Below are positions 1 to 44,581 of a stretch of 44,581 nucleotides of DNA, one piece after another. Source of the DNA: Gammaproteobacteria bacterium (lineage in GTDB: Bacteria > Pseudomonadota > Gammaproteobacteria > Pseudomonadales > Azotimanducaceae); NCBI GenBank assembly GCA_009846005.1, contig VXYL01000093.1:1-44581 (forward strand), given 5' to 3'. Position 1 is the stretch's first letter; each line of letters opens with the position of its first letter. A model generated the notes under the pieces. The model was not told where the DNA came from, searched no databases, and saw nothing but the letters and a program-made list of their open reading frames with translations. Position numbers and translations under genes: made by a program.

Positions 1-223
1 CTCCGCGCACCGTGCAGCAGATGCAGCCGTTCGACATCTCGAAGATCTCTTCGTCGGCGTCGATGACGAGCGCTTGATCGATGCCGACCTCCCCGAACTC
101 GTTCTCGATCACGGCAATGCGCTTGCCGTGCTCTTCGCTCAAGATCCGGTTGAGCAGGGTCGTCTTGCCGGAACCCAAGAAGCCGGTGAGGATGGAAACG
201 GGTACTTTCGGCGGCATGTTCAT
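1..223 (-). CDS. COG0523 (CobW/YjiA-type) metallochaperone GTPase, N-terminal part
   Basis: This is the 5' end of a leftward gene that runs off the window, with about 74 codons visible. The protein opens with a P-loop (GFLGSGKTT, about residues 14-22), followed by an ENEFGEVGID switch-like segment and the COG0523 metal site SNGCICCTVRG with all three cysteines of the CxCC motif. Family members are G3E GTPases that bind zinc or cobalt and are thought to load or allocate metal under scarcity. The start at 223 is chosen because AGGAG lies six bases upstream of the ATG. The gene sits 62 bp downstream of a second COG0523 gene on the same strand and probably shares its Zur-controlled transcript. 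The family is certain; the metal client is unknown. Confidence 0.9.
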   Translation of the reverse strand, partial: MNMPPKVPVSILTGFLGSGKTTLLNRILSEEHGKRIAVIENEFGEVGIDQALVIDADEEIFEMSNGCICCTVRG

Positions 224-285
224 CTAGTTCTCCTGGCCATGGGATGTCGGCGACCCTGTCGCCGAGACGGATGCGGTGGTTTCGG

Positions 286-1533
286 TCATGGTGACGCTTC
301 GACCATGCGAAGCGCCGGGAACGGGTTCGGGAGCCCGGCCCAGGCCTCGCTGTCGGCGGCGGCGAGGCGTTCGTCGAGCAGGCAGGCGTCCAGGCGAGCG
401 CGCATCGCCGCTTCGGGCACCTGCTGGCCGATGAAGACGAGCTGCTGCACCCGATCGCCGAAACGAGGATGCCAGTCCAGCCGCTGGTCGGGCCGCTGGC
501 CATCGGGGTGCCCCCAGTGTCGGCGAGGCACGGCCGCCCACCACATCCCGGCGGGCTCCACGTTGCTGATGCCGCCGGCTTGAGCCCACTCGTAGGCGAT
601 GCGATGGTCGGCGGCGACCCAGAAGAAGCCCTTCGAGCGGAGCACGCCGCGCCAGTTCTCGTCGTCGTGGAGAAACGCCCACAGCTTCTCGGCGTCGAAG
701 GGTTGCGACGTCCGATAGGTGAAGCTCGAGATCCCGTACGCCTCGGTTTCAGGCGTGTGCTCGCCCTGCATCTCCCGAATCCAGCCGGCGGACCTCGCCG
801 CCTTTTCGTAGTCGAACAGCCCCGTGTCGAGCACGCTCCCGAGCGGAACCCGACCGCGCGTCGCCGGCAGGACCTTCGCACCGGGGTTGAGCGCTTTCAC
901 GATGGCCTCGACCTCGAGAGCCTGGGCGCTGCCGACGAGATCGAGCTTGTTGAGGACAATGACGTCGGCGAACTCGATCTGGTCGATGAGCAGGTCGGTC
1001 ACGGTCCGTTGATCGTCTTCGCCCAGCGACTCGCCGCGGTCCTGGAGCGCTTCGGCGGCGTTGTAGTCGCGCTGGAAGCTCGCCGCATCCACGACAGTGA
1101 CCATCGTGTCGAGACGCGAAACCCGACTCAGACTCACGCCGTTCTCATTCTCGAAGGTGAAGGTCTGGGCAACGGGAATGGGCTCCGAGATCCCTGTGGA
1201 CTCGATAAGCAGGTAGTCGAAGCGTCCCTCCTGCGCGAGCCGTGAAACCTCGGCGAGCAGGTCGTCTCGCAGCGTCCAGCAGATGCAGCCGTTCGACATC
1301 TCGACCAGCTTCTCCTCCGTCCGCGAGAGCTGCGCACCGCCGCGTTCGACGAGCGCCGCGTCGATGTTGACCTCGCTCATGTCGTTGACGATCACCGCGA
1401 CGCGCCGGCCCTCCCGGTTGTTGAGCACCTGGTTGAGGAGCGTGGTTTTTCCCGCTCCGAGGAAGCCCGACAAGACGGTGACGGGAAGTCGCGGCTGGCT
1501 GGCACTCGTCTCTTGGTTCAGGGGCATCGACAT
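286..1533 (-). CDS. ZigA/YciC-like COG0523 zinc chaperone GTPase
   Basis: A 415-residue G3E-family GTPase. Visible parts are the P-loop GFLGAGKTT (about residues 24-32), the segment [10 protein letters not shown], the putative metal motif [12 protein letters not shown], the SGI/EP segment [10 protein letters not shown], the NKLD guanine-specificity motif and a C-terminal CobW_C-like region. Length and motifs fit the ZigA/YciC group of Zur-repressed GTPases. The third residue of the CxCC motif is Trp (codon TGG), while the neighbouring paralogue keeps Cys. Two starts are possible, 1533 and 1527; a GAGG six bases before the 1527 ATG slightly favours the shorter form. A Zur box lies 65 bp upstream, divergent from zur, so zinc starvation should induce it. 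It is followed by a second COG0523 gene. Confidence 0.88.
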
Positions 1534-1582
1534 CCTCGGCTGGCTCGTGCGGGGGTTTGCGGCTTCCAAGGAACGCTTGGCT

Positions 1583-1610
1583 TTGCCATCCGCTATAGAA
1601 ATGTTATAAC
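1583..1610 (+). promoter_or_regulatory. Candidate sigma-70 promoter of zur
   Basis: TTGCCA (1583-1588) and TATAAC (1605-1610) are separated by 16 bp and face zur. The -10 element lies inside the Zur box, which fits repression by promoter occlusion. Found by eye; the transcription start is inferred. Confidence 0.4.
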
Positions 1611-1621
1611 GTAACAATATC
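1598..1621. promoter_or_regulatory. Zur box between zur and the COG0523 operon
   Basis: The 24-bp site begins GAAATGTTATA and contains the dyad TGTTA-N5-TAACA (core GTTATAACGTAAC). From memory, this closely matches the proteobacterial Zur consensus, whose half-site is GAAATGTTATA. It lies immediately upstream of zur and 65 bp upstream of the divergent GTPase gene, so a single site can control both directions. The assignment is supported by its neighbours, all of which are zinc-limitation genes. Confidence 0.85.
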
Positions 1622-1623
1622 CA

Positions 1624-2151
1624 ATGGCAATCGAGATCCATGCCATGGAGCTCCGACGGACCCAACCTCAGCCTTGCACCGATCCCAACTGCCGCGGGCA
1701 GCATGCGCCGGCTGAACGGGTTGCGTTGGCGGTTTCCCTTTGCGCCGCGCGCGGAAACAAGCTAACGCCGGTCAGGCGGGACGTTCTGGAGTTGCTCTGG
1801 GAGAGCGGCCGACCGACGGGCGCCTACGCGTTGATCGAAGCGCTGGAGCAGAGGTACTCCCGACCGATCGCACCGCCCACCGTCTACCGGGCGCTCGAGT
1901 TCCTGATGTCGGAGCGGCTCGTCTCGAAGATCGAAAGCCGGAACGCGTACGTCCCCCGTGCGCATCCGGAGCGGCAGCATGACTGTCTCTTCTTCATCTG
2001 CAGCATCTGCGGCGCATCGACCGAGTTGGAGGACCTGCGGGTCGTGGACGTACTCGCCGAGGATGCCGCGACCCTGGGGTACCGCGTGACCCGACGTGTG
2101 ATCGAGGTGGAGGGTGCCTGCCCGGATTGCATCCCGGCCGGCACGGTCTGA
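1624..2151 (+). CDS. zur: Zur, Fur-family zinc uptake repressor
   Basis: A Fur-superfamily repressor of up to 175 residues. The N-terminal winged helix reads [20 protein letters not shown] followed by [12 protein letters not shown], typical of the DNA-recognition region. The C-terminal dimerisation domain has the HDC segment, CSICG and the final CPDC, the two CxxC pairs that hold structural zinc. The ATG at 1624 lies two bases after the Zur box. An in-frame ATG at 1645 (168 residues), preceded by a weak GAG, would leave a leader and may be the true start. With zinc bound the protein is expected to repress its own gene, the divergent COG0523 genes and the downstream znu genes. Context makes Zur much more likely than Fur or PerR. 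Confidence 0.9.
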
Positions 2152-2253
2152 ACATGCGCGCCGCCCATGCCCGGTCGCTTGCCCCGCGTACGGCGTCGCG
2201 TGCTTGCCGCACGGCACCGACTCGGCGGCACTCGATGCTGGACTTCCCGACTC

Positions 2254-2415
2254 ATGCGTAGGCTGATCCGGATCGATGGCAACGCCGAAGGGACTCCTTT
2301 CAGGCGCACGGTCTCGCCGCTAGGCGGCGGCATGCTCGCCCAGTTTCTTTGGGCCCTTCCCCTGGCGGTTCTCCTGTGGGTTGCCGCGGCCTGGGCGATG
2401 GGGTGGCTGCCGTGA
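2254..2415 (+). CDS. Small membrane protein translationally coupled to znuC
   Basis: A reading frame of 53 codons from the ATG at 2254, or 27 codons from the ATG at 2332, which has a weak AGGCGG upstream. The last part, from FLWALPLAVLLWVAAAWAMG, is one hydrophobic transmembrane segment. Its TGA (2413-2415) overlaps the GTG start of znuC (2412-2414) as GTGA, a classic coupling arrangement and the main reason to believe it is translated. No family was recognised. It could be a small accessory subunit of the zinc transporter or a leader that sets znuC expression. The start is uncertain. Confidence 0.5.
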   Translation: MRRLIRIDGNAEGTPFRRTVSPLGGGMLAQFLWALPLAVLLWVAAAWAMGWLP

Positions 2416-3155
2416 CCGCCGTCTTCTCCCTCAGCGACGTCACCCTGGGATACGACCGCCATCCCGCCGTGCATCACCTGACCGGCAGCTTCGCAACCGG
2501 TTCGTTGACGGCCGTGGTCGGTCCCAATGGATCCGGCAAGAGCACCTTGCTCAAGGGACTGATCGGGCGCCTGGCACCTCTCGATGGCCGTTTGGAGCGC
2601 AACGGCCTGCGCCAGAGCGACATCGCCTATCTACCCCAGCAGGCCGAGATCGATCGCAGTTTCCCGATTTCGGTGATGGACACGGTGTTGCTGGGTCACT
2701 GGCGAACGATCGGTCTGTTCCGCCCGGTCACGCGTGCCCAACGGCGGCAAGCCGAGGAAGCGCTACTGGCTGTCGGCCTCGATGGCTTCGGTCGACGCCC
2801 GATCGCCTCCCTGTCGGCGGGGCAGTTTCAGCGGGTTCTGTTTGCCCGCATGTTGTTGCAGAACTGCCCTGTCATTTTGCTCGACGAACCCTTCACTGCA
2901 ATCGACGCAAAAACGTCGGCCGACCTTCTGAGGGTGGTCGTGGGGTGGCATGGCGAAGGACGGACGGTTGTCGCCGTGCTGCACGACCTCGACCAGGTCC
3001 GAGAGAATTTCCCCGACACCTTGGTGATGGCCCGGGCGCCCGTTGCCTGGGGGGCGACTGGCGAGGTGCTGCGGGCAGAACATCTCTTCCGGGCGCGACA
3101 GATGGCGGAGCAGTGGGATGACCGTGCCCCGGTCTGCCGGCGAGGCAGCCGCTGA
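2412..3155 (+). CDS. znuC: ZnuC, zinc ABC transporter ATPase
   Basis: A 247-residue ABC ATPase. Walker A is GPNGSGKST (about residues 37-45), the ABC signature is LSAGQFQR (about 134) and Walker B with the catalytic Glu is VILLDEPF (about 155). The PQQAEIDRSFP region matches the Q-loop. It powers zinc import through the permease encoded next to it. The GTG start at 2412 overlaps the stop of the upstream small ORF; an upstream ATG in this frame (2349) would add a non-conserved tail. Its stop TGA directly abuts the ATG of znuB, so the two are co-transcribed. A manganese or iron importer of the same family is possible by sequence alone, but the Zur context points to zinc. Confidence 0.9.
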   Translation: MTAVFSLSDVTLGYDRHPAVHHLTGSFATGSLTAVVGPNGSGKSTLLKGLIGRLAPLDGRLERNGLRQSDIAYLPQQAEIDRSFPISVMDTVLLGHWRTIGLFRPVTRAQRRQAEEALLAVGLDGFGRRPIASLSAGQFQRVLFARMLLQNCPVILLDEPFTAIDAKTSADLLRVVVGWHGEGRTVVAVLHDLDQVRENFPDTLVMARAPVAWGATGEVLRAEHLFRARQMAEQWDDRAPVCRRGSR

Positions 3156-4028
3156 ATGGACGTCCATGCCGCGCTGATCCAGCCTTTTGTCGAATTCGAG
3201 TTCATGCGCAGGGCCTTGGTGGCGTGCCTCGCGCTGAGCGTCGGCTGCGGCCCTGTGGGTGTGCTTCTTGTCCTGCGCCGCATGAGCCTCGTCGGCGATG
3301 CCCTGAGCCATGCCGTGCTGCCGGGCGCGGCCATTGGTTTCATGATCGCCGGGCTCTCGCTCGTGGTCATGAGCCTCGGCGGCCTCGTCGCGGGCCTCGT
3401 CGTGGCGATCTTGTCCGGTCTCGTCGCGCGCGTGACGCCGCAACGCGAAGATGCGAGCTTTGCCGCCTTCTATCTGATTTCGCTGGCGCTTGGGGTGCTC
3501 ATCGTCGCCACGCACGGCAGCAACGTCGACCTCATGCACGTCCTTTTCGGAACCATTCTCGCCGTCGACGATGCGTCGCTGCTGCTCGTTGTCTCGATTG
3601 CGACGCTGACTCTCTTCACGCTTGCCGTCGTCGGTCGCGCCCTGATCGTCGAATGCTTCGACCCCGGCTTCCTGCGCGCCGTGGGCGGCCCCGGCGCGGT
3701 CGTTCACTTCGTGTTTCTGACGCTGGTCGTCCTGAACCTTGTCGCGGGGTTCCATGCGCTCGGTACGCTGATGGCGGTCGGCTTGATGATGCTCCCGGCC
3801 GCGGTCGCGAGGTTCTGGGCAGACGAGGTTGCGACGCTCGCGGCCACGAGCAGCGCTGTCGCGTTCGCTTCCGGGTATGCGGGATTGCTTCTCTCCTACC
3901 ACGCCGACCTGCCGTCCGGACCGGCCATCATCCTGGTCGCCGGCGGCGTCTACATCGTCTCCGTCGTCGCTGGTCCGCGCGGCAGCTTGTGGGCCAAGTT
4001 CATGCCGCGCCGGCATCTCGAAGCTTGA
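3156..4028 (+). CDS. znuB: ZnuB, zinc ABC transporter permease (ABC-3 family)
   Basis: A 290-residue inner-membrane permease. Hydrophobic segments fill most of the protein (roughly eight spans can be counted). The early LRRMSLVGDALSHAVLPG is the hallmark of the ABC-3 metal permeases, and ALGTLMAVGLMMLPAA is the conserved later segment. It forms the zinc channel and couples to ZnuC. The ATG follows the znuC stop with no gap, and znuA starts 24 bp after its end, giving the order C-B-A. Its Zur regulation is inferred from the operon rather than from a separate operator. Confidence 0.9.
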   Translation: MDVHAALIQPFVEFEFMRRALVACLALSVGCGPVGVLLVLRRMSLVGDALSHAVLPGAAIGFMIAGLSLVVMSLGGLVAGLVVAILSGLVARVTPQREDASFAAFYLISLALGVLIVATHGSNVDLMHVLFGTILAVDDASLLLVVSIATLTLFTLAVVGRALIVECFDPGFLRAVGGPGAVVHFVFLTLVVLNLVAGFHALGTLMAVGLMMLPAAVARFWADEVATLAATSSAVAFASGYAGLLLSYHADLPSGPAIILVAGGVYIVSVVAGPRGSLWAKFMPRRHLEA

Positions 4029-4052
4029 ACGGCAGCCGAGGAGAGACAATCC

Positions 4053-4943
4053 ATGCATCGTCTTTCGCGCCGCTCGTGTCTTGCCGCGTTTGCCACGCTC
4101 GTCGTGGCCACGACGTCTCGACCCCGGGCCGCCGGCAAGCTCAAGGTCGTTACCACCTTCACCATTCTGGAAGACATGGTGAGGAATGTCGGCGGCGAGC
4201 ACGTCGCGCTCACCACGCTGGTCGGCCCGGACGGTGATGCCCACGTCTACGAACCGACCCCGGCCGACGCACGCACGCTGGCCCGGGCGGACCTCGTTGT
4301 CGTCAACGGCCTCGGCTTCGAAGGCTGGATCGACCGGCTGGTCAGGGTGTCGGGCTACCGGGGGCCGGTCGTCGTGGCCAGCGAGGGAGTCGCTGCGCTG
4401 ACCGTCAACGAAGACCAACCGGACCCCCACGCCTGGCAGGATCTCGCCAACGGACGTCTCGATGTCGCCAATATCGTCCGCGCACTGGCCGCAGCGGATC
4501 CGGCTAACGCGGACGACTACCGTCGTCGCGCTAGAGCCTACGATCGCGAACTGGCGGCGCTGGATCGGGAAGTCAAGAGCCGGCTCGACGCCTTCCCCAG
4601 GGACCGGCGCAAGGTGATCACGTCGCACGACGCGTTCCGGTACTTCGGCCGCGCCTACGGCATCGACTTTCATGCCCCGGTTGGTCTCAGCACCGAAAGC
4701 GCGCCGTCGGCAGGCCAAGTGGCCGCCCTCATTCGCCAGATGCGGGACGAGGGCATCCACGCGGTGTTCGTCGAGAACATCACGGACCCGCGTCTGGTGG
4801 GGCAACTCGCACGGGAGGCCGGTGCCGTCATCGGCGGCCGGCTCTACTCCGACTCGTTGTCCGGTCCCACCGGCCCGGCACCGACCTATCTCGACATGTT
4901 TCGCCACAACGTTGGCGAAATCGCCAAGGCCGTCGCCCAATGA
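4053..4943 (+). CDS. znuA: ZnuA, periplasmic zinc-binding protein
   Basis: A 296-residue cluster A-I metal-binding protein. The N-terminus has a basic stretch with a twin arginine (LSRRSCLAAFATLVV), then a hydrophobic core, so Sec or possibly Tat export. The three metal-binding His are visible in DAHVYEPTPAD (His64), DPHAW (His126) and TSHDAF (His192), with an acidic residue likely in the YSDSLS region. The His/Asp-rich loop of E. coli-type ZnuA is absent, so it is a short-loop form. A GAGGAGAG lies a few bases upstream of the ATG at 4053. It delivers zinc to ZnuB. A manganese-specific homologue is the alternative, made unlikely by the Zur locus. Confidence 0.9.
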   Translation: MHRLSRRSCLAAFATLVVATTSRPRAAGKLKVVTTFTILEDMVRNVGGEHVALTTLVGPDGDAHVYEPTPADARTLARADLVVVNGLGFEGWIDRLVRVSGYRGPVVVASEGVAALTVNEDQPDPHAWQDLANGRLDVANIVRALAAADPANADDYRRRARAYDRELAALDREVKSRLDAFPRDRRKVITSHDAFRYFGRAYGIDFHAPVGLSTESAPSAGQVAALIRQMRDEGIHAVFVENITDPRLVGQLAREAGAVIGGRLYSDSLSGPTGPAPTYLDMFRHNVGEIAKAVAQ

Positions 4944-4970
4944 CTAGCGAGGCTCTGCCTCAGACCGACG

Positions 4971-5063
4971 AGGCATGTCGTAGGGGACGGGCTTGTCCCG
5001 TCCCGCAGCAAGGACCAAGGCGCCCGATTGCGGGCGAGGACAAGCCTCGCCCCTACGATGCCT
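4971..5063. repeat. Paired palindromic repeat (REP-like) after znuA
   Basis: Two related units face each other: 4971-5006 (containing GTAGGGGACGGGCTTGTCCC) and 5030-5063 (containing GAGGACAAGCCTCGCCCCTA). One is nearly the reverse complement of the other, including the outer AGGCAT/ATGCCT. Each unit also holds its own short stem (GACGGG/CCCGTC and GCGAGG/CCTCGC). The whole could fold as one long hairpin and might end the znu transcript or stabilise it. It resembles dispersed intergenic REP-type repeats of high-GC genomes. No transposase is nearby. Confidence 0.75.
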
Positions 5064-5195
5064 TCGCAAATCTAAAGGGCGATCAAGGACGTGCCGGCCA
5101 AGCGGATGAGATCAGGTTTCGGCTCGTGTTCTGCCCGCACCCCCAGCTACCGTAGTGCCCTCCCCAATGGACCCTGAAACGAAGGAAACGCCCGC

Positions 5196-5867
5196 ATGTT
5201 GCATTGCCTGTTGAGCGATCGGATCGGTGACTTCGCCGCCATCTACGACGAAGACGTCGAACTCGTCAGCGTCTCCCGCCCTGCTTCGGTTTCCCTCGAC
5301 GCGCTCGCCGAACATCTGTTCGCGTCGCGGCAGGACGTACGGATCGAATGGGAGCAGGCTGCACGCGATGCCAACGCGCCACTAGCCGCTCTCTCCGTGT
5401 CCATCGACGCCGAAGGGCTTGCCGCGCTCGGCGAGGAGATCGCGCTCGCCAGCGACATGCTCAGCGAGCTGGTGGGCTGCGAGCGAGTCGGAATCCGGGT
5501 GACCACGTTGCGACGCCCCATGTGCCCCCGCTTTCACGTGGACCACATACCGTGCCGCATGCTGGTCACCATCGGCGGACCCGGTACCGAGTGGATCGCG
5601 AGCGGTGACGTTGACCAAGCGATTGTGGCCGATCGCGACACGGCCGCGCCGCCTATCCGGCGCGGTGGCGGCATCAGGCGCCTCGCCACGCGGAACTGGT
5701 CGCTGCTCAAGGGCGGCACCTGGGACGGCCGGTTCGGCGGCGTAGTACATCGATCTCCCCACGAGACGGTTGGGCGATTGCTTCTGTCGTTCGATCCGAT
5801 CTTTACGGACCCGGGCGGCGAGCCCCGCCGAGAGGACACCATCGTGCCGCCAGACCCGAAGCCGTAG
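5196..5867 (+). CDS. DUF1826 family protein, zinc-regulon associate
   Basis: A 223-residue protein recognised by the DUF1826 core CPRFHVDHIPCRMLVTIGGP followed by GTEW, and by a later VHRSPH. The arrangement of conserved His, Asp and Cys (HVDH, CR, HRSPH) suggests a metal-binding fold, but no activity is known to me. DUF1826 genes recur beside COG0523 and Zur genes in proteobacteria, and this one follows znuA after a repeat. The start at 5196 has GAAGGA upstream. No second Zur box was seen in the 130 bp before it, so its regulation is unclear; it may depend on read-through past the palindrome. Confidence 0.8.
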   Translation: MLHCLLSDRIGDFAAIYDEDVELVSVSRPASVSLDALAEHLFASRQDVRIEWEQAARDANAPLAALSVSIDAEGLAALGEEIALASDMLSELVGCERVGIRVTTLRRPMCPRFHVDHIPCRMLVTIGGPGTEWIASGDVDQAIVADRDTAAPPIRRGGGIRRLATRNWSLLKGGTWDGRFGGVVHRSPHETVGRLLLSFDPIFTDPGGEPRREDTIVPPDPKP

Positions 5868-5887
5868 CGCAAGGTTGCCTGCGGGCG

Positions 5888-5904
5888 TTGACCAACAACC
5901 GCCA
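5888..5904 (+). repeat. 17-bp direct repeat, copy 1 (copy 2 at 11251-11267)
   Basis: TTGACCAACAACCGCCA occurs identically here, between DUF1826 and the sulfatase, and at 11251-11267. The second copy lies in a remnant that encodes WRLLV on the minus strand. The two copies bracket the sulfatase/hydrolase/hicBA/abiE segment. A shortened form (GACCAACAAC) also occurs at 13424-13433 and 15776-15785. Whether this marks past recombination or chance is undecided. Confidence 0.4.
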
Positions 5905-5934
5905 TAGCGCCTGCGATGATGAGGACAGGCGGAG

Positions 5935-7407
5935 CTAGCGACCGGGACCTCTCTTCGGGCGCAAGTCCAGCCTCTCGTAGTCCGACAGGGCGAAGTCGCC
6001 GGTCGACCTCATGAACTCGCCGAGCTGCAGGGCATAGTCCTGAATCACTTCCCTCATCTGGGGGTCGTGGATTCGATTGTCGAGGGCATCCGGATCCCGC
6101 TCATAGTCATAGAACTCGAGCGGGACGCGGTACTGAAAGTGCTTCACGCGCGCTGCCACGGCCGGATCGGACTCGGCCGCGCTAACCATCGCGTTCCAGG
6201 TGAGCCCTTTCGTCGACTCGTTGCTGAATGCCGTCTTGCCATCGCTCCAGGCATTCCAGATCAGCCCGAAGCGTTTTCCCTGGATCGATCGCATGGTATG
6301 GGAAGCTCCCGTGATGAGCGTGTTGATCTGGGTATAGACGAACTCACGACCATCCTGCTTTTCGCCTTCCAACACCGGCAGAAAGGATCGCCCGTCCATG
6401 CCCTGCATGGCATCGATGCCGACGACATCGAGTAGGGTCGGCGCAAGGTCGACGCCGGCAACGAGATGTTCGGTTTCGTGAACGCCCGGCTTGATTACAC
6501 CCGGCCAACGAACAATCCACGGCGTCAGCGTCGAATGGCGCCAGACATTGGTCTTCGCAAACGGCATCGAAATGCCATGGTCCGACTTGAGCATCACCAA
6601 CGTGTTGTCGGCAAACCCGGCGGCTTCCAACTCGTCGAGCACTCGGCCGACAACATCGTCCGCTCGCCGCACAGAGGAGTAGTACCTCGCGATCTCTTCT
6701 CGGATCTCCGGCAGATCCGGCAGGAAACCCGGCACGACGACTTCTTCCGGCTGATAGATTCGAGACGGCGCGGGGAACTCGGCACCGTACCAGGCTGTCT
6801 TGTCGTTCGTCGCAGGGGCGACTTCGAAAACCTTTCGCTCCCCCGCAGGCGTTCGCGTATCGAACGGTCGATGCGGATCGTCCGTATTGACCATGAGGAA
6901 GAACGGTCGATCCGAGCGCCTGGCATTGCGCAGAAACTCCGCGACAAATTTCCCGTACAGATCCGCGCTTCTCCCGTAAAGCATCTCTTCGCGTTGGCGA
7001 CGGTACTCAAAGGCGTTCTTTCGCGACGGCACGACGTGATCAGTCTTGCCGAGGATCCCGGTGTAGAAACCGTTCCGCCTCAGCGTCTCCGGCAACGTGG
7101 GTACGCTGGCTCGAATCTCGTCGAAGCCCAGCGCGCCGCTGTTGTGCGGATAGCGGCCGGTCATCCAGACCGCCCGCGTCGGCTGGCAAATCGCTACCGT
7201 AACGTGCGCGTGCTCGAACCGCAGTCCCTCAGCCGCAAGCCGGTCGATGTTGGGCGTCGTTTCCGGAACCTTCGAACCGTACACGCCTACCGAATCCCGA
7301 TTCATGTCGTCCACGGTGATGAAGAGAACATTCAGGTGATCGGCAGCCAGACACGTCGAACCGGGGACCGCAACGCAGAGCCACCACGAGATCCATCGAC
7401 TCTTCAT
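5935..7407 (-). CDS. Formylglycine-dependent sulfatase, exported
   Basis: A 490-residue alkaline-phosphatase-superfamily sulfatase. After a signal-peptide-like N-terminus (MKSRWISWWLCVAVPG, cleavage likely near LAA), it shows the metal-binding FITVDD (Asp33-Asp34), the active-site motif CQPTRA with Cys74 (C-x-P-x-R, converted to formylglycine) and MTGRYPHN just after. NTDDPHRPFD and KSDHGIS are further metal/sulfate-binding segments. It should hydrolyse a sulfate ester outside the cytoplasm; the substrate cannot be read from sequence. The start at 7407 was chosen because it begins the signal peptide; 18 upstream in-frame codons look non-coding. It is divergent from a serine hydrolase. Confidence 0.88.
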   Translation of the reverse strand: MKSRWISWWLCVAVPGSTCLAADHLNVLFITVDDMNRDSVGVYGSKVPETTPNIDRLAAEGLRFEHAHVTVAICQPTRAVWMTGRYPHNSGALGFDEIRASVPTLPETLRRNGFYTGILGKTDHVVPSRKNAFEYRRQREEMLYGRSADLYGKFVAEFLRNARRSDRPFFLMVNTDDPHRPFDTRTPAGERKVFEVAPATNDKTAWYGAEFPAPSRIYQPEEVVVPGFLPDLPEIREEIARYYSSVRRADDVVGRVLDELEAAGFADNTLVMLKSDHGISMPFAKTNVWRHSTLTPWIVRWPGVIKPGVHETEHLVAGVDLAPTLLDVVGIDAMQGMDGRSFLPVLEGEKQDGREFVYTQINTLITGASHTMRSIQGKRFGLIWNAWSDGKTAFSNESTKGLTWNAMVSAAESDPAVAARVKHFQYRVPLEFYDYERDPDALDNRIHDPQMREVIQDYALQLGEFMRSTGDFALSDYERLDLRPKRGPGR

Positions 7408-7517
7408 GTTGCCTGCTTCGTTGCCACTCTCTGGAACCAATACCCTAGCCTCATGCTGCAACCGAACAAAGCCATAGAGTGCTAAGTTGCGGTTCTCTTG
7501 GGGCGAGGCACTGCGGT

Positions 7518-8738
7518 ATGTACTTGAGAACAGGTCTTTTGACCATTTGCGCTATCTCCGCAGTCGCGGTCTGCGGCGGTGAAATCCCCGTCGCCAAGGC
7601 GGAGTCGGTCGGCATGTCGACGGAGCGGCTGCAGCGGATCGACGCGGCGATGCAGCGGCACATCGATGCCGGCAAGATCCAGGGCGTGGTGACCGCCGTG
7701 GCCCGTCGGGGCAGCCTGGTTCACTTCAAAGCCCACGGGCTCATCGACGTCGAGGCCGAACGTCCGATGCCGCTGGACGCGATTTTCGTCATGGCATCTT
7801 CGACGAAGCCGGTTCTCGGCGTCGCCGCGATGATCCTGATCGACGAGGGGTTGATGCGCCCGAGCGATCCGGTCGAGAAGTACATTCCCGAATTCGCGGA
7901 CATGCAGGTGGCGGTGCTCAAGGATCCCACGGACAGGGACATCAGTCCGCGCAAGGTGAATCGCCTCGACCCGCCGCCGCATCGGCTCGTGCCCGCGAAT
8001 ACGCCGATCACGATCGAGCACCTGTTGACGCACACGTCCGGACTCGTGAGCGGCGGACTGGGAACGCGGCTCGAGCCTGGGGCAAACCGGGCGCCGCTTG
8101 CCAGCTACATTCCCTCGCTCGGGGACTTCGCGCTGGATTTTCAGCCTGGATCGCACTGGTCCTACGGGGGTGGACTGCAGGTCGTCGCCCGCATCATCGA
8201 GGTCGTCTCCGGCATGCCGTACGGCGAGTTCCTGCAGACGCGGATTTTCGATCCGCTGGAAATGAACGACACGCACTTCAGCGTCCCGCAATCGAAAATG
8301 TCGCGACGGGTCGTCATCCGGGGTGCCGACATGTCGAAGTGGGACGGTGAGAGGACCTCCGGCGGCCTGTGGAGCACGGCGAGAGACTATCTCCACTTCC
8401 AGCAGATGCTCGCGAACGGCGGCGAACTCCTCGGTCGTCGTGTGCTGAGCCCCAGTGCCGTCGAGATGATGTCCAGCAACCACGTGGGCGATCTGTTCGC
8501 CGGTGGCCCGAAGGGAAGAAAGGGAATGGGCTTCGGCTATACCGTCTCGGTTGTTCTCGACCCGATTGCGGCGGGCAGCCGACGCAGTGCGGGGGCATTC
8601 GGCTGGGGCGGCGCGGCAGGGACCCTATCCTGGACCGACCCGGCCGAGGAACTCGCCGGCGTCATCATGCTGCAGCAACCGTACGGGCCTGCGCGCCGAG
8701 ACTTCGAAAACGCCATCCGGCAGGCGATCCTCGACTGA
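7518..8738 (+). CDS. Class-C beta-lactamase-like serine hydrolase
   Basis: A 406-residue protein of the beta-lactamase/esterase (COG1680) family. An N-terminal hydrophobic signal (MYLRTGLLTICAISAVAVCG) precedes the catalytic domain. The nucleophile motif is ASSTKP (Ser94-x-x-Lys97), the Tyr motif is SYGGG (Tyr216) and the third box is in GWGGAAGTLSWTDP. Length and motifs fit an esterase or D-aminopeptidase rather than a true AmpC. The start at 7518 has GAGG nine bases upstream. It is divergent from the sulfatase across 110 bp, so the two may share regulation, but no operator was recognised. The substrate is unknown. Confidence 0.85.
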   Translation: MYLRTGLLTICAISAVAVCGGEIPVAKAESVGMSTERLQRIDAAMQRHIDAGKIQGVVTAVARRGSLVHFKAHGLIDVEAERPMPLDAIFVMASSTKPVLGVAAMILIDEGLMRPSDPVEKYIPEFADMQVAVLKDPTDRDISPRKVNRLDPPPHRLVPANTPITIEHLLTHTSGLVSGGLGTRLEPGANRAPLASYIPSLGDFALDFQPGSHWSYGGGLQVVARIIEVVSGMPYGEFLQTRIFDPLEMNDTHFSVPQSKMSRRVVIRGADMSKWDGERTSGGLWSTARDYLHFQQMLANGGELLGRRVLSPSAVEMMSSNHVGDLFAGGPKGRKGMGFGYTVSVVLDPIAAGSRRSAGAFGWGGAAGTLSWTDPAEELAGVIMLQQPYGPARRDFENAIRQAILD

Positions 8739-8804
8739 CGTCCGGGCCGGCACATTGAGCCGTCGCCCGCGAACCTTGGCAGCTGTACGCATGAGGGACG
8801 AAAA

Positions 8805-9030
8805 GTGCAGATCAAGATAATCGTGGAAAAGCACCCGGACGGCTATGTCGCCTATCCGCTTGGCGTGAAAGGCGTGGTGGTTGGTCAGGTTCGACAGCTA
8901 TCAGGCGGCGCTTGACGATGTGCACTCGGCGATTGCGTTCCATGTCGAGACGTTTGGTCGCGATGCGCTCGTGGACGGCGAGTCGCCACTCGTCGAGGCG
9001 TTCGTAGCGGAGGCAAACATGGCGGGTTAA
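8805..9030 (+). pseudogene. hicB: hicB antitoxin remnant, frameshifted
   Basis: From a GTG at 8805, with GAGGGA upstream, the frame reads VQIKIIVEKHPDGYVAYPLG then VKGVVVGQ, which is the HicB N-terminal fold. After about 8895 the homologous text continues in the next frame as FDSYQAALDDVHSAIAFHVE and ends LVEAFVAEANMAG at the TAA 9028-9030. A net single-base shift separates the halves. HicB normally neutralises the HicA mRNA interferase. The hicA remnant starts three bases later, so the operon order hicB-hicA is preserved. Confidence 0.7.
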
Positions 9031-9033
9031 GCC

Positions 9034-9250
9034 ATGACCCGTTTCCCGAAGGACGCGCCCCGGCGCAAGGTTGTACGTGCGCTCGGTCAACTTGGATTCG
9101 AGGTTGTCCGCGAGGGCAACCACATTGCCATTGCAGAGAAGAAACGACGACGGGAGCGTCACACCGTTGACGATGCTCAACCGTACGAGAGCACGTAGAC
9201 GGCGGAGAACCATCCTGTTCACAGGTACCGCACCACCTCCACGTGCCCGC
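9034..9250 (+). pseudogene. hicA: hicA toxin remnant, frameshifted
   Basis: The ATG at 9034 opens MTRFPKDAPRRKVVRALGQL and continues GFEVVREGNHIAI, the dsRBD-like HicA core with the key His (GNH). One extra base (ATT for AT in the HIAM codons, near 9132-9135) moves the expected continuation QRRNDDGSVTPLTMLN into the next frame. In the original frame translation stops at the TAG 9196-9198. The C-terminal helix is also degraded to an arginine-rich tail. The end coordinate is approximate. The protein should lack HicA RNase activity. Confidence 0.7.
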
Positions 9251-9324
9251 CGTCACCCGATGGTTTGAACTTCATCCTGTTGCATGGTAATTAGCCATGT
9301 TTCATCGGGTATCGCAAAATGACT

Positions 9325-9352
9325 TTGGGCTTCTATTTCGCAATCGTGCTAT
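9325..9352 (+). promoter_or_regulatory. Candidate promoter of the abiE-like operon
   Basis: TTGGGC (9325-9330) and TGCTAT (9347-9352) with a 16-bp spacer sit in a locally AT-rich stretch just before the ATG at 9363. The transcript would have almost no leader. Found by eye. Confidence 0.35.
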
Positions 9353-9362
9353 TTTCTTGGTT

Positions 9363-10196
9363 ATGAACCCTCCAAGAACGCAACGCTTAAAACCTCTCCT
9401 CGACACGGTCCCGCCCGGCTTCGTGGTGGACACGCGTTGGCTCACGGCCCGCGGCATCGACCCGAAATCCATCCACGACTACGTCGCCCGCGGCTGGCTC
9501 GAACGCCTTGTCCGCGGGGTGTACCGCCGTCCGGCACCGCAAGGCACGCCGGCCGACGGCGGTGATTCCTGGGCAATCCTTCTCCTTTCCCTCCAACGGC
9601 TCATGAACTACGCCGTGCATCTCGGCGGCGAAAGCGCCCTCGACCTCGCCGGCCACGCGCATTACCTGAACCTAGGAGGGGCCCCACGCGTGCGTTTCTA
9701 CGGCGACGTGCCGTCCTGGCTGAGACGTCTACCGACGTCGACGGAGATCGTCGTCCGCAGATGCGCCCTCTTTGGCGACGATTCCGTCGGCATCGAGGAG
9801 TTCGATACCGGGGCCGGCGCGATGGTCGACGTGTGGCGATGGCCGGTCTGGGCGTCGTCTCCCGAACGCGCCATCCTCGAAGCGCTCGACGAATTGCCGC
9901 GGCACGCGAGCTTCGACAACCTCGACAAGGTCTTCGAGGGACTGGTGTCGCTGCGGCCCCGCCGGCTTACGACGCTGCTCGGCGCCTGCCGCAGCGTCAA
10001 GGTTCGCAGGCTGTTCTTCGTGTTCGCGGACCGGCACGGCCACGCGTGGCGCGAACACCTCGACGCCTCGGGTATCGACTTCGGGTCCGGGCCACGGGCC
10101 CTTTTCGACAGCGGACGATTCCATCCGGACTACCGCATCTCCGTGCCCGAAACGCTGTTGCCTGTGCAGCCCCGACCCACGGAAGGCGATGCTTAA
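9363..10196 (+). CDS. Type IV AbiEi-family antitoxin
   Basis: A 277-residue protein with an N-terminal winged-helix region (FVVDTRWLTARGIDPKSIHD then YVARGWLERLVRGVYRRP) and a C-terminal region typical of AbiEi antitoxins (SSPERAILEALDELP, PRRLTTLLGACRSVKVRRLF). AbiEi represses its own operon and counteracts the AbiEii nucleotidyltransferase toxin. The ATG at 9363 fits the family start; a longer ATG at 9297 would add 22 residues. The stop TAA overlaps the ATG of the toxin gene by eight bases, so they are coupled. This frame is intact while the toxin is frameshifted. Confidence 0.85.
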   Translation: MNPPRTQRLKPLLDTVPPGFVVDTRWLTARGIDPKSIHDYVARGWLERLVRGVYRRPAPQGTPADGGDSWAILLLSLQRLMNYAVHLGGESALDLAGHAHYLNLGGAPRVRFYGDVPSWLRRLPTSTEIVVRRCALFGDDSVGIEEFDTGAGAMVDVWRWPVWASSPERAILEALDELPRHASFDNLDKVFEGLVSLRPRRLTTLLGACRSVKVRRLFFVFADRHGHAWREHLDASGIDFGSGPRALFDSGRFHPDYRISVPETLLPVQPRPTEGDA

Positions 10197-11102
10197 CCGC
10201 TACCTGCACAGGTCCGCCTACTGCTGAGCGTCCTGCCCGCGATCAGGCGCGAAACCGCGTTCGCGCTCAAGGGTGGCACGGCCATCAATCTGTTCTACCG
10301 GGACCTGCCGAGACTGTCCGTCGACCTCGACCTGACCTGGCTGCCCATCGCGGACCGCCGCTCGTCGCTGCGGGACATCGACGACGCGCTGGACCGCATC
10401 GCGGCCACCATCGCCGCGCGCCACCCACGAATCGACGTACGCCGCATCGCCGGAGGCGGGGCTGCCGACACGCGCGTCATGATCCGGGACGGCCGGGCGC
10501 AGGTGAAGATCGAGACATCCCCCGTCGCGCGCGGAACGGTGTATCCGGCGCGGTCGATGCCGACGTCCGTGACGGTGATGGAGCGCTTTGGGTTCTTCGA
10601 AGCGAACGTGCTGGCCTTCGAAGACCTATATGGCGGGAAGCTCCACGCGGCGCTCGATCGCCGGCACCCGCGCGACCTCTTCGACGTGAAACTGCTTTAC
10701 GAGCACGAGGGCCTGACCGACGATCTGTTCCGCGTGTTCATGGTCTACGTGGCAAGCTCGGGCCGACCCATGCACGAGCTTCTGGCCCCGCCGACGCCTC
10801 TCAAGGGAGACCTCTACGACGAAGAGTTCGTGGGCATGACCCGCGAAGCAGTCTCCCTAGATGCCCTCACCGACACTGCCCGAACCTTGCACGCCGACAT
10901 CAGGTCACGCCTGCACGGCGATGTCGCCGACTTCCTGCTCTCCCTCCACGACGCGGAGCCGGACTTCGGGCTGCTCGGCCTCCCCAACGCAGCGGATCTG
11001 CCGGCCGTTCGCTGGAAGCTGGTCAATCTGAAGAACCTCAAGGACACAAATCCCGGGAAGCATGCGTCCCAGCGCAGCGCGCTGGAACGACTGCTCCAGT
11101 GA
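10189..11102 (+). pseudogene. AbiEii nucleotidyltransferase toxin, frameshifted at codon 7-8
   Basis: The ATG at 10189 begins MLNRYLH and then hits a TGA after 12 codons. From about 10212 the expected protein continues in another frame: VRLLLSVLPAIRRETAFALK then GGTAINLFYRDLPRLSVDLDLTW, giving the GG-T and D-x-D motifs of the nucleotidyltransferase fold, and later LYGGKLHAALDRRHPRDLFD, an AbiEii signature. A single missing C (CACAGG where CACCAGG is expected, near 10209) explains the break. The first in-frame ATG after it (10479) lies beyond the catalytic motifs, so re-initiation would not give an active toxin. The rest of the frame is clean to 11102, so the damage is recent or a read error. 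Confidence 0.8.
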
Positions 11103-11145
11103 CGTGACATCCGGCGGGCAAGTGGACGGCTCTCCCGCTGCATGT

Positions 11146-11229
11146 CACGACTAAGTCCTGCTCGACCTGCGAATCCTCGACCCACGGCGTGGTGGTCTGC
11201 CAAGCGGTAACGTAGTCCTGCGGGATCAC
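11146..11229 (-). pseudogene. 5' fragment of an AbiEii/AbiGii-like toxin gene
   Basis: From a GTG at 11229 with GAGGTGG upstream, the minus strand reads IPQDYVTAWQTTTPWVED then SQVEQDLVV, the conserved start of nucleotidyltransferase toxins that normally continue ISRALVEIF. Similarity ends abruptly at about 11146. The GTG overlaps the TGA of the preceding fragment as GTGA, preserving the original junction of a two-gene operon. Only about 28 codons remain. Confidence 0.6.
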
Positions 11230-11339
11230 GCTTCCACCTCGATCGGCACATTGACCAACAACCGCCACTCTCGAGGCCAAGGGATCAGTCGTTCGCCCTG
11301 GCGGAAGGCCGTGATATGGCGCGTGACTACCGCAGGATC
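11226..11339 (-). pseudogene. 3' fragment of the antitoxin-side gene of the same lost operon
   Basis: The minus strand has about 37 open codons ending RQGERLIPWPREWRLLVNVP then IEVEA and TGA (11226-11228). Upstream in this frame is a TGA and no start, so it is the tail of a lost gene. Its stop overlaps the GTG of the next fragment, the usual coupling in such operons. The family was not named with certainty; position suggests the antitoxin partner. Confidence 0.5.
11251..11267 (+). repeat. 17-bp direct repeat, copy 2 (copy 1 at 5888-5904)
   Basis: Identical to TTGACCAACAACCGCCA at 5888-5904. Here it lies within the decayed gene tail (WRLLVN on the minus strand), so the match may come from coding remnants rather than a site-specific element. 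Confidence 0.4.
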
Positions 11340-11423
11340 GCATCACACCGCAAAACGCCGCCCGTGGGCACCACGCTCCACGCGAGGCGGGTACCCCATC
11401 TACCATTCGGTCGACCGTACCGC

Positions 11424-11452
11424 TTGACCTATTTCACCATTTAAACTATTTT
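11424..11452 (+). promoter_or_regulatory. Sigma-70 promoter of the second AbiEi-like operon
   Basis: TTGACC (11424-11429) and TATTTT (11447-11452) are spaced by 17 bp in an AT-rich stretch directly before the ATG at 11462. Transcription would begin only a few bases before the start codon, giving an almost leaderless mRNA. Confidence 0.6.
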
Positions 11453-11467
11453 CATCAAACGATGAAA
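11450..11467. promoter_or_regulatory. Perfect 18-bp palindrome over the start codon, likely operator
   Basis: TTTCATC-AAAC-GATGAAA is a perfect seven-base inverted repeat. It overlaps the -10 element and the ATG of the antitoxin gene. AbiEi-type antitoxins repress their own operons through inverted repeats near the promoter, so this is the natural autoregulatory site. Binding is not shown by sequence alone. Confidence 0.55.
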
Positions 11468-12568
11468 CATATCAATACAGAGAAAGAGCTAGAAGAAGTG
11501 GGCTCGGCAGCGGTCCGGGACCTGCTTCGATGCCTCCCCGGCGCAAAGGTCACCCCGCTCGCCGGAGTCAGTCAGGCCGGGGGCCACCGCCAAGCCGACG
11601 GATTGGTTCGGGTGAAGTACGGCGACACCGCTCACTTGCTAGTCATCGAGGTCAAGGCGCACGGCGCGCCACGGTTCGTGCGCTCGGCCGTCCATCAGCT
11701 GGAAAGCATAGTGGCTCACATGCCCGAACACCTCCCGCCACGTGGTGCCGAGCAGTTCGTTCCGATCCTAGTCGCTCCTTACCTGTCCCCCGAGTCCCAA
11801 GCGATCTGCCGCGACTACGACGTCGCGTACGTCGATCTCGAAGGCAATGCTCGTCTCGTCTTCGACGGCGTCTACATAGAACGGAGCGTTCCCTCCAAGC
11901 CGAAACCCGAAACCCGTGCGCTCCGTTCGATCTTCACCCCCAAGGCGGCCGCCATCCTCCGAGCCTTGCTTCGGGAGCCGGAGGGGCCCTGGCTGGTCAC
12001 CGACCTCGCCGGGAGCGCCAACGCCAGCCTCGGTCACGTCAGCAACGTCTGCAAGGCGCTTCTCGAACGCGAATGGGTCGACAGGCGGCCAGACGGAATC
12101 GTGCTCACCCAGCCCAACGCCTTGCTGCGAACCTGGCGCGAAAACTACCGCCAGCCGCGAGCGGAACGGTTCGACGCGTACACGCATCTACATGGCCGAA
12201 AGTTTGAAGACCTCGCCCGCACCGCGCTCAATGCCGAAACGGGCGTTCCTCGCGTCATGTACGCGCGGGCATCCGCTGCCCAGTGGATCGCCCCCTTCAG
12301 TCGCGACGCCACCCAGTCGTTCTACGCCGACGAGGCCGGCGCTCGGATCCTCAGAGAGAAGCTGAGCCTGAGACCCGTCGGAATGGGGTCCAATGTCGTC
12401 CTCTACGTCACGACTGACGAGAGCCTGTTCGACGACGCCATCGAGCCGGTGCCAGGCCTGTTCTGCACCGATCCAATCACGACCTATCTAGACCTGTGGT
12501 GCGGGAACGACCGGGAGCGCGAAGCCGCCGAACACCTCGGCAAGGAGGCGCTCCCATGGATCGAATAG
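11462..12568 (+). CDS. AbiEi-like (AbiEi_2 type) antitoxin with winged helix
   Basis: A 368-residue protein. The first part resembles a nuclease-like fold: HLLVIEVKAHGAPRFVRSAV then HQLESIVAHMP, followed by VPILVAPYLS and YVDLEGNARL. A winged-helix region follows (FTPKAAAILRALLREPEGPW, then LGHVSNVCKALLEREWV), and the tail FCTDPITTYLDLWCGNDRER is characteristic of this antitoxin group. It is followed, with a 13-bp overlap, by a nucleotidyltransferase gene, the standard antitoxin-toxin order. The EVK motif is also seen in nuclease folds, so a catalytic role cannot be fully excluded. The frame is intact, unlike the partner. Confidence 0.75.
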   Translation: MKHINTEKELEEVGSAAVRDLLRCLPGAKVTPLAGVSQAGGHRQADGLVRVKYGDTAHLLVIEVKAHGAPRFVRSAVHQLESIVAHMPEHLPPRGAEQFVPILVAPYLSPESQAICRDYDVAYVDLEGNARLVFDGVYIERSVPSKPKPETRALRSIFTPKAAAILRALLREPEGPWLVTDLAGSANASLGHVSNVCKALLEREWVDRRPDGIVLTQPNALLRTWRENYRQPRAERFDAYTHLHGRKFEDLARTALNAETGVPRVMYARASAAQWIAPFSRDATQSFYADEAGARILREKLSLRPVGMGSNVVLYVTTDESLFDDAIEPVPGLFCTDPITTYLDLWCGNDREREAAEHLGKEALPWIE

Positions 12569-13412
12569 AGCCCCGATCCGCCAACGACTACAACGACCGC
12601 ACCACCTCGGCGGTTAGGAGCGTCCTCGTCGAGATCGGCCAAATCCTTGGCAGCTTCGAAGGCACGTTCGCCGTCATCGGCGGTGCCGTTCCGTGGCTGC
12701 TTCTGAGTCAAGCGGAGATGGCGCACGTCGGCACGACCGATGTCGATCTCGCCCTCGATGCCGAAGCGCTGGGCGAGGGCGAGTACGCGCGGCTCGTCGA
12801 GTTGCTCAAGCGTCGGGGTTACCGGCAGTCACGAGACCTGCGCCGTTTCCAACTCGCCCGCACAGTCCCGGCACGCGACGGCGGGCCGCCCATCGAAGTC
12901 GTCGTTGACTTCCTGACGCCGAGGGACGCCGTGATCACGAAAATAGCCCGCCTCTAGTCGACAACTTTGCCGTCCAACGCGCCGACGGAGCCGAGCTGGC
13001 GTTGAACTTCTACCAGATGGTCGCCATCGACGCCGGCATGCCCGACGGCGGCCGCAACCGCGTCTCCATTGCCGTGGCGTCCATCCCCGCGCTCCTCGCG
13101 ATGAAGGGCTACGCCATCGCCAAACGCGATAAGCCCAAGGACGCCTACGATATCTATTACTGCGCTCGCAACTACCCCGGCGGCGTCGATGAACTCGTCT
13201 CGGCCACAATGCCCTTCCTCAAGGTCGGCGCTGCCCAAACGGGGTACGGCCACATCGCCAGCAAGTTCCGAACCGACGAAGACTACGGCCCTACCTGCGT
13301 GCGGGAGTTCGTGGATGGTTCAGCCCTGCTCGGGCTGCGTACCCCCGACCAATGGCAGCAGGACGCCTTCGGGCAAGTCCACGCCTGGCTCGTCGGACTC
13401 GGCTTGAGGTGA
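12556..13412 (+). pseudogene. Nucleotidyltransferase toxin, frameshifted in an A-run
   Basis: The ATG at 12556 overlaps the antitoxin 3' end. The first 133 codons hold AVIGGAVPWLLLSQ and TTDVDLALDAEALG, the GG and D-x-D motifs of the nucleotidyltransferase fold, and stop at the TAG 12955-12957. The expected continuation NSPPLVDNFAVQRADGAELA then LNFYQMVAIDAG is in the next frame and runs to 13412, with KPKDAYDIYYCARNYPGG as the conserved C-terminal segment. One A missing from a run of five (ACGAAAAT for ACGAAAAAT, near 12938-12943) explains it. The two halves together give a normal-length toxin of about 285 residues. Confidence 0.75.
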
Positions 13413-13704
13413 CCCGCGCTTTCGACCAACAACGACGACACCTTGACCTGCTCCGAAGAATGGCCCACACGACGATTGCAGTACCTTCGGGAATGGTCCC
13501 CGTGTATACAACGGCGACTCGCCCGGGTCTGAGTGCAATTGCGCGGCGATAGACCTCGTCGCGGTCTTTGCTGTGGTGAAGCACCGTACCACTACGAACG
13601 TTGAGCGCCTCGTCGGTCTCCGGAGCACCGATCAGGATCCACTCGGATTCGAACTCGGTCCCCATCCGCGCCAGTGTCATTTCCATCGCTTCATCGTACT
13701 CCAT
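13291..13704 (-). CDS. Small conserved hypothetical protein with junction-derived tail
   Basis: From the ATG at 13704 the first 78 residues read as a compact soluble protein (MEYDEAMEMTLARMGTEFES, SEWILIGAPETDEALNV, then HHSKDRDEVYRRAIALRPGR and VAVVYTGTIPEGTAIVV). I recall similar roughly 80-residue proteins encoded next to retropepsin-like aspartic proteases, where they end at about this point. Here no stop follows, and the frame runs on into sequence antisense to the nucleotidyltransferase gene (arginine-rich, to 13291). The natural 3' end and neighbour were probably lost at a recombination junction near 13470. Function is unknown; the 137-residue product may not be the original form. Confidence 0.5.
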   Translation of the reverse strand: MEYDEAMEMTLARMGTEFESEWILIGAPETDEALNVRSGTVLHHSKDRDEVYRRAIALRPGRVAVVYTGTIPEGTAIVVWAILRSRSRCRRCWSKARVTSSRVRRARRGLARRRPAAIGRGYAARAGLNHPRTPARR

Positions 13705-13822
13705 CCCGGTAGTCCGCCTACGCGAAGAATGAAGTCCCCGGTGTTGTCGAACGGGAACCGCCGGGCAAGCACCGCCCACGGCGCGGGCGTTTCCGGGGTC
13801 AACCAGGAAGGATGATCCACCG

Positions 13823-14832
13823 GTGCTAGACTTCATATCAGGTTCCGAACTAGCTCCCTTTTTGAACGACGCGAGCAACCAAAAAGCGCCTCAGGCGGAG
13901 TTCGCCCGTTCCCTGCAAAGCCACATGGAGGCTTGGTGCGAGCGGTCTGGCCAACGTCCGACCAGTTGGGCCAAGTGGACCTACGGCATCTATCGGCCGT
14001 ATCGGGAACTCGCCGAGAGAGCCGTGCAGGCGGACTCTGCACGGCTAGACGACAACGTGGCCCACATCCGGAGTTCGCAGGCGTTCGCGTTCAATCTCTT
14101 TCTTCCCTTCCGCGAAGGGAGCCGTACGCGGCTCTCGGAAACAGTCAGCGAAGTGCTCGACACCGACATTCGCATTGACCGGATTCAGTTCGAGTGGATA
14201 CCACCCGGTGCGCTCCTCGGCGAACTCGTCGGCGAGTGGCCCGCCGACGGCGAGTCGGCGACCGCAGTGGACGTCGTGCTCTGGAGCCGCCTGGCGAATG
14301 ATCGACGCGCCGCCGTCCTTGTCGAAGTGAAGCTCAGCGAGACCGGATTCACGCGATGCAACGGCCCCGACAGTCGCGGCAACAGGCGCAAGGACGTGTG
14401 CCGGTCGGCTCGCTTGTTCTTCGGCGATCCGAGCGAGTGCTACCTCCGACGTCCATGGCGGAAGGACCGGGACCGCCGCTATTGGGAGATATTCGCGGCG
14501 AGCCAAGGCAGTGTGCGCAACGCCTTCCCCGGAGCTCCCTTGGACGGCAACTGCCCGTTCAGGCACGACACTCAGCAGCCCATGCGGAACCTCGCGATCG
14601 CCCGCGGTTTGGAGCAGGAGGGCCTAGTGGCCAAATCCTGGTTCGCGCTCTGCCAACATGACGACAATCCCGACGTGGCTGCGCACTGGGAGGCATGGCA
14701 GACCATGCTCCCAGATCGCGCCGCCGCCCCCTGCATTCCGGCATCGACCGTCGCCGGGCCGGCCTTGAGGACGGTCACGAAGACTGGGCGGTCTGGATGT
14801 GCAGCCGGTACCGGCTGTCCGCACTCGGATGA
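13823..14832 (+). pseudogene. PGN_0703-like putative restriction endonuclease, 3' frameshift
   Basis: From a GTG at 13823 (AGGAAGGA upstream), about 310 codons resemble the PGN_0703 family of putative nucleases: ATAVDVVLWSRL, AAVLVEVKLSETGFTRCNG (the E-x-K part of a PD-(D/E)XK site), Cys residues around RKDVCRS and SECYLRRP, DRRYWEIFA and CPFRHDTQQPMRNLAI. Near 14757 the expected end (AGLEDGHEDWAVWMCSRYRL then SALG and TGA 14830-14832) is in another frame, consistent with loss of one G from a G-run (GCCGGGCC). Unshifted, the frame reads through to 15286 as low-complexity text. The catalytic part is before the shift, so activity may persist with an altered tail. Confidence 0.6.
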
Positions 14833-15818
14833 GCAACCCTGCCATGGTGGCATACGACCGCGCGCCGTCGAAGAAACTTCGGCCCTCATTGACGACCGGG
14901 CCGATCCGGGCGTTGTTGTCACTGGGCGAACACAAAGTCGCCGGCTGCCATCTGGATGTCCATCTGCGGCGCAAAGACGAAGTGCACGTCTACTGCGGTC
15001 TCACCAGACCCGTCGTGGTGCGCCGCAAGTCCAACGGGGACGTGCGGGTCACCGCCGCGAAGAGCTACGCCCAACAGGTATGTTCGCGGGGCTTTTTCGG
15101 TCTATGGCAACAGGACCAGCTCGACGAGGCGGCGTTCGAGCAGCGCCTCGCCAAGTACTTAGAAAGCATCCACATCGAATGTCGATGGGTTCGCCGCGAA
15201 GGTTCCGTCCAAAGCGCGTGGTCGCGCATCGCCGAACCGTGGGTTCCGTTCGACCGGGAAGCGGTCCTCGAATACTCATCCACTAGCGAACGGAACCGCT
15301 CAAGGTGTTTCGACGCCGTCGCAGGAGCCCGCGAACGTGTCGATGCCCTGCGCGTGTCTCAGGGATGGGCACAACTCCCAAAGAGAGGCGGCGAAGTCGA
15401 TCAACTTGCCGTCGACCCGGATGGTCGTCTAGTCGTGATAGAACTCAAACACGCTTCCGCCTCAGGCGTGTACTACGCCCCGCTGCAGCTACTTCAATAC
15501 GTGTGGGAGTGACACGACGCCTTCTAGACAACAAGAACCTCCATGCAGGAGTTGCTTGACGCGCGTGTCGAACTACGACTCACGCCGCCCGATGTCGCCC
15601 GCATCGGCAGACGCATCCGGCCTGTCGTCGGCTTCGGGGTCGACGAACGCAGCTGCGAGGTCAAACTGCGCTATGCCAAGGTTCTGGCGTTGGTCAACGA
15701 ATACCTGCCGCCGGGGGCCGACCCCGTGGAGACTTGGTCGCTGCACCAGCTTCGCCCGGTTAACCTGACAGCCCAGACCAACAACGCAGAGCCGATTTTG
15801 AAGGGCGACAATTACTGA
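14829..15818 (+). pseudogene. Second PD-(D/E)XK-type gene coupled to the first, with two in-frame stops
   Basis: The ATG at 14829 overlaps the stop of the upstream gene as ATGA. A 227-codon frame runs to the TGA 15510-15512; the same frame also contains TAG at 15525-15527 and then reopens from 15543 as MQELLDARVELRLTPPDVAR, RIRPVVGFGVDERS, to 15818. Read through, it is about 330 codons. The segment EVDQLAVDPDGRLVVIELKH (about residues 190-210) has the D...E-x-K pattern of restriction-type nucleases. The family was not named. It could be two separate ORFs, but the second lacks a clear ribosome site and reads like the natural continuation (WEWHDA pattern). Confidence 0.5.
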
Positions 15819-15911
15819 CGGATTGGTGCGGTGGGCGAGACGTGCCAGCAGTTCTACCGGCGGTGGTCTGAATACTGGGAAGTCGCCTAGAGCAGGGTGG
15901 AACACTCGACG

Positions 15912-17096
15912 ATGGACAGCGAACAAGACTATAGGCGACTGCTAGCCCTTGCGGGGCGCCTCCACGAACGCTACGCCGCCAGGCAACCATCCTTCAACGT
16001 GTTTACCGTACTTCGCAGCCCAAGTGACGAAGTCAACCTGCACTCTCGCTTTCTACACGCCCTCCTCGACTACCCCGACCCCGTTAGCGGAGTACGTCGC
16101 AATCTGCAAGCGTTTCTCGCGATTGCCCAGATCCCGGACTTCGACCTTGTCGGAGCTCGTGTCGAACGAGAGGCAGATCAGATCGATCTGCTCGTCGCCA
16201 ATAGCACACAGGCCATCGTCATTGAGAACAAGATCTGGGCTGGCGATCAGCCCCAGCAACTCCGCCGCTACCGTGACAAGCTACGTCGAGACGGATACGC
16301 CGATGAGGCCATTCACCTCCTCTACCTAACACCAGACGGCCACAAGCCGACAGCACAAAGCACCGCCGGGCTGGCACCTGATCGCGTTTATCCCATCTCA
16401 TATCGCGAGGAGATCCGATCCTGGCTCGGCGGATGCCAACAGCGCGCGTACGACACGCCGCCTCTGCGGGAATCCGTCGGGCAGTATCTCGACCTCGTCC
16501 AGAAAATGACCGGCACCGACTACCGAGACGACCACATGAGCGAACTCAAGAAACTCCTCCTCGAGGAAGACAACGTCATCCTCGCCCAAGAGCTTACTAA
16601 CGCGCTAACCGAAACCAAGTCCGAGCTTGTCAGGGCTCTTTGGGACGAGGTTGACGACGCATTGTCGAACATCGAAGGGTTCCCTCAACTGGATGACGAG
16701 TGGGCACACCTTCGGCTGAAACAGGCCGTGTTGAAATCTATTGCGCCTGGTCGGCGCACCGAATCTGGCCTGTATTACGGTATTCCGGGGACCAAAGGGG
16801 CCTGGTTGGCCGTCGCCGCCGTCGACGAAGTCTGGGTCGGCGTGTCCTGCGACGCCAATCAGTACGCCCGCGACCACAAACGACTCGAGGCGGCACTTGC
16901 CGACGTCGGCCCTGCCCACTGGAGTTCCAAGTGGGCCCCGTGGTGGCGGTATCCGGATCCAACTCCGCGCATCCGCACCTCGGACGCTGCCAGCCTTCGG
17001 ATACTATTGGACCACACTTCCCGCGCCCGACTGGTCGAGGAAGTCGTCACCAGCATCCGACCGCTTTGGAATAAACTCAACGACGAGACATTTTGA
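15912..17096 (+). CDS. PD-(D/E)XK superfamily nuclease (PDDEXK_4-like)
   Basis: A 394-residue protein with an N-terminal nuclease domain: NVFTVLRSPSDEVNLHSRFL then HALLDYP, followed by EADQIDLLVANSTQAIVIENK and IWAGDQPQQLRRYRD. The D and E-x-K residues and the Q-x(n)-Y helix are as in PDDEXK_4 proteins often found in defence islands. The C-terminal half is a second, unrecognised domain. The ATG at 15912 has AGGGTGG upstream; a GTG at 15897 is possible. It runs tail to tail with the DUF1998 helicase gene (65 bp between stops), so it is transcribed separately. A role in DNA cleavage is inferred from the motif only. Confidence 0.75.
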   Translation: MDSEQDYRRLLALAGRLHERYAARQPSFNVFTVLRSPSDEVNLHSRFLHALLDYPDPVSGVRRNLQAFLAIAQIPDFDLVGARVEREADQIDLLVANSTQAIVIENKIWAGDQPQQLRRYRDKLRRDGYADEAIHLLYLTPDGHKPTAQSTAGLAPDRVYPISYREEIRSWLGGCQQRAYDTPPLRESVGQYLDLVQKMTGTDYRDDHMSELKKLLLEEDNVILAQELTNALTETKSELVRALWDEVDDALSNIEGFPQLDDEWAHLRLKQAVLKSIAPGRRTESGLYYGIPGTKGAWLAVAAVDEVWVGVSCDANQYARDHKRLEAALADVGPAHWSSKWAPWWRYPDPTPRIRTSDAASLRILLDHTSRARLVEEVVTSIRPLWNKLNDETF

Positions 17097-17161
17097 CCGG
17101 TACCTTGATTGTGGAGCATGCTTGGCTGCGACGCAGAGGAATGGGCCCGAGAGCCGGGACG

Positions 17162-20100
17162 TCATGCCCAATCTGCCACGAACGCAAGCGCCCGGTGCCG
17201 ATCCAACCGCTCTGCCTCGTACTGGCTTCCGAACGTCAGGAGGCACGCCTCGCAGGCGGCGTCGCAGTCCTTGCGACAGCGTAGGACCTCCACCGCCCCC
17301 TTGAGCGCGAACGTAACATTGTCGCGAAGCGACGCGACGTATCCGTTGCCGCCATCGGCCATGTCGTAGAGGAACATCGACTGGCACACGCTGCCGTCCT
17401 CCGCCCGGGCTTGGCGCACGGTTACGCCCACCTCGTCCTCTTGAATTCCCATCAAGCGGCAGAAAGCGGTACGCAACGCCGTGCTCATAGACATCGCCAC
17501 CACTTCGTCCGCAAGCCCCTCAACCTGCAACTCGAAGACATCCGTGTGGCGGCTGCCGCCTAGGGAAAGGCCGCGCTGGATTGCGAACGCCTCGCCGTCA
17601 CAGACGCTTGCGCCGTCCCGGTCCTTGCCACCTCGCAGCCGCAAGTGACCGGGCCCGACGGCATCCGGCACGGCGGACTCGTGACTGTGCCCAATCTCCG
17701 ATGACGCCCTGCCACACCGCAAGCACAAGGCGTAGCCGTGACCGTGGGCGCCTCGACTGCCGTGGTAAATGTGCCCAGCGTCGGAGTAGCGATACCGACC
17801 ACCGCACGGATCGTCGATAGTCGACCACGCCGGGGTGGGGCAGCTGATCCACGGTGCCTCCACGGGAATGTAGGTGGGCGTGACCACGTTGTTGTGCGGC
17901 GCGTGGCGAATGTCCACGGCGAAGCCCGCTGGCTCCAGGTACTTCATCGATCTGACCGTTCCGCCGCAACTCGAACACGCTTCCGGTGCCACCCGCGCAT
18001 CGCCGGTGGCGTTGCAGGAGCGACAACGCCAGACGTAGCCGATCGCCTGCACCTCGTTCGGGTTCTCCACATCGGGTGGAACATGCCAGTTCAACGTGAC
18101 GCCCCCGGACTCGTACACCCGACCATCAATGGTGACTTCGGCACCGGGAGCGTACTCGCGGATGGCCAGTTCCAGTTGCCGCGAGGGATAGCCGGCCCGT
18201 CTTCCGGAGAACGTCTCGCGTTCGTCGCTTTCTTGAGTGCGTCGTCGCTTCAATTCTTCCGCAGTGAGTGTGTTGAATGTCACAATGCCTGTCGGGAAGC
18301 CGTAGCCCGGCAGGAACTGCCGATTCGCGAGTTCGGCGAGCAGGTACTCGTCCTCCAGGCGCTGTAGCTGCCGACTGATCGCCATGGCGGCAGGAACCTG
18401 GGCGTCGTCGTCCTCGAACTCCGCGGCTTCGGCGCGTAGCGTGGACACCTCGCTCTGCCAGGCGTTCATCGCACGCTCAAGCGAGGACGCCGTGCTCTGC
18501 AACAGGGTTCGGGCCGCGATTCCACCGCACGCCGTTCCCGCAACCAGTCGTCTGAGGCCTGTGACCAAGCGATCATTGCTCGCGCCGGTTCGGCACCAGT
18601 CGACGAAACGAGAACCCGGGCTCCCGCCGCCGTCGCCCTCGAAGAACCAACCCGTTCTCAGGCGACGCGCATCCGAGCCGTCCAGATACGTGCCCAGACA
18701 CAGCGAGTTGACATGGCGCTGGACCAGCCGGGTACTGTCGAGCGCCACCTTCGGAACCGCAATGCGCGACGTGAACGGCCACAGCGGGTTACCGAACACC
18801 TGCTCCCCGTGAGGCGAACTCGGACACAGCGTCACCGCGAACGACAACCCTTCGCCGCGACGTCCGGCCCGCCCCGCCCGTTGTCGATAGTTCGCCGAAC
18901 TCGGCGGCGCGTTGTTCATCACGACGGCCGACAGTCCGCCGATGTCGACGCCCATCTCCATCGTGGTAGAGCAACTCAGTACGTTCAGGTTCCCGTTCTT
19001 GAACCGCTCTTCGAGCTGTCGCAGGCGCGGGCCATTGAGTTGTGCGGAGTGCTCGGCGACCGCATAGTACGGGGCACCGGCCACCACCCGATCATTGAGG
19101 TTGGACCAGACACCAAGCGACCTTGCAGCCACGACGGCTTCGTCGTGCTCCAGCCATTCATCCACCTCCTCGCGATCCGCCACCCGCCCAGAGCTGTCGT
19201 GCCAGTACGCCTTCGGTACGCGGGGCGGCCCGTATGTCCGGCAAGCCTCTGCCAAGCCACGCTGTGGAAGATAGGGCGACAAACCCTTAAGAGTCGTATC
19301 CAGTACCCGAGCGGTGTAGGGACAGACCGCAGCCGTCCGTAGTTCGCTCAGTTCGGCGGTATCAGCCAGCCGCAGGATGTAGCCGTCCATACGCCGCTGT
19401 AGGTATTCGCGCAAAGCGTCCCACGCGTGTCGAAGCGCCTCGTTCACCCGATCTCGCGACGCATCCGAGTCGTCGAGACCCGCAGCGTCCCGGACGAGTC
19501 GCGGCAGACGCGAAGGTCGACGATTGAGATCCCATCTCGGCCAGCCCCGCTGCCGCCTAGTCAGCGCAGCTTCGTAGCCCGGCCCGTGGACGTAGCGCTT
19601 CCTGACCGGCACGCCCATCCACCTGAGATAGTCGTCGTCGATATCGACCGCACTCACGTCCCGCAGGAAAAAGTCCACCACCAGCTTGAGGAAGCTATGC
19701 CAGTCGTCGACCTCCATCGGCCAGCCAGGAGGAGCGGCAACAGTCTCTAAGGATGGGTAGCGAAGTGAAATCAACCCCATCGTCTCCGCGGAGTTCATGC
19801 GCTTCGGGCGACGAAAGAACTCTCGATATAGGCAAAAGCCCGCGAACTCCCGCAGCGTCTGGCCGCTGCCAGTGAGGTCGTTGAAGGCTTTGTGCATTGC
19901 GTGTAGAGACGCATCGCCAGACAGGGCGTCGAGCGCTTCACTCCAGGAAAGCGTGCCGACGCCCGCGACGGCACGGGCGGTAGTTATCTCAGTTTCCTTG
20001 GTCTCAAGCATCGAGCGCAGCAACGCGCTATCTCTAACCTGCAACGCCTTCCGCAGTTCCTCGGCTTCAGCTTCGGCGCGGCTCGTGTGCGCGGGTTTAC

Positions 20101-22078
20101 GACTGTCGGCCAGCGCGTGGTACAGCACGCTACGCACGCGGTTGCGTTCGGCCTCCTGTTGCAGGCGCACGGCAAGCCTTGCGGAGCCTTGGCGCGAATC
20201 GGTGAAGCCCAGCAAACGGCGCCCCCCGCTCGGCTTTCCTACTTCGGGAGTCATGGCGGGCGTATGCGCCAACGCTGTGGGCACTATCGTCGAGAGCGCA
20301 AAAGGCGCGCCGATCCGAAGCTCTCGAAACAAGCGACCCCGATCGGATGCCCCGCACCGTGGACAGGACAACGGTCCCGCGCTCAATGGCACCATGGCGA
20401 CCGAGACGCCTTCGCCGTCTTGCGTCAGGACGCCGTGCGCATCGACTATCCATTCGTCCAACGTTCCGTCGGCGTCGTCCGGGTCGCAAAGCAGGCGCCG
20501 GGTCGTCGTCGAAAACAGCGGGGTCTCGTCCGCCTCGTCGTATTCGACATCCACATCCAGCTCGAATTCGTCGACCACGGACGCACGACTGTTGGGCGTG
20601 AGCCGTTGCAGGCCGTCACTGACGGAGTACGTCTCCTCCGCAGCCAAGTAGTGCGCCCCGCACTCGCCGCAGGCCACGAGTTCGAACGCCGGCGAGTTGC
20701 AATGGCTGCACTGCGTACGCCGCGCCGTGAAGAGCGAACCGAGTCCCCACCTCGGTCCCGGACCACCGCATGAACGGTTGACGCACGCCCACAGTCCGCT
20801 CTGGGTTCTATGAAGGAGGTGGGCGCGTAGCGGCAAGAACACATCGTCGTCGCGATTCCGAGCGACGGACGCCCTCTCGAGCAGTGCTGTGGTCTCCTCT
20901 ACCGGAAGTCGAGCTTGTCCCTGCAAGGTCCTCAACGACGCCGGCCTACCAGCCAGCGACGACCGCAACGCACGGGCAGCGCCGTGGCGGCACAGCGCAC
21001 CGAACAGATCTTGCACCGCGAAGCCGTCAAGATCAGCCGTGTCGGTGGCTTTTCCCTCAACTGCAGGGAGAGGCGGAACGTACCGGTCGCCCGTCACGAC
21101 ATGCACACGATCTGCCGGCGCTCCAGACACGTCCGCCAAGAAGCGCTTCAGGTCTACTTCGGCTTCAGGGCCACCGATCGTTGCGGACGTGGCCACGAAC
21201 CGCACTTGCGACGGATCAACTTTGAAGGCGTGCATGACCCGCCGCAGCAGCAGGGCCATCTCCGCGGCTTGCGAGCCGACGTAGGTGTGCGCCTCGTCCA
21301 GCACGATCCAGCGGAGCATTCCGTTCGAACGCTCAAGGATCGGGCGGTCTTCCGCGCGCACGAGCATGTATTCCAGCATGGTCGAGTTCGTCACCAGCAA
21401 CGGCGCTGGGCTCTCACGCAATGCGCGCCGGGACAGTTGTTGTGCTCCCGCCCTAGCCTGCTCTGAGGCAGGTACGGACAAACGCGTCTCACCGTTGTAG
21501 AGGCAAAAGCGAATGTCTGGACCGAATGCGTCGCACCAGGCCCGCAACCGCTCGCGCTGGCTGTTTATCAGCGCGTTGAGCGGGTAGAGGAAGAGAGCGC
21601 GTACCCCGTCCAGATAACCGTTCGCCGAGCGTTCCCGCACAAGATCCTCAAGAATCGGCACCAGGAAGCACTCGGTCTTACCGGAACCCGTGCCACTGGA
21701 AACCAGCACGGACCGTGGAACCTCGTCCAACAGCAACTTCCAGCACGCCTCTTGATGCAGAAACGGCTTGCGGTTTCTGGGGAATGCGTGTTCGCCCAGT
21801 TCCCGCAGCGGATTGGCCATCGCGGCCACGAGATCAGCGCTCAAGAGGCCGGTCGATGCGAGGCCGGCCATGTCGGTTCGCGCAAGCCGCCAACCGAAGG
21901 CACCTTCGAACACCGGGTCTGCCAACAGGGCACCGGGCTGGCCGGGCTCGCGTGCGTAGAGGGCGGTCAGGTGATCCCGTAAGGCATGGGACCGCAGGCC
22001 GAGCTGCGACATGATCGCCCGGCCCGATCTGGTGGCAAGATCGGTGATCAGGTTCGAGACCCGGGTTGATTCAGTCAT
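17162..22078 (-). CDS. DUF1998 superfamily-2 helicase, DruE-like (YprA family)
   Basis: A 1638-residue helicase. Walker A is SSGTGSGKTE (about residues 127-136), DEAH box VLDEAHTYVG (259-268), motif III FVATSATIGG (294-303) and motif VI YRQRAGRAGRRGEG (about 1060). Cysteine clusters CSHCN...CGECG (about 440-460) and CRSC...CSSCG (about 1350-1372) look like zinc ribbons. The C-terminus CRKDCDAACEACLLTF (about 1600) is the DUF1998 cysteine motif. DUF1998 helicases are the core of DISARM (DrmA), Dpd and Druantia (DruE); length and the upstream partner fit DruE of a type III-like system best. The ATG overlaps the partner's stop by eight bases. ARMADA-type systems are the main alternative. Confidence 0.85.
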   Translation of the reverse strand: MTESTRVSNLITDLATRSGRAIMSQLGLRSHALRDHLTALYAREPGQPGALLADPVFEGAFGWRLARTDMAGLASTGLLSADLVAAMANPLRELGEHAFPRNRKPFLHQEACWKLLLDEVPRSVLVSSGTGSGKTECFLVPILEDLVRERSANGYLDGVRALFLYPLNALINSQRERLRAWCDAFGPDIRFCLYNGETRLSVPASEQARAGAQQLSRRALRESPAPLLVTNSTMLEYMLVRAEDRPILERSNGMLRWIVLDEAHTYVGSQAAEMALLLRRVMHAFKVDPSQVRFVATSATIGGPEAEVDLKRFLADVSGAPADRVHVVTGDRYVPPLPAVEGKATDTADLDGFAVQDLFGALCRHGAARALRSSLAGRPASLRTLQGQARLPVEETTALLERASVARNRDDDVFLPLRAHLLHRTQSGLWACVNRSCGGPGPRWGLGSLFTARRTQCSHCNSPAFELVACGECGAHYLAAEETYSVSDGLQRLTPNSRASVVDEFELDVDVEYDEADETPLFSTTTRRLLCDPDDADGTLDEWIVDAHGVLTQDGEGVSVAMVPLSAGPLSCPRCGASDRGRLFRELRIGAPFALSTIVPTALAHTPAMTPEVGKPSGGRRLLGFTDSRQGSARLAVRLQQEAERNRVRSVLYHALADSRKPAHTSRAEAEAEELRKALQVRDSALLRSMLETKETEITTARAVAGVGTLSWSEALDALSGDASLHAMHKAFNDLTGSGQTLREFAGFCLYREFFRRPKRMNSAETMGLISLRYPSLETVAAPPGWPMEVDDWHSFLKLVVDFFLRDVSAVDIDDDYLRWMGVPVRKRYVHGPGYEAALTRRQRGWPRWDLNRRPSRLPRLVRDAAGLDDSDASRDRVNEALRHAWDALREYLQRRMDGYILRLADTAELSELRTAAVCPYTARVLDTTLKGLSPYLPQRGLAEACRTYGPPRVPKAYWHDSSGRVADREEVDEWLEHDEAVVAARSLGVWSNLNDRVVAGAPYYAVAEHSAQLNGPRLRQLEERFKNGNLNVLSCSTTMEMGVDIGGLSAVVMNNAPPSSANYRQRAGRAGRRGEGLSFAVTLCPSSPHGEQVFGNPLWPFTSRIAVPKVALDSTRLVQRHVNSLCLGTYLDGSDARRLRTGWFFEGDGGGSPGSRFVDWCRTGASNDRLVTGLRRLVAGTACGGIAARTLLQSTASSLERAMNAWQSEVSTLRAEAAEFEDDDAQVPAAMAISRQLQRLEDEYLLAELANRQFLPGYGFPTGIVTFNTLTAEELKRRRTQESDERETFSGRRAGYPSRQLELAIREYAPGAEVTIDGRVYESGGVTLNWHVPPDVENPNEVQAIGYVWRCRSCNATGDARVAPEACSSCGGTVRSMKYLEPAGFAVDIRHAPHNNVVTPTYIPVEAPWISCPTPAWSTIDDPCGGRYRYSDAGHIYHGSRGAHGHGYALCLRCGRASSEIGHSHESAVPDAVGPGHLRLRGGKDRDGASVCDGEAFAIQRGLSLGGSRHTDVFELQVEGLADEVVAMSMSTALRTAFCRLMGIQEDEVGVTVRQARAEDGSVCQSMFLYDMADGGNGYVASLRDNVTFALKGAVEVLRCRKDCDAACEACLLTFGSQYEAERLDRHRALAFVADWA

Positions 22079-25000
22079 TGCGGTTCTTTCTCGCCCTGTC
22101 TTGGATGTTGTCTTGCATGTTGGCCAACTCGTACCACGCCGACCGATACGCGATATCGAACCAATCCGGTTCGTGCGAGCGCATGCGTTTCACGAGAAAG
22201 GGTGTTTGGGAGGTCGGGTCCGATACGAAGCAGCACCAGGCGGCGGCTACGGGCGTGTCAAAGGTCGGTTGACGCCACCGATCGGATTCCGGATCCCAAC
22301 CGCCAAACTTCAACAGTCGAGGTTCACTGAGCACTGCACTCCAATCTTGGCGGGTGTAGCCCCGAGGCCACCGGTCCTCGGATACCAACAGATTCACAAG
22401 TTGCTGCCTTCGGCGGTCACGTTCTTCACGGACCATCTGCACGAAAACCCCGCTCAGTACGCCGCCCTGAAGCAGTGCCCCGATGTCGGTGACCAACGTA
22501 TCCAATCCCCCTATGTGCTTCGCGCCTTCCTCCAGAACGGCAAGCACATGCTCGCTCGCCAGACGCTCCGGTTCCTCGACGACTCCACGCAGTTCTCGAC
22601 ACATCGCGTCAAACGCGGTTCGGACTTCAGTCCGCCAAATCTGGCGCTTGATCAGCAACCAACTGAACGGCAGCTCGTCATCGAGTTGCCAGATTCGGGT
22701 GCGCAGGCCGGGATCCACGCGAAAAAGGCACCGTACAAGCGCCTGGGGGCAACGCGGCAAGGCGCTGATTAGGTCCGACGCCGAAGACGGCACACCTTCG
22801 AGGCAAAGCAGCATTTCGTTGACGAAAGCCCAGTCGGATTCCTGACGGCATTGGTCCTCCTCCCCAACCATGCGGGCCAGAGCCGCCTCGACCGCCTTTG
22901 CTCGGTCGGTCGCATTCGCCAAAGCTAGCGCTTCCGAGAAGGAGAGAGCCGCGTCCGTGTCTAGGCGGGACGATCGCCCGCCAACAACCGTAGGTTCCGC
23001 TCGGATGCCCCCTTCGCCCCGTAGCACCACCAGCCAAGGCTCGTCCGACGAACTCAACTCGTCCGGCAACCTCGTGCAAACCGGCGCGGTCGGCGGACCC
23101 ACCGGTGTCAGAGTGATTGGCTCGATGTCCGTACGCGAAATTGGCAGCGCCTCGAAGGTTGTCACCCCAGGATGTTCGAGGGGCGGTTGAACAAGCACTG
23201 ACTCCATCCCCGGGTCGTGCTTGAGCACGGCGGCAAACCGGCGCACCTCCAGGGTCTCGTACTCGTGCTCAGCATCAACAATGCGTATCGAGACTCTCGC
23301 ATCATGTGCGACCGACGCGCCGAGTAACAGTCGCAGAGTCGAATCCACCTCGACCAACGCCAGTTCGTGCCGAACGCCGGCCTTGCGCAGCGCTAGCCTG
23401 AAGTGAGCGACCCGTTTCACGCTAGCGGCATCCTCTGCCTTCAACTCGCCATCAATCCAGAAGCGCTGGGTCTCGTCGGTGGACATTGCCGTTGCCCGCA
23501 CGCCGTATAGGTCATCCACGGCGATGGTGTTATCCACTAGCGGGTCGCCGTTTTTGAGAAAACGGGCGCCTGCTCCTGGAAACGGTGCCCAGACGCGCAA
23601 TTCGCGAGCCCCTGGCCAGCGCAAGCGCAACGACACATCGGCCGGCGGACTGAACGCGTCGACGGCGGTAAGTCGCATTCGTACTTGCTCCGCCGCACGC
23701 TCAATCTCGATGTCCGTCCCGTTGGCGTCGCAGGCGATTCCAACACCTTGACCGTTGCCCAAGACCAAGTGCCCTTCGGACTCCGAAGTGGGCTCGACTG
23801 CAAGGCTTAGCGCAGCGGGCAACAAACCCAAACGCCCGTGGTGTCGGAGTACGCCCCCGTGCACATGTCGCACTTCCCACGAGCCCAAGCCGTCCGGTAG
23901 CGACTGCCAGTCGGAGCCAGTCGAACGCCAATTGACCTCACCCAGGGGAACAGCTCGGGGTGGGGCCTCCGCCTTCGACACGATGAGCCGCGGGTGGCCG
24001 CGGAACAGGGGGTACGTGGAGGCAAACGAATAGAAGCGGTCTCCTGAGAGCCAGTAGTCCTCCTCCACCATCTGCTCCGATGCGGGATTGAGCACACAAT
24101 TTCCGCTGTCCGTATGAACGACCGCTGGCTCGGAGATTCGCCATAGGCTTCTTCCCGCCACAGTCGCGTTCAGGGCCTCGCCGGTGCTTGGCTCACTCTC
24201 CTCCGGCAATAGCACGAGCAACTCGGGTGCACGGTCACTGACACTGCCCTCGCCGATCAGGGCGTACTCCCCATCCGCTCGGAAGGCCCAAGGCAACTCG
24301 CCGAGCGCAGCACCACGACGTGTTTTGACTTCACCAACAAGATCCTGCGAGAAAAACTCTAAGCGGAACTCCTCTGCGGCAGCAGCGTCCCAAAACGCGG
24401 CACTCGGGTTGTTCTCGCCGGACATCAAGTGGAAGTGCTCGCCGCTCGCGCCGTACAGTCCGACCACGCGTCCGCCCTCACCTGGCGTTCGAACATGCAT
24501 CCTTGGGGGCAGGTCCGTCTCCTGGACATGCAGATGCCCACCGAGTTCGCCCCTCTCCACCGACCGCGGCATCTGCAGGCGCGCTGCCAAACGCCATCCT
24601 GCCTCGGTTGGTACAAGAAATCGCTTCACCCCGAAATCACTGCCGCTCGAGCCCCCTGCCTTCGCTTCCCGCAGCAGGCCCTCCAGTAGCTGTCTGGCGG
24701 TTTGGCTGTCGAGATCCATCGGCATGGATTCGCGCCACGCGGGTCGCCGCACGTCCAACTCGGCCAACAAGTCCTCGCTTTGGCCGACGTACTCGCGCAA
24801 GTCGAGCACTGCGTCCACCAAGTCGGCTGCGAGGCGAAACACGTATTCGCGTCGCAACGTCCGCTGACGGAGCAAGTGCTGCTGGTCACGCGCCAACTCG
24901 ACCGGATCGTCCACAAACCTCCGGTACCTCGCGACATGCCTCACTACAGCCCGAAGGTAGGCGGTAACCGGCCCGGCCTCTCCCACGAGCAACAACGGCA

Positions 25001-25388
25001 AGCCGCCCTGAACCGCGAACGTACCCAGATACCGCGTGGTACCCGAAAGCCGCACCAGGTCCAGGCGCCACCATTGAAATGCGTCACGCACTGGTGGGTA
25101 GAGGTCGGGGAAGTAGATGTGGTGCCAACCGACATCACGGAGAACCGGATCCCAGCTCCAAGGTCCCCCGCTGTACCTGCGCTGCCACCACTGGGATGCA
25201 TAAAGGACGAACGCGCGGATTTCCCACGGTCCTAGCCCATCTTTCCGACCGGCGTCAGCGAGCCGGTCCGTCAGCTGCGCAAACTCGCGCAGCGTGCATC
25301 GGTACGCGTAGAGCGGTCGGCCGTCGGGCTCGTCAAGCTCGCGGTCAGCGATGAAGCCGGTCAACCACTCGTGCACGCCCTCCCCCAT
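22071..25388 (-). CDS. YjiT/STY4851-like large protein, candidate DruH
   Basis: A 1105-residue protein with no catalytic motif I can identify. The N-terminus ELDEPDGRPLYAYRCTLREF (about residues 17-36) is characteristic of the STY4851/ECs_5259 (YjiT) family, as is the following WEIRAFVLYASQWWQRRY. The middle looks rich in beta-strands (many short hydrophobic strands with Gly/Asp turns) and the C-terminus is helical and charged. Such proteins are encoded directly upstream of DUF1998 helicases. Druantia type III consists of DruH and DruE, and I infer this is the DruH equivalent. The ATG at 25388 has GAGGAG eight bases upstream; a GTG at 25394 is less likely. Transcription starts in the 25.4-26.0 kb divergent region. 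Confidence 0.65.
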   Translation of the reverse strand: MGEGVHEWLTGFIADRELDEPDGRPLYAYRCTLREFAQLTDRLADAGRKDGLGPWEIRAFVLYASQWWQRRYSGGPWSWDPVLRDVGWHHIYFPDLYPPVRDAFQWWRLDLVRLSGTTRYLGTFAVQGGLPLLLVGEAGPVTAYLRAVVRHVARYRRFVDDPVELARDQQHLLRQRTLRREYVFRLAADLVDAVLDLREYVGQSEDLLAELDVRRPAWRESMPMDLDSQTARQLLEGLLREAKAGGSSGSDFGVKRFLVPTEAGWRLAARLQMPRSVERGELGGHLHVQETDLPPRMHVRTPGEGGRVVGLYGASGEHFHLMSGENNPSAAFWDAAAAEEFRLEFFSQDLVGEVKTRRGAALGELPWAFRADGEYALIGEGSVSDRAPELLVLLPEESEPSTGEALNATVAGRSLWRISEPAVVHTDSGNCVLNPASEQMVEEDYWLSGDRFYSFASTYPLFRGHPRLIVSKAEAPPRAVPLGEVNWRSTGSDWQSLPDGLGSWEVRHVHGGVLRHHGRLGLLPAALSLAVEPTSESEGHLVLGNGQGVGIACDANGTDIEIERAAEQVRMRLTAVDAFSPPADVSLRLRWPGARELRVWAPFPGAGARFLKNGDPLVDNTIAVDDLYGVRATAMSTDETQRFWIDGELKAEDAASVKRVAHFRLALRKAGVRHELALVEVDSTLRLLLGASVAHDARVSIRIVDAEHEYETLEVRRFAAVLKHDPGMESVLVQPPLEHPGVTTFEALPISRTDIEPITLTPVGPPTAPVCTRLPDELSSSDEPWLVVLRGEGGIRAEPTVVGGRSSRLDTDAALSFSEALALANATDRAKAVEAALARMVGEEDQCRQESDWAFVNEMLLCLEGVPSSASDLISALPRCPQALVRCLFRVDPGLRTRIWQLDDELPFSWLLIKRQIWRTEVRTAFDAMCRELRGVVEEPERLASEHVLAVLEEGAKHIGGLDTLVTDIGALLQGGVLSGVFVQMVREERDRRRQQLVNLLVSEDRWPRGYTRQDWSAVLSEPRLLKFGGWDPESDRWRQPTFDTPVAAAWCCFVSDPTSQTPFLVKRMRSHEPDWFDIAYRSAWYELANMQDNIQDRARKNRND

Positions 25389-25705
25389 AGACACGGCTCC
25401 TCAATGCTCGGCAACGACCCGCCAACTCGGCACATGCGTTGCACAAGTTTGTTCGACTCGTCGTAAGGACTCGCGTCCCTAATCGTCGCAAGCCTTCGAC
25501 CCCACCCGACCACGTCGTATTTCTGCGGATTGTACGCATGGTGTGATGATCGACACTGCAAGTCCCCATTTCTATATCAATTACGTATCTTCTGGCGGCA
25601 ATTTGCAGACGAAGCGTAAACATAGTATGTCTAATGCATGCCCGATCGTATCGGAACTTCATGCACGATCCGACTGCGGACCAACAATTGGCGCTGCTTC
25701 GGGCC

Positions 25706-25732
25706 GACCTAGTGGAGACCTAGTGACCTAGT
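25706..25732 (+). repeat. Three GACCTAGT repeats in the divergent promoter region
   Basis: GACCTAGT occurs at 25706-25713, 25717-25724 and 25725-25732, spaced 11 and 8 bp. The 598-bp gap from 25389 to 25986 separates the leftward DruH/DruE-like unit from the rightward helicase-nuclease operon and holds no convincing ORF. It includes an AT-richer segment around 25560-25650, where promoters are likely, though no strong -35/-10 pair was seen. The iterated octamer could be a regulator-binding array. Confidence 0.5.
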
Positions 25733-25986
25733 CGCCGCACGCGTGCTCGACCAACATGACCCAGCTAGCAGACCACCTACGGCGACTTCCCGGCACATGG
25801 GCGATGCAGTGACCGGCACTGCACGATCTAGGCATTTGGTGAACCGCACAGATTCTCGGAGCGAGCGTGGCAACAATTGAACTACTGCCGATTCGTTGCC
25901 CGCCCCTTGGGCGGCGAGAACCCGGCACCGTCCGATGCCGCTGTTCGGTTCGATTCACTGCCACACGTTAAGGGACCACGCCGAGC

Positions 25987-28900
25987 ATGCCAACTGCGAC
26001 CTTACATTGCGAAACAGCGCCCAAGCTGAACTTCGCTTGCCACCAGAGCGCATTCCCTTACTTACGTGAGTTGCGCATCCAGAATGACTCCTCTAGCGAA
26101 GCCTTAGCGGACGTTGTGGTCACGCTCTCGTCGAACCCAGCGTTCCTCGAGAGCAAGTCTTGGCGCATTGAACGAATCGCTCCGGGTGGAGTTCAGTCAA
26201 TTACAGATCGGGAGATCGAGCTGGACGGGCAGTTCCTATTGGATCTCGCGGACTCCGTGCAAGGCACTACGCAGATCACTGTGGAACACCAGGGGTCAGT
26301 GGTTGGCGAGGAGACGAAACCCGTCGAGCTGCTTGCCTACAACGAGTGGGGTGGTGCGGGCTACATGCCGGAGCTGCTCGCCGCGTTCTCGAGGCCGAAC
26401 GATCCGGCGGTTGATAGGATCCTGCACGACGCGAGTGGCGCCTTGCGGAGGGCCGGGAAGCCCGATGGGATCGACGGATACAGATCGGGCAGTCGCCAGC
26501 GTGTGTGGGAGATTGCATCGGCCATCTACACGGCGATCTGCAATCTCGGCATCCGTTACTCGCTACCGCCTGCCAGCTTTGAACGTGATGGACAGAAGGT
26601 CCGGTTGCCAAGTCAGATACTCGACGGGCGGATCGCCACGTGCCTCGACCTGAGCCTGCTGTTCGCGTCAGCAATGGAGCAGGCGGGGCTGAACCCGGTT
26701 GTCGCGTTGCCCAAAGAACACGCCGTCGCCGGCGTTTGGCTTCAGCCAGAGGATCTTTCATCGATAGTTGTCGATGAAGCCGAAGTCCTGAGAAAACGAG
26801 CTGAACTCAACGAGTTGATTCTCGTGGAGACCACCTTGGTCACCAACCACCCGTCGCCGCCCTTCTCCCGCGCCGTGAAGGCCGCGTTGGATCCACTCTC
26901 GCTGGAACACGACGAAACATTCAGCGCCGCGATCGACATCCGTCGGGCCCGAGCCCACCGGATCACCCCTCTGGGTCTGACGTCTTCCGACACCGGGAGG
27001 GTCGCACCGTCAAGTGACGACACCCAGGTGGAGGTCGCTCTCGAAGAGGCTCCCGCGTTACCCGCCTTCGACAGCCCCTTGGTTGAAGATTCCGCGCCCG
27101 AGACGCCTGAGGGACGCCTTGAGCGCTGGCAGCGCAAGCTGCTGGACCTGTCTGCACGCAATCCCCTTCTCAACCACCGCGCCACCCGGACGAGTCTGAA
27201 CCTCATCTGTGCGGAGCCAGGCCGACTGGAGGACAAACTCGCAGAAGGCGCTCGAATCAGGATCCAATCAGTGCCAGAGCCAACGGGCCAAGCACAGGAC
27301 GAAGAGCTGCACCGGCGTCGGACGGGCGAGACCATCACCGAGGAGTATGCGAGGGATGCGCTGGAGAAAAACCAGATCCTCGTTGATCTAGATCGCGATG
27401 AGCTTTCCCGAAGGGCCGTGTCGATCTACCGCAGAACACAGACCGCGCTGCAGGAAGGCGGAGCGAACATCCTCTATGTGGCACTGGGCTTTCTTTCGTG
27501 GAAGCGCGACCAGAGGGACCAGCGAGCCTTTCGTGCGCCCCTGATCCTGCTACCCGTGACATTGACACGAGAATCCGTCCGGAGCGGCGTGAGAATGCTC
27601 GCGCATGACGACGAACCGAGATTCAACACGACGCTGCTGGAAATGCTGCGGAAGGATTTCGAGATCCACATAGCCGGACTCGACGGCACCTTGCCTGCGG
27701 ACGACAGTGGCGTCGACGTCGACGGCATTTGGGATCGGGTTCGCAAGGCCGTGAGGGACGCTCCCGGATTTGAGGTTGTCACCGATGTCGTCCTTGGCCA
27801 CTTCTCTTTCGCCAAGTACCTGATGTGGAAGGATCTGGTGGATCGTATCGACGCGCTGCGAGCAAGTCCCATCGTCAGCCACCTCATCGACACGCCCCGT
27901 GACCCCTACACCAGTGACATCGAATTCGTGCATCCCGATGACATTGACCGGCGATTCTCTCCCTCGGACCTTCTTGCCCCGCTGCCGGCCGATGCATCGC
28001 AAATGGCCGCAATCGCCACGGCCGACCGCGGCAAGGATTTCGTCGTCATCGGTCCCCCCGGCACGGGCAAGAGCCAGACCATCGCGAATCTCATCGCGCA
28101 TTTGCTCGGCAAGAGCAAGTCCATCCTGTTCGTGTCCGAGAAGACCGCTGCGCTGGAGGTCGTCTACCGCCGCCTGAAGGATGTCGGGCTTGGCGAGTTC
28201 GCGCTCGAACTCCACTCGAACAAGGCGCGCAAACTGGACGTGCTCAACCAGCTACGGGACGCCTGGGAGTATGGGCAGGACGCGGTCGGTGACAGGTGGA
28301 AGGCAGAGGCCGAGCGTCTCAAGCGTCTCCGCGACCAACTGAATCTCGTCGTGGACCGGCTCCACCTCCGAAGGCGCAATGGCATGACCGTATTCGAGGC
28401 TATGGGTGTGCGGATTCGCGATGAGACCCTGGTCAGGGGCGTCGCCTTGTCGTGGCCGTCAGCCGACCACCATGACGAAGCCCGACTGAATGCGATGCGC
28501 GAAGCCGCCGAGACGCTTGAGGTCCAGGCACGTGCCACCGACGACATCCGAGACAGCCCGTTCCGGTTGATCGCCACTGGCGATTGGTCGCCCAGCTGGG
28601 AGACGAAGTTGGTCCACAGCGCAGGCGACCTTTCCGGGGCCGCGACGACAGTCGAACGCGAGTGCGACGCAATGCTCGAGGCGATCGGCGCGCATGTTCC
28701 CGCTCGCAGCATGGAACGGCTGGACTCTCTCGTGGAACTCGCGGAATCGCTGCGTGCCTCTTGGCGCAAGCAGACCGCCTTCGCGCTCGAGCCAGATGGA
28801 CCTGAACACATCGAGGCGCTGAACGATGCCTCGATGCATCTGCACGCATACGCTACGGCCCAGACCCAACTGAGCTGCGGCTACGACCCGATGGCTTGGC

Positions 28901-31900
28901 GGGTGCTCGATGGAGATGACATCGAACGACGTTGGCGAGCGACCAGCGACTCCTGGTGGCTGAAGCGCATCCTCGAACGGCGTCGCATTACCCGCGAGAT
29001 GAAGGATGGCGGTGCCCAGGGAATACCCAATCCAGAACGCGATAGTCCCGCCCTGAAGACGTTGCGGGACCACGGGCAGGCGATCGACAAGCTCGCCAAG
29101 CCGCTGGCAAGCTTCAAGGAGTGGAGCGACCACTCCAGTGACCCAAACGCGCTGCTGGTCCTACGCGATGTCGGCCAGCAAGTTCGCAACGCCGTCGGTG
29201 GTCTGGTTGACGATACGACTGCGTTACTCGACACGCGCGGTGCGCTCAAGAAGCTAGTCGCCGACGGGAACGACCTCCTGGCACCGGACGCCGCCGTCGG
29301 CAGGCGAATTCATGCGTTCCTTGAGGCGATGGACCGGTTCCGTGAGAGCTGTGTGGCGTTCGGGGACCTTGCGGGTCAACCGACCCGAGACTACTTCACG
29401 CAAGTAGACGACGCCTTGGACGTGGTGCGCGAAACAACCACAGTCATCGCGGAACGGCGCCATGAGCTCAGCGCCTGGTGCGCCTGGCGCCGTCGGCGCA
29501 ACGAGGCCCTAGACCTAGACCTTGCGCCATTGATAGATGCGATCGAAGCGGGTGATGTCCCGGTCGATGAAATCGCGACCACGTTCCATGCCGCCTACTG
29601 CAGTTGGTGGTCAGGCGCCGTCATCGACGAGGACCATGTCCTACGTCGGTTCTCCACGCCAGAACACGTGGCAACCATCCACAACTTCCGCGAGCTCGAT
29701 GACCGTTATCAGCAACTCACGGCTGCCTATGTCGGTGCGCTACTTGCCGGTCGGCTTCCATACGCTGACAGCGTTACGAAAAAGTCGTCGTGGGGTGTAC
29801 TTCGTCGGGAATTGCAGAAGCAACGAAGACACAAACCTGTTCGCCAGCTAATGGCTGAGATTCCCGACGTCGTCACGACCTTGGCACCCTGTCTCATGAT
29901 GTCGCCCCTGTCGGTTGCCCAATACCTATCGGTAAAACAGGATCTGTTCGATGTTGTCATCTTTGACGAGGCGTCGCAGATCACGGTCTGGGATGCGGTC
30001 GGGTGCCTCGCGAGAGCGCGACAGGCGATTGTCGTGGGGGATCCCAAACAGATGCCCCCCACGAATTTTTTCGCGAGGGCAGATGACGATCCCGACGGCG
30101 ACATAGACGTGGAGGGCGACCTAGAGAGTATTCTCGATGAGCTGATCGGTGCGAGGATCCCGGAGCGCACCCTCAATCTCCACTATCGATCACGCAAAGA
30201 GAGCCTGATCGCGTTCTCGAACAGTCGCTACTACGAAAACCGACTGATCACCTTCCCCGCGCCAGCATTTCCCGACAACGCCGTTCAGTTGATTCGCCCG
30301 GAGGGCTTCTACGCCCGCGGAAAAGCGCGGCACAACGAGGGCGAAGCCCGAGCCATCGTTGCAGAGGTCGTACGTCGCCTCACGGACGACGACGCTGATG
30401 TGCGAAGGCAGACGATCGGTGTCGTGACGTTCAACTCCGAACAGCAAACACTGATTGAAGACCTGCTGGACAAGGAGCGTTCCGCGAACCCAGGAATCGA
30501 ATGGGCATTCGCGCAGGAAGGCCGTACGGAGCCCGTGTTCGTGAAGAACCTCGAAACGGTTCAAGGCGACGAGCGCGACGTCATCATGTTCAGCATCACC
30601 TACGCCCCTGACCAAGCCGATCATATGACCATGAACTTCGGTCCACTAAACCGCGACGGGGGAGAACGCCGCCTGAACGTCGCGATCACCCGAGCCAGAT
30701 CGGAAATGCTCGTGTTCTCGACATTGTCGCCGGACCGTATCGAACTCTCGCGCACCCAAGCGCGGGCGGTCGCTGACCTCAAGCACTTTCTTGAGTACGC
30801 CGAGCGTGGACCCACGGCGTTGGGCGCAGCTGTCCACGGACCCTTGGGGGATTTCGACTCGCCATTTGAGGCCGCAGTTGCACGCGCGTTGCGACAAAGA
30901 GGATGGGTCGTCCACCCACAGGTCGGGGTGTCCGCGTATCGGATTGATCTCGGCGTGGTTCACCCCGACGTGCCCGGAAGGTACTTGGCTGGAGTCGAAT
31001 GCGACGGAGCGATGTACCACAGCTCGGCGTTTGCGCGGGAGCGCGACAAGATCAGGCAGCAGGTGCTAGAGGGGCTTGGCTGGGTGCTGTACCGCATATG
31101 GTCAACCGACTGGTGGACGAACCAGACAAAGGCACTCTACACGTTGCACGAGGCACTGGTCGCTCTGCTGGTGGCCGATCAAGCCAAGCGTTCAGCGCAC
31201 GGGGCCGACTCGCCCTTAGGCGAAGATGACAATCCGGAGGCCAGCGAGGATGTCGAGCAGACCGGCGCAGACGAACCCCTCTCGCGTCAGGACAGGCCAG
31301 GCACACAAGTGAAGGACGCCACCAAGCAGCAAGTCGATGGCTCGGCACGACGTGAGGACGAACTGGACGCGACCACGGAACCGGACACTCATTACAGCCC
31401 CTCTCGGTGGGATCCCGCGCGCCACCGCCCCGCACCGGAGCTCTTTCACGCCGACGAATACAGTTCCCGATTGACCGAGATGATCGACCACGTCATCGAT
31501 TCCGAGGGCCCGATCCACGAGGACGTGCTGGTGCACCGTGTCGCACGGCACCACGGATTCGGACGGGCCGGCAATCAAATTCGCCGTCGAGTCATCGGAA
31601 TCGCCAAACGTCGACGTGGCAAGAGCAAGGAAGATGTCGGCCTGTTCTTCTGGCGCAAGGGCACGATCAAGGAACGGCAAGCGCCCGTGCGGTACTCAGG
31701 GCGCGATGCGCAGATGCGGAAGGTTGGGTACATCTGCGCAGACGAACTCCGCGCCATATCACGCATTCTGAACACGACAGACCCGATCACGCTTGCGAGA
31801 TCGCTGGGGGTCGAACGACTTCGTCAGCATGGTCGCGAACGACTCCAGCAGGTACTTGGGGTTGCCTGCCATAGCCCGGTGGGCGATCCCGGGGACGAAG

Positions 31901-31914
31901 GGCCAGCGGAGTAA
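25987..31914 (+). CDS. DUF4011-SF1 helicase-Vsr-like nuclease fusion (Hhe-like), 1975 aa
   Basis: A giant multidomain protein. The N-terminal domain has a transglutaminase-like segment (RIATCLDLSLLFASAMEQAG then KEHAVAGVWL, Cys about 217). DUF4011 follows (RLERWQRKLLDLSARNPLLN, about 377). The SF1 helicase is split: Walker A VVIGPPGTGKSQTIANL (about 685), then a long helical insert, DEAS box FDEASQITVWD (about 1325), VVGDPKQMPPTNFF, TVQGDERDVIMFS and LNVAITRARSEMLVF. A Vsr/DUF559-like nuclease domain comes next (SPFEAAVARALRQRGWVVHP, about 1625; GVECDGAMYH, about 1670), and a DUF3320-like C-terminus ends the protein. The domain order matches the Hhe defence protein. It heads an operon with a DUF262 gene 18 bp downstream. 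The frame is unbroken over 5.9 kb. Confidence 0.85.
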   Translation: MPTATLHCETAPKLNFACHQSAFPYLRELRIQNDSSSEALADVVVTLSSNPAFLESKSWRIERIAPGGVQSITDREIELDGQFLLDLADSVQGTTQITVEHQGSVVGEETKPVELLAYNEWGGAGYMPELLAAFSRPNDPAVDRILHDASGALRRAGKPDGIDGYRSGSRQRVWEIASAIYTAICNLGIRYSLPPASFERDGQKVRLPSQILDGRIATCLDLSLLFASAMEQAGLNPVVALPKEHAVAGVWLQPEDLSSIVVDEAEVLRKRAELNELILVETTLVTNHPSPPFSRAVKAALDPLSLEHDETFSAAIDIRRARAHRITPLGLTSSDTGRVAPSSDDTQVEVALEEAPALPAFDSPLVEDSAPETPEGRLERWQRKLLDLSARNPLLNHRATRTSLNLICAEPGRLEDKLAEGARIRIQSVPEPTGQAQDEELHRRRTGETITEEYARDALEKNQILVDLDRDELSRRAVSIYRRTQTALQEGGANILYVALGFLSWKRDQRDQRAFRAPLILLPVTLTRESVRSGVRMLAHDDEPRFNTTLLEMLRKDFEIHIAGLDGTLPADDSGVDVDGIWDRVRKAVRDAPGFEVVTDVVLGHFSFAKYLMWKDLVDRIDALRASPIVSHLIDTPRDPYTSDIEFVHPDDIDRRFSPSDLLAPLPADASQMAAIATADRGKDFVVIGPPGTGKSQTIANLIAHLLGKSKSILFVSEKTAALEVVYRRLKDVGLGEFALELHSNKARKLDVLNQLRDAWEYGQDAVGDRWKAEAERLKRLRDQLNLVVDRLHLRRRNGMTVFEAMGVRIRDETLVRGVALSWPSADHHDEARLNAMREAAETLEVQARATDDIRDSPFRLIATGDWSPSWETKLVHSAGDLSGAATTVERECDAMLEAIGAHVPARSMERLDSLVELAESLRASWRKQTAFALEPDGPEHIEALNDASMHLHAYATAQTQLSCGYDPMAWRVLDGDDIERRWRATSDSWWLKRILERRRITREMKDGGAQGIPNPERDSPALKTLRDHGQAIDKLAKPLASFKEWSDHSSDPNALLVLRDVGQQVRNAVGGLVDDTTALLDTRGALKKLVADGNDLLAPDAAVGRRIHAFLEAMDRFRESCVAFGDLAGQPTRDYFTQVDDALDVVRETTTVIAERRHELSAWCAWRRRRNEALDLDLAPLIDAIEAGDVPVDEIATTFHAAYCSWWSGAVIDEDHVLRRFSTPEHVATIHNFRELDDRYQQLTAAYVGALLAGRLPYADSVTKKSSWGVLRRELQKQRRHKPVRQLMAEIPDVVTTLAPCLMMSPLSVAQYLSVKQDLFDVVIFDEASQITVWDAVGCLARARQAIVVGDPKQMPPTNFFARADDDPDGDIDVEGDLESILDELIGARIPERTLNLHYRSRKESLIAFSNSRYYENRLITFPAPAFPDNAVQLIRPEGFYARGKARHNEGEARAIVAEVVRRLTDDDADVRRQTIGVVTFNSEQQTLIEDLLDKERSANPGIEWAFAQEGRTEPVFVKNLETVQGDERDVIMFSITYAPDQADHMTMNFGPLNRDGGERRLNVAITRARSEMLVFSTLSPDRIELSRTQARAVADLKHFLEYAERGPTALGAAVHGPLGDFDSPFEAAVARALRQRGWVVHPQVGVSAYRIDLGVVHPDVPGRYLAGVECDGAMYHSSAFARERDKIRQQVLEGLGWVLYRIWSTDWWTNQTKALYTLHEALVALLVADQAKRSAHGADSPLGEDDNPEASEDVEQTGADEPLSRQDRPGTQVKDATKQQVDGSARREDELDATTEPDTHYSPSRWDPARHRPAPELFHADEYSSRLTEMIDHVIDSEGPIHEDVLVHRVARHHGFGRAGNQIRRRVIGIAKRRRGKSKEDVGLFFWRKGTIKERQAPVRYSGRDAQMRKVGYICADELRAISRILNTTDPITLARSLGVERLRQHGRERLQQVLGVACHSPVGDPGDEGPAE

Positions 31915-31932
31915 CAAGAAGGAGATGCGAAC

Positions 31933-33882
31933 ATGAAGATCGGCGTGATCTTGGACCAGATCGACCTCGGCAGCATTGCGCTGCCCGAGTTCCAGCGAGG
32001 CTACGTCTGGAACCGTGATCAAGTACGGGGGCTGATGCAGTCCCTCTATCTCGGTCACCCAGTGGGCAGCCTGCTGGTTTGGGTGACGCCGACACAAGGG
32101 GCGAACGCGCGGGGCGACCAGAGCCTCCCTCCGGGGTTCGTGAAGCTGCTGCTCGACGGGCAGCAGCGCGTCACCTCCCTCTATGGGCTGGTCCGCGGCA
32201 AGGCACCCACTTTCTTCGAGGGTAATGAACGTGCGTTTACGGATCTGCGCTTCCACCTCGCCGACGAGGTGTTCTCCTTCTACCAGCCCCTGAAGATGCG
32301 CGACGACCCGTTGTGGGTCGATGTGACGGAGCTGCTGCGGGAGGGTGCCGGCGTAGTGGTGCAAAGATTCGTGACCGACTCGGCGTACCGGGATCGAATC
32401 GGCGATTTCCTGACCCGCCTCAACCGCATCGACGGCATCAAGGACACCGAACTGCACATCGAGGAGGTCACTGGCGGAGATAAGACGATCGATGTCGTCG
32501 TGGACATTTTCAACCGTGTGAACAGCGGCGGTACCAAGCTCTCGAAGGGCGATCTGGCCCTGGCGAAGATGTGCGCCGAGTGGCCGAACGCCCGGCAACG
32601 GCTAAACGGGGAACTGCGACGCTGGGCGGACGCTGGCTACTACTTCAGGCTCGAACTGCTGCTCCGCAGCGTCACGACTACATTGACCGGAGAGGCGATG
32701 TTCAGCGCCCTCGACGGTGTTGATAGCCCGGACTTCCAGAACGGCCTGAAGACAACGGTGCAGCATATCGACCGGCTGCTCAACCTGATTGGCTCCCGGC
32801 TCGGACTGGATCACGACCGTGTTCTCGGTGGGCGATATGCGCTTCCACTCATGTCGCGCTACCTGGCGCAACGTGGCGGCGCGGTGTCGGATCCAAGAGA
32901 GCGCGACAAGCTGCTCTATTGGTATGTGAACAGTTTTCTCTGGGGGCGTTACGCGGGATCCACGGAGTCGGTTCTGAACCAAGATCTTGGCGTCATCGAG
33001 GACATCGAGGGCGGACTCGACCGGCTTATCGAGGGCCTGCGCCGGGACCGCGGTGATCTGCGTCTTCACGCGGCGGACTTCCTAGGGTGGAGCCGGGGCG
33101 CACGGTTCTACCCGCTGCTCTACATGCTGACCCGGGCGTGGGGAGCGCTGGATTGGGAGACGGGCGTTGAGCTTAAGGGGCACCTACTTGGCAACCTCAG
33201 CAGCCTCGAACTGCACCACATCTTCCCGAAGGCCCGACTGTATGAGGCCGGGTACGAGCGGTCTCAGGTCAACGCCATAGCCAACTTCACCTTCCTGACC
33301 AAGGAGACGAATCTCAAGGTGTCTGCCAAGGACCCGGCAACGTATCTCGCCGCCTACTCGGAGAAGGATCCGGAGTTCCTCTCGTCCCATTGGATTCCGC
33401 TCGACCCCGAACTATGGCGAGTGGATCGGTACGAGGACTTCCTCGCCGCCCGGCGCGGCTTGCTCGCAGCCGCCGGCAACGACTTCCTTGAATCGCTACG
33501 GCGCGGGGAAGTGCCCGAAGATCGGGTGGAGATCCGCGTGGTCGAACGGGAACGGGCATCTGTGCGGGGGGGCATTGGCGGCGAGGAAGAGGAAGACCTG
33601 CTCATCGAGGTGAACCAGTGGGTCGTGAGCCAAGGTCTGCCGGAGGGCGAGTTCTTGTTCGAACTGGCAGACCCCGACACCGGCGAAGAGTTTGGCGTCC
33701 TAGATCTGGCATGGCCAGACGGCATGCAGGCGGGATTGAGCGTCCCGGTGGCGCTGTTGCTGAACGAGCCGGAGGAGACGGAAGCGGCCGCCAATCGGGC
33801 CGGGTACCGCTACTTCACCGATGTCGATTCGTTCAAGAGCTACGTGGATCGCGAAGTCCTCGTCGTCGAAGATGCGGCATGA
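31933..33882 (+). CDS. DUF262/HNH (GmrSD-like) protein
   Basis: A 649-residue protein. The DUF262 N-terminus has LPEFQRGYVWNRDQVRGLMQ (about residues 17-36) and LLDGQQRVTSLYGL (about 73-86), the ParB/Srx-like signature with likely NTP hydrolysis. An HNH-like nuclease motif follows in LELHHIFPKARLYEAGYERS and VNAIANFTFLTKETNLKV (about 425-460), as in DUF1524/DUF262 fusions of the GmrSD type IV restriction family. The C-terminal roughly 130 residues are an extra acidic domain not recognised. AAGGAG lies upstream of the ATG at 31933, and the gene follows the helicase-nuclease with an 18-bp gap. It may cleave modified DNA; target specificity is not visible. Confidence 0.85.
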   Translation: MKIGVILDQIDLGSIALPEFQRGYVWNRDQVRGLMQSLYLGHPVGSLLVWVTPTQGANARGDQSLPPGFVKLLLDGQQRVTSLYGLVRGKAPTFFEGNERAFTDLRFHLADEVFSFYQPLKMRDDPLWVDVTELLREGAGVVVQRFVTDSAYRDRIGDFLTRLNRIDGIKDTELHIEEVTGGDKTIDVVVDIFNRVNSGGTKLSKGDLALAKMCAEWPNARQRLNGELRRWADAGYYFRLELLLRSVTTTLTGEAMFSALDGVDSPDFQNGLKTTVQHIDRLLNLIGSRLGLDHDRVLGGRYALPLMSRYLAQRGGAVSDPRERDKLLYWYVNSFLWGRYAGSTESVLNQDLGVIEDIEGGLDRLIEGLRRDRGDLRLHAADFLGWSRGARFYPLLYMLTRAWGALDWETGVELKGHLLGNLSSLELHHIFPKARLYEAGYERSQVNAIANFTFLTKETNLKVSAKDPATYLAAYSEKDPEFLSSHWIPLDPELWRVDRYEDFLAARRGLLAAAGNDFLESLRRGEVPEDRVEIRVVERERASVRGGIGGEEEEDLLIEVNQWVVSQGLPEGEFLFELADPDTGEEFGVLDLAWPDGMQAGLSVPVALLLNEPEETEAAANRAGYRYFTDVDSFKSYVDREVLVVEDAA

Positions 33883-33883
33883 G

Positions 33884-34380
33884 ATGGTGACGTTTGACGC
33901 GATAGACGTCGAAACTGCCAACCCTGACCGGGCGAGCATCTGCCAGGTCGGCATTTCCCGGCACGTCTCCCGTGCCCGCCTCTGTTCACGTTCGGGATGG
34001 CGTGGTCGTAGATCGCCGGCAATCGTTGGTCGACCCCCAGGACGGATTCGACCCTTGGAAGGTGTCGATCCATGGAATAGACGGTAAGGACGTGCCTTAC
34101 GCTTCGCGATGTTCTTGGCGACTTGCGACGGCGGCGAGGCGGCTCGGCCTTGGTCAGCCACCTCGTTCGACCGCGTGGCTGTCGAACGGGCCATGTCGCG
34201 AGTCGACCTAGCGCAGCTCCACGTTCCAAGTGACGTGGCTCACAGCGCCAGGATCGGGCACCGGGCGTCGCCGCAGAAGCGGGGGTGAAGGGACTACGTG
34301 CTCAAGAGCGCCGCGAAGGGTCTTGGTATCTCGGCGTACCCCGGAAAGGAGCAAGCTGAAGGAACGAAAAACGAGGATGA
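33884..34380 (+). pseudogene. Decayed DEDDh 3'-5' exonuclease gene
   Basis: Directly after the DUF262 stop an ATG (33884, or 33872 overlapping) opens MVTFDAIDVETANPDRASIC then QVGI, the D-x-E motif I of DnaQ-like exonucleases. The homologous text then jumps frame: VRDGVVVDRRQSLVDPQDGF then DPWKVSIHGIDGKDV (33984-34100), again SFDRVAVERAMSRVDLAQLH (about 34164-34222), and weaker RDYVLKSAAKGLGIS near 34300. At least two frameshifts and a stop separate the pieces, so no active enzyme is expected. Position and overlap show it was the third gene of the helicase-DUF262 operon. The end is approximate. Confidence 0.65.
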
Positions 34381-34472
34381 CCCAAGGAGGAAACGCTGAT
34401 CGGAAGTGGTACTCGTCTGGAAGCTTGGGTCATTGAAATCGCGTGATGCTCAGTCTGATACCGTTTTCTTGG

Positions 34473-35336
34473 TCATGGATCCGTGTTCTGTAGAAAGAAA
34501 GACCGAATCTCGTGTAGCAGTTGGGAAACCTCGAACCATGCTGTCGCATAGCGATTGTCTCGCCGCCATCCCATGCGCCACGCTGTAGCGAGTCCACTTC
34601 CGGAACCACCCATAAGAAAGGGGCTGTCGTTGATGATGTTCTCGTCTGGATCTATTGTCGAGCTGTAGGCTTCGAAGAATCTGGTCCAGATAGTCTCCTT
34701 TAGAACGGGCCACTTTCCGAGCCGTAGTGTAGTGAGAAAATGTAGGAGATCACCTGGACCTGGTACGTTCGCCATCAATACCGGATTCCCTTGTCCTCTC
34801 TTCAGTTTCTCCTCGGTCAAGCTACAGATCACAATCCACTTGTCCTCCGGTGCCAATGAAAGGCGTTCAACCTGAGATAGGAACAAGTCGTATGGCAAAA
34901 TCACCCTATCCCCAAGATCGTTAGAAACGTCGAGTCGGTTGTCTGTGATCATCAAGTAGTAGGTGTGTAGGATCATTCCAAGCAGCTTCTTGAGATGTAT
35001 CGTTATGGGATTCTGCCAGCCGTCCTCGGCAACTAGATTCCAACCTCTAAGACGCGTCGGGAGTTTGTGTCCGGCCGGGTCCGCAAATGAGATCGTCGTC
35101 GCAATGTCCCGTGCAGGATGTAAGAGAGACTTGAACTGATAGGTATGCTGGGTAGAAGGCAATCCTCCCATCATTGGCAGCACAGGTCTTTCACGCCGAA
35201 TACTCCGCATATTCGAACGCAACAGTTCAACTTGATCTGTTAGAAGCACAGCCCGAAATGTACCGCAACGAAATCGAGGTCCACCATGACCAATCTCCTG
35301 AGTCGGTGCTAGTCGCTCAGACACCGACACCGCCAT
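34473..35336 (-). CDS. Hypothetical protein in a lower-GC segment
   Basis: A 287-codon frame with no recognised domain. Residues such as LLGMILHTYYLMITDNRLDV, ILPYDLFLSQVERLSLAPED and KWIVICSLTEEKLKRGQGNP look like an ordinary soluble alpha/beta protein, and codon use is visibly richer in A/T than the neighbours, which suggests recent acquisition. No Shine-Dalgarno motif precedes the ATG at 35336; a later ATG (35216) is possible. It is transcribed away from the integrases and has no close partner on its strand. Function is unknown; placement between a defence operon and integrases makes it a candidate cargo gene. Confidence 0.55.
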   Translation of the reverse strand: MAVSVSERLAPTQEIGHGGPRFRCGTFRAVLLTDQVELLRSNMRSIRRERPVLPMMGGLPSTQHTYQFKSLLHPARDIATTISFADPAGHKLPTRLRGWNLVAEDGWQNPITIHLKKLLGMILHTYYLMITDNRLDVSNDLGDRVILPYDLFLSQVERLSLAPEDKWIVICSLTEEKLKRGQGNPVLMANVPGPGDLLHFLTTLRLGKWPVLKETIWTRFFEAYSSTIDPDENIINDSPFLMGGSGSGLATAWRMGWRRDNRYATAWFEVSQLLHEIRSFFLQNTDP

Positions 35337-35416
35337 AGTCTAAGCCCGCGACAGACACGTCCTCGCGATTGTCATACTTGACGTCGTGCCGAATTGCCCC
35401 AAAAAGAGGATCTTGT

Positions 35417-35483
35417 ACTTACCTTCATGTACCCATGGTGGGCATGTGGCGGAGCGGACGAACTCCACATATGGAAAGTAAGT
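35417..35483. repeat. Imperfect inverted repeat upstream of the integrases
   Basis: The left arm ACTTACCTTCATGT (35417-35430) and right arm ACATATGGAAAGTAAGT (35467-35483) are near reverse complements. Inside them a second stem pairs CATGTGG with CCACAT. The segment 35337-35667 has no gene on its own strand apart from the integrase start; it is AT-richer than the surroundings. It may be a recombination (att-like) site, a terminator-like hairpin or a structured RNA. No tRNA gene was seen. Confidence 0.4.
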
Positions 35484-35581
35484 TCAAGCAAACCAATGCA
35501 GACTTACACCCATAACATCCTGATTTCTCTCCCAAACACTCCCTGATCTCGCGCCCATCCACGCACTCCGGTGCAAACCAG

Positions 35582-35611
35582 TCGACGTTTCTAAGTGCTA
35601 GGCGTTATAAT
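35582..35611 (+). promoter_or_regulatory. Candidate promoter of the integrase genes
   Basis: TCGACG (35582-35587) and a perfect TATAAT (35606-35611) are spaced by 18 bp. The -10 lies in an imperfect dyad (CTAGGCGT ... ACGCTAG), a possible operator for integrase autoregulation. Found by eye. Confidence 0.45.
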
Positions 35612-35667
35612 AGACGCTAGACCGCGCAACAAAGTGCTACCCCGCGCACTATCCCACGAACTCCGCC

Positions 35668-36843
35668 TTGCAGCACCTACGACTTACCGCCGCCTTCGTC
35701 GCCACCGTCAAGCCCACCCGCACCGTCAAGACCTACGGCGATGGGCGCGGCGGGTACGGCCTGACGCTTTCCGTGCAGCCGAGCGGATCGAAGCAGTGGT
35801 ACCAGCGCGTCTACGTCAACCGCCGGCCCGTCAATCTCGGCCTCGGCGGCTATCCCGTCGTCTCTCTCGCCGACGCCCGACGCACCGCCCTCGCCAACGC
35901 CAGGCTCGTTCGCTCGGGACACGATCCGAGGCGCGTCTCCGGGACGATCCCGACCGTCGATGAAATGCTCGACGCCGTCATCGAACGCGACGCCGCCACC
36001 TGGCGCGACCCCGAACGCACGGCCCGCGAGTGGCGAACTGCTCTGCACACCCACGCAGGTCCCTTGATGAACAAGCCGGTCGACGAAGTCACCAGCGCCG
36101 ACTGCATCGACGTCCTCTCCGCCCTCTGGCATTCCAAGCGCGAGACAGGACTACGCGTCAGGCACCGTCTCGCCGCCGTCTTCAAGTTCGCCCTTGCCAA
36201 GGGACACCGCACAGACAATCCCGTCGACGCCGCCAAGGCGGCCCTTCCCAACCGCCGAGGCGACGCCCAGCGCAAACAACGGCACCCGTCGCTGCCTTAC
36301 CGGCAGGTTGCGCAGGCCCTCGCCGCGGTCGACCGCGCCGACATCTGGACCGGCACCAAACTGGCGTTCCGCTTCCTCGTCCTCACGGCCACGCGAAGCG
36401 GCGAGGTGCGCGGCGCTAACTGGTCCGAGATCAACATCGCCGACGCGCTCTGGACCATTCCTGGCTCGCGCATGAAAGCAGGCACCGAGCACCGCGTACC
36501 CCTCAGCACCTCGGCCATGGCCGTCCTAGCCTCGGCCAAGCGGCTCACCACCAACGAGCTCCTGTTCCCCACGGTCAGGGGCAAACGCATGATGGACAGC
36601 CCCATCAGCAAGCCATTGCGCGACCTTGGCATCGCCGCGGTCCCCCACGGCTTCCGATCGTCCTTCCGCGACTGGGCGGCCGAACGCACGTCCGTCCCGA
36701 CCGCCGTCGTCGAAGCGGCACTCGCGCACCGCGTCTCAAACAACGTGGAAGCAGCCTACTTCCGCAGCGACCTCCTCGAGAAGCGCCGCGAGCTCATGCA
36801 GCAGTGGGCAGACTTCCTCGAACCGCCCGGTCCGTCGACTTAG
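35668..36843 (+). CDS. P4-type tyrosine recombinase (integrase) 1
   Basis: A 391-residue integrase. The N-terminal DUF4102 arm-binding domain reads TVKTYGDGRGGYGLTLSVQP then VNLGLGGYPVVSLADAR. The core-binding domain covers about 95-200, and the catalytic domain shows ATRSGEVRGANW (first Arg), HGFRSSFRDWA (His-x-x-Arg), AHRVSNNVEAAYFRSD (His and the nucleophile Tyr). All catalytic residues are present. A TTG at 35668 is taken as start because it aligns with the ATG start of the neighbouring paralogue; no ATG fits. It should integrate or excise a genomic island. The next integrase begins four bases after its stop. Confidence 0.85.
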   Translation: MQHLRLTAAFVATVKPTRTVKTYGDGRGGYGLTLSVQPSGSKQWYQRVYVNRRPVNLGLGGYPVVSLADARRTALANARLVRSGHDPRRVSGTIPTVDEMLDAVIERDAATWRDPERTAREWRTALHTHAGPLMNKPVDEVTSADCIDVLSALWHSKRETGLRVRHRLAAVFKFALAKGHRTDNPVDAAKAALPNRRGDAQRKQRHPSLPYRQVAQALAAVDRADIWTGTKLAFRFLVLTATRSGEVRGANWSEINIADALWTIPGSRMKAGTEHRVPLSTSAMAVLASAKRLTTNELLFPTVRGKRMMDSPISKPLRDLGIAAVPHGFRSSFRDWAAERTSVPTAVVEAALAHRVSNNVEAAYFRSDLLEKRRELMQQWADFLEPPGPST

Positions 36844-36847
36844 CGCC

Positions 36848-38011
36848 ATGCCACTGAAGCTCACCGAGACCTTCGTCCAGCGGGTCAAACCCGACTCCCG
36901 CGCCAGGACCTACGGCGACGGGCGCGGCGGCCACGGCCTGACGCTCCACGTCCAGACCAACGGCGCCAAGTGGTGGTACCAGCGCCTCCGCATCCACGGT
37001 CAACCAGCGAATGTCGGACTCGGCGGCTATCCCCTGGTCACCCTTCCCGAAGCCCGGCACGCCGCGCTGCGCAACGCGCAAGTCGCCCAGGACGGGGGCG
37101 ACCCGAGGCCCAGGAAGCGTCCCGTTCCGTCCGTTGCCGACACGCTCGCCGCCGTCATCGAGAGGGACGCACCGACCTGGCGCCATCCGGACCGCACCGC
37201 CAAGAACTGGCGCAACGTCCTCCGCCGCCACGCCAGCGACGTCCTCGCACTCCGCGTTGACGAGGTCACGAGCGCCGACTGCATCGCGGTCCTCGCCCCG
37301 CTTTGGAACACCAAGCGCGAGACCGGCCGCAAGACCAAGCGGCGGCTCGCCGCAATCTTCAACCTCGCCATCGCCGAAGGCCACCGGACCGACAATCCCA
37401 TCGATCAGGCCAGCGCCGCCCTACCCAACCGCCGCGGCGACCAGCAGCGCATCCGCCGGCAGGCCGCGCTGCCCTACCACCAAGTCGCCGATGCCCTATC
37501 CGTCGTCGCGGGCACGAACGCGTGGCTCGGAACCAAGCTCGCGTTCCGTTTTCTGGTGCTCACGGCCGCTCGAAGCGGCGAGGTGCGCGGCGCTACCTGG
37601 GCCGAGGTCGATACCGACGCCGCGCTCTGGACGATACCGGCCGCACGTATGAAAGCAGGCGACGAACACAGGGTCCCGCTCAGCACCGCCGCCCTCGCGG
37701 CCCTCTCCGAGGCGCAGGCCATCGCGGGCGACAACGGCCTCCTTTTTCCGAGCGCAAGGGGCAAGCCCATGAGCGACGTCACGCTGAGCAAACTGCTCCG
37801 GGAGAATCACGTGCCCGCCGTACCCCACGGATTCCGGTCCTCATTCCGCGACTGGGCCGCCGAACAGACCGCATTCCCCCGCGCTGTCATGGAGGCTGCC
37901 CTAGCCCACAAGGTCGCCGACGAGGTTGAGGCGGCCTATTTCCGAAGCGACCTCCTCGAAAAACGCAGCGAGCTGATGCAGCAGTGGGCAGACTATCTGT
38001 CTTCCGACTAG
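36848..38011 (+). CDS. P4-type tyrosine recombinase (integrase) 2
   Basis: A 387-residue paralogue of the preceding integrase, with clear residue-by-residue similarity over the whole length: DSRARTYGDGRGGHGLTLHV, VGLGGYPLVTLPEARHAALR, AARSGEVRGATW (Arg), HGFRSSFRDWAAEQT (His-x-x-Arg), AHKVADEVEAAYFRSD (His, Tyr). The catalytic set is complete. The ATG at 36848 aligns with the family start. It forms an operon with integrase 1 and lies 190 bp upstream of the lexA-like gene on the same strand. Tandem duplication followed by divergence, or accretion of two related islands, could explain the pair. Confidence 0.87.
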   Translation: MPLKLTETFVQRVKPDSRARTYGDGRGGHGLTLHVQTNGAKWWYQRLRIHGQPANVGLGGYPLVTLPEARHAALRNAQVAQDGGDPRPRKRPVPSVADTLAAVIERDAPTWRHPDRTAKNWRNVLRRHASDVLALRVDEVTSADCIAVLAPLWNTKRETGRKTKRRLAAIFNLAIAEGHRTDNPIDQASAALPNRRGDQQRIRRQAALPYHQVADALSVVAGTNAWLGTKLAFRFLVLTAARSGEVRGATWAEVDTDAALWTIPAARMKAGDEHRVPLSTAALAALSEAQAIAGDNGLLFPSARGKPMSDVTLSKLLRENHVPAVPHGFRSSFRDWAAEQTAFPRAVMEAALAHKVADEVEAAYFRSDLLEKRSELMQQWADYLSSD

Positions 38012-38160
38012 ACGTGACGCCCAATCCCTGCGATACCGTTCCGCTCAGGCTCTCTCAATGAAGTCCAGCTTCCACGAACGCAACCGTCGCGGATGCACCC
38101 AGCGACCCGCACCTTACCCGCCCCTTATCGCACCGCGTCACGTCCCCCAGCACGCTCGGC

Positions 38161-38190
38161 TTGAAATAGTGCACATAAATGCAGTATATA
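38161..38190 (+). promoter_or_regulatory. Sigma-70 promoter of the lexA-like/RM operon
   Basis: TTGAAA (38161-38166) and TATATA (38185-38190) with an 18-bp spacer, in an AT-rich patch just upstream of the ATG at 38199. The leader would be very short. Confidence 0.6.
38166..38187. promoter_or_regulatory. 22-bp dyad in the promoter, candidate LexA-type operator
   Basis: The site follows the pattern ATAnTGCAnnTAnnTGCAnTAT, symmetric at 16 of 22 positions. It fills the spacer and -10 of the promoter, where a repressor would block transcription. It is not the enterobacterial CTGT-N8-ACAG box, consistent with the altered recognition helix of the repressor encoded just downstream. Binding is inferred. 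Confidence 0.5.
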
Positions 38191-38198
38191 GCGCCATC

Positions 38199-38816
38199 AT
38201 GGAACCACTGACACCCCGACAGCGCCAAGTCCTTGACTTTGTTGAGAGGTGCTGCTCGGAGACCGGCTCTCCGCCAACCTTGGACGAGATCAGCGGCCAC
38301 TTTAGCTTCAAGAGCAGCAACTCCGCGCGCCAGCATCTGCGCCTCATCGAACGCAAGGGGTACCTCAGGCTCCGCCCCGGCCGTGCACGTGGAATCCGTT
38401 TGACTCCAACGTGCGCCCCTCTGCAGCCCGTACCGTTGGTGCCTCTAGTGGGTAGGATCGCCGCTGGCGACCCAATTGCCGCGACCCAAGACATCGAAGC
38501 CATGATCCCCATTCCCGGCGAAATATGGCGGGGGGATCACCTCTTTGCGCTACGCGTTCGTGGTGACAGCATGACCGGGGTCGGCATTTTCGATGGCGAC
38601 ATTGCCGTCGTGAACGCACAGCCAGTCGCCGAGAACGGCACGATCGCCGCCGTTGTGATCGGTGAGGACGTCACGTTGAAGCGATTCTTCCGTTCTGACC
38701 AGGGCATCCTCCTTCGCGCGGCAAACGACGACCATTCAGACTTGGCCTTCGACCCTCACGATTCGGACAACATACGCATCGCGGGCGTTCTAGTTGGCAC
38801 CCTGCGGACCTTCTAG
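38199..38816 (+). CDS. lexA: LexA-type self-cleaving transcriptional repressor
   Basis: A 205-residue LexA homologue. The winged helix covers LTPRQRQVLDFVERCCSETG and SPPTLDEISGHF, with recognition region SSNSARQHLRLIERKG and the conserved RARGIRL. The S24 domain has the cleavage site IAAGDP (Ala89-Gly90), catalytic Ser124 (RVRGDSMTG) and Lys161 (VTLKRFF). The spacing among these (35 and 72 residues) equals that of E. coli LexA, so RecA-stimulated self-cleavage is expected. The start is the ATG at 38199, because MEPLTPRQ matches the family N-terminus; an upstream ATG would add an unrelated tail. It ends two bases before the methyltransferase ATG. It may be the cell's LexA or a second, island-specific copy. 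Confidence 0.85.
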   Translation: MEPLTPRQRQVLDFVERCCSETGSPPTLDEISGHFSFKSSNSARQHLRLIERKGYLRLRPGRARGIRLTPTCAPLQPVPLVPLVGRIAAGDPIAATQDIEAMIPIPGEIWRGDHLFALRVRGDSMTGVGIFDGDIAVVNAQPVAENGTIAAVVIGEDVTLKRFFRSDQGILLRAANDDHSDLAFDPHDSDNIRIAGVLVGTLRTF

Positions 38817-38818
38817 CG

Positions 38819-41800
38819 ATGCCACCTGCTGCAACAACCCCGATCACCGACCTCCAACGCGAAGCGAGCGCCTTTGGCTGCCCGGAGTTGATCTCGCTCC
38901 AAGGACCACAAACAGATGCACATCTCGAATACCTCGACCTAACTGGCTCGCAAAGCGAGGCGCCGCTCCTCCCGCATGCCGTCGCAGAGTTCCAAGGCCG
39001 CCCCCTCCTCTATCTTCTCGACGACCTCGAACGTACTTTGGAACCGAAGTCAGCCGACCAGCGTGCACACGAACTAGGTCAACTCCTCGCCAACAGAAGC
39101 GAGCATGCTGTACTCGGCCTCGTCCGACCCGGCGAACTAACCCTCTATCCAGTCAACCTCGATCGTACCGTACTCGACCGCGCACCCGTCATTACCATAT
39201 CGCGCGACACTCCAGACGCCTCGTTCTTCTTCCAGAGCCTCGCAGCCGGCTCGTTCTCCCTTGACGGACAACCGCAAGCGCCCGATTACGTCTTCGATGA
39301 GATTCACACCTTGCTCGCGTCTGCCAATGACGATCTGGCCGCCAAAATGCCGCCTCTCGAGATACTCTCCGTCACCGGCAGGGCCCTCTTTTTCCGCTTT
39401 CTTCATGATCGCAAAATCGTCTTACCTAGCGAATTAACCGAGATCTGCCCACCCGCTAACGATTTGAAGGACGTATTCTCAGACTCTGAGCGGGCCGCCG
39501 CGACCTCATGCTGGCTAGATGAGACGTTCAACGGTGACTTCCTCCCTCTCGTTGACGGCCTCCACCCATCACTACCGTCGCGCGAACGGCAATCCGCATA
39601 TGCGGAGTTCTACCGCGAAGCCCACGCCAAGACCGAAGGCAAGGTGTTTCTTCACCTCGAAGCGATCCTACGCGGATGGAAGCACGTCGAAGGATCCGGT
39701 TATCAAACGACAATCGACTGGGACGACTTCAACTTCGCGCACATCCCAATTGGGGTTCTAAGTCAAATCTATGAGACGTTCAGCCGGCGCTGGGACGATG
39801 CCCACTCCGACGACACAAGTATCCGTTACACTCCGAAGAACATCGCGCGCCTACTCGTGGATGAGGCACTAGCCGGTTTGGAACAACCACAGGACGCTGT
39901 GGTCCTTGATCCCGCGTGCGGCGGTGGCGTTTTCCTCGTCTTGGCCTTCCGTCAACTGTTGCGCTTGCATTGGGAGAAAACCGGCCGCCGCCCGACAACT
40001 CGCCTCATTCACCGAGTCCTCTACAATCAGCTGCGGGGCTTTGATGTTAGCGAATCCGCGCTTCGACTCGCAGCACTTGCTCTATACATCACATCCATCG
40101 AGCTAAACGGAACGAAACGGCCACCAAAGAGCTTGAAGTTTCCCGATGCGCTCAAAGATCGGGTTCTCTTCAACTTCGGCCCCTCCGACGACCAGGAGCG
40201 TCGCCAAGGGTTCGTTCTCGGCAGCCTTGATTCAACCGTACCCAAGTCCTTCGACCGACAGTTCGACATCGTCATCGGCAACCCACCCTGGACCCGTGTT
40301 CGGTCAAGGCGAACCGGCAACGATGACCCCACCGAGCGACGAAGGCGCAATGCCTCAATCAACGCAGAGTTCTCAGTCATCACACGGCGCGCGTTACGCA
40401 AACTCGGTGCTCCCGGCATCGACGCGAGTGCGTACAGAAACCCAGACAACAACCCCGACCTCCCTTTCTTGTGGCGTTCTACGGAGTGGGCCAAACCGGG
40501 CGGCACCATCGCCATGGCGCTTCCCGGCCGGATAATCCTGAAACAGAGTCCGGCTGGTGAGCGGGCGCGTGTGGCACTGTTCCGCAGCTTAACGGTGACC
40601 GGGATTCTCAACGGCTCAGACCTTGAGAAGACAGCCGTCTGGCCCAATATGGACCTTCCTTTCATGCTGTTTTTCGCCCGCAACACTGTCCCGCCGGCGA
40701 ACCACCAGTTCTCTTTTCTCACGCCGTTCCGAGAGAACGCCTTGTGTCAGCGCTCGGAATTCCGCTTGGACTACCGTTCCGCCCAGGCCATTTCAGTCGA
40801 CTCCGTGACGGCGAAGCCCTGGTTGCTCAAGTCTCTCAGCCTAGGCAGCATCCTCGACGTAGAGGTCATCGACAAAATCTCCGACCGCCAGTTCCCGCCC
40901 GTTTCCGACGTTTGGGCCAATCTCGTAGCGGGCGAAGGCTACAATGTCTCGGCCAGGCTAGCGCAGAGGCCCGCCGACCACCTAGTAGATCTTCCCGATT
41001 TCAAGCCTCCAGCTCGCGGCTACGACGTCCGCGCCAAGGACCTCCCGACCTGGGGTCAGAATCATAATCGCTCTACAGCACACTTCCCGCGCCGCGCCGC
41101 GCTCTACGACCCGCCACTCGTCATATTGCCCCAGACTCCCGGCGAAACGAGAAGCCAACCCAAAGCGTTTCTCTTCGAAGATGACCGCGTGGTCTTCTCG
41201 AAGAGCTTCTACGGTTACTCCACCGCAGGTCACGAGCATTCAAAGAATCTAGCTCGCCTCCTGTACTTGATCGTTCACAGCCAACTCTGGGCTCATCATT
41301 GTCTAACCCACAGCTCGCGGATCGGCGCGAGCTACCGCACCATTCTGAAAGAAGACATCCAACGTTTCCCTTTCCCAGATCCCTCAACATTGGCCGCGGC
41401 CCAGTGGGGCCGCATCGAACAGCTGGCCGACAGTTTGCGCCACGACGATCAACGTCCCTTCCACGACATCGACCAACTCGTATCCGAGGTCTACGGTCTA
41501 AGCTCGAACGACATGGCCATAATCGAGGACACGGTACGCTACGGTGCCCCGTTTCGATCAGCCCGGCTTCCTGCCGAGAAACAACCGGGTCAAACCGATG
41601 TCGAAGCATTCTGCCGGTACCTGGTGGAAATGACCCAGCCTTTCGTCGACGATTCGACCGCGCTCCGCGCGTTCCCCGTTTCCACCGAAAGCACCGGGTA
41701 CTCCTCACCCTGGCGCTTCATTGGCTTGTCCACCCAAACCGAGCCGATCGAAATCTCCCCTGCGTTTCTTTCCGCCATTGTGCGCGAGGGAGACAGCTTG

Positions 41801-41938
41801 TCCGCCAGCCGCGTAGTCATGCTGCTGCCTGGAGGAGGTTTACTCATCGGCCTCTTGAACCAGCAACGGTTCTGGAGCCAAACCCGCGCTCGACTGTGCG
41901 CCCTACATGTCATACGTCGACATCTGAGCGCCTTCTAG
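38819..41938 (+). CDS. N6-adenine DNA methyltransferase, type IIG/Eco57I-like
   Basis: A 1039-residue protein. The SAM-binding motif I is VVLDPACGGGVFLVLAFR (about residue 360-377) and motif IV is IGNPPW (485-490), the N6-adenine amino-methyltransferase signature. YTPKNIARLLVDEAL precedes motif I, as in Eco57I-type enzymes. The N-terminal 300 residues and the C-terminal TRD-like half (SRIGASYRTILKEDIQRFPF then PDP) match large type IIG-like or type I-like enzymes. No PD-(D/E)XK site was evident in the N-terminus, and a separate nuclease-like gene follows. It should methylate the host DNA for a restriction system. The ATG lies two bases after the lexA-like stop, so translation is coupled. Confidence 0.85.
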   Translation: MPPAATTPITDLQREASAFGCPELISLQGPQTDAHLEYLDLTGSQSEAPLLPHAVAEFQGRPLLYLLDDLERTLEPKSADQRAHELGQLLANRSEHAVLGLVRPGELTLYPVNLDRTVLDRAPVITISRDTPDASFFFQSLAAGSFSLDGQPQAPDYVFDEIHTLLASANDDLAAKMPPLEILSVTGRALFFRFLHDRKIVLPSELTEICPPANDLKDVFSDSERAAATSCWLDETFNGDFLPLVDGLHPSLPSRERQSAYAEFYREAHAKTEGKVFLHLEAILRGWKHVEGSGYQTTIDWDDFNFAHIPIGVLSQIYETFSRRWDDAHSDDTSIRYTPKNIARLLVDEALAGLEQPQDAVVLDPACGGGVFLVLAFRQLLRLHWEKTGRRPTTRLIHRVLYNQLRGFDVSESALRLAALALYITSIELNGTKRPPKSLKFPDALKDRVLFNFGPSDDQERRQGFVLGSLDSTVPKSFDRQFDIVIGNPPWTRVRSRRTGNDDPTERRRRNASINAEFSVITRRALRKLGAPGIDASAYRNPDNNPDLPFLWRSTEWAKPGGTIAMALPGRIILKQSPAGERARVALFRSLTVTGILNGSDLEKTAVWPNMDLPFMLFFARNTVPPANHQFSFLTPFRENALCQRSEFRLDYRSAQAISVDSVTAKPWLLKSLSLGSILDVEVIDKISDRQFPPVSDVWANLVAGEGYNVSARLAQRPADHLVDLPDFKPPARGYDVRAKDLPTWGQNHNRSTAHFPRRAALYDPPLVILPQTPGETRSQPKAFLFEDDRVVFSKSFYGYSTAGHEHSKNLARLLYLIVHSQLWAHHCLTHSSRIGASYRTILKEDIQRFPFPDPSTLAAAQWGRIEQLADSLRHDDQRPFHDIDQLVSEVYGLSSNDMAIIEDTVRYGAPFRSARLPAEKQPGQTDVEAFCRYLVEMTQPFVDDSTALRAFPVSTESTGYSSPWRFIGLSTQTEPIEISPAFLSAIVREGDSLSASRVVMLLPGGGLLIGLLNQQRFWSQTRARLCALHVIRRHLSAF

Positions 41939-41944
41939 CCAGCA

Positions 41945-42664
41945 ATGCAGAATGCCGGATTCTTCGCCGCTGGCGTAGACTACCAATTACCGCATCCAAC
42001 CATCGCTACAGCGGTTCTCCTCGTTGTCCACAATGCGGTTCGCCGTGCCTTTGCATTTCTTCGCGACACAGAGTTTCCACTCGGCACCGCTCACGAGGAT
42101 CAGATCACCCGGCAACTATATTGGATACTTGAGGACCATCTTCGACAGACAGGCGAGGTGCCGGGATTCGATGAACGAGTGTTCCGGAAGGTCTGGCGCG
42201 GCCCAGAGGTCACCAACTTCGATGGCAAACATCCCGCCAAAAAACCTGACCTCGTATTCGAACTCGTCCGTGACGAAACGCTCGTGCTGTCCAGTCAAGA
42301 CGCCCTGTTCGTCGAGTGCAAACTAGTAGGCACCACTCATCCGGTTGGTAGCGTCTACTGCAACACCGGCATCTCTCGTTTCATAGGCGGCGACTACGCC
42401 TGGGCGATGCAGGAGGCCATGATGCTCGGCTACGCACGCTCTGGATATTCGATACTCGACAAGCTAGAACCCATTCTGACCACAGAGCCCTATCATGACC
42501 GGCTTGGACAACCGACCGCCACTGCACCTATCCCCGCAAGCGTCTCTGACTCCTGGGCCGAGGAGCTTCGCGCTAGTTCGCATAACCGCGATTTCAACTG
42601 GCCCCACGGACAAGGGCCAGCCGGAAAGATCCGCCTTTTCCACTCTTGGCACGACTGCTCATAG
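41945..42664 (+). CDS. Putative restriction endonuclease, PD-(D/E)XK type
   Basis: A 239-residue protein. KKPDLVFELVRD (about residues 98-110) followed by DALFVECKLVG (about 119-129) gives the PD...E-x-K active site of restriction-type nucleases. The flanking HEDQITRQLYWILEDHL and SRFIGGDYAWAMQEAMMLGY are consistent with a nuclease fold of this class, though no named family was recognised. It starts six bases after the methyltransferase stop, so it is the third gene of the lexA-methyltransferase operon and the obvious restriction partner. An alternative is an accessory nuclease with the methyltransferase acting alone. Confidence 0.7.
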   Translation: MQNAGFFAAGVDYQLPHPTIATAVLLVVHNAVRRAFAFLRDTEFPLGTAHEDQITRQLYWILEDHLRQTGEVPGFDERVFRKVWRGPEVTNFDGKHPAKKPDLVFELVRDETLVLSSQDALFVECKLVGTTHPVGSVYCNTGISRFIGGDYAWAMQEAMMLGYARSGYSILDKLEPILTTEPYHDRLGQPTATAPIPASVSDSWAEELRASSHNRDFNWPHGQGPAGKIRLFHSWHDCS

Positions 42665-42720
42665 CAGCCGACACTAGTTTCGATCGCCTTCTCCCCAAGG
42701 GTCCGAGCCAGTAAGCTTAT

Positions 42721-43317
42721 TCACTCCTCTCTGGCCGTATCCCTGAAGGATCGGACCGGGCACCGCCGACAGCCCGCACAACTGCCAACTCCCATCACTC
42801 GCGTTGGGTACGCAGGACTTCCGCGATCGCCGCGCATCGCCACCGGTCCCACTCCAGTCCGCTCGATCCACGGTTGCACCGCCAGCGTACTCTTGCCCAC
42901 ACCGCCCTTGAACGCCTGCACCGCCACCCGCGCGGGCGACGATTCGCCTCGCCCGCGCCGTTGTCCCAGCGCGTCCCGCAACGCGTTCATCGCCCGCAAA
43001 CTCAAACGCGTCGCCCCGCGACAGCCGAGCGGCATGCCCGCCTCCGCCGCCAACGGCCGCGCGCGGCACCGTCCCACGCCCAGCGCGGCGGCCGCCTCGG
43101 CGATGCCGAAACGGGAGGCCGCCCCCTCGCCGAACACCGGGGTCGCTGCCCCGTCCACGAGCGACTCCAAGAGCCCGCCCACGGCGTCCGCCAGCGCCTC
43201 CAGATCGTCCGCGACTATCCCGACGTCCCGGCTACCGTTCCCGTGCCGCTCCGCCGCCACCTCCTCCGTTTCCGAACCATCGAGCCATCCCGCTTTGTCG
43301 CCGATTCCCACCGGCAA
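42721..43317 (-). pseudogene. Truncated ParA-like partition ATPase gene
   Basis: On the minus strand the reading frame holds an N-terminal HTH-like region (RFGIAEAAAALGVGRCRARP, then LSLRAMNALRDALGQRRGRG) followed by VAVQAFKGGVGKSTLAV, the deviant Walker A of ParA/MinD ATPases. Family similarity ends right after STLAV (about 42873); the remaining 50 codons (to 42721) are unrelated. The Walker B and all C-terminal motifs are missing, so the protein cannot be an active ATPase. The break lies 0.2 kb from the end of the restriction operon, suggesting that insertion of that island, or a deletion next to it, removed the gene's 3' part. The start is uncertain; the first in-frame candidate is a TTG. 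Confidence 0.65.
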
Positions 43318-43390
43318 CGCAGGTCTCCGAGCTCCCCAGCCGATGTTTCGCCGGCACGCACAGACGTCCTACACACCATCTTGCGTTACG

Positions 43391-44581
43391 ATGGACCAGC
43401 CCATGCGGAGAGCACCCAAACCCACCGACCGACCACGCCAACCGACCGAGCTACCGCCCGCTTCCGAGCCCACGCGATTCCTGCGCAACCTGACCTCGCT
43501 TCCCGACCCCGACTTCGCCTCGACCTACTCCCCCGCCATCGCCGCCGTCTTCGCCCGCTACGGAGAGTTGCCCAACCCCTCCGCCGCTAGGCGCGCCCTG
43601 CTGCTCGCGCTCAAGGACGCCCTGAAGCGACGCCGCGCATTCATCCTGCCGCGTTTCACCCAGGCCGAGGACAGCTGGCGCATCCGCGAGTGCGCCAGCT
43701 ATGCCGTGGCCATCGCAGTGCTCGTCGAGCACGCCTACGCCGTGCTCGCCCGCGACCCATACGATCCACAGGCCGATCCGGATTCCTGGCCCCGAATCCT
43801 CGCCGATCCCGCGGTTCAAGCCGACGGATCGAGCCCGCGCGCTGCGCTCTTCCACGCCATCGTGCCCGCCCAGGGCCGCCGCTGGATCGCCCGCGAGCCC
43901 ATGGTGCAAACCCTCATCGCCAACTACTTCACCGACACCGACCCCAACGAACTGCGCGACATCGTCGCCCCGGTGGTCGCCAAGTTCCCGCAGGACCACC
44001 TCGCGACGCGGCAGCCCCAGAACGACGCTTCCCGGCCCTGCAGCGACGACCTCCCGAACCATCCGCCCCGTTCCGCCTCCGACAGCCCGCCGGTCCTGGC
44101 GCGCATCCTCGCGCGGGCCCGCGCATCGCTCGCCCCCGGTCGTCCACCGGACGACGGATCCGCGCGCTCCCGCACCCCGAAAACAGAAGGCACCGAAACC
44201 GCTCTAGCAAGCAGCGACGTTCCATCCCCGCAGCCCGCGTCCGCGCAGCCAGGCCCCGAAGCCGTCCGGTCGGCGCGGCCGACGCCGAGCGCGGCCAGCT
44301 GCTTACTGCGCCCATCGGCCCCCGCGGAAGTCCCTACTCGAAGTCCGCCCGCCCCGAAGCCGTCCCGAAGTCGTCGAAGCGGCCCTCGCGTGGCGGACCT
44401 TCTCGACCGTCTCCCTACGGCACCTCCGTTCCGCCCCGCCGCAATCCCCAACTCGAGGCGCAGAGCCCCGGCGCGGAAGCCGGACATCGGCGACCACGGC
44501 GCCGCGACCGCCCGCATCCGCCACCACGCGGACTACGCCCGCGCCCTCGCGGCCGACAACGCCTCGCGCCCCGCCCAGCAG
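43391..44581 (+). CDS. Partial TraI-like (TraI_2) relaxase-region protein
   Basis: An open frame from the ATG at 43391 to the window end (397 codons, no stop). The first 150 residues, TRFLRNLTSLPDPDFASTYS, AIAAVFARYGELP, ALKRRRAFILPR and then WRIRECASYAVAIAVLVEHA, resemble the N-terminal part of TraI_2 proteins of integrative conjugative elements, although the usual HHH..GG and HDIGK metal residues are not conserved here. The rest is a long Pro/Arg/Ala-rich low-complexity linker. It is divergent from the ParA-like remnant across 70 bp. In ICE families a TraI_2 gene often lies near the integrase, which supports the assignment. The protein may be a degenerate homologue, and identity is tentative. 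Confidence 0.45.
   Translation, partial: MDQPMRRAPKPTDRPRQPTELPPASEPTRFLRNLTSLPDPDFASTYSPAIAAVFARYGELPNPSAARRALLLALKDALKRRRAFILPRFTQAEDSWRIRECASYAVAIAVLVEHAYAVLARDPYDPQADPDSWPRILADPAVQADGSSPRAALFHAIVPAQGRRWIAREPMVQTLIANYFTDTDPNELRDIVAPVVAKFPQDHLATRQPQNDASRPCSDDLPNHPPRSASDSPPVLARILARARASLAPGRPPDDGSARSRTPKTEGTETALASSDVPSPQPASAQPGPEAVRSARPTPSAASCLLRPSAPAEVPTRSPPAPKPSRSRRSGPRVADLLDRLPTAPPFRPAAIPNSRRRAPARKPDIGDHGAATARIRHHADYARALAADNASRPAQQ

Follow-up and report, generated by a model that had tools for sequence, protein, structure and literature searches.

In the window, that is, the whole 44,581-nucleotide stretch of DNA that was analyzed, a gene for a LexA paralogue is followed on the same strand by genes for a large N6-adenine DNA methyltransferase and a putative PD-(D/E)XK nuclease (Table 1). 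The lexA stop codon (TAG, 38814-38816) lies 2 bp before the methyltransferase ATG (38819), and the methyltransferase gene ends 6 bp before the nuclease ATG (41945), so that the ORF coordinates reproduce the gene spacing of the original prediction. The two tandem integrases that had been noted beside the operon were recognized by Pfam, and the second of them ends 187 bp before the lexA start. A promoter scan placed a single promoter-like site inside the coding genes (40509-40536), which is at chance level.

Table 1. Features of the LexA-headed operon and the adjoining integrase genes (window coordinates)
Feature	Coordinates	Strand	Remarks
Tyrosine integrase 1	35668..36843	+	Arm-DNA-bind_3, Phage_int_M, Phage_integrase (Pfam)
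Tyrosine integrase 2, in tandem with integrase 1	36848..38011	+	Pfam
Promoter-like hexamers: TTGAAA 38161-38166, 18-bp spacer, TATATA 38185-38190	38161..38190	+	9/12 consensus matches
Candidate operator TAGTGCACATAAATGCAGTATA, degenerate LexA-type dyad, GTGC-N8-GCAG core	38167..38188		In the spacer, overlaps the -10 hexamer
lexA paralogue, 205 aa	38199..38816	+	A89-G90 and S124/K161 intact; operon-LexA clade
N6-adenine DNA methyltransferase, 1039 aa	38819..41938	+	N6_Mtase core
Putative PD-(D/E)XK nuclease, 239 aa	41945..42664	+	D102 ... E124-C-K126

The window is a defense island. DruE and DruH of Druantia III are encoded at 17162-25391 on the reverse strand (PADLOC). A 1975-aa DUF4011/AAA/MTES_1575 protein, matched in PADLOC by PDC-S37 and then by Hhe, is encoded together with a following GmrSD_N protein (PADLOC HEC-05) at 25987-33879 on the forward strand, and the region 13823-17093, also on the forward strand, encodes two PD-(D/E)XK proteins, of which one matches REase-ARP and PDDEXK_13 and the other PDDEXK_4 and PADLOC PDC-S26.

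The first protein of the operon had been described as a complete LexA with Ala89-Gly90, Ser124, and Lys161 in the spacing of E. coli LexA, and this description held. It scored 181.7 bits against the TIGR00498 equivalog cut-off of 110.95 (NCBIfam), matched the Pfam families PF01726 (LexA_DNA_bind; 76.7 bits) and PF00717 (Peptidase_S24; 95.4 bits), and had A89, G90, S124, and K161 invariant across an alignment of 10 LexAs. RecA stimulates the self-cleavage of LexA, and the Ala-Gly bond, the serine, and the lysine were kept in all six of the operon LexAs described below. In the recognition helix, residues of which take part in base contacts, these six proteins have an arginine at the position of the first glutamate of an EEH stretch in two gammaproteobacterial host LexAs.

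The second protein matched N6_Mtase (PF02384) above the Pfam cut-off, and the DPxCGxG and NPPW motifs were invariant in five of five aligned methyltransferases, which bears out its identification as a large N6-adenine methyltransferase. The same core is common to the Type IIG and BREX PglX-type N6-adenine methyltransferases (PADLOC, NCBIfam). However, all NCBIfam matches and nearly all of the PADLOC matches shown were confined around the core, the NCBIfam scores were far under their cut-offs, and the window operon consists of three genes only. The C-terminal part of the methyltransferase was weakly similar to the end of the BseCI methylase (M.BseCI; whole-sequence E value of 9.5e-6 across profile positions 748-882, although no individual stretch passed by itself), and it possibly serves the protein as its own target-recognition region.

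The prediction that the third protein is a PD-(D/E)XK nuclease stood with respect to the motif, but a family match was not found in Pfam, PADLOC, NCBIfam, or PHROGs. D102, E124, and K126 were invariant in all 11 aligned relatives, and the same motif was present at the locus designated L128 below. This D...ExK pattern is as in PD-(D/E)XK nucleases, and the protein is considered a putative nuclease. Nuclease profiles compared with solved structures gave only matches at E values of 0.5 or worse. AlphaFold2 models of the nuclease (4 sequences; mean pLDDT, 39.4) and of the methyltransferase (5 sequences; 46.5) were poor, and Foldseek returned no match to either at E ≤ 0.001.

In keeping with the original prediction, the adjacency of lexA and the methyltransferase gene is not unique to this contig. 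A lexA gene lies directly before the same methyltransferase gene in five other genomes, giving six LexA-headed loci (the window, L033, L034, L035, L036, and L128). The nuclease gene then follows in four of the five other loci, and the contig of the fifth ends there. Identity to the window methyltransferase was 77% in a gammaproteobacterial MAG, 69% in a Nitrospinae MAG, 59% in Bradyrhizobium pachyrhizi, and 45% in a deltaproteobacterial MAG. Four of the six cases were found with exact peptide patterns taken from the window methyltransferase, a scan of species genomes that favors close relatives; it yielded 16 stretches, of which 4 were relatives, all with lexA directly upstream and 3 with the nuclease next, the fourth contig ending at that point. 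A search at E ≤ 1e-30 of 297 genomes from the phylum to which the deltaproteobacterial MAG belongs, this MAG included, turned up the sixth LexA-headed locus, which is complete, in one genome, G1180. With surroundings viewed in G262, G666, G1048, G1180, and G1325 only, no further LexA-headed case emerged from the class of the window (369 genomes at E ≤ 0.001, of which 49 had a match, mostly limited to the shared methylase core among those listed) or, at E ≤ 1e-30, from the order of Bradyrhizobium (297 genomes), the relatives of the window genome (58 genomes), and the Nitrospinae phylum (18 genomes). Scans of viral_contigs with the methyltransferase and with its alignment confirmed no relative, and searches with the window LexA returned 203 plasmid and 98 phage records, each with less than 60% identity (40 and 15 rows viewed).

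Within the window's genus, only 1 of 15 other genomes had a match to the methyltransferase (E ≤ 1e-30), at 30% identity. This distribution is as expected of an accessory module. From these comparisons, LexA-headed loci are rare and accessory and occur in distantly related groups. Their presence in unrelated bacteria suggests a defense that would be turned up when the DNA of the cell is damaged, for example, by a phage.

Exactly two PF01726 matches were present in each of the six carrier genomes. The possibility that the window LexA is the only LexA of its genome was rejected, as a second, chromosomal LexA is present. In a tree of 54 LexAs, which included five of the six operon LexAs and omitted that of L128 as well as six LexA hits shorter than 180 aa, the operon LexAs formed one clade (support, 100/96; present in every one of 200 bootstrap trees) that is separate from the host LexAs and the sampled second LexAs; the deep branches of this tree are long, which leaves the exact root unsure and weakens the deep nodes. 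Pairwise identities of the operon LexAs correlated with those of the methyltransferases (r = 0.965, 15 pairs) and of the nucleases (r = 0.973, 10 pairs), and those of the three proteins tracked each other overall (r of 0.965 to 0.979), the pairs not being independent. The corresponding value for host LexAs versus methyltransferases was 0.62 (10 pairs). Thus, the operon LexAs diverge in step with both enzymes. The host LexAs of the window and L033 are 70% alike, and the operons of this pair may therefore have been inherited in common rather than transferred; the other operon pairs point to joint transfer.

As a yardstick, second LexAs were sampled from other genomes. More than one PF01726 match was found in 25 of 398 genomes, the window's own included, although in one of these (G365) both matches overlap within one gene. 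Of 24 genomes with multiple matches, 18 were sampled; they supplied 20 regions, and the LexA gene was resolved in 14 of these. One downstream neighbor, not always the adjacent gene, was scanned from each of 10 regions: four were IMS-family proteins, one was a DNA polymerase III alpha subunit, one was a TIR protein adjoining a LexA hit that lacks the S24 part, and four had no match. No methyltransferase was among these 10 neighbors. At four loci (L115, L116, L121, and L122), a second lexA is followed by a gene for a 347- to 422-aa protein without a Pfam match, perhaps another LexA-headed cassette.

A strong promoter carrying a 22-bp dyad had been predicted just upstream of lexA. Promoter-like hexamers are present there, but their strength was overstated: a stricter consensus scan did not report the site. 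The dyad is likewise real, but it is imperfect (8 of 11 pairs) and lies one base downstream of the position first given (38166-38187). Hexamers whose distance from the ATG is almost that of the TTGAAA-18-TATATA in the window were found in L033 (TTGATT-18-TATAGA), L034 (TTGCAC-17-TATATT), and L035 (TTGAAC-17-TATCAT), with 8 or 9 of 12 consensus matches, and in these four of the six LexA-headed loci the dyad falls within the -35/-10 spacer. In L036 and L128, the boxes lie 22 to 60 bp before the lexA start, and promoter hexamers were not placed at the box. The -10 hexamer of the window ends 8 bases before the lexA ATG (8 or 9 bases in L033 to L035), and the operon lexA may be leaderless.

L035 and L036 each carry a perfect CTGT-N8-ACAG, which was reached by 1 of 2,000 mononucleotide shuffles in each case, and L128 carries two tandem boxes of this type with one mismatch each. 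The boxes of the window, L033, and L034 score only 5 of 8 against this pattern, which 1,759 to 1,826 of 2,000 shuffles equal; because this score is at shuffle level, the case for an operator in these three loci rests on position and conservation. The window and L033 have an identical 22 bp (TAGTGCACATAAATGCAGTATA) in otherwise diverged upstream DNA, and the longest shared run in 300 mononucleotide shuffles was 10. Recurrence of this gene order in other genomes, together with the identity of the 22-bp operator in L033, marks the arrangement as more than a product of chance. Up to this point, the account of the genes, their catalytic residues and order, the co-divergence, the distinct LexA clade, and the operator position is drawn from sequence.

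The window genome has CTGTATATAATCGCAG at its own host lexA and two perfect CTGT-N8-ACAG boxes at an ImuA-like gene (the names ImuA and ImuB are presumptive, given to unlabeled genes from their sequence), and the host box therefore seems to be CTGT-N8-ACAG, unlike the GTGC-N8-GCAG of the operon. Exact CTGT-N8-ACAG was not enriched in this genome (22 places versus 29 for the reversed control), and among the genes beside the 15 of 22 exact boxes that were viewed (L054 to L068), only a tandem pair in L057/L058 seemed SOS-like. The Bradyrhizobium host lexA has no CTGT-N8-ACAG within 300 bp and has GAACACATATCGAAC at -181 (GAAC-N7-GAAC); the alphaproteobacterial LexA box is of the GTTC type. The supposition that the operon repressor is distinct from the chromosomal LexA thus agrees both with its separate place in the tree and with an operator unlike the boxes that precede host lexA in the window genome and in Bradyrhizobium.

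These results also bear on whether the operon LexA acts globally as a second SOS repressor, its place beside a restriction operon being incidental. Such a role would fit a protein that passes the LexA equivalog cut-off and the finding of additional PF01726 matches in other genomes. However, the window operator occurs at a single place in its own genome within 3 mismatches, and both the conserved adjacency and the co-divergence with the enzymes speak for a local role, which makes a global function extremely unlikely.

More distant relatives of the methyltransferase carry other genes at the position of lexA. Seven of 42 plasmid records with a methyltransferase match were viewed, the plasmid gene table being incomplete, and in all seven a nuclease-like gene (21 to 34% identical) follows the methyltransferase gene. 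The gene before it gave weak HTH hits below the cut-off in L038, L039, and L042, a MerR hit just below the cut-off in L044, and no match in L040 and L041; L043 has no same-strand gene directly before the methyltransferase. In relatives from genomes, the position is taken by a MerR gene above the cut-off (L071), a gene without a match (L072), or a 629-aa frame (L129). In L130 (450-4402, reverse strand), a CI-type repressor with an S24 domain precedes a methyltransferase 26% identical to that of L036. The first part of the L130 methyltransferase is in another frame beside an A-run, and the next gene is cut by the contig end. The regulator position is thus, as far as family assignments go, variable (LexA, CI-type, XRE-like, MerR, and unclassified), with self-cleaving repressors from two families.

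Small HTH or MerR genes at the same position in several distant methyltransferase-nuclease pairs are what would be expected of a general controller position, and the window operator overlaps the promoter. Both observations would be accommodated if LexA were a timing controller resembling a C protein, which sets a safe level of the operon and delays the nuclease in a new cell, RecA-driven cleavage being incidental. However, a plain autorepressor would have no need of the S24 self-cleavage residues that all six operon LexAs keep, and a CI-type S24 repressor occupies this position in one distant relative. Thus, control of timing alone seems unlikely.

We consider it probable that a dedicated, RecA-cleavable LexA controls a two-gene restriction system, the latter term being used on the grounds of gene content and motifs. 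In this proposal, the three genes would be on one transcript with the repressor first, and the LexA paralogue would repress itself, the methyltransferase, and the nuclease from one operator set in the promoter. RecA filaments could form on single-stranded DNA from DNA damage, from degraded or replicating phage, or from incoming conjugative DNA, upon which LexA would cleave itself at Ala89-Gly90 as the SOS LexA does, and methylase and nuclease would rise together. LexA made from the same transcript would restore repression once the signal ends. Repression, cleavage, restriction, induction, and the resulting physiology are what we infer; induction by damage would follow from RecA-stimulated self-cleavage as known for the LexA family.

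The weakest step is that both enzymes would be repressed, a risk of self-restriction that is met only by assuming leakiness. With both enzymes held down, the genome would have to be methylated either through leaky expression in the resting state or ahead of cutting upon induction. Leaky expression at rest probably keeps the genome methylated, and upon arrival in a new host the operon would at first be fully on, so that methylation could precede its being held down. A methylase and a nuclease behind one repressor, with tandem integrases just upstream, might also be expected of an SOS-induced module for self-destruction or release of the element, in which the genome at rest would carry little methylation and derepression would either kill the cell or favor excision by the neighboring integrases. 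However, the methylase precedes the nuclease in the gene order, which favors protection, and no integrase was recognized beside the triplet in the ORF lists around L033 to L036, inspected by eye; such a module is highly improbable.

Restriction systems are usually seen as standing defenses timed by C proteins. If RecA-gated control is true, a restriction operon would be induced by a signal arising from phage DNA and its cleavage, and restriction would be linked to the SOS response without the host LexA. This raises the puzzle of how a cell would withstand a joint rise of methylase and nuclease from rest. Furthermore, the variable regulator position offers a natural series for comparing modes of control over one kind of enzyme pair. 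No LexA-headed restriction operon was found in the open-license literature among the matches listed, as far as their titles and the starts of their abstracts go. The new part, if real, is that a damage-responsive controller of a new kind governs a restriction-type operon.

Several known systems are similar in part. In the available portion of PMC3901139, LexA2 of Pseudomonas putida directly controls lexA2-imuA-imuB-imuC, which is induced by mitomycin C and has a regulon apart from that of LexA1. That operon is like the one described here in having a second LexA at its head, but its cargo consists of mutagenesis genes, and the second LexAs with IMS-family neighbors sampled here fall outside the operon-LexA clade. 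C proteins (Type II) and RptR (Type I) are encoded by small regulator genes that adjoin a restriction system and repress or time it; RptR represses a defense island with a Type I system, and its response to phage is called unresolved (PMC12255303). In the part of that source available, no self-cleavage of the S24 kind is ascribed to either. A phage Type IIL-like system, as far as its accessible description goes, has a comparable neighborhood of a LexA-like repressor, a restriction gene, and an integrase, but there the system is a single protein, and regulation is not claimed.

Further parallels in control are CapW/BrxR, CapH+CapP, and CapK+CapS, which the available text of PMC13373217 presents as damage-responsive controllers of immune operons. 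They are alike in that an immune operon begins with a repressor gene and repression is relieved by DNA damage or single-stranded DNA, and they differ in that control there involves a protease, a WYL-domain factor, or a kinase (PMC13373217, as above). As far as their accessible descriptions go, no system among these known parallels is a methyltransferase-nuclease operon under LexA control. None of the protease, WYL, or kinase-STAS regulator domains was detected by Pfam in the three operon proteins. Here, a LexA stands before a methyltransferase-nuclease pair and should cleave itself on RecA filaments without a partner gene. We lean slightly toward a broader interpretation, in which LexA has been domesticated to serve a mobile restriction system privately, through an operator that sets it apart from the host SOS regulon, and restriction thereby becomes RecA-gated and inducible. 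S24 self-cleaving repressors would then have come to control this enzyme family on two or more occasions (the LexA type in six genomes and the CI type in one distant relative), and, next to the protease, WYL-domain, and kinase controllers, the operon LexA would add a fourth type of immune controller that responds to damage, and it would do so with no need of a partner gene.
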